Assembly (NCBI GenBank): GCA_949358305.1
Contig: OX442314.1
Location: forward strand, 9,169,060 to 9,233,059
Length of the DNA stretch: 64,000 nt
Reading direction: 5' to 3'
DNA from: Strigamia acuminata
Taxonomy: Eukaryota > Arthropoda > Chilopoda > Geophilomorpha > Linotaeniidae
The notes beneath the pieces were generated by a model. The model was not told the origin of the DNA. It did not search any database and saw only the letters and a list, made by a program, of their open reading frames with translations. Positions 1 through 64,000 of the stretch are shown piece by piece (position 1 is the stretch's first letter; every line of letters starts with the position of its first letter). The position numbers and the translations under genes are program-made.

Positions 1-3000
1 TTCGCCGCCGAGGTGAAGCGCGTGGAGGAAATGGCGGCCGAAGTGCAGGCGGATAAGGATCGGTTGCGGAGACGGGCGAGGAAGATCGTTTTGGAGTAAG
101 TTTGGTGGATTTTTTGGTGGATTTTTGGTTGATTTTTGTTTGTTTTTGTTTAGGTTGAAGGAGAAGTGCAAGCAGTATTTGTCGGAGACGCAGCGGTTGA
201 AGGATAGGGAGTGGGAGTTGGAGCAGAAGTGTTCGCAGGCTTCGCAGGAGAATAATGCATTGACGAGGCAGGTGACTGGGTTGCAAGAAAGGCTGCAGGA
301 ATCGATTGTGGAGATGCAGAATTTTAAGGTTTGGGATGAGAAGATGGTGTTTTGAAACGGTTTAAGGATGGGATAATGTTTTTAAATGTTTTAAGACGAA
401 GGAAAAAATTTTAGAAGGGTTTTGAGACGAGAGAAAAAATTTTAGAACGGTTTTAAGACGAAAGAAAAAATTTTAAAACGGGTTTAAGATGAAAGAAAAA
501 ATTTTATAATGGTTTTAAGACGAAAATAAAATTTTAAAACGGTTTTAAGACGAAACAAAAAATTTTAAAACGGTTTTAAGACAAAACAAAAAATTTTAAA
601 ACCGTTTTAAGACGAAACAAAAAATTTTAAAACGGTTTTAAGACGAAAGAAAAATTTTAAAACGGTTTTTACACGAAAGAAAAAATTTTAAAACGGTTTT
701 AAGACGAAACAAAAAATTTTAAAACGGGTTTAAGACGAAAGAAAAATTTTAAAACGGTTTTTACACGAAAGAAAAAATTTTAAAACGGTTATAAGATGGA
801 AAAAAAAATGAAAATGGTTTTATGATGAAAAAAGTATTTTCAAATGGTTTTTTAGATTACAGAATTATTATAAAATAATTTTTTTTGGATTTGAAAAACG
901 GTAGAATGAAAAATAAATGCTAAAACCATTTTTAAAACGAAAATAAACATCGTAAAACATTTTTAAACGAAAACAATCTAGAAAAACCTTTTTAACAGAA
1001 AAATGAATGTCGTAAAACAGTTTTAAAACGGAAAAATTTGTATAAATCACTTGTAAAATGTAAAAATTACTGTATATAGCTTATTTTTTGCAGATAAAAG
1101 CGGACGATATTCAGCAAACTTCTCAGCGAAAAGACGTTGAACTGATTGAATTGAGAGCCGTGCATCAAGAAGTGCAGAAAACAGTACAAAATCACAAAGA
1201 TGTCAACCATAAAGTACCGAAAATATGAAAAAAAAATTAAAAAAAAAATTGTTTATTAAAATTTTTTTTTTTATTAAGCTCGTGAACAACAACGAAGTTT
1301 TGAAGAACAAAGTGGAATGTTTACAAAACGAAAAAAACCACCTCGACATGAAATTAGTAGCGATGGAAAAGGAATTGCTTTTGTCTCTCCAACGACTTGA
1401 GGAACTAAAAGTAAGAAAAATTCTAAAATTAAAAAAAAGAAGCAATTTACTGTATTTTAGTATTTTAGTTGCCCTCGTTTTGTAGCCGCACTTCAGAGAG
1501 GCGGTTTGAAATAAGAGCCGCCCTCAAATAATAGCCGCGGCTACTATTCGAGGGCTTTTGTAACCAAACAGGAAACGGTTAATGATGATAGTTATTTAGA
1601 TAGAAAATTTTTAAAAAAAAGTGAAATTTTAATGGAAAAAATTTAAATTTCACTGAAAAATACGGAGTAACATTTTAATGAAAAAAGTGAAATTTTAATC
1701 AAAAAAGTAAAATTTTTATTTAAAAAATGAAATTTCAATGGAAAAAAGTGAAATTTTAATCAAAAAAGTGAAATTTTAATAAAAAAAGTGAAATTTTAAT
1801 AAAAAAAAAAGTGAAATTTTAATCAAAAAAGTGAAATTTTAATCAAAAAAGTGAAATTTTAATAAAAAAAAAAGTGAAATTTTAATCAAAAAAAGTGAAA
1901 TTTTAATCAAAAAAGTGAAATTTTAATCAAAAAAAGTGAAATTTTAATCAAAAAAGTGAAATTTTAATAAAAAAAAGTGAAATTTTAATCAAAAAGTGAA
2001 ATTTTAATATAAAAAAAAGGGAAATTTTAATCAAAATAGTGAAATTTTAATCAAAAAGTGAAATTTTAATCAAAAAAGTGAAATTTTAATCAAAAAAGTG
2101 AAATTTTAATCAAAAAAGTGAAATTTTAATAAAAAAAAAGTGAAATTTTAATCAAAAAAGGGAAATTTTAATCAAAAAGTGAAATTTTAACCAAAAAAGT
2201 GAAATTTCAATGGAAATAAGTGAATTTTCAATGGAAATAAGTGAATTTTCAATGGAAATAAGTGAATTTTCAATGGAAATAAGTGAATTTTCAATGGAAA
2301 TAAGTGAATTTTCAATGGAAATAAGTGAATTTTCAATGGAAATAAGTGAATTTTCAATGGAAATAATTGAAATTTGAATGGAAAAAAGTGAAATTTTAAT
2401 GAAAGAAGTGAAATTCCAATCAAAAAATGGTAAACAATTGTAATAAGAGCCGCCCTCGATTAAGAGTGCCCGTTTTGAATAAGAGCAGTGGCTTTTATTT
2501 GGGTAAAATAAAATATGGTAATTTAAAAAAAAATGATTTATGTAAAATCAAATTATTTTGATTTCAGATGGAAGTAAAGGGACTGCGAGCATCGAACACC
2601 GATTACCAAGCGCAGTTGTTATCCGAGTCGAACTTGCGACAAACGGTCGAACGCGCCGGTCAAGAAATGGCTGAAAAAGTGAACACGCTTGACAATCAAT
2701 TATCGTCATTACAAAATAAATATTTAGACGTTATTAATGAACACAGTAAAGTTAATGACAATTTACGGTGCGAGAACATGAGTTCGCGGGTGAGAAATGG
2801 GAAATGCCAAATTGCAAAAAAAATATGAATTTTCTAGGAAATAATTCGAATATTTCAGCAAGACGAGGAACAGCGACACCAGGAGGCGTTGAAGTCGCTG
2901 CAGTTGCATTACGAATCGCTTTTAAGTGCCATCAAAGTGGAACTTAACGATAATCAAAGCAAAATTCAGTCGCTGCAGCAGAGTTTGACGAAGGAGCAGG

Positions 3001-5600
3001 AGATTAAGGCGCAGCTGAGGAAGGAGTTGACCGAGTAAATGAGTTGATGTTGGTTCTTTTGGTTTTTATTCGCTTTTTGGGTTTGTTTTGCAGGTGCGAG
3101 CAGGAACAGACGAAGCATAAGCAGTTGGTTAAATGTTATAATGTGAAGAAGAAAAAATTAGTAGAAAAAAACCAAAAGTAAATTGGTGTTGTTTTGTTTG
3201 TGAATAATTAGAAAAATTTCGTAATGAAATGGTGAATTTAACGGTTTGGTAAATTTGATTAAATTCTCGTTTTGTTGTGAAATTTTTTTTTTAATGATTT
3301 CGTGTTTTCTAATGGGTTTTTGTATTTTATAAGGATTTTTTTCGTGAGTTTCGTGTTTGTTTTGGTTAAATTTGTAATGAATTTCGTGTTTTATTATGAA
3401 ATTTTGTCATGAATTTTGTGTTTTATGTTGAATTTTCATGAATTTTGTTTTATAATGAATTTTGTAATGAATTTCGTGTTTTATTACGAAATTTAGTAAT
3501 GAATTTCGTGTTTTATTACGAAATTTAGTAATGAATTTCGTGTTTTATGATGAATTATCATGAAATTTGTGTTTTATAATGAATTATCATGAAATTTGTT
3601 TATAATGAATTTTTTCATGAATTTTGTATTTTACAACAAATTATTTCATGAATTTCGTGTTTTATAATGAATTTTCTCAAGAATTTCATGTGTTATAACA
3701 AATTTTCTCATGAATTTCGTATTTTATAAAAAAAATTCTCATGAATTTCGTATTTTCCAAAAAATTTTCTCAGAATTTCGTATTTTCTAAAAAAATTCTC
3801 ATGAATTTCGTATTTTCTAAAAACATTTCTCCTAAATTTCGTATTTTATAAAAAAAATTCTCATGAATTTCGTGTTATAAGCATTTTGTTGGTAATAACT
3901 TCATATTCTCAGCCTTTTTTTGCTAATTTTATCTTTTCTCTCTAAATTAGGGTTAAAATACTGCACGAGAATTTCCTCGACTTACAAGACATGTTCAAAG
4001 CTATGGAAGAGAACTTCAAAGAAATCCTATACCTCATCTACGTCGACGTAGAAACAACCGTCTCCATGCTGGCATCCGGATCTGTCGCTCCACCCCCAAC
4101 ATCAGTAAACAAAAACAAAACAATAATTTAAAATTTTAAAAATTTGTCAATTTCTATTCAAAGTCGATCGACATGAAACAACCGAAACAATTTCTATCAC
4201 GTGACTGGCTATCGGGCATCAAAGTAGCAAAAACAAATCCAAAATGAAACGTTTTAAATTAATATTAAATAATTTTGATAGTCACAACTACGATGGATCC
4301 AAGATGAAGTCGGACGTGCGGCGCCATCTGCAACCACAACCAAGCACCACACGGTGTCGGTTGACAGCGTGCACACGCACGTGCCTCTCCAATCGCCGAA
4401 AGTTGATTTGCGCATGACCTCGCCCCGAAAAAACTCGCCGCCCATCTATTTGATAGAGAAATCCGAACGTGGTCTGCAAGAATCGGGCGACGGCAACTCG
4501 ACGCAGATCAACAACGATGAGTCGCGCAGTAATGGCGGCCCGCTCAACAGCACGGAAATACCCGAGTCGCAGAAATCGAATTGGGAAAACACGCAAACGG
4601 AGATTTTAAAACGATATCAGAGGTCGGTAAATGGAAGAATAATTCGTTTACATTAATTTAACGTCCAGAAAATTTCTTTAATATCAAGAAATTTTATTGA
4701 AAATCAAGAAATTTCATTGAAATTCAAGAAAATTTATTGAAAATCAAGAAATTTCATTTGAAATTTAAGAAAATTTATTTGAAATATATGAAAATTCATT
4801 GAAATTTATGAAAATTTATTGAAATTTAAGAAAATTCATTGAAATTTAAGAAAATTCATTAATATTTAAGAAAATTCATTGAAATTTAAGAAAATTCATT
4901 GAAATTCAACAAAAATTTATCAAAATTCAAGAAAAATTCATTGCAATCCAAGAAAAATTTATTAAAATTCAACAAAAATTCATTGAAATTCAACAAAAAT
5001 TCATTGAAATTCAACAAAAATTCATTAAAATTCAACAAAAATTCATTGAAATTCAACAAAAATTTATTATAATTCAACAAAAATTCATTGAAATTCAACC
5101 AAAATTTATTGAAATTCAACCAAATTCATTGAAATTCAACAAAAATTCATTGAAATTCAACAAAAATTCATTGAAATTCGAGAAAATAATTGAAAGTAAA
5201 AATAATTCACTAAAATTAATTTAAACCAAGAGAATAAAATTTTTCTTATTTTTTTTTATATTCAGATTTCAACAAATATTCGACAACATCAACGCGGATT
5301 TCAGCAAATCGAACATCCATTTTGAGGCTGAACAGAACAACGAGGCGACCAAGGTGTCGGTTGTTCATCTTTAACGATAATGAGTATCGAGGAACGTGAT
5401 TGTTTGTATTAAAATTGGGTTTTTAGGTGGCACCAACTTCGGGAGGTCTGCTGTCGTCCTCTTTGAGTTCCATCTCGGAATTTTCGTGCGACGCGGCCGC
5501 CGAGGACATCACACCGGAAGTAGCAAATAATGTTTTTAAAAATGCCGATCAACTAGCGGTAGTGGGGACTTTGCCAGTTAATTCACCATCTTGTGACTGA
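1..5600 (+). CDS. Coiled-coil protein, 3' part (12 exons, partial at 5' end)
   Basis: Twelve exons join in one open frame: 1-95, 154-328, 1094-1213, 1279-1410, 2568-2789, 2859-3034, 3094-3177, 3951-4104, 4164-4223, 4282-4622, 5266-5353 and 5427-5600 (TGA). They give 606 codons; the start lies before the window. All introns read GT..AG and every split codon closes. Exons 1-7 encode highly charged heptad-like sequence rich in E, K, Q and L, typical of a long coiled coil. Exon 8 holds a more conserved-looking helical block (LHENFLDLQDMFKAMEENF). Exon 10 is polar and Ser/Asn-rich (SPRKNSPPIYLIEKSE). The last exon is Ser-rich (LLSSSLSSISEFSCD) and ends PVNSPSCD. Two introns near 4.1-4.3 kb are only 58-59 bp, while others are inflated by minisatellites. 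I do not recognise the family; a structural (centrosomal, cytoskeletal or membrane-tether) role is only a guess from the coiled coil. A polyadenylation signal follows about 190 bases after the stop. Confidence 0.8.
357..1050. repeat. About 31-bp minisatellite in coiled-coil gene intron
   Basis: About 14 good copies (400-800) of a unit joining AACGGTTTTAAGACGAAA and GAAAAAATTTTAA, decaying toward 1050. Confidence 0.9.
1480..2510. repeat. Minisatellites bracketed by transposon-end-like sequences
   Basis: A 20-bp array near GTGAAATTTTAATCAAAAAA (1676-2205) passes into a 21-bp array containing GGAAATAAGTGAATTTTCAA (2206-2370). Both sides carry related words: AATAAGAGCCGCCCTC at 1511-1526 and again at 2441-2456, with CCGCGGCTACTATTCGAGGG beside the left one. 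The block may be a MITE whose interior has expanded. Confidence 0.75.
3330..3885. repeat. Degenerate ATGAATTTCGTGTTTTATAA minisatellite
   Basis: About 20 copies with unit lengths of 25-29 bp, in the intron before the exon at 3951. Confidence 0.85.
4672..5185. repeat. 21-bp ATTGAAATTCAACAAAAATTC minisatellite
   Basis: About 24 copies; the first half reads ATTTAAGAAAATTCATTGAA, the second GAAATTCAACAAAAATTCAT. It produces a repetitive open frame on the - strand (NEFLLNF) that is not a gene. Confidence 0.9.
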
Positions 5601-6575
5601 TGTTTTAATATTTTTATATGGAAAATTATTGGGGTCTTGAAATTTATTTTTTTTTACAAAATGCACTTTTTATACAAATTGTTTATTTATTTATTTATGT
5701 ATTTTTATTAACGGAAATGGTTGCACTTTTTTTTTTACAAGTTAAAAAATTGTATGCCAAATTCTAAATTGTATATAGTCTAAAAAGAATAAATGAAAGA
5801 TGACCTCAGTAGTACATTGGTTGATTATTTAAGTTTTGACTGCATTTTTAAATGGAAAAATGACAATTTTAGATGGAAAATTGCATTTCTGGACAAAAAC
5901 ATCCATTTTTTAGAGGGAAAAATGGGTATTTAGATACCAAAAATGCAATTGTGGACAGAAAAATGCATATTTAAATCGATTACACGCTTCAAATAACACG
6001 AAAACGTATTTTATTGAATTGACAGGAAATTACATCATTTGAATTCTCCGACTTTGTCTTTCTACATTCCAGTTTTTAGATCAGAAACATGGACGAAAAG
6101 AACAATTAATGATAATTAATGAACATTTTATTGATTTCTAAAGATTTTCAACACTTTTATTTTCGTTTAAAAAACAAAATAGACATTATTTCGTTTGTAA
6201 ACCGCGCGCCATTTTAATATCCACTACCAGCAAGTGGCGGCATCTAGCACCAAATTTCCAAAACATTCCTCCGCCATTTTAACATTAGGTAAGGAAATAA
6301 ATCATTCCCAAACCCCTAATTCACTTCAGTTTACAGTTTATAATCTGTATTTACGAGCCAAGCCGGAAATGGTTTCATTATTTTTAATCAGAACATTACA
6401 AGTTACATTAATAGCCTTAAGAAATGATGATATAGTGAACTATAAAATATTTCATGTGGTCAAAGTTTGTTGTCTACACAAGAGACAAATGACTAAATTG
6501 CATACAGGCATTGTACATATAAATTATAAGAATATAAAGTGTCAATTTATTGGTCAGGGAAAAGAAAAAACAAAC
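5601..6575. other. 3' UTRs and intergenic space between convergent genes
   Basis: This holds the 3' UTR of the coiled-coil gene and the 3' UTR of the kinase gene read from the other strand. Kinase-strand AATAAA signals (TTTATT on +) occur at about 6546, 6156 and 6127. A few irregular repeats of the form AATGGAAAAATG lie at 5845-5970. A 117-codon open frame at 6234-6587 has no coding character and overlaps the kinase stop. Confidence 0.5.
5788..5793 (+). promoter_or_regulatory. Polyadenylation signal of the coiled-coil gene
   Basis: A canonical AATAAA stands 188 bases after the TGA of the coiled-coil gene, in AT-rich sequence. It is the first good signal downstream of the stop and precedes the convergent kinase gene. 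Confidence 0.55.
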
Positions 6576-9500
6576 TCAAACCACTGACAGGTCAGTTTGG
6601 ACTTGAAGTTCACTCGAAAAGTCTTCGACTTGTTCCCTTTGGGGCAGTTTTCTTTTGATTTTAATGACATTATTTGCATTTGTGATTCTTTTGACGCCTT
6701 GAATTGTTTTCTCGCACAGTTTGTTCAATTTCTTCACTTTTTCGCACTTGTCGGACATCTTAAATGCTTTGTTCTGGTTCGAAATGATGTTTTGCTCGCT
6801 CGGCGGCGGATTCGACGAATTCAGATCCTCGGTTGAGTGTTTGGGCGGAGATTCTTCGACTTCGGATGTATTTCTCTGTCTTTTCAACATGAGGTCCGAG
6901 CCCTGCTTGATCTTGAATTTTTTTGGATATGTTGGATCCGTCAGAGTCGATGGGTAAAACTGATTTGCTGGAATAAATAAATAAATTAATAAATACAGTA
7001 TTGGTTGGAATTACAGGCTTGTCCAAGACCAACTCACCTTGATTTGGTGTTGATGGCAGAAGGTATAAATACGAAAGAGATGATGCTAAAAATGGGTGAC
7101 ATATTGCAACTGAAGGCGTCAACCTATCACCTGTGAGTAAAAAATATATTTTTATTTATTTTTATACTTTTTTTGGTTCTAAAAATCAATTTTTGGTTCT
7201 AGAAATTAATTTTTGGTTCTAAAAGTCAATTTTTGGGTCTAAAAATCAATTTTTGATTCTAAAAATCAATTGTTGGATCTAAAAATCGATTTTCGGTTCT
7301 AAAAATCAATTTTTGGTTCTAAAAATCAATTTTTGGTTCTAAAAATCAATTTTTAATTCTAAAAATCAATTTTTCGTTCTAAGAATTAATTTTTGGTTCT
7401 AAAAATCAATTTTTGGGTCTAAAAGTCCATTTTTGGGTCTAAAAGTCAATTTTTGGGTCTAAAAGTCAATTTTTGGTTCTCAAAATCAATTTTTGGTTCT
7501 AAAAATCAATTTTGTGGTTCTAAAAATCAACTTTGTGGTTCTAAAAATCAACTTTGTGTTTCTAAAAATCAATTTTGTGGTCTAAAAATTAATTTTTGGT
7601 TCTGAAAATCAATTTGTGGTTGATCTCATAAATTTATTTTTATCATTGGATCCACCCTTGTTTTTTAAAACTAATACTATCAAGTTAGGTCTGCTTCAGT
7701 AGCCATATTGACCTTAAGGTTTACAATTAACCTACTTATATAATCCAAAATGATGCTAGGGTGTCAGAATAAGTATCTGTAGATTACTTGACCTAATTAA
7801 TAATTTCAATCTTTTCAGAAAAAAAAATATATAATTGCATTTTAAGTGATTTTAAGAAGAAATTGCCGATAATTTCTGATAATACCAATAATCTACTGAT
7901 TCATTACTGATAATCTGGACAAATACAAGTGTCAACTAATGATGCAAATGCTGCAAATGACAACATAAAATAACACTTACCAGGTGAAAGTGTCAACAAA
8001 CAAGATAAAAAATCAACAAATTTCCAATCCCAGCATCTTCCAAGTGCTTGATTTAAACTTTGCATAATTTCTTAAAAAAAAAAATTAAAATCAAATTAAA
8101 TTAAAAAAAATCAAACAAATCAAATTACCACTTTTATTCCAAGGAATCCCTATGAATTGAGTAAACAATGTACTGAATTCTCCTTTGCTAAACTCCTGTG
8201 GCAAAGGTCCCAAAATTGAAGTGATCTGTAGGCAATAAAGGCAGATTACTTCCACTTTCCAATCAATTTAATCATTCCCCACCCCTCCCCCCAAGAAAAA
8301 AAATCTTCAATTTACTTTAGTGAGAACTTCATTTTTATTTCTTCCAAGAAACAAGGGCTGTCCTGAGTAGAGCTCAGCTATGATACAACCCAATGACCAA
8401 ACATCCACTTGCAATCCAAAAGAGAGTCCCAGCAGAACCTTTGCAATTGGCAACCGGAAAAAAAAGTGAATTAACAAATTTGCTATTTACACACAAAAGG
8501 AGTTTGTTTTTCCTGTTTCATTCTATTTATGAACCACTTAATCCAATCAATGTTCAAAATCAGTAAATGGGGGTCTGAAAAAAAGCTTTTTCGACACCCG
8601 AGGATTGGAAATTTCTCTCTCGGGTTCTCTCAAGTGTGAGATCTTATGTAAACATTTCAATCCACACTTGAAACTTTTCTCTTAGCAAATTAAAAATATG
8701 AGGGCAAAATGTGTTTTTCTGCTCATAATGCAGAAATTACATCAAATTTGAATGTTGAGTGGGGAAAATTAAAATTGTTTTTGCTTTAGTTTGTTATCTT
8801 TTTGTGTAGGGTTGATAGTCACCTCTGGAGCTCTGTAGATGAGGGTTTGCAGTTCATAATCACAGTAGTATAAAGACAGTTCTTCGTGGACACAACGGAT
8901 TGCATTTCCGAAATCGACAACCCGGAGTGAGGATGAATCTTTCTCTATGCAGGTATGAAACAATATTAGGTGCATTCAATCTTCAAAAGACGAATTGTTT
9001 TCTCCTTAAATTACTTAAAGAAGCGAATTCTCGATTGGACACATTAAAAACTGAACTAAAAAGATGGCTACATGTGGTGACGATAGCCAATGGCAGGTGC
9101 CGAAGAGATAAGTCACTTTTATTAGTCAAAGAAGTGATTTCAATTTCATTTAATCTTAATCCTCTTATTTGAATTCTTTCAAGATGACTTCTTGGAGATA
9201 TGATATATAAAAAAGCTCAGACCCTGTTTAGAGAAGTCATTTCAGACAATTTCTTTAACATTTAAGTCACTTTTTGGCTTTTCGGTAACATTTAAGTCAC
9301 TTTTCGGCTTTTCGGTAACATTTAAGTCACTTTTTGGCTTTTCGGTAACATTTAACCCTTGGAGACATAAGGCTATACGGATTTATGGACAAGCTCTTTC
9401 TTGAATAGGAAAATTTTTTTTTCTATCGTTTTTTTTTGCTGAAAATTTGTGATTTTGTTTATATTATACTGAACCTTAACTCGGATGAAATTTTAAGTCA

Positions 9501-12500
9501 TTGGTCATTTATTTAATTAATTATGCTAAATGCAAATTTTCTGCCCCTTAAAACTCCAGCAAAACCAACCACTAGTTGGTAAAAAAAAAATATTTTTTAC
9601 TGTTCATAACTAGCGCCCTCTATAAAATTAGTTGCGAACTTTCAAAGATCAAAACGGCGCTTTAACTAATTGACCTGGAAATTGTCCATAAATCCGTAAT
9701 GCCTTATACCAGAACGGCACATTTTACCCTTAAGCCTCCGAGGGTTAAGTTACTTTTCGGCTTTTCGGTAACAGGGAGGAGGAGGGAGAGGAAAACCGAT
9801 ACTTAGTGCCTTCTTTTTTATTTTTACTTTTATTTTTTTGTGTTTCATTTCGGCGAGTATGAAAAATTGTTTCTCAAAACAATTTAGCATGACAGCCGAT
9901 TTGCAAGAATAATATTTAAAAACCAATCATTTTGGGGGATCACTTCAGCGACCTCCACTTCAGCGATAGATATACCTTAGCGACGCCTTTAGACGCTAAA
10001 GTGTATCTGTCGCTAAAGTGGCGGTCGCTAAAGTCACTTTTCGGCTTTTCAATCATGTTTCGGTAAACATTTAAGTCACTTTTCGGCTTTTCAATCATGT
10101 TTCGGTCATATGAACAAAACAAGCAATTTTCATTGACCCGTCTTTAAGCCTATCTAATGCTGGACATTCTCACAGCAGAAAAGGCTTTTGTCAGGACCAC
10201 AACAGTCCACATTTCCTGGATACGCAAAGTTATCATTTAATTTTTTTTACAGTTAAAATTTGCCAGAAATGGCATTATAATTCATTGTTATAAGTAAAGT
10301 ATGAATTACTGTCAATGCCACACTCCACTTGAGATAAACTAGTGCCTGCAAAATGCCATACTATGATTAATATGGCATTAAACTTGATCATGTTTATATC
10401 TCATGCTAATTAATCCAATTTATAACTCCCACTTTTGAAATATTGATTTAGACAATTCCCATACACTAAAAAAAAATGAAAATATCAGCTGGAAATTCTC
10501 ACCATTTTGCAGTAATATATTTTCTGGTTTTAAATCCGCATGGATTATATTAACTCTACTTAGAAATCCCAAAACAGACAACAATTTAATGGTCACATCT
10601 CTTATAGGAACCAATAACTACAATAAAAAATCCAAAAAAATCAATTAATCCAATAATTTTCTAATTTTATTTATAAAAAAACAAGAAAATAATATTTACC
10701 TCTTCATTAACCAAACCAATCATTCTCACATGACCTGTGATGGGCTCAGGATGCAGCAGGTCAAAGGTCAGACAATAATGGTCATCAAAACTGAACACAT
10801 TCTAAGTATTAAAAAAATAAAAATAAAAAAAATATATGAAAATAAAAAATGAAGAAAAAAAAAAACATTAGTCAATTCACAAATTGCAGCCATTTTTTAT
10901 TTCCCTCTCAACCCAGCCATTTTTTTCCCTCTTTTATTCGCCAACATAATTTTCTTATATGAAATGAAAAAAAAAATGGAGGGAAAGAAAATCAGCATTA
11001 AATCTTGGTATCTGTCTAACTGACAAAAGAGGGTGTGTGAGTGGGTTGGGGGGTTATTTGAATACTGAGGTAATAACCATATATCAATGATGCAAACTCA
11101 TCATAAACTGGGCATCAAACTGAGCATGCGCAGTCGAGTTAGTTGCCTCAGCATGGTTGCTTGCACAACATGAGATGTCACATGAATTTGTTGGATAAAT
11201 CACTCACTTATTTAGCATTTGTGCCTTGTGAAACAAAAAGAATTCAATATTTGCACTCAGAATGGTGGCATAAACTATTGCTATCTAATGTGATGTTTGA
11301 TTGCACAATATTGTTCCATGTAAAGGGTTTGAATGATAACAATTTGATAGGTTTTGATTGATTGGAAGAGCTGATCACAACATGTATTTTGCACCATTTT
11401 AATCCAACTGGTTGTGATTCCAAAGGGAAAATTGTTTTCTAATAAGACTTTTAATGGTTTTCCCTGGTCATTATGTTGGATTTTTATTTATATGGCTGTC
11501 TGCCATCGTCTTTGTGTGCCAGTATTGGCTATCAGCTTTTTATGAGAGTTTGCGGCAGGTATTTTTCCTTTATAAAAACTATCGTTATGCTCATGAATGA
11601 GGCCCGGATAAATGCATAAATGCATAGGAATTATTTTTATTCAATCAAAAGCCGAAATTGACTATAAATGAAAATCAGAAATAAATGCATAAATCGCCAT
11701 TTTTCCGGAAAAAAAACCGCGATTTGATTTCACCCGAATAAATTTTTTTATTTTGCCTATTTTTATTTTTATTTTGCATAAAATGGAATTTTTGGTGCAT
11801 ATTTTATTTTGCATAAATATCCGGTTCTACCCATGAATGTGGTGGGAGGCGCAAAGTCTAACATAGCTTCCACGATAAGGGCATGCCGATTTAAAGTGAA
11901 ACATGCCGATATAAGAGAAAAGGTTGGTTTTTTTGTTTTTTTAATTAAAAATACCTGGGTGAATAAATATGTTTGAATTTGGGCCAGAAATTTGAGTTTT
12001 ATACATATTCTCAAAAATGTTATTAAAATTTGTGTAAATTTATAGAAATTTACTGTAAGCCAATTTCCTCTATTCTGGACATCTAAAAACGCTTTTTAGG
12101 TTTGTTTTGGTTCATTTCTCACTGAAAAAAATTCATACTCATATACAACGACATGCCGGTAAAAACGAGATTTACCGGCAGTTTGGTCAAACCCGCGCTA
12201 ATAGGCTTAGTGGAGCAATGTTAGGTTACCGATCTATATCACATTGGGATGAAATAGAAAACTGGTCCGTAACACATTGGGACAAAATATGATACTGGTC
12301 TACAATTCGAGGGCGACTCTTAAAATACGGTATTACCGTACTGCCTTGAACAATGGCCCGGGCGTTTAATTTTTTTTTCGACTCGCCCGCCAGGCGCTTA
12401 TTCAAAACCAGGCGATTATTTAAGCCAGGCCTCTATCCAAAAAAAAAGTTGCTGACTCCGAACGTTTCGTTTGTTGAGGTTTCGTCCGTCAAAGTTTCCT

Positions 12501-15500
12501 CCAAAAGGCTACTAAAAACAGTTTTTAATAACCGTTTTTAAAGTATTTTCCGGTTAACCCGGCGTTTAAATGCGCCCGGCGTTTATTTGAGGCAGGTGCT
12601 TATTGGTTTTTCGGCTGGCGGTTGCCAGGCGCTTAATTGCGCCCGGCCATTGTTCAAGGCAGTACGGTAGTTAAATTGTAAGCACGGGTCCAGATCTTTC
12701 CTGTTGGCAAAGGCGAACGGATCCGAGGACGCGACACTTCGTAAAAGCTACAAAAATCTGTAAACTTCCCATCTAAGCACAGTAATAGAGGCTAAAGTCA
12801 CTTATAGCAAATATTTATTAGAAAATACGGGAGAAAATCAAGTTTTAATTCCCCAAACATTTTAATGGAACCATTACTAATAATTAAACAGCTGCATTTA
12901 GAAGGTATTTTGTCATCTCAATCATCAAATTCAAATAAGCGCGTGCAAACATGAGTCGGTTATATTTTTGAGAACGGCTTGCTATCTAACTCAAACAAAG
13001 TGACAAGGACTTGTCGGCAATGCTAGGGAAGAGTACACAAAATGTCATTAAATAAATCCGACACGTTGATTACCCAGCCATTTATTAATGAAAGATAAAC
13101 ATTCACAGCCTCCCAGGTGTATAGAAACCATATCTGGCTGACAACTCACCAGTAACCTCACTATAGGCACATAACTCCATGGATCAACGGCGTTCATCTC
13201 CAACATGATGTCAGCTTCCTGGCTCCCTATCAGGAAGTTAGACGCGTGCAAAACTTTGATGGAAACCAATTGCTCGCCACGAAAGTAATCCTACAAATAT
13301 ACACATTATTGAAATTAACCAAATTTCCACCGTTTATTCAAAATAGACATATCGTATTTTAACAATTTTAGTTTAATTGTATTTTAAGTTTTTATTTTGA
13401 GCGTGAGAATTTTAACTCTATTTTATAAAACTGACAATGTGTGATAACTTTTACATGACATCATCGATCGTCTGATATGTAATCAATTCCAAAATGTAGC
13501 GTATAATACTCTCCAAGTGATTAGAAGGATGCATTGTTGGAATGTTATTATTTTTAGTGGGATTTGAAATTTTTACGCATTGCTGGTAGAAGAAAGGAGG
13601 AAATTTTAAAAGAGTATGACCAACTGGCACCAGAGGTCAATCCAAGATGGCGCCAAAATAGTTGGTTTGCACGCCAATGTTCGTGTAAAGAAAATTAAAA
13701 TGTGGCGTGCAGATCTTTTCCGTTTAACCAATTTGCACGACATTTACGTGAATTAATTTGTGTAAATGTGTTTACACTCGTTTTAATGACTTTTCAAATG
13801 CACCTAATGTTAACTTGCAGAAAGATTACACGCGCGTTATAGAATACAAGTAATCAGTTCCCATAGTAACAACGAATTCCTCCATACCTGAGCTTTTATA
13901 ATGACTGACGATTGGCCCTTTCCAATGATTTGGAGAAATTTATACCTTTTGGCAAGAAGTGGCATGTTTAATTGAGGGTCAAAGCATCCATTTTGGTCAG
14001 TGTACAACCCAGCTTCTAAAATAGACAACAAATAAAAAAAGCATCAATTAATTGTTGACAAATTTCATAAGAATACAAAAAAAAAACTTTTCAACTATAT
14101 TAAAATATTTTCCCATTCTTTCCACTCCAAATTCCCAGGAGTCATCAACATGGAACAAGTTCCCTGTCATCAGGTCCACACTTAGGCTAATTAGCTAGTG
14201 CCATTTCAATTTCATGCTTGGTCAATTTGATAGTGGACAACATTCAACTGGACAACACCAATTTCACTTCCTCTTCTCTCCCCATCTGTCTCAACCCCCC
14301 CTCAAAGCACAAAGTCATCCCTTGTCTGAGATGAAATGACCAATCAACAGTGGACAATCAAGAGTGAAACACCATCTTGTTTGCTGATGACTTGCAGCCA
14401 CATGTTGTCACAGTGTTGCAACTTCAATTTGTTAAATTGCACAATTCAATATTGGCATTGCAAACTTGGGTTGTTTACAGCAATATTTCTTTTTCCTCCA
14501 TTTTTATGATGAAAAATGGCTGCAGTTCACATATCCACTAATCATTGTAAAATATCTTTGCAAGGCAAAGTGGATTCAGTAAATCAGTGGTGTGAAGTTG
14601 AGAGCTGTCAAGAGAGCCAGAGTTTTCCACTGGATTGTGGGTGTAAATCAAGCAAAATGTAATGTGTGCACAGTGAATTACTCCATAGAGGGATTAAGTG
14701 ACCAGCTCAACTTTTATTGCTTTTGCTACAGGCAGCAGAATGTCTTGCTTCTGTATAAGATACACATTTCTTGATGTATGGATAGAAATGAGCTTGATTT
14801 TCTCTCTCTTTGGATATTTTGTGGCAAATGACTGCTATTTGTAATGTGTCAACCACTTGAATTCATTTGGACTTGTTTCTAACCTCACCATCATTAATGG
14901 GCCACAGCTGTCACTGATATCTGCAACTTCCTCACTTGCCATCACCAAAACAACACATATTTTTATTTTTATTTTTTTATTTTTTGGGGGGTTGTCAAAT
15001 TAAGGTTGAGTCATTTGAGTCATTTAAGTTGATCTTTGTGTGTTGGGGTTGTTGGAACATCAAGAAATTGACTTGGGGTAAATTCATTATTCGAGGTTTA
15101 CGTTTTAAAGTTTTCGATGTCGGATGCCGTATGTTGATGAATGCAATTAAACATGTAGAATTGGTTGCAAGGAAACTTGAGTGTGTTGAAAAATGTATGG
15201 AAAAGTTTTGGGAATTTGCTCGTGCGTGGTTGTACATAATGGATGATTTTTAGTTCTCATTTATAACAGGAGGATAAATAATGGAGTAAATGAGGTTGTC
15301 TCTTAATTTTGTTCGGAGCGGCTTTGGGAAAATATTGGTATTGCTGATGCAATTATAAACCAGATGTTAGTGTTTAGTTTTGCAATTTGTTGATGTTGGA
15401 AATTTGTATTTTCAAGCATTGTTGGGAGAGAAAAAATCATTTCATAGCATTGTTGGGAAGGAAAAAATCATTTTGAAGCATTGTTGGGAAGGGAAAAATC

Positions 15501-18500
15501 ATTTTGAAGCATTGTTGGGAAAGTAAAAATCATTTTATAGCATTGTTGGGAAAGTAAAAATCATTTTATAGCATTGTTGGGAAAGTAAAAATCATTTTAT
15601 AGCATTGTTGGGCAAGAAAAATCATTTTGAAGCATTGTTGGAAAGGAAAAAAATCATTTTGAAGTATTGTTGGGAAGGGAAAAATCATTTTGAAGCATTG
15701 TTGGAAAGGGAAAAATCATTGGGAAGGGAAAAAAATAATTTTGAAGCATTGTTGGGAAGGAAGAAATAATTTTGAAGCATTGTTGGGAAGGAAAAAATAA
15801 TTTTCAAGCATTGTTAAAAGAAGAAATATAGTTTTTGCAATTTTTCTAATTTTCCTTCAAATAAAATAGGAAATTTATCATTCAATTTTTTACCATCTTG
15901 TGCAAATTGTAATAATCATGCTTCATCAGTGAGGTTGATGATATTGGAATTTTGTCACGTGCAACACAACAGCTGGAAACAAATTGCACTTTATGAATTC
16001 GAGCAATTTGAATTTCTGCATTACATCCAAAAAGGAAGCGAAAAAAAATGTTTTCTTCCATTCATTGTTAGTGTTGCACTGTGCCACTTATTTCTACTTC
16101 CATTCCCAATCATTTTTTATCCTTTGTATACACAACCACACACAATCATTAATAATTTCAAGTTTTTCGAGCTATTGGATGCAAACTCAACTTCCATCCA
16201 TCGCACAAAACAACCAGACAACCAACAAATTAATTCTCTCTAACCAAATAAATAAGAGACTGACTGTTTGTGGTGAAAGCTTAGTGCAGACTGAATATGC
16301 TTTATTGCAAGGGGACTTATATACCAAGTGGGAGAGAAAAGGGGGTTTGGGTCACAAGACAAGACAGGATATTACAATTTCCACCCCTGAACACCTGTTC
16401 TTAACTTCCCTCTTCTTCTAAAGATGGCAAGTGTTTCGTCATTCCGATAGTTTTGCACGGTTTTGCCCGGTATCTCGATACCAAATTCCAACTCCGACAA
16501 ATCTTAAATGGATTTTGCTGATTTTCTTGATTTCGGGCTACCGGAAGTGACGGTTTTTACGTCATAGAAACAAAATCCGATTTCAGAAAATCCGATTTTG
16601 GGAAATCCACGTGTAGGGTCACTTTCCTCGATTTCTAAGCTGATTTTCAGCCATCTTGAATTGCACACAGAGCGATCAGAGCAGTTATTTTTGTTTGAAA
16701 TTTTATAATTGCAATTGGGAAAATCGTGATATTTCGGCCGCATTTGAGCTCTCGAACCCGGCCGACCATGTTTAAATGTTTCGCCATATTGTGGCATTGG
16801 AAAATTGCAATATTTCAGCCACATTTGTAAACAGGAAGTTTACCGACGGTTCTACTGCGCATGTGCAACAGTCGGAATTTTGGAAATTTTAAGGTCGTTC
16901 AAAATTAAAATCCAACTTACTTGATTTCCAAAAATCAAGAAAATCACGATTTCGGAAATCCATTTAAGATTGAATTTTGTCCAATTCAGAATTCCACTCT
17001 CTTCCCGATTGATACAATCCGTATACTCCTCCGTCCAACTTCCCACTTCCAGTCCTTACAAACGATTAAGTTCGCCACCGAAGGCCTTTCGATCTTTCGA
17101 TCATCGGCTTATTCCCATCACATCCTCCCAAAATGTCGTCAACACCCGGCTCAAAATTCTAAAGCATTTTTGACGAAAGGCAAATAATCCCATATAGAAT
17201 TTCCGTGAACTTATCAACTCATTAAGCCTCCAAGGTTATAGGGGCAGTTAAGATCCTTGTGCATTTGATTTATGACATAAAATTATGTCCAACCATTTTT
17301 TCTCCTCTTCTTCAACAGGATTAAAGCCCATTTGAAACTCGCATCAAAATCTCAATTAATTTGTAGAATAGAACATTAGAACTAGTTAAGGGCTTAAAGG
17401 CTTGACCCAGGGTCAGCAATATATCAAAGTTATGAAAGAAACACCTCCCCACCCCCACCCCACTTGCCAAATGCATATACTTTACCTAAGGGATCAATAT
17501 TTGCATAAAAGTTGGGCCGGGCAATCAATATTTACATAAAGTGAGTAAACTCCATTTAGTTGTGCACTGGTAATGCAGTGAAGCGATTTTGGTCAATAAA
17601 AATGTCCCTTTGAATGGTTGGTGGTTAAATAATTCAAAACGAGGCTCGCAGCAAAATTGGCTCCTCAAAGGGTTAATCGCTCAGACGCTTGTAATTAATA
17701 CCTTTTGCAAATGAGTTTTAGTGTTATTTTGCATGGGAAATTTGATTTAGGCCTATTTTGGATTTGGACCGGCTTTGGGGCCCCCTCTTGTTAATTTGAT
17801 CAAAGTTTGGATGGATTTTTCGTCGGGGAAAACGAGTTTGTTTGTGTTGATGTTGTTGTTGTTGTTTGGTTGTGGCGTGAGGCGGCGCCACTGACTTGGA
17901 AGATTGCAGTGGTTTCTGATTCGATTTGTTTTGGGCTCCATCTTTGATTGATGGGGGTTTTGGTGTGTTTTGAGGACCTTGCTTAATCTTGGGTTGGTTG
18001 TTATTGTTTCTGTTTTGTAATTTGATCTTATCACTGGAAAATTGGGATTTTTTTTGTTTGAAAATGTTTTAAATTGTGTAAACAAAGTGAAGTGATTAAC
18101 TGATGTAAATACATGGAATAAAGAGGGAAATGAAGTGATGATGGTCATAAATAATGACTATGCTTGAAGTTAATGAAAGAAAAAATGGATTAATGATAAG
18201 ATTAAATTGTTTGGGATTGGAGAAAAAAGTTGGAAAGGAGTGGGTGGATTTGTGTTGGGAATTATTGTGGTGTATATAGTGTAAATGATGTAAATTTGAT
18301 TGGTTTTATTAATGGTGGGAGTTTAAATTGTTTTGTAAATAATTTTTTTTGGAGAAAAGTGTGTATAAAATTATAAGTTTTAAAATTCATTTTTACATTA
18401 AATTTGCTGTAAGTGTAAATTTGTTTATTTTGCCATTAAATTTATTATAAAAGTGTACATTTGTGTAAATTTGTTTATTTTGGCATTAAACTTACCATTA

Positions 18501-21069
18501 TAAAATTGTTATTTTGTGTAAATTTGTTTATTTTGGCATTAAATTTATTATAAAATTGTAAATTTGTTTATTTTTGCATTAAATTTATTATAAAAGTGTA
18601 AATTTGTTTATTTTTGTATTAAATTTATTATAAAAATGTAAATTTGTTTATTTTTGCATTAAATTTATTGCAAAATTGTAAATTTAATTCTTTCTGCATT
18701 AAATTTATTAAAAAAGTGTTAATTTGTGTAATTTGTTTATTTTGGCATTAAATTTATTATAAAAGTGTAAATTTGTTTATTTTGGCATTAAATATATTAT
18801 GAAAGTGTAAATTTAAATCTTTCTGCATTAAATTTATTATAAAAGTGTAAATTTGTGTAAATGTGTTTATTACTGCATTAATTTGCAAACAAAAGTGTAA
18901 ATTTATGTATATTTGTTTATTTCTGCATCAATTTGCAATTTTTTTTGAAAAATTGAAAGAAATACTGTAAAAAAAATCCTGTATAACTGTAAAAAACAGT
19001 TTAACTTTTCCAGTTCACACTATAATTTATAGATCTCAACAACTTGATCCCAGAAAAAACTATTTAATATCTTTGAGCTATATAATTTCTACGCTACTGA
19101 GGGTGTGGACAAATCTTGGCAAACATGTTCACAAAACTATAATTATCTCCTCTTTTTTATCTCTCTAAACTGCAACTAATTCTCCACATGTAATAAATTA
19201 ACCAATCAGATTCATTTCCAAGAAAAAAAAACCCAAAAAAAAAATTAAAATTGGGTCAATGAATTTTTTTTGTTTATATAAAATTTCTAATTTGTCCAAA
19301 ATCAATAAAATTTTGTTTTGTGCTGGTCACTTGAAAGTGGACATTGAAAATGGACATTGAAATGTCAGATGTGATTTTTCCTCCATTTGATGAAATACAA
19401 TCTGAGATTGGTTCTTTCATTTCCAGTAATCTCTTCTAATGCATCATTTTTTATGTTTTAAGATGAATGTTTTGTTGTCTGCCTCGTGTCATCTCAACTG
19501 ACCTCTCAAGGATCAAAGTGGAAGGGTCAACAAAACCATTTCTTTGGATTACACAAAAAAAAGGTAAAAAAAAAATAATTTCATAAGAAAAATTAATTTG
19601 ACAATTTTTATCAATTATTTTAAATTATATTTATCCACAACCGAATTTTTTAATCCAATTAATTATGCAAATCCCCACAACTTAATCAAAATGCTGATGA
19701 GTCAAAACCCGCTTACACAATCTGATTACACAAACAAAAAAATTTAAAAAAAAATTAAATAAAAATGGATGTCCATCATTCGGTTAAGTGCTCATACAAC
19801 TTAAATTAGGATTTCTGTGCATCCAAAATAAAAAGATTTATCAAAAAAACAACATTAGGTACATTTGGATTTCTCGACGCAGATTCGGCCGACTCTCTGC
19901 CGCAGCAAGTCGACCGTAGACGGCATGAAACTTCGCCGGCCGCGGCGAAAATTTTCAAGCAAAAAATCGTTGAAAAATTGTTCAATTTTTATACATTTAC
20001 TATTCTATTTTCATTACCATCGATTTTCCGTCTGCAATTGCGTACCTTGAAATGATAATGACCATTTAGGTTGAAAACTAATCGAATTTGCAACGTTTTA
20101 AAGCCAAACTGTTGTTTCGACTCAAACTCTAACAATTTCTGTCCAAATTAACCAAATAATTGGTCATTTCTAGGGCTAAATATCTGCATAACGAATACCA
20201 ACACCCTGAGATACAATTATGACGCAATAGACACTCAAAAAACCACCGAAAACAAACGAAACTCGGGGGATCACTCGGCTAATGTCGTCAACGTTTCATT
20301 TCTGTTACTTCGCATGTTTCATGCTTTTCCGTAAATAAATAACAACATTTATTTGTTGATGTTATACAATTATATTTTTCGCCTCAATCAGTCTTTATGT
20401 TACCAGAAATCATCGAATGTCGGTAACCGTTGTTTCAATATATTCCAGGTAGACGCTGACAACGGCTTTTTAGTATTTGAAACATGCTCTGTAACAGAAT
20501 TAGACAATTATACATAACAGAGGTTTTGCCATCAATTTATTCATGTTTCCATAGCAAATAATTTTTATTTTCAAATAATTTTCTCTTACTATACTCAGGT
20601 TGAGTTGTTTTGCATCTTGAATACAATTCCTTCAACCCTCCACTAATATAAGCAACCAGATGAACTGTTGGAGGCACCAATAACAAATCCCTGCACCTAA
20701 AAAAAAAATAATAATAATAAAATAAAGAAAAACTCATTAGATTTTTATTAAGCACAAAAAATGTCATTTTATCACTCTAGAACTAAATTAATTTATGTCT
20801 TTTCATTCAAAGAAGGGAAAGTGTAAGTTATATGTGAGATGATTATGGGGGGAGGAAAATTGATCTAAAAAATTAAATAGAGGAAAATTAAAAGGTGTTG
20901 GGGGATTTTTGTGATTGAAAGAAAAATTAAATTGAATTTTTTTGATTTTTCGGTGTAAATATTTTATTTTTTAAAATTTTTTTTTAAAAAATATTCATTT
21001 TATTTGCTGTTTGTGCTGCACATACCTTTTGTTCTGTTCATCCCTAGGGGGCCGCTCAAACGCATTCAT
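6576..21069 (-). CDS. Divergent DYRK/HIPK-like CMGC protein kinase, 13 exons
   Basis: Exons on the - strand, 5' to 3': 21069-21026, 20696-20590, 18033-17770, 14015-13888, 13290-13150, 10801-10700, 10617-10503, 8944-8823, 8438-8316, 8225-8129, 8070-7981, 7130-7038, 6967-6576. Phases close at every junction, giving 605 residues. Kinase landmarks: glycine-rich loop IIGKGQSSVIIK at about 168-179, VAIK-type lysine K193 (LVSIKVL), catalytic loop HADLKPENILL with D290, DFG at 311-313, YRAPE at 337-341, DVWSLGC at 353-359, and late motif GDRLTPSVAICHPFL at 445-459. HAD in place of HRD, and the DLKPENILL and RLTP-HPFL motifs, point to the DYRK/HIPK branch of serine/threonine or dual-specificity kinases. 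The activation-loop YxY of DYRKs is replaced (DYE, Glu331). The N-terminus (1-138) is Asn/Gln-rich and the C-tail (476-605) is polar then basic (IKIKRKLPQRE), possibly nuclear. The kinase core is secure. Exons 1-3 rest on phase and splice signals, and the donor of exon 3 (GCCG|GTCC) is weak. Confidence 0.8.
7165..7620. repeat. 20-bp minisatellite in a kinase intron
   Basis: More than 20 tandem copies of a 20-bp unit near AAAAATCAATTTTTGGTTCT fill the intron between the exons at 8070-7981 and 7130-7038. Copies vary by single substitutions (GGTTCT/GGGTCT), and the last ones carry an extra G (TTTTGTGG). Confidence 0.9.
9242..9355. repeat. 30-bp minisatellite, left part, interrupted by a transposon
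   Basis: About four copies of a 30-bp unit containing AAGTCACTTTTCGGCTTTTC followed by GGTAACATTT. The array resumes at about 9745-9775 after the TTAA-flanked insertion and again at 10030-10110, showing that the array is older than the insertion. Confidence 0.85.
9356..9744. mobile_element. TTAA-flanked piggyBac-like non-autonomous element (389 bp)
   Basis: The element begins CCCTTGGAG and ends CTCCGAGGG (inverted repeat with one mismatch). It is bounded on each side by TTAA (9352-9355 and 9745-9748). A subterminal inverted repeat, ACGGATTTATGGACAA, occurs about 24 bases in on the left and, reversed, about 50 bases in on the right. TTAA duplication and CCCTT-type ends are hallmarks of the piggyBac superfamily. 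No transposase is present. It sits in an intron of the kinase gene. Confidence 0.75.
9940..10036. repeat. Long imperfect hairpin of CTTTAGCGAC units
   Basis: Left arm 9940-9980 (starting TCACTTCAGCGACC) pairs with right arm 9993-10036 (ending GGTCGCTAAAGTCAC) over about 42 bases with roughly seven mismatches and a loop of about 11 bases. Each arm itself repeats the motif CTTTAGCGA. It looks like a small foldback element or a transposon end. Confidence 0.6.
11600..11831. mobile_element. Probable hAT-type MITE with 8-bp target-site duplication
   Basis: The same octamer CATGAATG flanks both sides (11592-11599 and 11832-11839). The ends share the core CCGGATA followed by ATGCA in inverted orientation. 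The interior is built from variants of TGCATAAAT and TTTTGCATAAAATGGAATTT. A second copy of the right half, inverted, lies at about 46452-46580. An 8-bp duplication is diagnostic of hAT insertion, although the terminal repeats here are imperfect. Confidence 0.6.
12334..12669. mobile_element. MITE with 30-bp terminal inverted repeats
   Basis: Left end TACCGTACTGCCTTGAACAA (12334 onward) is matched in reverse by the right end at about 12640-12669, nearly perfectly over 30 bases. The interior repeats AGGCGCTTATT and GCCCGGC motifs. It sits in an intron of the kinase gene. Superfamily not assigned; flanking duplications were not clear. Confidence 0.7.
14016..17769. other. Kinase intron 3 (3.75 kb)
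   Basis: Unique AT-rich sequence with CA/TG-rich stretches and one minisatellite at 15410-15815. Several open frames of about 100 codons (14936-15253, 15929-16421, 16504-16824) lack splice context or protein-like composition. At 16500-17000 the text is densely studded with GATTTT(C/G)GAAAAT-like words. No gene seen. Confidence 0.5.
15410..15815. repeat. 29-bp minisatellite
   Basis: About 14 tandem copies of a unit near AGCATTGTTGGGAAGGGAAA followed by AATCATTTTGA, with deletions and A/G substitutions between copies. Located in intron 3 of the kinase gene. Confidence 0.9.
18365..18930. repeat. About 38-bp AT-rich minisatellite
   Basis: Roughly 14 degenerate copies of a unit joining AAATTTATTATAAAAGTGT with AAATTTGTTTATTTTGGCATT. 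Located in intron 2 of the kinase gene. Confidence 0.85.
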
Positions 21070-21180
21070 TTTGCCCCAAAAATCACTCCATCGCCATTTA
21101 AAAATGTGTAAAAAATTTAAAAATATGCTATTTGTTATTTATGTTTAGTATAAAAACCGCCTGCGATGGCCGGTTGCTGT
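21070..21180. promoter_or_regulatory. Shared divergent promoter region, kinase / BH3-like gene
   Basis: Only about 110 bases separate the kinase start codon (21069, - strand) from the predicted transcription start of the BH3-like gene (+ strand). A TATAAAAA box on the + strand at 21149-21156 is followed about 25-30 bases later by a GC-rich transcribed-looking region. On the - strand the word AAATGGCGATGG, resembling a YY1 site, precedes the kinase ATG. Confidence 0.5.
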
Positions 21181-21657
21181 TCCCAGCGAGAAAGTGTTCG
21201 CTGGGAACGACCGCACCGCCATTAGACACCGCTTCCCGACGACATCTAAAGCGATATTCTCGCCGATTCACGCCCTTCGCGAGAAGTGACGAGATTCAAC
21301 GAGGAGAGCTGCGAGGACGCACATCGCGCTGCTCGGGTGGTCGCGAAAAGGTGCGAATTTTGCAAATTAAACCTGCGACAGTGTTCGTGCAAGCTTGATC
21401 GACATTAATCAAGGTCCCGTCGAGTGTTTTCGAGGATTTCGGGAGCTGAAACGGGAAAATTTAGTGCAAGAGAAGTCGCAAAGCGAGCAACAAGTTGGGA
21501 CTTGCTTCGTTAATGCCCGCCAAAGGTGCAGCCTCTTCGTGATTGGTCCGCGCGCCGAGCCTGATATGGAAGTTGAGAGTGTGACATCATAGCAAAAACA
21601 AACAACACGCGAACCAGGTTAGCCAACTTTTCTCCTCGCAATTGTTTTCACGTTGAG
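21180..21657 (+). other. Probable 5' UTR exon of the BH3-like gene
   Basis: A GC-rich island in AT-rich surroundings starts just after the TATA box. It ends at a strong donor GAG|GTGAGT (21657/21658); a weaker alternative CAG|GTTAGC is at 21617. The acceptor of the first coding exon, TTTTAG at 22091-22095, would complete a 438-bp 5' UTR intron. Short open frames in it (for example 21132-21398 and 21395-21592) look like upstream ORFs rather than the main product. Confidence 0.5.
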
Positions 21658-22096
21658 GTGAGTGGATGATGGTGTTTGGGCGCCTTTTAGTGGTCCATAG
21701 CTTATTCTAGAATTATTTTTACTTATATTTTATCTCCCACTTGCTTATTCACGCCCGAAAATGTGATTCGATAGCGGTTGAAGGCGATATTTATCGGTTT
21801 AAACACGTTGACCTGAATTGTGTACACAAGTGTCAGTGGCCCGGGTCAAGGTCGTTTTTCGTAAACGACAAAAAAAAAAAACTTTTTTAGAAAATAGAAA
21901 AATATCCATTTAATCGAATAATAAGTCGATTGAAACATCCAATTTTCAAACTTTTTTTCGAAAAAAAATTACAAAGGATGTGCGAAAACCTGTTGCGCGC
22001 AAAAACGAAACGTAAATAAACAACGTGGAAAGAAGTCGCGCAGATTTTAATTTTTTGTTGAAACTTGTAAAAAATTTCTCAAAAATTTATTTTAGA

Positions 22097-22493
22097 ATGC
22101 AAGAAATAGAAGACGACGAAGTTTTCGAGGCCGAATCGTCCAGTCATGGGCTCTTCAACCCGTTTCCACGACCATTTGCCCACCTGCACAGCGTCGACTC
22201 CGGTTACGAAGCAATGAGGGACTACTCGCCGTACGACTCCGCCGGCCGCTCCCGGAGTCGAAGCTTTGCCGAGCGGAGCCGAGAGGCGCTCGCCGCTCGC
22301 CCGCAACAACCGACATCGGCATCGCCCGTCGAAGTCGAGGGCCGTGCACTGAGTCGGCGTGCAACCTGGCCCGAGCTGCCGGTCGACCAATCCGATGCGG
22401 AGGCCGAGCGACACCGAATTCGAACCGAATCGATGCGCTCTGTCGGCACTCAAACATCGTCCCTCGAGGGACTGAGCCTGGACGATGATGCGG
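22097..22493 (+). CDS. BMF: BH3-like gene, coding exon 1
   Basis: Acceptor TTTTAG|A, then ATG at 22097, running to GCG G|GTAAAT at 22493 (132 codons plus one base). It is GC-rich compared with its flanks and encodes the acidic N-terminus, an Arg/Ser block (RSRSRSFAERS, 51-61) and the LC8 motif. The opposite strand also carries open frames here, explained by GC-rich codon usage. Confidence 0.75.
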
Positions 22494-25400
22494 GTAAATC
22501 AATAAATTAATCATTTTTATCAACAACTTAACTTGAAATTTTGGTTTTTTTAAGTTAATTTAAAGTAAAATTTGTATTTTTAACGTTAATTTTTGCCTAA
22601 ATCAACGATTTGAACGTATCAGGTTATTTTATAATTCCGACAATAGATGGCGCTAATAGTGCAATGGCGGATAATCCTACAAGTGTTTAGCCGCGATTTA
22701 ACCTCTTTGTTCTCTGAAATTAAATGTTTCTACATCAGTTTAATCTCGTCTACACATTTTAAAATAAAGACAAGATGTTTATTTATATAATCCTTGCAAA
22801 CAATTTTTAATTATTTTAATTTTAAACCGAAATTTTACAAAAATTCATTCTCAATGGGAGAATAACATGGGGTATTTTTTAGCATGTCAAAAATTGTGAT
22901 ATTTTGGATGTTGTAGACATGAGGTGGGTAATGGGTCCATGAAACCCCCCACCACCTTTCCACCAGCTGAGTTTCCAGCTGTTTTATTGTGAGACAGGTT
23001 CTGGACTGACTGGTTAAGGGACCCCCCTCTTCCAACCCCCATTTTATAGTCTTAAAATAATTTTCTGTTTCCATCTGAATTAGGTGCAATAGCAATTCTT
23101 TGGTTGCACTGTTTTTATTTGCATTTTAGGGTTAAAAGAGCGTAAACAAATGCAATTTTTTGTGGTGTAAGAGTTGGTTTGAGGCTAAGGTTTTGGTTGG
23201 TCTTTTTTCCAGGGGCCTGGAGCCCCCCCTGCCCTCTCTGGTGGCTTGCAACACTGGTTTTGCTTTGCAGCAGCAGCCACCTCAGTCTCAGCTTGCCTCA
23301 GCTGACTTGTTGGGGTCATCAGCTGATCTGGGGTTGGCCCTGGGGTGGAGGGGTGGGGGTGGAAGCCAATGGATCAGGCAAAGAATAAATTTGTGACCCC
23401 CAGGCTACTACTGTGTCCCTGAGTTGTGGAAACATGTTTACAATTGTGTTTTTGTATTAGATTTGATATTGGTGGCGGCCATCTTGAAGGGTTTTTGGTT
23501 ACTGTGTGATATTTTTTTGTTTTTAGATTTATTTTGGGTTTGGAGATTGATTAAATTTGGGGAAAGTTGATCTTTTTTGGTTTTTTGTTTGGATTTTAGT
23601 AGGATTTTTGGATTTTATGGGGGAAAAGACTTGGATTTAGGTGTTTTTTTAGTGGATGCTAATTCTAGTGTAGTTGTGAATATATTAGTATGATTTTTTT
23701 AATTGGGAAATGGTATTTATAAACTGAACTGGAATATGGGTTCGTTTTTAAAAATCTTCATTTTTGTTTAAATATTTTACGAAAATATTAGGGAAAGATG
23801 GTTTCTAGTGTAGATTTTAACGTAGATCATGAATATCGTATCGAAATTCGTGGGGAAAACGTTAAAATTGCTGAAAAATGAACAAAATTGAGAAGCACGG
23901 GAAACCCACGGTAACCATTAGCGAATACTAATTCCAGCGTAATTGTGAATAGATTACTATGGTTTTACCCACACACAACTGAACTGGAAACCGGGATAAT
24001 TTATAAAAATCTCTATTTTTCCTTAAATATTTCAAGAAAATACCCGAAAAAGACTCTTTCTAGTGGAGATTTTAACGTAGATCACGAATATCGTATCGAA
24101 ATTCGGCGGAAAAACGTCCAAATCGCCGAAAAATGACCAAAACCGACACCTATTGGTTAATAAGTTCATAATTCTGCCACCGGGATTGATTTTTCTTTTA
24201 TGGGACTTGTTCCAGTCGCTAAGAGATCAATCACGGTAGCCATATTGAAAGTTTATCTATTTTTCTTTTTTCTTTTCGTTTTGTTTATACATAAAACTTG
24301 ACGAACAAGTACGTTTTAAATAATTCATTTAATAGACGACAGCGCCACCGTGCGGATATAAAATTTCACTTTTATCTTTGTTTTTATAACCCACTAGTAA
24401 TTTTGCATGTTTATGAAGCTAATTCCGTTTTTCCCCGCCGTAAAACCACGTATAAAGCGAAAACGGATGAATTTATTTTTGGATGTTATGTGTGTCGTAT
24501 GGCGGGATGACCGGAGCGGGAGAAAAGTTGGGGCTAACAATGTTTCAAAGAGAGACCAATGGTCAGATAAGTTGCGAGTCGAGAGCGGCATTTCTGCCAC
24601 TTGGATGGGTTTGAATACCGCGACCCAAACATGCGTTAGGGCTATTAAAATGGGATTTATTGTTTGTATAAACAATAAATTGTGGAGTTTGGATTTTTTG
24701 GGGAATGGAGAAGAGTTTTTTATTTTTTTTATTATTATTTTTTTTTAATTTGAGGGATTTTTTGGGTTGATTTTTGTTTTAGGGATTTGGGGGATGATGT
24801 TTGGGTGATTTTTTTGGGGATTTTATGGTGGTTTTGGAGGGATTTTAGACATTATTGGAGCTTTTTATTAAATTTGAAGGAATTTTAGACTTTTTTTGGT
24901 ATTTTTATGAAAGTTTGGAGGAATTTTAGACTTTTTTTGGTATTTTTATGAAAGTTTGGAGGAATTTTAGACTTTTTTTGGTATTTTTATAAAAGTTTGG
25001 AGAAATTTTAGACTCTTTTTGGTATTTTTTATGAAAGTTTGGAGGAATTTTAGACATTTTATGAAAGTTTGGAGGAATTTTAGACATTTTATGAAAGTTT
25101 GGAGGAATTTTAGACATTTTATGAAAGTTTGGAGGAATTTTAGACATCTTATGAAAATTTGGACAGATTTTAGAAATTTTATGAAAGTTTTGAGGAATTT
25201 TAGACATTTTAGACATTTTATGAAAATTTGGACATATTTTAAACATTTTATGAAAGTTTGGAGGAATTTTAGACATTTTATGAAAGTTTGGAGGAACTTT
25301 AGACATCTTATGAAAATTTGGACAGATTTTAGAAATTTTATGAAAGTTTTGAGGAATTTTAGACATTTTAGACATTTTATGAAAATTTGGACATATTTTA

Positions 25401-28400
25401 AACATTTTATGAAAGTTTGGAGGAATTTTAGACATTTTATGAAAGTTTCGACAATTTAAAACAATTTTAGTCATTCTTACGAACATATTTTAGACAATTT
25501 TCGGCAAATCTTTAAAAAAAATAATAACAATTCTTCAACCCCTTTGATCACTCCAAACGATAGAAAAAAGCGAATAATAACAATAATAATAAAAAAAAAG
25601 AAGTAAAAAGTGTGAGCGGAAAAGTTTGTACCTTCTTCCCCTCGTCGACTTCCGTACGTTGGCGAAATTCGACGTAAATCGAGTCGTCGCGCGGCAAACA
25701 TCGCAATGGAGCCAAAAGGGTAACGAAGCGCAGCCCCACGTGCTAAAAACGACTCCGACAAGAAGTTGAGTGTAAAACTACGGAAGCCGAGAAGCCATAA
25801 AAAAGCGCCGTGGTATGATAATTATTACGCGCGTTCATTTTCCCGCATGCGGACGCCATTAAAGTATGTTTTTCATTTTTTAAAGACGACGGGGAGATGA
25901 GATTCAATTGTAGATGAATCTAATGAATACAAAGTGATTTTGAGTGCGCTGCGCTGCACTGCACTTGGTTGGGCTGCGCTGCATTGCTCGGCGCGTTTTT
26001 GATGGTTGTTTAAGTCGCTGTTGGTTCATTGGAGTGAAAAAGTTGGTGTGAGAAATTTGTTTGTGTTTTGCATAATGTTGTGTGGGTTGTAGTTAGGGTT
26101 GTTTCTCGGTGTTGGGTTTTTTTTGGATGTTGTCCAGATTGGTTTTTTTTTTGGTTTTGTTTTGTTTTGGATGGTTTGGTTGGAGGTTGAGTTGGGGAGT
26201 GATTGGATTTATTGGGAAATTGATGGAAATTGAAGGAAATTGGAGGAATTTGATGGAATTTGAAGGAATTGAGGGAAATTGAAGGAATTTGATGGAATTT
26301 GAAGGAATTTGAGGGAAATTAAAGAAATTTAAAGAAAGTTAAGGAACATTTTGGAAAAATTGAAGGAATTTGAGGAAAGTGTTTGGAAAATTTGAAAAAA
26401 AATTTGGAAAATTTGGAAAAAAAAATTGGAAAATTTGAAGAAAAAAAATTTGAAAATTTGAAAAAGAAAATTTGGAAAATTTGAAAAAAAATTTGAAAAT
26501 TTGAAATTAAAAATTTGGAAAATTTGAAATTAAAAATTTTGAAAATTTGAAATTAAAAATTTGGAAAATTTGAAATTAAAAATTTGGAAAATTTGAAATT
26601 AAAAATTTGGAAAATTTGAAATTAAAAATTTGGAAAATTTGAAATTAAAAATTTGGAAAATTTGAAATTAAAAATTTGGAAAATTTGAAAAAAAATTAGA
26701 AAATTTGAAAAACATTTTGGATAATTTAAGAAAAATATGGAAAACTGAAGGAAAATGTGGAAAAGTGAAAAAAAATTAGTAGAAAAATTTGACAACTCAA
26801 GAACAATTTGATAAAATTATGAAAAATTTGATAAAATCAAGAAAATTTGATAAAATCAAGAAAAATTTGATAAAACCAAGAAAAATTTGATAAAATCAAG
26901 AAAAATTTGATAAAATCTAGAAAAATTAGATAAAATCAAGAAAATTTGATAAAATCAAGAAAAATTTGATAAAACCAAGAAAAATTTGATAAAATTAAGA
27001 AAAATTTGATAAAATCAAGAAAAATGTGATAAAATTAAGAAAAATTTGATAAAATCAAGAAAAATTTGATAAAATCAAGAAAAATTTGATAAAATTAAGA
27101 AAAATTTGATAAAATCAAGAAAAATTTGATAAAACCAAGAAAAATTTGATAAATTCAAGAAAAATTTGATAAACTCAGGAAAAATGCAAAAAACTCAAGA
27201 AAAATTATCAAAATTGAAAAAAAATCAAATTTTATTGAGAAACCTCAAAGAACCATCAAAAAATCTAAATATTTTCATTTTAAAAAAAATTGAAATTTGA
27301 AGAAACGGAAAAACAATTGTAATTGAATGTGAATTTGCGTTTGCAAGTTGTTGCTGCAAGAAGTGAGGGCAAGAAACTGAAAGGATTATTATTTTTGACA
27401 CTTGAGTACATTTTACTAGGCATTTTGGGCAGCCATGCAGAAAATGATGTTAAAAATATCGCTCTATCAATCTGTTTAAACAAACTAGGTCGTAAACATT
27501 TTTTCAATTACATTTAGTTACACGGGTAACTTGAGGAATTTCGTGTGTCACTGCAGAGTTTGCTCGGTGATTCATCGTGCTTGACTCACAAGACAACGAG
27601 CCAAAGCACCTAACCCTATTTTCACAGAATTTATCTGCGTTTTGAATCTTATATTCTGCAAGATGATTTCTGCAAATGGCCACGCGAACAGAAAAAAATT
27701 AATTTTTTACATTGAAGAAATATATTTTTGCACAAAATGTTTTATTTCTAATTTTTTTTTTTTTTTTTTTACAATATTTTTTATTTTTGCATAAAAAAAT
27801 TTATTTTTTTTCAAAATATTTTATTTTTTACATAGAAGTTAATTTTTTAACTTGAAAATCTCTAAAAAATTTAATTTTTATCTTAAAAAATCTCTAAAAA
27901 ATTTAATTTTTATTTTAAAAAATCTCTAAAATCTTAAATTGTATTTTGAAAATTTACAAAAATCTCAAAATCTTAATTTTTGCCTTGAAAATTAACAAAA
28001 ATCTCTAAAAATCTCAATTTTACCTTGAAAATCTCTAAAAATCTCAATTTTTACCTTGAAAATCTCTAAAAATCTCAATTTTTACCTTGAAAATCTTTAA
28101 AAATCTCAATTTTTACCTTGAAAATCTCTAAAAATCTCAATTTTACCTTGAAAATCTCTAAAAATTTCAATTTTTATCTTGAAAATCTCTAAAAATCTCA
28201 ATTTTTACCTTGGAAATCTATAAAAATCTTAATTTGTGCCTTGAAAATTTACAAAAATCTCCAAAAATCTAAATTTTTAATTTGAAAATTTCTAAAAATC
28301 TCAATTTTTACCTTGAAAATCTCTAAAAATCTTAATTTGTGCCTTGAAAATTTACAAAAATCTCTAAAAATCTCAATTTTACCTTTAAAAACCTCCAATT

Positions 28401-31400
28401 TCCCTTCAACTTACACACGACAAGCAGCTTAAAAAGCACTTTCCAGTGTTTAAAACACTCTTCAATCCAAACGACTTTAATAAACTCCACCTAGCAAGAC
28501 ACACACAACTCGATCACTAATTCCAATCATCATTTTTTCATCAAAATCCAACCCGACGGCTGCAAATTTTCATTTCAGAACCAATTTATCTCCCATAAAC
28601 CCAAGCAGAAAATAGAATACCAACGAAAAAATCGTCCCTCACGTTCCACCCAGCTCATTTGTTACTCCCCGCATCCAGCCCGTGTGTCAACTCACTCCCG
28701 TTCCATGTACAGCGGATGTCCCACTCGTGTTCGCAGATGAAGACAAACGACGGAGTGATGGGCGCATAATACACTCTCCCCGCCATGATTAATGACGTCA
28801 CAGAGGCATTTCTCAAATGAGAATTTGTCGGCCCGATTGGATTCGCCCGCCATCGGACGTGGGTTGCCTAGCAACCGGATGCTGAGCACGAGAAGAAGAG
28901 GATATGCAGTCGCATCGTCGGGCTTAAATCAAAGGAAGAAGCGCAAATCCTTTCGCGGGCATGTGCGAGGCGATAAGAGGTTGCTTGAAATTGGCCGCTG
29001 CAAAGCCCGGGCTCGATGCTTCGCGCCGTTCGCCGCTTACCCCTTTAATCCTCTTCCGAGTCGATGACCACTGGGCAGTTGAATCGGAGCCACCTGTGTG
29101 CGCGCAGAATTTGATCCTTAAAGTGATAAATGCTTCCCATTTGTTCATCCTGTTCCACTCTAGTTCATCCTTGGACTTGACACAATTTGCCCGTGTTAAT
29201 GTGATGAATCGGTGGAGAGGAGAGCGGGATTGAATGATTTGCAAATTCCATTTACAAGTTTAGAGTCCCTGGTCAAAAGAGGATTTGCTTCGGAACGGTG
29301 ATTCAACTACGGGTGTAACTTTTGTTTAGTTTGTGCCCGATATCTTGATGGTAAATTCATACGGTGCATTCCATTTTGGGGGGCTGATTTCCTAATTGCA
29401 CAATAATGCTAGAATAAAGTAAATAAACAGCAAAGAAATACAGAAACAAAGTATTGCTCCGTAAGTCAAGCTGAAGGTGTATGGAGTAAAGCCGAAGGGG
29501 TACGGAGTAAAGCCGAAGGGGTATGGAGTTAAGCCGAAGGGGTACGGAGTTAAGCCGAAGGGGTACAGAGTAAAGCCAAAGGTATATTGAGAAAAGCCGA
29601 AGGGGTACGGAGTAAAGCCAAAGGTATACTGAGTAAAGCCGAAGGGGTACGGAGTAAAGCCAAAGGTATATTGAGTAAAGCCAAAGGTATATTGAGTATA
29701 TTAGTAAAGCCAAAGGGAAATTGAGTAAAGCCGAAGGTCTACAGAGTAAAGCCGAAGGGGTACGGAGTAAAGCCGAAGGAGTATGGAGTAAAGCCGAAGG
29801 AGTATGGAGTAAAGCCGAAGGAGTATGGAGTAAAGCCGAAAGGGTACAGCATAAAGCCGAAGGAGTAGGGAGGAAAGCCGAAAGGGTACGGAGTTAAGCC
29901 GAAGGGGTATGGCATAAAGCCAAAGGGGTACGGAGTAGAGCCGAAGGATATGGAGTAAAGCCGAGAGGGTACGGAGTTAAGCCGAAGGGGTACGGAGTAA
30001 AGCCGAAGGGGTACGGAGTTAAGCCGAAGGGGTACGGAGTAAAGCCGAAGGGGTACGGAGTAAAGCCGAAGGGGTACGGCGTAAAGCCGAAGGGGTACGG
30101 CGTAAAGCCGAAGCGGTACGGCATAAAGCCAAAGGTGTACGGAGTAAAGCCGAATTGGTACGGAATAAAGCCGAAGTCATATGGTATTCACACATTTGAC
30201 TGGACGAAAAAGCAAAATTGTAATTGCTGACAAAAATGGCAGTTTTGAATAAGAGTCGCGGCTCTTAATCGATAATATACGGTATTTTAAATCGGAAGAA
30301 TGTGATAAACGGTTGGGTTTCCCAGGAGATCACCCTTCCGACTACTGATCGGCTTGGTGAGCCCGAGTCATTTTGTTTCTAATAAAACAATGAAAAGAGA
30401 GAACGATCAAGCCAGCGTGTAGTATGTTCATATGGGAATGTTCATCCAGATAAATGATTTCGTCAATCTATCTCAGTGTATCTCTCAACCAATCACGGTG
30501 TGTCATGAAAATAATACGTTTACGTCAGACATGACTGTAGCCAGGTAGGGGGCCTGCCTATGATCTTGGCTTAGGGGCCCGCTATGGAAGACTTGCCTGG
30601 TGTTGATGTCTGAACAATAACTGCATGATGTCTGATTTCTAAGCATTTTCTATGCGCCATCTGGTGTTAAATTAATTAATCATTTGTTATAATGGCGAAA
30701 AAAAGGGTCGAATTGAGGTTAAATGATATCAATGAAAGGATGAGGGTACAGACGTCAATTTGTTAGGATTGCCCGGGATTCTAACTGCCAATTGGTCTCA
30801 TTGCCTGGGATTAAATTGTTCAGCATGCAACGCATCATGGCCGGGGCGAGATAGGTTTCAATTTTGCCACCAGGTGCGTGTAGATAAAACACATTTAAAA
30901 AATTGGAAAGGAAAAAAAATACGATGATTGCTCATGTTTTGTAACATGCAGTTAATGATGGCATCAGGGGTCACGGAATCGTGTCATCGTGCATGGAAAA
31001 GACAAAATGGATGTGCAGAACAACACAGACAAATGAAGGCGTTGAGAAAAAAATTCACTTGTGTCTGTGGGTGTCTAATTTTGAATTATTAATCAAGATT
31101 CATCATCCGGGACACACTCACTCGATTAAACCGAGTGGATTTATCTTGATAATTTTTTTTTTTTTTTTTTTTTGGTAAAAACATGTCCCATTTGCTGTAA
31201 TTTGCTAATAAGGTGCTCTAAGATTGTATCATTTGTCATTATAATGTTGTTTTTTTGTGTGTGGGTGTCGGCCATTTTGGTAATGAAGTTTTGACGTGAG
31301 TGCGGAGTTAATATGAAACGTGAAGGGAAAGGATTCTTTATTTTTTAAAATGAGTCAGTCATTAGGTTGGTAATGGCGGCGAGCGTAGTGTCGGGCTGCG

Positions 31401-33418
31401 GTGCGCATGCGCAATGGTTGTTATTAGACGTGAATGAGGAAGCTGGTGTTTGATGAACGAGAGTTTATCGTTGTTTTTTATTTAGAATTTAATATTAAAT
31501 TAATTATGGTGAAATTTGATTATTTATTTTGTGTAAAATGTTAAAAGATGTTGTGGGTAATGATGACGATGCGGCGGTTGGGAAAATGGCCGCCATTGTT
31601 GTTCGTTTGCCGGTGCGGGAAATCTTTTCGCTTTTTCGACGGTTTGGACGATTGGATGTGGAAAATTGTGTAGACCTGAGGTTATATAAATGTAGAATCT
31701 CGAATTTTATTACATAAAAATGGAATTTAAAGTTCGAAAATAAATTTCGCGAGCCGAAATTGAACAATTGTCAAATTTTTTCTTTTAATTTATTTAATTT
31801 TTATTGTTTCTAGACGACGACGACGACGACGATAATGTGTTCAGCCCGTCTTCTACCGTGGGTTCCACGGGGCCTTTACCGGACGTGATCCAGCCTATGA
31901 ACGAGCGAAGGCATTCGCTGGACGGCTCGGCCCTTCAAAACCTCGGCCGCAATTTAAGGGACCTGGCGGACAGCTTCCGAGCTAGAAGCGAGGAGCAAAG
32001 GGCTTCTATTGGTCGCAGACGTACGTGGAGTCTACAGGTTAGACCTCGGTTTTTTTCAATGCTGGTTCATACTTTTGTCTAATGAAGAAAATTTAAAAAA
32101 AAAAATTTATATATTTTTTTTCCCTCCTCCATTTTGTTTTTTCCCCATTTTGTTACAATGAAAAAAAAAATCAACGAATTGAATAAATATTTACATATTT
32201 ATTTACAATTTTTCTTGAAACATTAATTAGTGCAAAGTCAAAGTCAAGCCAAGTGTAACCAGCGTGACTCACCTGTTGAAAGGAAAAGAGAACTTCCTCC
32301 ACTCCACTCCAACTTGATATACAATGACTAATGGAGGCAAAGATCAGTTTAAATGACCCTCAATATCCCCCCATATAACTCCATTGTTCAATGGAGTGTG
32401 CAAATTCACACCTGGTGCAACAGCAAATTGTCAACACTTGTCTCTCCCCATCACAAATTACTAATTTGAATCCAACTGGGTGTTTACCTGCACCCACTAA
32501 TCTCTTGCAGAGTGTCACATGGTGTGGGTGGGGGTGGGGGTGGGGGGGATTGGATATTCATTACTTTAGCATTAAAAGTCGTCCCTTTTGCAATCACTTT
32601 TTTAAGCTTTCGGTCAATAATTGTGGGGTTAATGGAGCTTTATTTAATTCTGGGGAAATCAGCTGGGAAAGTATGGGTAATTTGATAGATGGAGTGACTT
32701 CCGGTTGGGTTTAAAGTTGGATGGTCAGTGGAGATGGGCTGGGATGGAGTAATAAAGTTGTTTAGTTTCATTTTAATAGAAATTGAATGTTGGAGAGGTT
32801 TTTAAGCTTTTGGGATGGTTTTTTGATGGGATTTCTTTCTCGGCTTTGCATTTGCATCGGATTTTTCGGGTTTCTTGCGATTCGTTATAACGAGGTTCGA
32901 CTGTATTGGAAATGCAAAAAAATTGGGGTGGAAAAGTGCGGTGTATTTGCATCACAAGGAATTGTGCAGGTTTAAGGACTTGGAAAGTTACATTGTATGT
33001 CAGAGAGCGGCCCTTTGTCCATAGATGGGTCGCCGTTACAAATAAATACATACATGTATGTCAGAGAGGCTGTTTTGCAGGTGCAGGCAAAAGATGGCGC
33101 CATTTGGTTAGGGAAACAAGATGGTGGCCTGATTGCCCATCCATCTCACCCACTTGCTCGTGCAAATACCGGTTTGATTTAATAACAGTATATATACAGG
33201 ATTTATCTTAAAATTTCCTTTCCATATCTCCACCTGTCTTTTATTTATTTATTTGTTTATTTTTTTTTTCTTTTTCCGTTGAAAAATTTAATGGATTCAT
33301 ATCTAAAGTAGAAAGCTGAAATTATAGGTTGACTTTTTTAGGGGGTAATTTTTGTTATCAAGTCCTTGACTCTTTACTTGATGATACATAAAATTTAAAA
33401 AGTTTTTTTTTTTTTCTT

Positions 33419-33450
<32 letters not shown>

Positions 33451-36400
33451 TGTGCAATAAAAAAAAAAATTGGTAATTGCACCTGCACCTGTGTTTTATT
33501 TTCTCTGCGTATATTTTTCTTTTTACAATGCATGCAGAAAAACAAGGGAGTTGTAATAAATAAAAAAAAAGCGGAGAAATTGGACACAGGTGATTTTTTC
33601 TTTCGGCTTCTGACATTAATGTTTGATGAATTAGTTGAAACTATTGTGCACTGGATTCATTATTGATGAGTTTGTAGTAGTGCATTTGCTCACTAGACGA
33701 CGCCCTCTTCGATTTGCACTGCAGGGGAGCCACCTGGAACGATTAGAGCAGGGGTAGCGAGGCACAAGGGGTGGGTGTTGGTTTCCTGAGTTCCATTCTG
33801 TGAGTTTGAATGGACATGATTGCAAAGCGGAGGGCGGATGTTCACAAGACGCAACACAAGTTTGGCCAATTAGCCATTTTTGATGTCAATCATAAGTTTG
33901 GAATGTGAGGCGAGATGGAAATTCCGCTTGAGTTTCGACTTGATTGCCGAAGGAAGGAGGGTGGGGGGATTGGAGATGCAGGAAGTGTGATGGAAAAGGC
34001 AGAGGGGGTAATGCAAGTGGTCTAAAAAGTTGGGGTTTGGGTTTTTTGTTGTTTAATATGAGGAAATGTTTGCGAAAATGGTGGTGGGTAATTAGGAGAA
34101 ACTGGGGAGGGAATACGCGGGGTGTTCTGTTCTGGAGTTGTCGGCGGAGACCGGTAGCTGGAGAGCATTTGCTTCTTTGGGGATGGATGCAGGGCCCGGG
34201 GACCATGTATGTTAGATCTAATGTTATGCCTTGTTTACACTTGAACCACTTACCGTATATTTGTAAATAGCGCACCCGTGCGCAATTAGAAAAAAAATAT
34301 TTTGACCCGCGCGCTATTTAAACCTAGCATCGGTAATTTTCTGCTGAAACGTATGCAAAACGTGTCATTTGTCATCCTTTTTTTGGCACATTTCGGGCCT
34401 CCAATTGTGTACCCGCGCGCAATTCGAGGTCTGCGGGCTATTAGTGGCCCGCGTAGTAATCGATAATATACGATATGTAGAAGTTGTGACGCTTTTGGTA
34501 TGAGCATTCAGTAGGTGTGTTCAATTTGAAATCGATAAACTGATTCTCTCGATTGCCTCGCAAAACGCATTTTTTAGAATTGGATTATTGCAAAATTAGG
34601 GGCGGGATTTGCAGAACTTGATTTCAGAACACGTAAGTCATAACTGCGCGTGCGCAAGATTTACTCGAGTCGACTCGTTCAAAGTCGAAAAGTGAATCAA
34701 GTTTTTCTAATCGGTTTTTCACAATTTGAAATTGAACGCACCTATAATGTCAGTCGCTTTAGCGCTTTCCTTGTTTTGTCAGTTTTCAAGGCAGGAAATG
34801 ACGTTGTTTTGATGGAAAGTCTAGTCTAGACGAGCCATGAAAAGTGGCTAAGCAAGGAAGTCTGGTGTATAGTGAAATATTGAACGCATCTATTGTATTG
34901 CAGTCTGGACACCATCGAGTCTAAAGGAAACCGTCTGTTTTAGGCGGTGTTTAGTTGGGTCTAGCTAGCTTAGCTTCTCCCTATAGCTTGCACAATGGTT
35001 TGGGGGAAGATAAATGGGCAAATGTTTTGCATATGTTAAGGTTGTGGGATGATGTATTGACACCACGCAGAAACTGATGCAATCATAAATGTTACAACAG
35101 AGCTTCCATATTTTCCCCTATGGAAATGGTTGGCCAGAAGATGGTTTTTGGTCACTTTCTTTTTGTTTGTTTGTTGGTTTGTGGGCACATGTGGGAAATG
35201 TGCACTTTCTCTATTATCACGCTTTTAATAATCTCGGATTTAAACTGCAACAATCTGTGTGTCAGTTTGGCTCGGTTTTGATATCAGATATCAGTTTAGT
35301 GTTTACAGTTATTACAGCAAACTCGAAACGAATAAATCTTATCTCTATCACAACAAACACAGAAATGCTTTAAAAGTTATTAAAGTTTCATACAGGAGCA
35401 CATGAAAGTTTGAACAAATTGAATCCACTCGAAGATGACAAACATGGACAAAGTGGAAAGTTGGAGAATAAAAAAAATAAAAATAAAAATTATTTAGACA
35501 ATAATAACTCATTACATGGGTCAATAAAAGAGAGTAATAACAGTAATTCATTGGATAAGAATTTGCAAAGAGAGGTAGTAGAGGAGAAAAGTCATAAAAG
35601 TTGACATGTTGGCAAGTATAACAACAGATGCCCTTTTGTTATTAGTGGCCTTTTAATGTATTTATTTATAAAAGAAGAGTCTCCATAAAAGCATTTCAAG
35701 TACTTAATTCTTGTGTAATGAGCTGTTAAGACTATAGCAGCTCATTTTTTCTTCTCTGCCTCTCATTTTTATGATTGCCACCTGGTGGAAAGCTCAACAC
35801 TGCTGGATTGTGAAGCAACATAATAGCAGGAATTATTAGTCACACTCTGATAAGATCAAAATGCATGGGCTGGGGTCAGCTGATAAAGTGAGCAGCACCC
35901 ATCATGCACTGAGGTGTTTATTCTCATTAAACTGTATAGGGCCCAGTGATTCTCCAGGCATGGAGCCACCACTCAGGACCTGCTAATTGATGGCTAAGGT
36001 GCATTACATTAATCTAATCAACTTTTATGAGCCCACTTTTCTTGTTTCATTTACACTGAAAGTGTTTTCTTGTCCACTGCTAGAGAAGGGTCATTTTAAC
36101 TTGATCAGGTGAAATTAGTTTGATATTTTAACTTGTTTGGCTTCGGTCCAACTCCGCTCGAGCGAATCTCCTAAAGTTGTCGAACGGAACGTCGGAAGTT
36201 TGCCGGGCCAAAAGTATAAGTAGCCGGAACAAGCGACATCTGTATTGGGTGACCACCTGTCTAAAAGCACGGTTTATCCAATTTGTAGCCGGTGGCCGAT
36301 ATTCGGTTGCCGATTATCGGTATCGGCGATACTGCAAAATATCGATATCGGTCAAAGTCTAGTCTTACCCTGGTTTTTTTTTTACTGTATTTCTACGGAA

Positions 36401-39400
36401 GTCCCATTGGACTATGTATATTTTTTGCAAATATAGCACACGGGTGCGCAATTAACGGTACAGTTGGCACTTGAATTCTCATGCTGAGGTGGTGCTGAGA
36501 AAGGCCAGACATTTGTATTGGCGGGAAATTCACTTAGGATGATAAAAGGTTGGAGTTAATTGGAAATTGGATCACGTGGATGCGTGCAACTGTGGATGTG
36601 GGTCAGTGACATGAGAAAGTTGTCTTGACTCGTGGCTTGTTGAAGACGTGCTGAGTTCCATTAAATGTTATTGTGCAATAAAGAAAACACTGCAATATTA
36701 AAATGTAACCTGAAACTTTGACCTAGAAGCACTGACTGTGCTGGAGACTGCAGATTTGAATAAAGTGTGTGTGTTTTGCAATTATTTGATTTCTTCAACA
36801 TTGTTTTGCATTGGTGTTTTGGAATTAGGATTCTAAATATAGGCAGTTTGTAAGTGCACAGTTTTAATGGGTGCAAGGGTCTTCTGATACAGGCAGAATT
36901 CCCAGGGAAGTTCCAAAGTTCTTCACCTCGGGTCAACTTTTGTTTACAAGATGAAGTTTCAATTCAAAACTTGTTGCCATACATGGAAAAAGCAACAATT
37001 TGAATCAATTTTTATTATCCCAAGAAACTAAACTATATATCAACTATACCTGGTAAACAGCTGCACGCACACTTTGGAGTATCAACGATGAATCAGCAAC
37101 AATAAATAGAAATTCTCTGGTATAGAAAAAAATTAGTTAAACGCATCACAGAGTCTGTTTACACTGTAGGGCATGTGTGAACAGAGCTGAAACAATTGAT
37201 GTTGCGTCTGGTCAATCAGATGGTTTCAATTAAACCTGGAATTGGATCTAGTTCTAGAAATAGTTCCAGAATCCGTAAATGGCGGCCTGTTTGCATGTGG
37301 CAAAGTCTCGCCAACCAAACGTGAATCGACGAGAGTTGGAGTCGATCTAGATTGAAGGCCGCAAGACCTTGCGTTGCGTCGCGTACCTCAACTTGGAGTC
37401 GAAGCAGGAATTGGCGTCAACGTCAAGAATTTTTGGACGCAAGCAGCTTGCGTTGCGTCAGTTTTCTTGCGTTGCGTCTAGTGTGGGCGCAAGTGTGAAC
37501 CTATAGCTTTAAGACGAGCAAGTGTTCACGCTTGAACGACTTTTCTACAAACCCCACCCACTTTTAGAAAGTCTTGTGTTCACACTTGTTCCAGTTTTCT
37601 ACAACTCAGAACGTTAAGCGAGATCTTGTACAACGAGGGATACATTCTGCAAGGTATAGACGGTGATAAAACGACAAAGTGCAAGATGACCTCTAGTGGA
37701 CTGTAGGTGCTCGTACGTAGACGAGATTGGCGCAAAAGAGCTGTGACGAATTTGGCGCGAGGTCGGGAGAAATCGAAGAGAGTTATCGGTAGTTTTAGCT
37801 GGAACGATTCCCTCATTTACTGTACTTGGTTATAGCGTTGTAGGAGCTGACAGCTGGCGTGGAATCAAAGTGAGCTATAAATGCCAGCGTGCAATGGCTT
37901 TCCGATAATAGTTTGTCGTCTATGTTTGAGCTGGGGGCCGCCATTGCTCCGCCTATTGTCACCGCCGCCGAGTGGTGGTTGGTGGCATTTGCAGTCAGTG
38001 ATCGGAGCGTCTTTTATAGTTCATAAAGCGCAGTGGCCAGTTTCGTTCATGAAATTTGCTCATAAAACATGGCACTAAATTTTCTTTTACGACTCGCTGT
38101 GGCTCCGAACATGTGTAAAAATAATTGTTTATACAAAGTGACCTCTGGAGTCAAAAGACGAAAAACTGAGTATTAAATGATAGCTCACTTCCTATTATTA
38201 GGAGTTTTTCAACAAATTGCAATGTAATAATAAGAATAAACAGAGAAAATTTATTACTTCCAAATATTGCCAAGAGGGGATGTAAATGTTGGAATTTAAT
38301 ACCTGATTTGGCCACTAGGATGAAAATATTGGAATTTAATACCTCTTTTGGCCACTAGGATGTAAATATTGTTATTAAATACTTGATTTGGCAACTAGGG
38401 AATTATCTATTGGTATTTAATACCTGATTTGGCCACTAGGTTGTCAATATTAGTGTTTAATACCTGCTTTAGCCACTAGGTTGAAAATATTGGAATTTAA
38501 TACCTGATTTGGCCACTAGGAATCAACTTTATTGAATTTTTGACATTTTTGGATCCATCTGGTGACAAAATATTCCAAAATTTTATTATTTTGTATAAAA
38601 TGGCTGATTTTGATTTCATTTGGATCCATCTGGTGAGAAAATATCCCAAAATTTTATTATTTTGTATAAAATGGCTGATTTTGATTAAATTGGAGTCGCC
38701 TGGTGGCAATTTTTTTTTTTTTTTTGGAAAGTTTTTTTTTATTTTACTTTGATTTTATTTTGTTGACCGTTAGGTTTTGGGAGAAGCGTGACCAAAGGTC
38801 AACCCATAGGGGGCGGTGGAGGGAGAGGGTGGTCGATGTCGCCATGGCACTTGTAAACACTCGAGCAATTTCCGGTAGGACGTTTTATTAGCTCAACTAA
38901 TAAAACATTTTATTGGAATCTTGATCTAACCCTTTTGATGAATATGCAAATAAGATCGACAAGAACAATTACAAAAGCGAATCGGGGCCTTCGAGGAAAT
39001 TTGACGAGTCGACATACTTGAACCTTAATTTGATGCCCGATTCCTGGAACTCGAGTCACCATAAATCCACCAAATCTCCCCCACCACCCACCCTTCCACC
39101 CCTCGTGACGAAATTCAGTGACCAAACACGATTTGCAAATTTTTTCAAAACAGACGGTAATTGCATTTTTCCAGGCGGAGCACGCTCCACTTGGTGCGGC
39201 ATGCGCGCCGCATTATTCCCGTGAAACGTCGAATTTTTATATTTTCTAAAAACCGACGGTAAATTGAATTTTCCCAGGCGGCGCACGGTCGCTGTGGTGC
39301 GGCATCCGAGCGGACGAATCCCCGTCGACTCGAAATTTATGAAAATAGAATTAAATTAGATTTTTCTTTTTATTTATTTTTTAAACAACACAAACCTCAG

Positions 39401-42400
39401 GCGTCTGTGGGTCCAGTCAGGCTCATTTACTGCACTTAGACCTGTAATTGGTGGTTGGGTCCACGAGTGAGTGGTGGCCTGTGGGGATCTCTCCAATGAC
39501 GTAATTAAAATATTACCAACCCATAGGAAACCACCAGCCGACACACCCCTTAAACTCTTAGTCCAAGGCCAACGACGCTTTTACAAACCACTTTTCCGAG
39601 TTTAGAAAAAAAAATGGCGGATCCGCCATTTTTTTTTTTTTTAATAAAAAATAATTTTTTATCTTTTTTTTTTTTTGGTTAAAGTTTGATGAAATTTGTG
39701 GTTTTTTTTTTAGTGGGTTCGTTATAACGAGGTTTTTGTGATTTTCGTGCAACAAAATGTCGTTTTATTTTTTTTCCGCAGTTGATCCATCATGGAGGTG
39801 AAAGAAGGGTGTTTTGGGGCAAGTTGAGGTGTCTTGCCTGGGGCAGGGGTGGAGCTGAGTGCCCAGATGCCTCGCAGCTGTGGCTGGACCAAAGTTTATT
39901 GCTATGAAAACAAAAGAAATTGATAAATGAAGGTGATGGGGTCAGTGAGTCGTGACGTCATTTGAACTGATATATTTCGTCTTGATTGTGTGGTGGGTAA
40001 AGGTGGTGTGTAAAGAGGTCGACGATTTATGGAAGATATTGTAAATGAATTTAAAACGGAGGTTTTTGGGGTGCGTTTTTTTTTGTGTGGTTTTTTTGTG
40101 GGTTTGCTGTGGTTTGTGGAGAGATAAAAATAGGCTGCAGTCGAAGTAATCGTTTTAATGGTGTTTTGGGTTTTTTAAATTATTATTTTTTGTGTTTTAA
40201 GAGTGTTTTGGGTTGTTTTAAGAGTGTTTTTGGATGTTTAGAGGATTTTTGTGGTTGTTTTAAGAGTTTTGTTAGTTGTTTTAAGAGTTTTGTTGGCTGT
40301 TTTAAGAGTTTTTTGGTTGTTTTAAGTGTTTTAAGAGTGTTTCTGGTTGTTTTAAGGATTTTAAAGGTCATGGGAAGAGAAAAATAAAAATTGAGGAGAA
40401 GATTGTTTGTGTCATTATTAGACCAAATCCATTGTTGAAACGTGTTCAATTGTTTCGAGAGTGTTATATCGTTTGTTTAAACGTTTGAAAATTCTCAAAT
40501 GTCCTCCATTTTTAGTTTTCGAAAGTTTCCAAAAGTTGCCGTTGGTGGCGCTATTTATGACGTCATCGGCGACAAACAAGCAGCTTTTTAGCATGGGCTT
40601 GGCTTCATTTAAGAGCTACGAAATTTTTTTTCTAAATTTGACAACACTGTTAGGTTATTGGGATTTTAATATTCAGTAAATATTCCAATTTGCTATTTGT
40701 TGCAAGTGTATAGGTTCAAAAGAACTAATACTAAATTTTCGTAGCTCTTAAATGAAGCCAAGCCCATGCTAAAAAGCTGCTTGTTTGTCGCCGATGACGT
40801 CATAAATAGCGCCACCAACGGCAACTTTTGGAAACTTTCGAAAACTAAAAATGGAGGACATTTGAGAATTTTCAAACGTTTAAACGAACGATATAACACT
40901 CTCGAAACAATTGAACACGTTTCAACAATGGATTTGGTCTAATAATGACACAAACAATCTTCTCCTCAATTTTTATTTTTCTCTTCCCATGACCTTTAAG
41001 GTTACTTTTTGGTCGTTTTAAGGGTTTTAAGGTTACTTTTTGGTTGTTTTAAGGATTTTAGGATTAGTTTGTGGTTGTTTTAAGAGTGTTGTTGATTGTT
41101 TTAAGAGTGTTTGAAGAGTATTTTTGGTTGTTTTAAGAGTGTTTTTGGTTGTTTTAAGAGTGTTTTTGGTTGTTTTGAGTGTTTTAAGAGTGTTTCTGGT
41201 TGTTTTAAGGGTTTTAGGATTAGTTTGTGGTTGTTTTATGTGTTTTAAGAGTGTTGTTTTAACTGTCATAGTGTTTTTGTTAGTTTTAAAAGACTATCTA
41301 ATACAGTTGTGTTTGTTTTCTTAGGTACTTCATTGTTTGTGTTTTGCTGTGTTTCAAATACAAACACAAGCAGAAATAACAAAAACAAAAAACAATCTTC
41401 AGAAACACTTAAAACACAAGACTTTGTCAATTTATCCCACCTCGTTTTAACCAAAAAAAAACAAAAACACAACAAAAAAAAACAGAAAACATCAATCCAA
41501 ACAACGAAAACATATTTTTTTGGTTTATTTCCGTTTTAACCACAACAGAGACCGCATCCTCCGCCTCCCCATCCCCAAGTGTGCAATTAAAACGGGTTTC
41601 CTTGAAAATAAGCCTAAATGTGCCAGTTGGGCTCAATTGGTGCATTACACGAGCAGAAGCTGAGTTTGGACATGCCCACACTTGGCTCGCCTCCCTCAAA
41701 TCTTCCACCTGCATCCCACTGGTCCCTCCCCACCCCCAAACTCGTGAGTCACCCACACACAACAATGAGGGGGGGTTCATGGGAAATTGGGAACAGCCTA
41801 ACTGGTCTATTATGAAGAGACTAAGAAAGAGGGTGGGGTGGCGAGTCGTGGGGGTTGACACTCGAAATGTAGTGCTACCCCCACCTTTTTGGTTTTTACC
41901 CCCTACTCACTTTTCCCAGGCTCCTTCAGTTTGCAGGTGCCATCTGTTTGGTTTATCAGTTGTTTGACGTGTTTATGAGGGTATAAACAGGGGAGGGTTG
42001 TGACGTCATATATTGTCGTCATTTTGTGGGGGTTTAGGTTGTTTGGGTTTGGGATTTTGGGTTGACGTGTGATTGCCGGTTTAATACCCGGAGATTTAAT
42101 TAAAACGGAACGGAAAGTTAAAACGAAACGGAAAAATGATTAAAATGGAACGGAAAAATAATTAAAATGGAACAGAAAATTGATTAAAACGGAACGGAAA
42201 ATTAATTAAAATGGAACGGAAAAATAATTAAAGTGGAACAGAAAATTGATTAAAACGGAACGGAAAATTAATTAAAACGGACGGAACATTAAAACGAAAC
42301 GGAAAATTAATTAAATTGGAGAAGCAAATTAATTAAAACTGAACGGAAAATTAAAAAAAACGGAAATTTAATTTCAACGGAACGGAAAATTAAAACGAAA

Positions 42401-44907
42401 CGGAAAAATAATTAAAATGGAACGGAAAATAAATTAAAATGGAACAGAAAATTGATTAAAACGAAACGGAAAATTAATTAAATTGGAGAGGAAAATTAAT
42501 TAAAACGGAACGGAAAATTAAAAAAACGGAAAATTAATTTAAACGCAACGGAAAGTAAAACAAAACGGAAAATTAAAAAAAAAAACGGAAAATTAATTTA
42601 AACGGAACGGAAAAATAAAACGAAACGGAAAGTAAAACAAAACGGAAAATTAAAATAAAACGGAAAATTAAAATTAGACGGAAAATTAAAATTTAACGGA
42701 AAATTAAAATAAAACGGAAAATTAAAATAAAACGGAAAATTAAAACGAACGGAAAATTAAAACGAACGGAACAGAAAGATTAAAACGAAACGGAAAATTA
42801 AAACGAAATGGAGAATTAAAACGAAATTCAAACGGAATTTAAAACAAAATCAACTTAAAACGAAATCAACTTAAAAACAAATTTAAAACGAAACAAACTC
42901 AAAACGTGTTTCCAAATTTTAATACGGAGTAATTTTTTTAAACAGATTTCAAAAAAAAAAATAAACCAAAGAAAAAATTAAAGATTATTATTTGCTTAAT
43001 AACCGTCATTTAAAACAAAACTGCCATCACTCATTAGCCAAAAACCATTTAATAAACATCAGCGCTGTAAACCGAACCCGTTCACGACGTCACCGGCTCA
43101 CCGCCCGCGTGCAGCGATGCGCGAATTGATAAACCGACGATAAAAATCGCGAGACGAATGACCGCAGGTGAGACGAGCGAGACAACAGGTGCAAGAAGAC
43201 ATTTTTCACAGTAAAACATGTAATTGCTTCACCCCTTTACGGCCATTAGTCTAATTAATAAAATTGCCCGTCAATTCGTTTGCTTTCTTTGCACAACTTT
43301 TGCCACTTTCCGCCGCTTGGAAATTGTTTTGCACACGCGACTGGACTCGACAACTCTAATAAAAGGATTAGCAAGTGGAATATGTACAATTTGAAGGCTG
43401 TCGAGCGGTGATAAATGGCTGCGCGTTGCCATTTCGGGCGTTCCAAATCTCTTTTGTGATTTGGAAGATTTGCCGATTTGGAAAATTTGCAATTAATTTT
43501 TAATTTTTTTTTTGGATTTTGCCACCAGTTGGAGCTGTTTTGAGTGTTTTGAGTGATTGTTGGGGTTTTTGTTTTGGTTTGTTGAGTTTTTTGGAATTTT
43601 TGAGTGATGTTGTTATAGCGAGGGTTTTGTTTGTTTGGGGTTTGCGTGGATGGAGAATGGATTGTTTGAGGGAGGTACGAGTTGAGTGTTGGATGTGCGA
43701 TGACGTAATTTGTTGTGGTGCTTTGAAAGGAGGAAATCCGCAGGGAAACGGAAGCATCGGATGTTGAAAATGAGTTTTGTAGCGTTTTAACACCTGTGGG
43801 TTGGTTGTTTGCATGGATTTGTCATTTTTTTAACTTTTTTTAATTTTTTTTTATTATTTAAATTTTTTTTAAACTTTTTTTTTTTTTTTAAATTTTTTAA
43901 AAATTTTTTTTTTATTTAAATTTTTTTTTTTTTGTTTTGGATTGGTGTTTGTTGGAATAAATTAGTGTCAATCATTGTCATTTTAAAGGAAGAAAAAAGA
44001 AAAAGTTAGATGGTTTAATTGATTAATTGGATGATTTGCAATTAGTAAATCTTGATTTTATAAAAATAGTGCAATTTGATGCAAATGAGATTTTTCTGGA
44101 GGGTAATATATTTTTTATATGTAAAAATTGTACATTTTCATGTAAAAAATGTACATTTTCATGTAAAAAATGTACATTTCCATGCAAAAAATGTATATTT
44201 CCATGCAAAAATAATAAATTTCCATGCAAAAATAATAAATTTCCATGCAAAAATAATAAATTTCCATGCAAAATAATAAATTTTAATGCCAAATGATAAA
44301 TTTCCATGCAAATTAATCAATTTCCATGCAAAAATGATAAATTTATTTGCAAAACTAATACGTTTCAATGTAAAAATATAAATTTCCATGTAAAATGGTC
44401 AATTCCCATGCAAAAATAATGAATCTTCCATGCAAAATAATAAATTTTCTTGCAAAATAATAAATTTTTATGCAAAATAATAAATTTCCATGCAAAAATG
44501 ATAAATTTATTTGCAAAACTAATACGTTTCAATGTAAAAATATAAATTTTCATGCAAAATAATAAATTTCCATGTAAAATGATAAATTCTCATGCACAAA
44601 TGATAAATTCCCATGCAAAAATTAAAATTCCCCATGCAAAATTCATAATTCTCCATGCAAAACTCACAATCTTCCACGCAATGATGATTTGCAATTCCCA
44701 ACCAAAACACTCAACTCCCAACGAATCCACAAACCCGTAAAAACACAACCTCGTTACAACGAACCCCAAAAACAAAAAACTCCCAAACAAACCACCCAAC
44801 AAAAATCCCTAATAAACCCCAAACCCACCCCTCCATCTCCACTTTCCACCCCCTCCCCTCGTCCCCAGGTGACCATCGCCTTCTACCAGAACGGGCAAAC
44901 AGTTTAA
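22097..44907 (+). CDS. BMF: BH3-only apoptosis regulator, Bmf-like (3 coding exons, 219 aa)
   Basis: Exons 22097-22493, 31814-32037 and 44869-44907 (TAA) join in frame to 219 residues. The N-terminus MQEIEDDEVFEAESS resembles the acidic start of vertebrate Bmf (ELEDDVFQPEDGE). SVGTQTSS at 115-122 matches the LC8/dynein-light-chain-binding KxTQT motif present in Bim and Bmf. A BH3-like amphipathic helix, LQNLGRNLRDLADSFRAR (173-190), shows the spaced hydrophobics L176, L180, L183, F187 and the A184-D185 small-acidic pair. The C-terminus after R202 (TWSLQVTIAFYQNGQ) recalls the short hydrophobic tail of Bmf. The expected role is a pro-apoptotic sensor held on the cytoskeleton through LC8 that binds Bcl-2-family grooves. 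Three RRx[ST] sites (T90, S167, T203) could be phosphorylated. The D-tract at the start of exon 2 is low complexity. Order and spacing of four features support the call; no alignment was run, and exon 3 is short. Confidence 0.65.
23650..24135. repeat. Degenerate direct duplication, unit about 270 bp
   Basis: Two diverged copies in tandem. Both run from ATNCTAATTC-AGNGTA, through AACTGAACTGGAA, to GATTTTAACGTAGATCA and GAATATCGTATCGAAATTCG. Copy 1 is about 23650-23880 and copy 2 about 23922-24135. Probably a repeated non-coding segment; no protein recognised. Confidence 0.6.
24845..25450. repeat. Minisatellite of about 30-bp units, open on both strands
   Basis: About 19 copies of GAAAGTTTGGAGGAATTTTA followed by GACATTTTAT, with a higher-order block of roughly 130 bases duplicated. 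Because the unit is a multiple of three, both strands remain open (repeats of VWRNFRHFMK on +, NFHKMSKIPP on -). This is a repeat, not a gene. Confidence 0.9.
25632..25742 (-). CDS. Possible internal exon of a nested antisense gene
   Basis: Thirty-seven open codons between a good acceptor (CGTTTTTAG at the - strand side) and a donor AAG|GTACAA. The peptide (LAPLRCLPRDDSIYVEFRQR in its middle) has protein-like composition and the DNA is GC-rich relative to its flanks. Entry and exit are both phase 0. It could belong to the nested gene beginning at 28786, but that exon ends in phase 1, so another exon would have to intervene. Function unknown. Confidence 0.3.
26205..27200. repeat. Two adjacent AT-rich minisatellites
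   Basis: At 26205-26790 an irregular array of GGAAATTGAAGGAATTTGA passes into a 21-bp array near AAAATTTGAAATTAAAAATT. At 26800-27200 there is a regular 20-bp array near GAAAAATTTGATAAAATCAA with about 20 copies. Confidence 0.9.
27845..28390. repeat. About 31-bp minisatellite
   Basis: About 17 copies of a unit joining CTCAATTTTTACCTTGAAAA and TCTCTAAAAAT, with variant units containing GTGCC and TTTACA. Lies just downstream (in antisense terms) of the nested exon. Confidence 0.9.
28696..28786 (-). CDS. First coding exon of a nested antisense gene (partial)
   Basis: ATG at 28786 (context AATCATGG) opens 30 codons, MAGRVYYAPI followed by TPSFVFICEHEWDIRCTWNG, ending GGG A|GTGAGT, a strong donor in phase 1. 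The composition (aromatics, two tryptophans, two cysteines, no low complexity) is typical of real protein and the segment is GC-rich relative to the intron around it. An overlapping frame (28889-28692) is longer but would ignore this donor. Upstream lie a CRE and a palindromic X-box. I do not recognise the protein. Later exons must lie at lower coordinates within the host intron; the candidate at 25632-25742 does not join directly. Confidence 0.5.
28793..28800. promoter_or_regulatory. Perfect CRE palindrome TGACGTCA
   Basis: The full cAMP-response element (CREB/ATF site) lies seven bases upstream of the ATG of the nested antisense exon, so it would be promoter-proximal or in the 5' UTR. Confidence 0.5.
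28863..28875. promoter_or_regulatory. Palindromic RFX X-box GTTGCCTAGCAAC
   Basis: The sequence matches the RFX consensus (RYYNYY, short spacer, RRNRAC) as a near-perfect inverted repeat. It stands 77 bases upstream of the nested antisense start codon, the usual position of X-boxes in ciliary gene promoters. Confidence 0.55.
29455..30185. repeat. 21-bp minisatellite, about 34 copies
   Basis: Unit near GAGTAAAGCCGAAGGGGTAC plus G. Variants include GAGTT, AAAGGTATATT and GGAGTATG. The 21-bp period keeps frames open on the - strand (TPYPFGF repeated every seven residues). It is followed by AATAAGAGTCGCGGCTCTTA (30241-30265), a transposon-end-like palindrome also seen near 1.5 and 2.45 kb. Confidence 0.9.
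30315..30370 (-). repeat. 5S rRNA-like fragment (SINE or pseudogene)
   Basis: On the - strand it reads AAGCCGATCAGTAGTCGGAA, GGGTGATCTCCTGGGAAACC, resembling the 3' half of 5S rRNA (GTCAGTACTTGGATGGGTGACC..CTGGGAA). A related fragment is at 46137-46180. Confidence 0.45.
31814..32037 (+). CDS. BMF: BH3-like gene, coding exon 2 (BH3 helix)
   Basis: Acceptor TTTCTAG|AC completes a split Asp codon. The exon ends CTA CAG|GTTAGA. An alternative, stronger-looking donor GAC|GTACGT lies 17 bases upstream at about 32020 and would change phase and the C-terminus. It encodes the Asp tract, a Ser/Pro linker, MNERRHSLDG, the BH3-like helix and the basic RRRTWS segment. GC-rich relative to its flanks. Confidence 0.7.
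34251..34478. mobile_element. Probable MITE with CGTATATT ends
   Basis: Left end ACCGTATATTTGTAAATAGC and, reversed, right end near CGATAATATACGATATG share a CGTATATT core, with GCGCGCAATT words inside both halves. Related end fragments occur at about 30266-30285 and 36412-36462. The duplication is not clear. Confidence 0.4.
34514..34742. mobile_element. TA-flanked MITE, ends GGTGYGTTCAATTT
   Basis: Starts GGTGTGTTCAATTTGAAAT after TA (34512-34513) and ends ATTTGAAATTGAACGCACC before TA (34743-34744). A similar end (GAACGCATCTAT) recurs at about 34882-34893. TA duplication suggests the Tc1/mariner group. Confidence 0.55.
38270..38700. repeat. Two medium-length tandem arrays
   Basis: Five to six copies of a unit containing GGAATTTAATACCTGATTTG and GCCACTAGG (38270-38520), then two to three copies of a roughly 80-bp unit containing TTTGGATCCATCTGGTGA (38540-38700). 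Confidence 0.8.
40195..40364. repeat. GTTTTAAGAGTGTTTTTGGTT minisatellite, split by a foldback element
   Basis: Degenerate copies of a roughly 21-30-bp unit. The same repeat resumes at 41000-41265, so the TTAA-flanked element between them inserted into it. Confidence 0.75.
40365..40995. mobile_element. TTAA-flanked foldback element (631 bp, 259-bp inverted arms)
   Basis: Left arm 40365-40623 and right arm 40737-40995 are near-identical inverted repeats (one difference seen: CGTTTG versus CGTTCG), beginning AGGTCATGGGAAGAG, with a spacer of about 113 bp. TTAA stands on both sides (40361-40364 and 40996-40999). Both arms yield the same short open frame, so that frame is not a gene. The arms carry TGACGTCA at 40558 and 40795. 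High arm identity suggests recent insertion or conversion. TTAA flanks suggest a piggyBac-type mobiliser. Confidence 0.8.
42085..42900. repeat. AAAACGGAACGGAAAATTAATT array
   Basis: An irregular array of units of 11-22 bp based on AAAACGGAACGGAAAATTA, long enough to dominate 800 bp of the host intron. Unit length varies more than in the other minisatellites. Confidence 0.85.
44105..44670. repeat. AAAATAATAAATTTCCATGC minisatellite
   Basis: About 27 copies of a unit of 18-22 bp with internal duplication of a larger block (the words ATTTGCAAAACTAATACGTT occur twice). It ends about 200 bases before coding exon 3 of the BH3-like gene. Confidence 0.9.
44869..44907 (+). CDS. BMF: BH3-like gene, coding exon 3 (C-terminus)
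   Basis: A long pyrimidine tract ends CCCCAG|GTG, followed by 12 codons, VTIAFYQNGQTV, and TAA at 44905-44907. Phase 0 matches exon 2. The excellent acceptor and the sense of the peptide beside TWSLQ support it, but an exon this short 12.8 kb away is not certain. Confidence 0.5.
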   Translation: MTIAFYQNGQTV

Positions 44908-45580
44908 ACCACCAGGGGGCGTTCCACCACCCAAAACCCCTCACCCCCAAACCCCCTCCAACTCTCACCACCTGCAAACCAGACAAACCAGACCCAAGGT
45001 TAAAACAACACCGAATTTTAATTTCCCCCTCCTCCTTGCCCCCCTTGCCCCCCCCCCCCCCCACTCCGTCCCTCGAAAAAAAAATTCATTTGTTTTGATT
45101 CAATTTCGTGGCAACGACCTTATTATTATTAACAACCTTCTCCTTCCCCTTTTGCCGTCTCGTGGACCCAGGTGGCGCTTGCCCAGGGGCCTCGAGCTGA
45201 CCCCTTCCATCTCTCGGACAATCGCTGCATTGTTTTTGCAGGTGGATCACGTGCTGTGACGTCAGCAACGTGCAAGAGGGGAGTAAGTGAACTTGTATTT
45301 CTTATTTTTATTTATTTTGTTTATTTTGTTTTTTTTTCTTCTACTGGAACGCTTGCAACGCTTGCAACGCTCCACTACTACTCGTAAACAGCTGACTGCG
45401 TTCAAGGTCGTGACAAGTATAAATCAGGGGCGTCTGGGTCGGCGAGGTGCGCGCGCGCGCCACCGGGGCCACGAGTTTGTTGGCAGAGTGCCAGTTTTGA
45501 GGAGGATCCCGTTGGTTGGAGAAGTTTTGCAACTTGTAATTGGGTGGTGGTTGGTGTTGCCATGGCGACGGAGTGGCGAA

Positions 45581-45624
<44 letters not shown>

Positions 45625-46136
45625 TTTTGTTGTTTTGGTTCCATGACAACTTATTGGTTTGATGGGTTTTTGGAAGGTGAAAATGAGTTTGGTTGCTTGG
45701 GTTGTTGTTGTTGTTGTTGTTGCTATGGTTTTTTGGGGGTTTTTGGGAATAAAAGTTTGGGTTTGGTTTGGTTTGTTTGGGTTTTGGATTTATGGGGAAT
45801 TAATCAGGTGTTGTGAGATTAGGATTTGTTTGTGTTTGTGCTTGGTCATGTTGTAGTTGTGTTTCCCACAACTTTGAACCTAAAACTCTTAAACTGATCG
45901 ATTTAACTGTGAAATTTGTTTTTTTTTTGTGTGAAAGTGGAGCATGACTTGTGGGTTTTGGTCGGACCTCGTTATAACGAATTGGTGAAAGTCTAGAAAA
46001 AGTTATTTTGTTGTAATGAGGTTTTGGTGCAAGTTTGAAATTTAGCATCTGGGACCAAGAGATTGGGAAGGATTTTGGACTAAAAAGGGTGTTTGTTATA
46101 ACGAGGTTTTGTGCTGATGAAGGAGCATTTGGGGTC

Positions 46137-46180
46137 TGGTCAGTATACTTGGATGGACGACCTGCTGGGAATCTCAGCTG
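46137..46180 (+). repeat. 5S rRNA-like fragment (SINE head?)
   Basis: GGTCAGTATACTTGGATGGA followed by CGACCTGCTGGGAATCTC aligns by eye with the 3' half of 5S rRNA, including the internal control region near GGATGG. The 5' half is not recognisable. Confidence 0.5.
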
Positions 46181-46451
46181 TTATTCATCCTTGTCTGGTT
46201 AAGGTACTGTGTCTAGGGCAAGAAAAGAACATCTGCCACTCCCGTCTCCAACTTGGTTTTTGATGGTTTTCGGTGCAAATGCAAGATTGAGTCTTTAAGA
46301 AAGTGAAGATATTCAAGAAGTTGATCCAGAACCAGAAACAGTTTGACATAGAAATGGGTCAAGCTTTGATTGATGAAGTCTGTGCCACCCTTTAGGTGGA
46401 CCCAGACACAATCACTACTGCTGATGTTTTGCATGAAGCAGTCATGATTAA

Positions 46452-46580
46452 GACCCCGGATTTTTATGCAAAATAAAATTCGTTTTATGCGCATAAAATA
46501 TGCACCAAAAATTCCATTTTATGCAAAATAAAAATAAAAATATGCAAAACAAAAAATTTATTCGAGCGAAATCAGGTGTT
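46452..46580 (-). mobile_element. Partial second copy of the 11.6-kb hAT-like MITE
   Basis: Reads in reverse the right half of the 11600-11831 element: CCGGAT, ATGCAAAATAAAAT, ATATGCACCAAAAATTCC and ATTTTATGCAAAATAAAAAT occur in the same order. Confidence 0.6.
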
Positions 46581-46632
46581 AAATAACAACTTGATGCCAT
46601 TTCAAAGTGTTCTTGATGTAAATGAATACAAT

Positions 46633-46788
46633 TAGTGTCCAACCCCTCTATAACGAATCACTAAAATATTTTTCAAAAAAATTCTTTGCTCTAACTTTTT
46701 TTTAGCTGTGGGATCCAGCCGTTGAGGAACAGAAGTTGGCAGTTGGTTTTCGGTTTAAGCGAGTTCGCTATAACGAGGTTGGACCGTA
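46633..46788. mobile_element. pogo/Tigger-like MITE copy
   Basis: Left end GTCCAACCCCTCTATAACGA and right end TTCGCTATAACGAGGTTGGAC form an inverted repeat of about 22 bases with a few mismatches, ending in CCGTA. Confidence 0.6.
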
Positions 46789-47857
46789 AAATGACTATGA
46801 AAAAGTCTGTAAAGTTCTGTTTGCATCTATACGGTCAACAACACTTGTGAGAAATAAAATTTCCTTGTTAGGGAAAGTTGCCAGGAAGGTGATGAAGGGC
46901 TTCCCCTCCTTGACACCTGTCGGGGAAATAGGCAGATGTGGAAAACTAACCTATTGTAGCTGTTGTGGAGCAGCGACTGCTGAATAGAGGGAAATCCATT
47001 ACTATAAGCTTGTATATCTATTCCCAGATCTAGTTTTCAGGGTGGAAACAAAGTGGTGGCCATAAAAATGAGTCATGACAGATTTAAAGTGAAGAAATGC
47101 ATTGTTTAAACTGTTTATTTCTATGTCCAACCATTGGCAAACCCAAGTGCTGCACTGTGGTTACAAATGACTAGTTATTGCTGCTGAGCAAACAAGCAGT
47201 TTATAACCGGTTATGGAGCTATGAGTGGGCCTTTACTTATGAGTGAAGCATTCAACCACGTGCTGTGAGTCTGTAATAAGTTGATGGGAGTGGGGGGGGG
47301 GGGTTGGGGGAGGGGATTTGGAGTTAAGTCTTCAGGTGTGCTGCTATTTCTGTTGGATTTAGGTTTGGTTTGCTGGCCTAATAATTCATTTAGAGGGGGT
47401 AAACTGCTCTTGGTGTGTGTCAAGCTGGACAGGTTTTGTTTTTAATGAATAGGGAGTCAGGCAGTCATTAGGCAGTTTTTATATGTGGACAGTTTGGATT
47501 GCTGGTTTGAGGGGTTTTGAAAATGTTGTGGAGGAATAGAGGAATATGTATTGTTATGCGGTTAAGCCACACCGAGCAATATTGAGAGTAAATAGGATTT
47601 GTTGGCACAGGTCTGGCTGTAACTGGTGTTTGAAAAAGCCACGACGAATGGGGAATAAACGGACTTTTCGTTTCGAAGAAGTTCGCTAAATTTCAGGCAA
47701 TTCCGAGGTATAGATTTTGAGAAATTTTAACATTGGGTATCGGTCTGTCCGTAGACTTCGTCGGAAGCAGTGTTGCATCAACTTAGGCCTGGTTGCATTT
47801 CTTTGGACTCCGGGTGCAATGCAGAACCGATGGTCCTATCGTGTGCATTGCCCAATA

Positions 47858-47963
47858 CGGTCTAACCTCGTTATAACGAAGTTGCTTGTAGGAGAAGCCC
47901 TACTTGCCGAAAGCAAAGTGTTCTTTCGATTTTTAGGGATTTCGTTATAACGGGGTCGGACTG
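47858..47963. mobile_element. pogo/Tigger-like MITE copy, 106 bp, TA-flanked
   Basis: Ends CGGTCTAACCTCGTTATAAC (left) and GTTATAACGGGGTCGGACTG (right) are inverted repeats, bounded by TA at 47856-47857 and 47964-47965. CAGTCC-type ends and TA duplication fit pogo/Tigger elements of the Tc1/mariner superfamily. Confidence 0.65.
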
Positions 47964-48429
47964 TATATTTTTTGCAACCTTGAAGAGAAATCAAAATTGA
48001 CTGTTTTGTTTTGGAAGCCATTGACCCAATCCCGAGCCAAAAGTTACGCGTCTAATAATTGCTGTCTCGAGTACAACTTACGCATCCATAATTTGCGAGT
48101 AGGCGCAAAGGCGTGGCTTCTTCTCCATCTTTGAAGGGAAAAGAAATCTGTTTGGGTTTTTTTTTTACCCCCAACAACCTGTCCGTTAACGAGAGGAGAG
48201 AGCACACACCTGCAGCCAGGATGAGTAAAAACTGAACTCAGCCTTGAACCTGATGACGTTGACAAGTTGGAGAGCGCATTAACCCTTTCAACCCAACCTG
48301 CGAGCAATCGAGTTAAGTGAAGGCGAAAAAAAATGAATGGGACAAATCAAATATCCAAGGACATCCATCGGGGTGCTCTTAATCAATTTGCACTAGCTGC
48401 TTGTAGATCGGTGTCAGAGGTTGGATTTT

Positions 48430-48865
48430 CCACGTCGTGCAGTCAAACCTCGTTATAACGAACTCGTTTAAAGCGTAAATATCCATCCTGGTGCTGGAAT
48501 TGGACAGTTTTAGCGGAAACCTCGTTATAGCGAACTGGCTTAAAGCAGAAACATCAACTGTATTGCTAGAATTAGCTAGATATAGCAAAAACCTCGTTAT
48601 AACGAACTCGTTTAAAGCGTAAATATCCATCCTGGTGCTGGAATTGGACAATTTTAGCGGAAACCTCGTTATAGCGAACTTGCTTAAAGCATAAATATCC
48701 ATCCTGGTGCTGCAATTGGATAGTTTTAGTGGAAACCTCGTTATAGCAAACTTGCTTAAAGCAGAAACATCAACTGTATTGCTAGAATTAGCCAGTTATA
48801 GCGAAAACCTCGTTATAAGGAACTGTTATTTTGATTTTTGGTGATTTGTTATAACGAGGTTTGAC
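48430..48865. repeat. Tandem array of CCTCGTTATAACGAACT units
   Basis: About six units of 60-65 bp. Each has CCTCGTTATAACGAAC or its TAGCG variant, followed by TTAAAGCRTAAATATCCATC or AGAAACATCAACTGTATTGC. These alternate in a two-unit (about 125-bp) higher-order period. The array is closed by the inverted end GTTATAACGAGGTTTGAC, so the whole resembles a pogo-like element whose interior has expanded in tandem. Confidence 0.75.
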
Positions 48866-51174
48866 AGGAAAGTGAGGTTGCATTTTTTTGGAAGGGGGGA
48901 GGGGTGGGGAGAGGGTGATTGTTGTAATGTGAGTTTGGGATCCTGCGTACCATATTTGGTTTTATTAAAAATATAATAAATTTTTTTTGGTGTTTTATTT
49001 CAAAGGACTTTTTTTTTGCTTATCATTTCAGTTTCTGGTTACAATTTATTTCGTTTGGTGTCGTGTTGAGCTTGGACATATGAAACGTGTGTTGGAATGT
49101 TATAGAAATAGAAATTTTTAGAAAAAATAATAATTGAAAAAATTGTTTTTATGACGATTTGGAAATGTATTGGTTTTCTCCGGAGATCTGTCTCACTCTT
49201 TGCAGAGTGTGATTAGCCTCGCCCGGCCTGGGCACAAACAAATCTCCGTACAAAAAAATTTACGGAGATCGACCTTAACCTTGGCCGACTCGAGTCGACT
49301 TTCCTCCGCCTAACAACCAGCGATTTACCGTCGATTCACTAACACGTAGTTTTCAATTGAAAATTGAAACTTCTAATGATTTCATCTCCTCGTGTCAACA
49401 TCGAGTGAACTAATCAGCTTAAATTTAATCCCCATGGAAGATTGAATTAATTATTAAATGAAATTATTTTTTATTTTAAATCCAAAATGGCGGCTGGCAA
49501 GGCCTAATTAATCATTCATCATGAAATATAAATAATTTTTTTTTTTTTTTTTTTTTTTTGCAAAAAAAAAATTGTTGAGCAACTTATTTTAACTTGGATC
49601 ACGTGACTAGAAAAAAAAGATGGAGAAATGAGTTTTTCGAGATAAGAAGCGTCATGACTAATGAAACCGAAACTATTTTTAGTGCGAAAATCACACGGAC
49701 CACTTAAACTCACACACTGCCCCTATTTTCCTCGCTGCCATGAGGAATTTCTTTTTTTCCCGCCCCCGCGTTCGCCTCGCGTTCGTCTCGCCCCGTTGAT
49801 GACCCTCGCGTGTGGTCAGTAATTTAACTCATTCTCGCCAGATGCCGGCGCTCTGAAACTGAAACTCGACACGAGTCAACACGTGCACGCCGAGTTTGTG
49901 TTTATTTCTGGAGTTTGATGGGAAAAAAATTGTTTTGCCTTCGGGGCGATTGTCCTGGCCGCCATCTTTAAAAAAATTGGAAAAAATAATTTTTTTGGAT
50001 TTTTTTTTTGATTTAATCTAAAAAAAAAATTTTGGACGGGAAATGCTCATCCGCCTGACGGGAACAGGCGCGCCTGTTCCCGTCTGAAACCTCCCAGATT
50101 CCCGTCGAAAAAAGTTAATGTTAATCTATGGAAAATAGGCTTAGTTTGTGATTACTGTGGTTTTATAGCTCGGCGGTCCTTTTGTCTTTGAAGATTTGAT
50201 TATTTCTTTAATTTTTTTTTATCTCCGGGGGTGTAGGGGGGTCCTTGAACGCAGATTGGTGGCGTTTTATCACTTTGCATGGAGTTTTGGTGCCTAAAAC
50301 GAATTTTAATCATCGAATCCATTAAATCCACATTGGAAATTGTTAAAACTTTTACGATATTTTCCTCCTTTATTGTTGCTGCAATAATTTATGCAAATGA
50401 GTAAGTGGAATGAAAAGGCAGATAATGAGATTAGGCCTATATATTTTTGACGAATTTGCATAATGGCACTTGAAATTGAATTGTTGCATCTGACAAACAC
50501 AACATTGAGGCTTAGAAAACGAGTCGCCATTTTTTTTTTTTAAATTTATTTCTAAGTAATAAAATTTTTGGAGGAAAAAAAAACGCGCGTCCGACGTCGA
50601 GACGCGCGCCAACAGGTCCGCAGACTTAAAGTTTCACGTTTCGACGCCAGATGGAGGATAAGAGAGCGAGGTAATTGATGGAGGGGACGGAACCTCGTTA
50701 TAGCGAATTTTGGCTGGGGCTTGGGCCGGGTTTGTGGTTCGTTGTAGCGGGGTCGGTGTACCTGGTCGAGGGGTGTCGACAGTGTGGGGAGACTTGAGAA
50801 ACCTCGGATTAAGGAACAATGATGGAGGTGAATGGGTTTAATGGTTTGTTATAATGAGGGTGTCTACCTTGATTTGGCGCGGGTTGAAAAAAAGGGACGA
50901 GACACGTCGAGGGAAGTTGTCTGGGGGTGGGTGAGGGGGGTGGTGGTGTCGTTTTGTTTTGGTTGGGGAGAAAATGAGGGGGGGGGATGAGGTTTATTAA
51001 ATTTGGGAAAGGGAAATGGGGTTTAACCTCGTTATAGCGAATTTTTTTATAGTGGAGAAATTGAGTGTGATTATTATGTAAAGAAATGTTTGGGGAAAAG
51101 TTTATAAGGAAAAAAATGTGTTTTGCAAAATGTTTTTTTAGGGGAAAACTGTTTTAAGGGTGTTTTTGCAGGGA

Positions 51175-51500
51175 AAAAGTGTTTTATACCAAATTTTATT
51201 TGGGAAAAACTGTTTTGCACACAAATTTAGTGGTAAAACCCCGTTTTGCACAAAAATTTAGTGAAAAAACCCCGTTTTGCACAAAAATTTAGTGAAAAAA
51301 CCCCGTTTTGCACAACAATTTAGTGGTAAAACCCCGTTTTGCACAAAAATTTAGTGAAAAAACCCCGTTTTGCACAAAAATTTAGTGAAAAAACCCCGTT
51401 TTGCACAACAATTTAGTGGTAAAACCCCGTTTTGCACAAAAATTTAGTGAAAAAACCCCGTTTTGCACCAAAATTTAGTGAAAAAACCCCGTTTTGCAAA
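51175..51500. repeat. 30-bp CCCCGTTTTGCACAAAAATT minisatellite
   Basis: About 11 copies of a unit pairing CCCCGTTTTGCACAAAAATT with TAGTGAAAAAA, with a three-unit higher-order pattern; degenerate copies continue to about 51700. Confidence 0.9.
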
Positions 51501-52639
51501 ACAATTTAGTGGGAAAATCCCATTTTGCACAAAAATTTTGTTGGAAAAAAACAGTTTTGCGCAATATTTGCAGGGAAAAATTGCCTTATTGAATATTTTT
51601 GCAGGAAAAAACCGTTTTGCTCAAATTTCAGCAGGAAAAACCGTTTTATACAAAAATGTAGTGCAAAAAAAAATCGTTTTACAGTTGGAAAAACCGTTTT
51701 ACGCAAAACCAACTATACCAACAAAAAAAAAATGGCCGAGGACCCACTTCCCCCAAAATTGTACTAGTCCAAAAAATAACTTAATCACATTTGCATTTCT
51801 AATTCAAAGCAAACGTTTACACGCTTCACGATAAACGTCATCCATTTGAAAAGATGCAGGCGCCATTTTTCAAACCCTCACGTCAAAATGGCTGACGGTT
51901 AATGGGTGGCGATGGCGGGCCTACAAATCAACAAGAGGCGCACTTAACCCTCTCCTAGTTGATTTACAACTCCGTCTAAATTTGGAACGCGTTAAAAATG
52001 ATGAGACGAAGTGTGGGGGGGCAAAAAAAACACAACATCCCCCCCCACCCCCACCCACCCCCTTATCATCATCTCGTGTTGTTTTAAAAGTTATTTAGTT
52101 TCATTTGGAGCGAAACACGAGCAAATTTGATTATGATCCGTGATCAATCATGGCGTCGACATGTTGATCCCGAACGCGGGCGTTTTGATCGCAGATTAGT
52201 CGCGTTCCGCAAGCACGAGCGAGCGTTTTGCTGCTGTCGCCATGACAGCGCAGTTTGGTTTTTGTGGTCGATTCAAATTATACAAAGAAAAAAGAAGGGA
52301 AGTTTAATTAAAAGGCGAGTCGAGACTGTGTTCATCCATCATTGGCACTTCCGGTTCGGCCTTAAAACTCATTTTTCTCGTCGCCGTCACTCGCGACCCA
52401 ATTATTGCTCTTTTAACTCGACACTTGGCAAACACTTGACAATTTGTTTACATTGGACGAGGCGGGGAAAAAATTGCTTTGCAAATTAGGCCTAATAAGT
52501 TTGTTTAATGCTATTAGAGGACCGCTAGACCATCCATTTTGCTGGCTTTCACTCTGTTCTTTTAAAGGTCTGGCCCCAGAGGGCCCCAGGTGTTGTGGGG
52601 CCACCTAGGCCACCTTGGACTCAAGAAAATTTCAACATT

Positions 52640-53205
52640 TAAAACAGGGGGCCCCAAAAACCCAACAGTGTTTTGGGGGCCCTAGATCCACAAAAGTGTT
52701 TTGGGCCCCGAGATACACAACTGTGTTTTGGGGCCCAAAAAACCCAACAGTGTTTTGGGGGCCCCAGATCCGCAACAGTGTTTTGGGGTCCCAGATCCAC
52801 AACAGTGTTTTGGGCTCCTAGATACCCAACAGTGTTTGGGGCCCCAAAAATCCAATAGTGTTGTGGGGGCCCCAGATCCACAACAGTGTTTTGGGCCCCT
52901 AGATACCCAACAGGGCCCCAAAAATTTAATAGTGTTTTGGAGCCCCAAAAACCCAACAGTGTTTTGGGGCCCAAAAAATCCAACAGTATTTTTTGGGGGC
53001 CCAGATCCACAATAGTGTTTTGGACCCCCAGATACACAACAGTGTTTTGGGCCCCTGGATACACAAATATTTTGGGCCCCCAGATATACAACAGTGTTTT
53101 GGGGCCCCAAAAATCCAATAGTGTTTTGGGGTCTGAAAAATTCTACAGTGTTTTAGGCCCCCAGACACACAACATTGTCTTTGGGCCCCCAAAGCTGAGG
53201 GGTTT
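52640..53205. repeat. GC-rich GGGGCCCC-containing minisatellite
   Basis: About 19 copies of a unit of 27-30 bp such as CAACAGTGTTTTGGGGCCCC plus AGATCCA or AAAAACC. Much GC-richer than the other arrays. Open frames of 100-160 codons arise in several phases (VFWGP, LGPQNT and similar), which is the signature of a repeat, not a collagen-like protein. Confidence 0.9.
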
Positions 53206-54159
53206 GGGACCCTTAACATTTTTTGGGGTTTCTGTCTCAAAATGAGTGGGGAAAATGAGAAAAAATTCAAGAATAAACTGGGGCCCTCTTTAGTTGTGGG
53301 TTTTGGGGCCTCTTATTGTCTCAAAATGAAGAGGTTTAGAAAAATTTGCTTTTGGGGCTTTAGTTTTTTGCGGATATCTGGAAAAGTGGCAAACTTGGAG
53401 TGGAAGTCTGTGGCTAGACAGAAAGACCTGTGCAAGATGGTTCTTGGGGACCCCCCACTTGCCCCCTGCAGACCCGGGGTCCGCGAGAATTTGCGTGTTA
53501 AAGTTTTGTCTTTTGTCGTAAGTTTATTGTATTGTGTGCTCCCATCTGAGTTTGCATATGTACGTGGGGTTTTACTTAATTCCGGGACAAGTCAAGTGAA
53601 AAATAGCTTTTTGCTGGGATTAGGCTTAAGTAAGCTCGTAAAAAGTTTGAGGACGCGTTCCTCGACGATTTTTATGGGCGTTCATAAAGGAATGACAAGA
53701 TGAAATACATCACCAGTGTCACTATACAATGTCATTAAATTCTGGAATTTTTTTTTTTTTTTTTTTTTTGGGAAATTAAATTTTTTTTTTTTAAAAAAAA
53801 CAAAATGGTGGATATAATATTTTTTTTTGTTTATTTTTCTTAGGAGTCGTTCCGTTTGAGCAGCCATATTGAAATTCGGGCTCGCCGTTGGAGCCTTCTC
53901 GATTGGACTTCATCCGAACATTCTTCCTCTTCAGCCAATCAGCAATGAGATTGCGTCATTATAGGCAGAGTCGGCCATTTTGTGCCTAAATATCATCACC
54001 AAAGAAATACCAAATAAGATAAATTTGTTGCAAATTTTTTTTTTTAATTTGATACCGGAAACACTAAAACGTGAAACAAAATGTCGGACAAATTTCGATT
54101 TTTTTTTTTTTTTTTTTTATATAAAAAAATGAATTAAATTTTTCCATTTCCATAAATAA

Positions 54160-54340
54160 ATCCAAGATGGCGGATTTGCTGTCCCAAGAAACATTTTATT
54201 TTTGACTATTTTTAAGCCAAAGAGTTTGAAAATTTCAACATGGCGGATTTTTAAACCCAAAAAAAAGTTTATTCAAAAAATTTAATATGGCGGATTTTTA
54301 ATTTTTATAAATCGTGAAAAAATTCAAAATGGCGGTTTTA
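54160..54340. repeat. Cluster of AANATGGCGGATTT words
   Basis: Four copies in 180 bases (54164, 54237, 54283, 54327) with related copies at about 53802 and 54541. They match the YY1-type core AAGATGGCGG and could be a degenerate tandem repeat with 45-75-base spacing. Confidence 0.5.
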
Positions 54341-55904
54341 AAATTCCATCGTTTGGAATTATTTATATTTTTAAAAAAAAAAACCAAAATAAAGTCAATT
54401 ATGTTCAATAATAATTTGTGATTTCACATTTCCGGTTTCCATTTCGATTTTTTTTTTTTTTACTCAATTTTCAAAACAAAAAAACCAAAAACCAATCATA
54501 TGTTGTGATAGTCACGTGATAACCAACAAACTACTGCCCCAACATGGCGCTTTTTGTGCCTAAATCAAAACAATGGTATTTTTTAAGGTCAGTATAAAAC
54601 AAAGTGATGTTATTGTTGTCCACTGCCCGATTTTTAAAGAAAAAATAACAGTAATGATAATTTTTAATTTTATTTTTACGCAAATTAAAAACTTAACCCT
54701 AACCACTGACTGATGATGCAATTTCTCGTCTTGGTAGCAGAGGATGGTTAACAAAATTCCCTTCGAATTTGCTTATTAATTATTATATATATAATTTAAC
54801 TACGAAAAATGGTATTTCACTATAACGAGGGTTTGGGATTAAATCATGAATTTTAACTAAACTCAAAATAAAAAAATTCTTTCCAGTGATCTCAAATATC
54901 ATGTGATATGCCCTCAAAAAAATTCAATCCGAGAGCGGCCATTTTGTTTTTATATAAATATTTTTTTTTTTTTAGTAAAAAAAAAAAATTTTTTTTAATT
55001 AGAATTATGTAAATAGCAATAAGTGGAACAATAAAAGGGATTTTTTTCTTCTAACTAGAAATAGGTATATTATAATTATATAATTAATTGAAATTAACCC
55101 TAAAAATTGTGACAAAAGGGTTAAAAACTTCTCTCTATACCCTACCATGTCTTTCATGAAATATTTTAAGGGTTCATAAGAATAAATAAATAAATAAAAA
55201 ATATAAAAAAAAAAATATTTTTATGGGCCCCAGTAAACAAGTCACAAATCTATTTTTATTGGACTTGGAATTAAAAAGAGAAAGAAAAAAAGGAATTCCA
55301 TAATTCAGCGTTCGTAAAATCTCCATAGGTGTTTGTGATGAGGCAGTGAATCACTTTGGTTGGGTGATTCAGATCACTGTGATACCCTCTCATGCCTGAA
55401 TTTAGCAACAAACTCGTCGCAAATCAGTTTTCGCCTTTTTGGCTTTGGTTTTTGAGAGTTTGGGTGAGCGCCATTAGAGGGCGTTAAGTATATTTTTATG
55501 GCCGCTTCCATTTGGTAAAGTTGTCTCGTAAATTTTCCTCTTTTTTGTCACTTTGTTTCTTTGTGTATAAGAAACCGTCCCATATTGGTTTTTTTTTTTC
55601 TTTTTTTTTTTTTCATTGCTGATTTTGGAATCAGTTTTGGTGTATTGTCAATTCGATTTTTCTGATTTTTGATTTTGATTTTTGATTTTGTTTTTTGATT
55701 TTGTTTTTTTTGGATTTGTTTAGCCACTGTTCGGGTTCCTGTTTTGTGCTGTGGCGGAAAGCTTGTTTCCTAGTGTAAATTGATTTTTGAGTGTTTTTTT
55801 TTGTTGTTTTACAGTTGGAAATAGTATTAATTTGATTTTTTTTACACATGTAAATGCATTTACAATGATTTTAATTGGAAATTTGGATATTTTTTTAGAG
55901 GCAA

Positions 55905-56340
55905 ATGCATTTTTACAGGTATTAATGCATTTTTACAGGTATTAATGCATTTTTACAGGTATTAATGCATTTTTATAGGTATTAATGCATTTTTACAGGT
56001 GTTAATGCATTTTTACAGGTATTAATGCACTTTTACAGTTATTAATGCATTTTTATAAGTATTGAAGCATTGTTATAGATATTAATGCATTGTTTTAGAT
56101 TTTAATGCCTTTTTACAAATGACAATGCCTTTTTACAAATGACAATGCATTTTTACACATTTTGATGCATTCTCACAGATTTTGACGCATTTTTATAGAT
56201 GAAAATAAAATTTTACACATGAAAATGCATTTTTACAGAAGACAATGCATTTTTACAGATGACAATGCATTTTTAGAGATGACAATGCATTTTTACAGAT
56301 ATTAATGCATTATTCCAACATGAATGCATTTTTATTCATT
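55905..56340. repeat. 20-bp ATTAATGCATTTTTACAGGT minisatellite
   Basis: About 21 copies; homogeneous in the first third, diverging to GACAATGCATTTTTACAGAT later. Confidence 0.9.
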
Positions 56341-57817
56341 ATTAACTTCCAAGTGTGAATATATTTCCTATTGATTTTAATTCGATATTTGGGCATTGTG
56401 ACATATGTAAATGAATGTAAAATTTTACAACGATTTATACATTACTAATTTCGTGGCATTCGTACACATTGAAATGCATTTACAAATTAGCATAGATTTA
56501 ATTAAAAATTTTGTGCATTTTTTTTCCTTACTTAACTTTTCAATTGTGCTCATTTCAAATACATTAAATTGTTGTTTGTTTTGCATTCTCTTTTATTTCT
56601 ATTACACATTTCTTTGATTCATTTTTAAGTGTCAAATTCACAAAATGTTAGAAGAAGAAAAAAGTTTGTACTTTAATACGAAAAGAAGAAGAAAAAAAAA
56701 TGTTTTTGAAGACTTTTTTCTTGAAATAAAGTGCTTTGTGTTTTCTTTTTTCCAACTTCGGTGTTTGTCGTCATTTCATCAAAATTTTTGTTGCTTTAAA
56801 TTCATGGCCGCGCAGTAAATTACGGTGGTCGGGAGGAGACATTTTTCTTGTGCTGCTCCTTACACGACAGTGCAGTCAAGCGGAATTTCGGGCAGAGTTT
56901 TTCATTAATTTGAACCGTTCGACTCAATCTTGCGGCTTCTGATAATTTACTGGTTCGCTATTAGAATTTATGGCCAAAGTGTAACGGAAACATGCAAAGC
57001 CGAGCGGAAGATGAAAAAGACAAACGCTCTGTGTTTAGTTTTCATCATTTTTTTTTTTGGTGGAAAAATAATAATAAACGGAAGGAAATGTCAACAATGT
57101 GAAATTAAATTTTGATAATAAAAAAAAAATTTGCTTAAAATATTTGTCTCTTATGTAAAAAATAATTACTTTAAACGATTAATGCAGGATTCATAAGCAG
57201 TTTCCTACGTAGGAAACCAGTCTGCACACAGAAATTTTGCCTACAGAAAAAACCGGTACTCACAAATTTCATTCCAGTCTTGGAATGTCTGCGAGATATG
57301 TTCTGTGGCGTAAAAAAAATTAACTTTCTGGCATGTCGATGCAACGGAAAGCTGATCTTCGTTTCCAGGCACAGATCTGTGACACCGAAAGTGGAGATCG
57401 GTCTTGACAATTTGTGACCGGTCGTAATTTTTTTTAACCGGTTTCAAATATGGCAGCTGGCAGCAATCAGTTCTGTCAACAAATACAAACAACTGTATAT
57501 TCTATTTATAAAAATAGATTATTAGTTTATAAATAAAATTACAAATTAAAAACAAACTAGCAATCTTACTCCAAAAGTAGCTTTAAAAATTTTTATTGGC
57601 ATCCATCTTGTTTCTTTTTCATGGCCATTCACTATTTCTTTTCTGTTGCATAGAACTGTGAGTACCACAAAAAGTCTGGCTTGACAGACTAGCACATGTT
57701 CTGCTACCAGATGATTCTGATAGGATTTTCTGTCATGTCTATACATACAGAAAAGTCTGTGGGCATTAGCGGTTAGCGGATGATCTTATGAGTACTAATC
57801 TTTACGGCAAAAAGAGA

Positions 57818-57825
57818 TATAAATA
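57818..57825 (+). promoter_or_regulatory. Possible TATA box of the cysteine-rich peptide gene
   Basis: TATAAATA stands about 340 bases before the start codon. The distance would need a long leader or a 5' UTR intron; an acceptor-like TTTGATTTTAG at 57937-57947 makes the latter possible. Confidence 0.25.
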
Positions 57826-58163
57826 TTAAATACGGGGTTGGTTCTATCGATTGTACTTCAACACTTAATTAGAATATCATTGTCTGAATTAGATGAAACA
57901 AAAAGGTGATACAAATTCGTAGTTTAACATTTTAATTTGATTTTAGAATTTGTAACACCACGACATCAATGCAAGTTATGGTACTTGTTAAAATGTACTC
58001 TGTACAATCTTTGTAAACGTTACTTTACAAAGCTGAAAGTTCAAATTTACATTAACGTTTCAGCAATTAAAAGACGTTTAAAGCCAGTCACATCCGGCCA
58101 AGTTCGCATTACCGTACACAAGCCGGTCAACTTGCTTCTCTTAACCTGTATGATCCGTCGAAA

Positions 58164-58377
58164 ATGAAATATCTAATTATTTTGGTCTTAGTTATTCTGT
58201 CGTTTATGGGTAAGTTATATTTTTTACAAAAATAATTCATTCATTACTGAGCATGTTTCATTCTGATTAGCAATCACGGTTCGTTCGCAATACTGTTGGG
58301 TTGATGGTGGTTGTTCAATATCCTGCCGTAGTGGTAGTGGTCGATGTGTCAATGGTGGCTGCATTTGCGCTGGATAA
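58164..58377 (+). CDS. Small secreted six-cysteine peptide, CS-alpha-beta / potassium-channel-toxin-like
   Basis: Two exons, 58164-58209 and 58271-58377 (TAA), joined across a 61-bp intron with GTAAGT donor and TTAG acceptor in phase 1, encode 50 residues. The first 21-22 residues form a hydrophobic signal peptide. The mature part of about 28 residues has six cysteines spaced C-x5-C-x3-C-x6-C-x4-C-x-C, with the CxxxC and CxC pairs of the CS-alpha-beta fold. A GRCVNGGCIC ending resembles the GKCxNxxCxC signature of short-chain scorpion channel-blocking peptides. The intron within the signal-peptide region in phase 1 is also the arrangement known for those genes. The class includes antimicrobial defensins, so toxin and defensin-like roles cannot be separated here. 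AATAAA follows 66 bases after the stop. Confidence 0.8.
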
Positions 58378-58442
58378 ACTTGAGGAAAAGGCCAAAATTG
58401 TCCAAACCCGTAAAAATAAAAATGTAAACAATTTGAAATATC

Positions 58443-58448
58443 AATAAA
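58443..58448 (+). promoter_or_regulatory. Polyadenylation signal of the cysteine-rich peptide gene
   Basis: AATAAA lies 66 bases after the TAA, with a second copy a few bases further on (about 58459). Confidence 0.6.
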
Positions 58449-59534
58449 AATTAAAGAATAAAATTATACCGAATTTTGTCGCTTAAATTGATCCATTTAA
58501 TTAAAATTAATTAAACAACTGCAACTGCCTTGTTGGGCCAGATTGTCCGAGAAGTGTTGGCGGTGTGTTGTAGGTGCTCAGAAACCTAGGAAACACTTAT
58601 TTGTTAATAATAGCAGTAGGAAGGTTGTTGCTATGGGTTTCTAAGTTGCTATACTAGTTATTGTTGATATGTTTTATTGTCGTTGTGTTTGGTTGCTTGG
58701 CAATTGTAGTTTGTAGCTTTACAAGAGTTTACTGGGTTTGAAACAAAACACTTTTTTTGGGTTTATGAGTTGTCTGTGAGACTGTTTCTTCCAACTTTGT
58801 GGGATTTTTGTAAATAGCGACAAATGGATGACCTGATTGCAGTGTTCAAAAGATTCTCACTTATGGTTTTGTTGCTATCTATTGGTGGTATTAAAACGTT
58901 GCTTTGAGTGGTTTAGTGAAGCTCTAGATAGCACGTATAGTATTCTGTGGATTCCTCTTGAAGCCGTAGTCGTGATGAATGTCAAAATGTCAATCGCATT
59001 ACGTTGGAAAAGCAAATTAAAGGGATACTGCAATGAAATTCTAAAATCTCTGAAAAATCTGTTTAAAATGTAGAAAATGGTGAAACAATAGGTTTAATAC
59101 ACAGGAATACTTAGGTTTGAAGTGGATTTAATCGGTTTTCATTTTATAAAAAATTATTTTGAAATTTGAAATTTGGCCACGTGATATTTGTAATTATTGA
59201 GTCAAAAATATTTTTTTAAATTTTTAAATTTTTAATTTATATGTATATGTTCTGAGCTTATTTCACTGGGAAAAAAATGTAAATTGCCAAATATTTCCAA
59301 GTTGGAAATTTATATTGAATAATTTGAATTTACTATTTTGAGAAAATTTGATGTAAATATGTTGGAAATATTTGGATATTACCAATGTTTCATAAATGTG
59401 TTGTAAATAGCTGAAATGAAAACTGTCATTTTACATTGATTGTAAAACAAATGTAAAGCAAGAAAATACATGAAATTTAAATGTAACATTTAAATATCTG
59501 AATCGTAACAAGAACATCGTAAAATACGGTCAGG

Positions 59535-59665
59535 AACAAGAAAATTGCATTAAATTTGAACTCAAAAAAGAAAATTGCATCGAATTTGAACTCAGAAAAG
59601 AAAATTGCATCAAATTTGAACTCAGAAAAGAAAATTGCATCAAATTTGAACTCAGAAAAGAAAAT
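59535..59665. repeat. 30-bp minisatellite, four copies
   Basis: Four near-perfect copies of GAAAATTGCATCAAATTTGA plus ACTCAGAAAA. Confidence 0.85.
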
Positions 59666-59830
59666 AATGTTTAAAACCGATGGGGACAATATGAAATAAT
59701 ATTTCCAAATGGTCTTTTTCCTAGACTGTAAAAATGTTGAGAAAAAACTTATTTTCAATTGATCGTAAATCTAATTTCCAAATTTGTAAAATCCATCTGC
59801 TTTTATATTTACAATTCTTTACAAGTGAGT

Positions 59831-60347
59831 TAGGGATGAGAACGGGACCGGGACCGGGACCGGGACCGGTCCCGGTCCCGTCCCGGTCCCGCAGCGGGAT
59901 TCGGGACGGGACGGGACTGGATAAATCTATTTCACGGGATTCGGGACGGGACGGGACTGATAATTTTTGCCTTATGCGGGATTCGGGACGGGACGGGACT
60001 TGGTGAAGTTTCATTTTATCATATTTATTGATCATATTTGATCATATTTGATTAAATTTGATCATATTTGATCATATTTGATCACATTTGATCATATTTT
60101 AACGTTATACGCGCGTATTACGTTGACGTTATACGCGCATATTACGTTCTGGACTCGAAAAATCGGCACATTTCGGGACACGGGACGGGACGGGACGGGA
60201 AAAATTTGGACATTCGGGACACGGGACGGGACGGGACTGAAAAAATTTGGACATTCGGGACACGGGACGGGACGGGACGGAAAAAATTTGGACATTCGGG
60301 ACACGGGACGGGACGGGACCCCAAAATTGGTCAAGTTCTCATCCCTA
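59831..60347. mobile_element. hAT-type non-autonomous element (517 bp) filled with GGGAC repeats
   Basis: Perfect 13-bp terminal inverted repeats TAGGGATGAGAAC (59831-59843 and, reversed, 60335-60347) and an exact 8-bp target-site duplication AAGTGAGT (59823-59830 and 60348-60355) identify a hAT insertion. The interior is unusual: a GGGACC/GGTCCC palindrome at 59843-59890, repeats of CGGGATTCGGGACGGGACGG, a run of TTTGATCATA, and a second GC array of ACATTCGGGACACGGGACGG. No transposase frame; open frames here are repeat artefacts. Confidence 0.9.
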
Positions 60348-61924
60348 AAGTGAGTAAATCTGCTTTTTTTCTCCATCCCATGTTAGGTCATGTAATGACA
60401 ACCTTCAATAACAGTAAATATAATTACTTCACGCAAGCAGGTGGAGGTTCAGTGATGACATAATATGGATTACCAAATCATGTAATAACTTCCCTTAAAC
60501 GTTTATAAACCATTAGAAAACAACCACACTGATGTAATTTAATGCACAGATCACGAATATCACATTTAAATCATCATCAAATAATCACATCACACTCAAA
60601 ATCAATTTTTAATCGATTTTTCTCCATTTTTCTTCAATTAATCGTATCCAAACTCCAAACAAATATCAATTTTAATAATTTTATTAACCACACTTTGCTA
60701 TTACACGACAATAATAAAATTCCACAAAATTAAATACAAATTCCACTCAAAACGTCAAACTTGCAGATATTTAACACATTTAAAACTCCAATTTAAAACT
60801 TTTAATCCCACATTTTCATCTTGCAAGCAATTTTTTTCTTCCTTTTTTCTATTTCCACTTCCATCACATGTGCAGGGCCTGCAGGTCATTTTTTACACTT
60901 CACTTGAAATATCCTTTCCTTTTATTTCATCCGATCACTTATTGCTTCCTCTTAACCCCATTTCAGTCCCTTTTGCAAGCGTTCATTGTCTTGAATTTGA
61001 AATGGAACGAGAGAACAATCGAGAAAACACACTCGAAAAAAGAATCGCATTTTAAAATGCATTGAACAAGTTCAATTGGCCAAAGAGTTGCATTGTGGGC
61101 GATGACTCTTTGGGATTAGTGTTGAACTTCCGGCGAGGACTCCGGGGATTATGGTAGGGTAGGTAATTGCTTCTAGTGCTTGGACCGACCGACAGATGGT
61201 GTCCTCCATCTCGAATCAAACATCCGGTTTAATCCGAGGGATTGAATGAAAGTTTGGAAAAAATGTCCTCGTGAGTGAGTGCGAGTGCTCGTGCTCGGAT
61301 GTGGCCATATTGTGTTGTTGACATGTCAGATCTGGGCTAATTTTCTCTTTATCCGTTGAATTGAATCAGGGGGCGAAGATTGTTATTAATGGAAATTCGT
61401 CTTTTGTTGCTCTTAATGGAATTTTAAATTTTAATTTATAAATTTTAATAAAAATTTATTGTTTTTTTCAATTTTAAAATTCATTTTCTGGAACCGAATA
61501 TTCATTTTATGGAGAGAAAATTCATTTTTTGTGACCAAAAATTCATTTTTTGTGACCAAAAATTCATTTTATAGACAGAAAATTTATTTCTTGGTTGGAA
61601 AATTTATTTTTTGGATGAAAAAATCATTTTATGGACAGAAAATTAATTTTTTGTATCAAAAATTCATTTTTTGGACCAAAAATTCATTTTTAGACCGAAA
61701 ATTCATTTTTTGAAACCACGAACATTCAATTTTTCTACAAAAAACATTAAGTGCATTGAACATTTTTATTTTTACTATTTTGGGATTTTTTAAACCAGAA
61801 TGGACACCAAAAACATCCATAAACAGTCATTAAAAACCTCAAAACCAAACGAAAATAAACAAAAACACGGTGGTTTTTTAAGCGGGATTATATCGGGTTT
61901 TAGTTTTTACAATCAAATTCAAAA

Positions 61925-62016
61925 ATGGCTGCGACGGCAGTGTTAGAACAAGAGCAAGGGATCGAAGTTTCAACCGTCAAAATGGGCTTTCAGGCGAAGC
62001 ATCCACCACCTAAAAC
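61925..62016 (+). CDS. First coding exon of an unidentified gene (partial)
   Basis: ATG in good context (TTCAAAAATGG) opens 30 codons, MAATAVLEQEQGIEVSTVKM then GFQAKHPPPK, plus two bases, ending at a strong donor AC|GTGAGT (phase 2). The exon is GC-richer than its AT-rich flanks. No family recognised. Downstream exons must lie beyond the window. Confidence 0.55.
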
Positions 62017-64000
62017 GTGAGTAAATGCATAATTATACATCCAAATAACTCGACCGCAACCACAATCCTTTAGTTCTCTGAAAATAAAAGCATTTTTAAT
62101 CGCCATTATAACACAAGGCAAGGCCGAGGCACAAAAATGTCCATTTCTGTCCATCAAACCATGAAAAACAGCAAAAACAGAAATTTTAATTGCACTAAGC
62201 AATTTTAAAATATAAAAAAAAAATAAACGTTGACAAATGTTGAAAATTTATATTAATTAATTTATAAAATAAAAAAAATTTTCCATTTTACTCACGAGTC
62301 GTATTTATATTCATATTCAGTTGCGCAAATCAAGTTATTATCATTAAAAGAGAAAGAAAAACGCATAGCCTTCAGGAAGGCATGCAAAATGCTTGAAAAT
62401 GATGAGTTTTTAATTTTTGAAATATTACACTTTACCCAAACTCATTTTTCTCTCCGTTTTTTCCTAAATCGTCGCCCGGAGATGGCGGCGACACGCGCGC
62501 CAAAGAAAAGCCAAAACGACGTGTCTAATGACTCTTTCCCACACGTGTGATTGAATTTCTATCCATTTTTGATTGAATCCGCTCGACAGATGAATTTTTA
62601 CACCTTTTTGCGCAATTTTAAATGGTTGGTCGTTGTGTAGAATAACAGTTGTAATTGGATTTGAATGGACAGCGAATATAAGTGAATTAGAAGTTGAAAT
62701 GAAAGTTTGGATCGATGCAATTTGTGATTAAAGGCGAAGAAAGTTAAGTCGTTAGGCGTTGAGTGTGGTGACAAAGGGGTTTAGCATAGGTATGAGTGCA
62801 ATTTATTATACTGGAAACAGATAAAATGAAAATCTGGGCGTGATTCACATTGAGGCATGAGGGAATTAAAATGGGATCACGACGTCCGAATGATTAATTT
62901 CATTTCGCCACTTCAGTTTGAAGGGCGAACATGTCAATTTGTTTAATTAGTGCGTTTTAATTCCGTCGAGTTTTCTTTGTTTTGGGGTTTTTTTTGGATT
63001 TTTAATTAGGGAAAAAGATTGTGGGGATGGATTGTGTAAATTAATTTTTAGATATTGACGTGGTTTGATGGAGTGAGTGTAAAACGAGAGGTTTTGAGAA
63101 TAATGTGCAGTTTTACGTGGAAAAATGAAGAATAATATGCAGTTTTGCGTGCAGAAATGGCTTGTTTTGAGTTAATTATATAGTTTTACGTGGAAAAATG
63201 AACCCGTTCTGGGTTAATTGTGCAGTTTTACATGCAAAAATCCTCTGTTTTAAGAAAAATATGTATTTTTACGTGAAAAAATACCCCGTTTTGAGTTTAT
63301 TATGCAGTTTTACGTGGAAAAATACCCTGTTGTGGGTTTATTTGTGCAATTTTACTTGCAAAAATGTCCTATTTTGAGTTATTTATGCAGTTTTACCTGC
63401 AAAAATTTCCTATTTTGAGTTATTTATGCAGTTTTACCTGCAAAAATGTTTTATTTTGAGTTATTTTTTCAGTTTTACACGCAAAAATGCTCTGTTTTAA
63501 GAAAATGTGCATTTTCAGGTGAAAAAATACCCCGTTTTCAGTTTATTATGCAGTTTTACGTGGAGAAATACCCCGTTGTGGGTTTATTTGTGCAATTTTA
63601 CTTGCAAAAATGCTCCGTTTTGAGGAAAATATGCTGTTTTACGTGCAAAAATGTCTTATTTTGAGTTATTTATGCAGTTTTACCTGCAAAAATGTTTTAT
63701 TATAAGTTATTTTTTCAATTTTACACGCAAAAATGCTCTGTTTTAAGAAAAATATGTATTTTTTGTGAGTGTACGTGTGTGTGCAGAAAATGTAGGAAGA
63801 AGAAAGCTTTTTCAACAAGAAACTGATGAGATGTATATTCAATACAAGTAACACAATAATACAGAACATGCGCGCAGTGCGCGTTACCAAGCAACTTAAA
63901 CTATGATAACATATATATCTCACAAATCCCCCTCATAGGTTATCATTTGTTTAAACTTAAAAAGAAAACTAACTCTAACAACAAACATGAATGAAAGAGA
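62017..64000. other. Presumed first intron of the last gene
   Basis: AT-rich sequence with one minisatellite and no second exon that I can support. GC-richer words near 62470-62600 (GGCGGCGACACGCGCGCC) have no clear coding frame. Confidence 0.4.
63100..63760. repeat. Minisatellite of CAGTTTTACGTGGAAAAAT units
   Basis: About 14 copies of units around 45 bp built from TATGCAGTTTTACNTGNAAA and a CCCCGTTTTGAG/TCCTATTTTGAG word, with a larger block (about 280 bp) duplicated. Confidence 0.85.

Follow-up and report, generated by a model that had tools for sequence, protein, structure and literature searches.

A candidate BH3-only gene with an LC8-type motif in the centipede Strigamia acuminata

The closest described systems are Bmf (Pfam PF15185) and Bim (PF08945, PF06773). 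In Bmf, an acidic start, a TQT motif and a BH3 motif follow one another in that order, while in Bim the TQT and the BH3 are encoded by separate exons, as passages of PMC4695108 describe. The defining BH3 residues of Bmf are Ile133, Leu137, Ile140, Asp142 and Phe144, and an arginine in BH1 of Bcl-xL pairs with the BH3 aspartate (both from portions of PMC12811263). For other lineages, passages of PMC8998228 place BH3-only proteins in C. elegans and report none in other nematode branches or insects, and add that cross-searches within protostomes failed. Passages of PMC7022251 state that no BH3-only protein was found in Drosophila and ascribe the three-part mechanism to lophotrochozoans, 'in contrast to ecdysozoans'. 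Excerpts of PMC10107002 present sayonara (CG14044) as the first BH3-only protein in Drosophila, and Bcl-2 and Bax have been described in a tick (PMC8336254, in excerpt). Sayonara was the only arthropod BH3-only protein found in open-licence PMC papers, and no arthropod example of a BH3-only protein with an LC8-type motif came up in that collection, both as far as the partial texts go. No paper on BH3 with Bcl-2 in myriapods was found among open-licence PMC papers, and those on 'bcl-2-modifying factor' and insects yielded no insect Bmf gene by their titles and the starts of their abstracts. Here we describe a locus in a geophilomorph centipede whose predicted product is a credible, well-formed candidate for a BH3-only protein of a myriapod. 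The product carries an LC8-type motif, and genes for its would-be partners are found in the same genome.

Gene model and predicted product

The window, the whole stretch of 64,000 nucleotides that was analysed, lies on chromosome 1 (C1) of Strigamia acuminata (Table 1), in agreement with the initial annotation, which had placed a Bmf-like gene of three exons in an apparent invertebrate. The exon coordinates, splice sites and 219-residue product of joined exons 1, 2 and 3 that it proposed are all present in the sequence, as is the acidic start of the product. No stop interrupts exon 1 or exon 2 in its frame, and their G+C contents at codon positions 1/2/3 are 0.69/0.53/0.65 and 0.59/0.50/0.65, respectively, compared with 0.62 at the third position of four conserved exons (367 codons) from the same genome. 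Exon 1 is likewise open in one antisense frame, so its openness alone is little proof. An aspartate run spans the junction between the two exons, which look like parts of one gene.

Table 1 Features of the candidate gene (positions in the window unless a chromosome is given)
Feature	Position	Strand	Remarks
Window studied	C1:9,169,060-9,233,059		Strigamia acuminata chromosome 1 (centipede, Geophilomorpha)
Possible 5' untranslated exon	21180..21657	+	start guessed; donor GAG/GTGAGTGG at 21657
5' junction acceptor	before 22096	+	..TTTTAG; pyrimidine tract weak, 0.55
Start codon ATG	22097	+	acidic N-terminus MQEIEDDEVFE
Coding exon 1	22097..22493	+	residues 1-132 and first base of codon 133; acidic N-terminus, TQT
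TQT, LC8-type motif	22448..22456	+	residues 118-120, context RSVGTQTSS
Exon 1 donor	after 22493	+	CGG/GTAAATCA
Coding exon 2	31814..32037	+	encodes an acidic run and the BH3 helix; reading phase continues from exon 1
Exon 2 acceptor; donor	31814; 32037	+	..TTTCTAG; CAG/GTTAGACC
Predicted helix	31924..32007	+	residues 170-197; AlphaFold2, exon 2 reading, helix 38-65 of piece
BH3 core LGRNLRDLADSF	31942..31977	+	residues 176-187; 16.8 bits; strict pattern unique in six frames
Alternative 3' end, exon 2 read-through	32038..32082	+	tail VRPRFFSMLVHTFV, stop at 32,080-32,082
AATAAA	32182	+	downstream of read-through stop of exon 2
Putative exon 3	44869..44907	+	VTIAFYQNGQTV and stop; acceptor 12.8 kb downstream, pyrimidine fraction 0.91

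The 3' end is less clear. Between 32.06 and 44.9 kb, only two acceptors of the [CT]AG type have a pyrimidine fraction of at least 0.86, the best at 44,869 and the other at 41,920. This measure is no proof of exon 3, because on the same scale the exon 2 acceptor reaches 0.77 and that of the 5' junction 0.55. The third exon and the 12.8-kb intron before it, as initially proposed, come down to a single good-looking acceptor 12.8 kb away and are doubtful, and read-through of exon 2 to its own stop is also possible. The short hydrophobic C-terminus that had been attributed to the protein depends on this putative exon and is unconfirmed for that reason; its peptide VTIAFYQNGQTV is weakly hydrophobic. 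Two bases past the exon 3 stop, at 44909-44921 on the plus strand, stands an exact copy of CCACCAGGGGGCG, a sequence that resembles the core of the CTCF site and of which none of 100 shuffles contained a copy even at one mismatch; this G+C-rich stretch may be a regulatory element rather than an exon.

The surroundings are repeat-laden. Dense, mostly A+T-rich tandem arrays extend over 388-63763 (68 overlapping rows at a score of at least 150); many of them have repeat units of about 20, 30-31 or 40-41 bases. Upstream of the gene, on the minus strand, lie two pieces resembling protein kinase exons (8769-8975 and 10420-10617; Pkinase 0.013 and 5e-6, both below the Pfam cut-off). An Rfam scan found nothing in the window, and TTAGG repeats stand at the start of C1.

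The 219-residue product matched no Pfam family at E up to 10, and its pieces matched none, the Bim models PF08945 and PF06773 included; neither the full protein nor the BH3 piece had a Bcl-2-family match in the PDB; the one PDB match of each was unrelated and weak (E 0.41 and 0.81, respectively). Searches of the whole genome (237,517,015 bases in 157 contigs; C1, 66,985,994 bases) gave no match to PF15185 and two sub-threshold matches to PF08945, both outside the window. The BH3-region peptide matched only itself in its own genome. Four genomic matches of the product query (E 1.2e-4 to 7.6e-4) rested on an acidic run and were set aside as low complexity. They fall in an open frame that recurs in at least four places, is 943-1,014 residues long and carries an acidic run GLSIDDNGDDEDDDDSMF; it is possibly a mobile element.

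AlphaFold2 was run in single-sequence mode on the exon 1 reading and on the exon 2 read-through. The exon 2 model had a mean pLDDT of 63; over the BH3 the block values were 87 and 76, and the read-through tail formed a weak helix. The exon 1 model, also with a mean of 63 and with no residue reaching 90, had short low-confidence helices at 33-41, 57-66 and 98-115. These models are weak evidence for a mostly disordered product with one predicted BH3 helix.

The BH3 and TQT motifs and their likeness to known proteins

The predicted helix with an Ala-Asp pair that had been read as a BH3 is present, and LGRNLRDLADSF agrees with the BH3 consensus at all of its defining positions, with four hydrophobic positions, the small residue and the aspartate. 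Its key residues L176, L180, L183, D185 and F187 have the same spacing as those of Bmf. The strict BH3 pattern arose in 35 of 200,000 shuffles of the product and a looser core in 754, and in the six frames of the window the strict pattern occurs once and the looser one five times, one of these spanning a stop. By a profile built from 11 human BH3s, the window BH3 scored 16.8 bits, within the range of the human BH3s when each was left out in turn (8.2 to 25.7 bits; Bid 16.3, Noxa 16.9, Bmf 19.4). It ranked first among the 54,950 stop-free 16-mers of the window (runner-up, 12.0 bits), and its score, with the aspartate present, was reached in none of 20,000 shuffles and at none of 2,000,000 random positions. 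The exact chance of 16.8 bits is 6.0e-7 per 16-mer at average composition, which corresponds to about 4 chance BH3s of this score per proteome of an assumed 6.75 million residues, rising to 8 at this protein's own composition and to 21 at one like that of coiled coils. Among the 178,567 16-mers of 200 kb from this genome, one, lacking the aspartate, outscored the window BH3. Given these expectations and this higher 16-mer, the BH3 motif alone is not decisive genome-wide.

The TQT that had been noted at residues 118-120 is also present, N-terminal to the BH3 and in the exon preceding the BH3 exon, as in Bim. As a predicted LC8-type motif it is weak by itself: a TQT occurred in 4,099 of 200,000 shuffles of the product (about 2%), and the six frames of the window contain 18 instances of the pattern [KRSTVIA]xTQT, one of which spans a stop. 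A TQT followed by the looser BH3 was found in 14 of 200,000 shuffles and a TQT followed by the strict BH3 in only one; for a BH3 of this score plus a TQT, we put the number expected by chance in a genome at 0.1 to 0.4. With the BH3 consensus fitted and other Bcl-2 homology domains not detected, as in Bmf, the product is probably of the BH3-only type that had been proposed.

We aligned the product with human Bmf and Bim and scored the local alignments against shuffles (5,000 per segment, 2,000 for full length). Human Bmf matched PF15185 at 3.4e-58, human Bim matched its models strongly, and the Bmf LC8 motif DKATQT agreed letter for letter with PDB 7cnu. The BH3 of the window protein was matched by 7/5,000 shuffles against Bmf and by 59/5,000 against Bim, and the Bmf BH3 IARKLQCIADQF shares with it both the Ala-Asp pair and the Phe, while Bim shares the BH3 spacing but has Gly-Asp in place of Ala-Asp. 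The N-terminus, compared with the acidic segment of Bmf (EELEDDVF), was matched by 24/5,000 shuffles, a suggestive likeness, but in an alignment with one gap and a segment chosen after the fact, and the TQT region by 140/5,000. The lysine of the KxTQT of Bmf is missing here (VGTQT). The C-terminus was at chance (2,522/5,000) and the full length near it, with 337 of 2,000 shuffles as good for Bmf and 1,843 of 2,000 for Bim; the likeness of the DSGY segment to Bim was also at chance (1,870/5,000). BLASTP against human Bmf gave five pieces, the best of low complexity (E 0.12) and the next a 14-residue BH3 stretch (36%, E 0.35), and BLASTP against human Bim gave no BH3 match.

The acidic start, the TQT and the BH3 stand in the order that the initial annotation had likened to Bmf; the C-terminus does not resemble that of Bmf. 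Of the profiles searched, the human BH3 profile gave a score like those of Bid and Noxa, and the Pfam BMF and Bim models found no match. The identification as Bmf could not be upheld, PF15185 having no match in product or genome and the full length standing near chance. The protein appears to be built like Bim and Bmf and descent from the same gene is possible, judged from sequence, but the name Bmf is premature. Sayonara, reported as a BH3-only protein of an arthropod, differs: passages of PMC10107002, in which TQT is not mentioned, describe it as a coiled-coil member of PTHR21974 and trace the origin of its BH3 to within the Diptera.

By core identity, a closer likeness was found within the centipede itself. 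One of its genes, Bax-like L010, has a BH3 (RLGKDLRVLADQFAQS, 13.2 bits by the human profile) in the exon preceding its BH1-BH2 exon, whereas no Bcl-2 fold was detected in the window gene. Its core LGKDLRVLADQF is identical to LGRNLRDLADSF at 8 of 12 residues, compared with 5, 5 and 1 for the other three BH3s of the centipede and at most 6 for the 11 human BH3s (Bmf 5). None of the 55 human BH3 pairs and 91 of 200,000 column-resampled BH3-like peptides reached this identity, for which the effective chance, as the best of four comparators, is about 0.002. By BLOSUM62 the likeness is moderate, since the score of 36 was reached by 1,919 of 200,000 resampled peptides and by 2 of 55 human pairs (37 and 36). 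Such a likeness would be expected of two peptides adapted to one and the same groove, or of a BH3 exon that came from a Bax-like gene.

Partner genes and competing explanations

A genome search with PF00452 gave six matches, all above the cut-off. One member per type was compared with the PDB, giving best matches of 2.3e-19 for Bcl-xL-like L008, 1.1e-11 for Bax-like L010 and 2.6e-24 for Bok-like L007, and the other three were assigned by eye. Where the arginine of Bcl-xL pairs with the BH3 aspartate, BH1 has an arginine in the Bcl-xL-like and Bax-like types and a lysine in the Bok-like one. A canonical LC8 gene is present (E 1e-41), together with a second match that contains a stop, and CARD has three matches in the genome. 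Among the assignments by eye, L011 (C1:51116737-51116946, minus strand) repeats the BH1-BH2 exon of L010 almost identically and may be a partial duplicate, because the upstream bases examined contain no BH3 exon. A third Bax-like stretch, L012 (C4:18858430-18858648, plus strand), has an in-frame TGA and adjoins the Bcl-xL-like L009.

Exons 1 and 2 are open, the two motifs stand in the Bim/Bmf order, a helix is predicted, and genes of all partner types are present in the genome. We think that the locus is probably a centipede gene, present in one copy, whose BH3-only product is intrinsically disordered and acts as an LC8-tethered death trigger; expression, binding, tethering and killing are inferred. 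By analogy with Bim and Bmf, the TQT would in healthy cells dock on an LC8 dimer and keep the protein on motor complexes, and stress would release it. The BH3 helix (L176, L180, L183, D185, F187) would then enter the groove of the centipede Bcl-xL-like protein, with its aspartate pairing with the BH1 arginine, and the Bax-like protein would be freed or directly activated to permeabilise mitochondria.

The commonness of TQT, the lack of a family match and the 4 to 21 such BH3 scores expected per assumed proteome would suit a disordered LC8 client with another role, in which the match of a short amphipathic helix to the BH3 consensus is accidental. We hold this to be clearly unlikely in view of the single shuffle in 200,000 with a TQT and the strict BH3, the eight identities with the centipede's own Bax-like BH3, and the shortness of a protein in which other domains were not detected. 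That exons 1 and 2 are separate G+C-rich stretches, open by chance in a repeat-laden A+T-rich region, is very improbable: the open antisense frame of exon 1 and an intron full of tandem arrays speak for it, but within this reading the G+C content varies over the codon positions as in coding sequence, the splice sites keep the phase, and the aspartate run lies on either side of the junction. Another reading concerns origin and overlaps the death-trigger explanation on function, namely that the protein is BH3-only but unrelated to Bmf, its BH3 exon coming from a Bax-like gene and its Bmf likeness being convergent. The higher core identity to the Bax-like BH3 than to any of the 11 human BH3s points that way, as do the C-terminus and full length being unlike Bmf; the resemblance to Bmf of the N-terminus, TQT region and BH3, in the same order, and the unexceptional BLOSUM62 likeness to the Bax-like BH3 point the other way, and we regard this origin as somewhat unlikely.

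A bolder reading, which we hold to be somewhat unlikely, is that an LC8-tethered BH3-only gene of the Bim/Bmf type dates back to the bilaterian ancestor and has persisted in centipedes. If it was kept there beside Bcl-xL-like, Bax-like and Bok-like genes, the reduced switch of flies would therefore be a loss and not the arthropod condition. The BH3-only candidate and a Bcl-2-family partner from the same centipede form a directly testable protein pair. A BH3-only protein tethered to the cytoskeleton, in a myriapod that has Bcl-xL-, Bax- and Bok-like genes as well, would point to a three-part switch of the vertebrate style as the ancestral state of arthropods.
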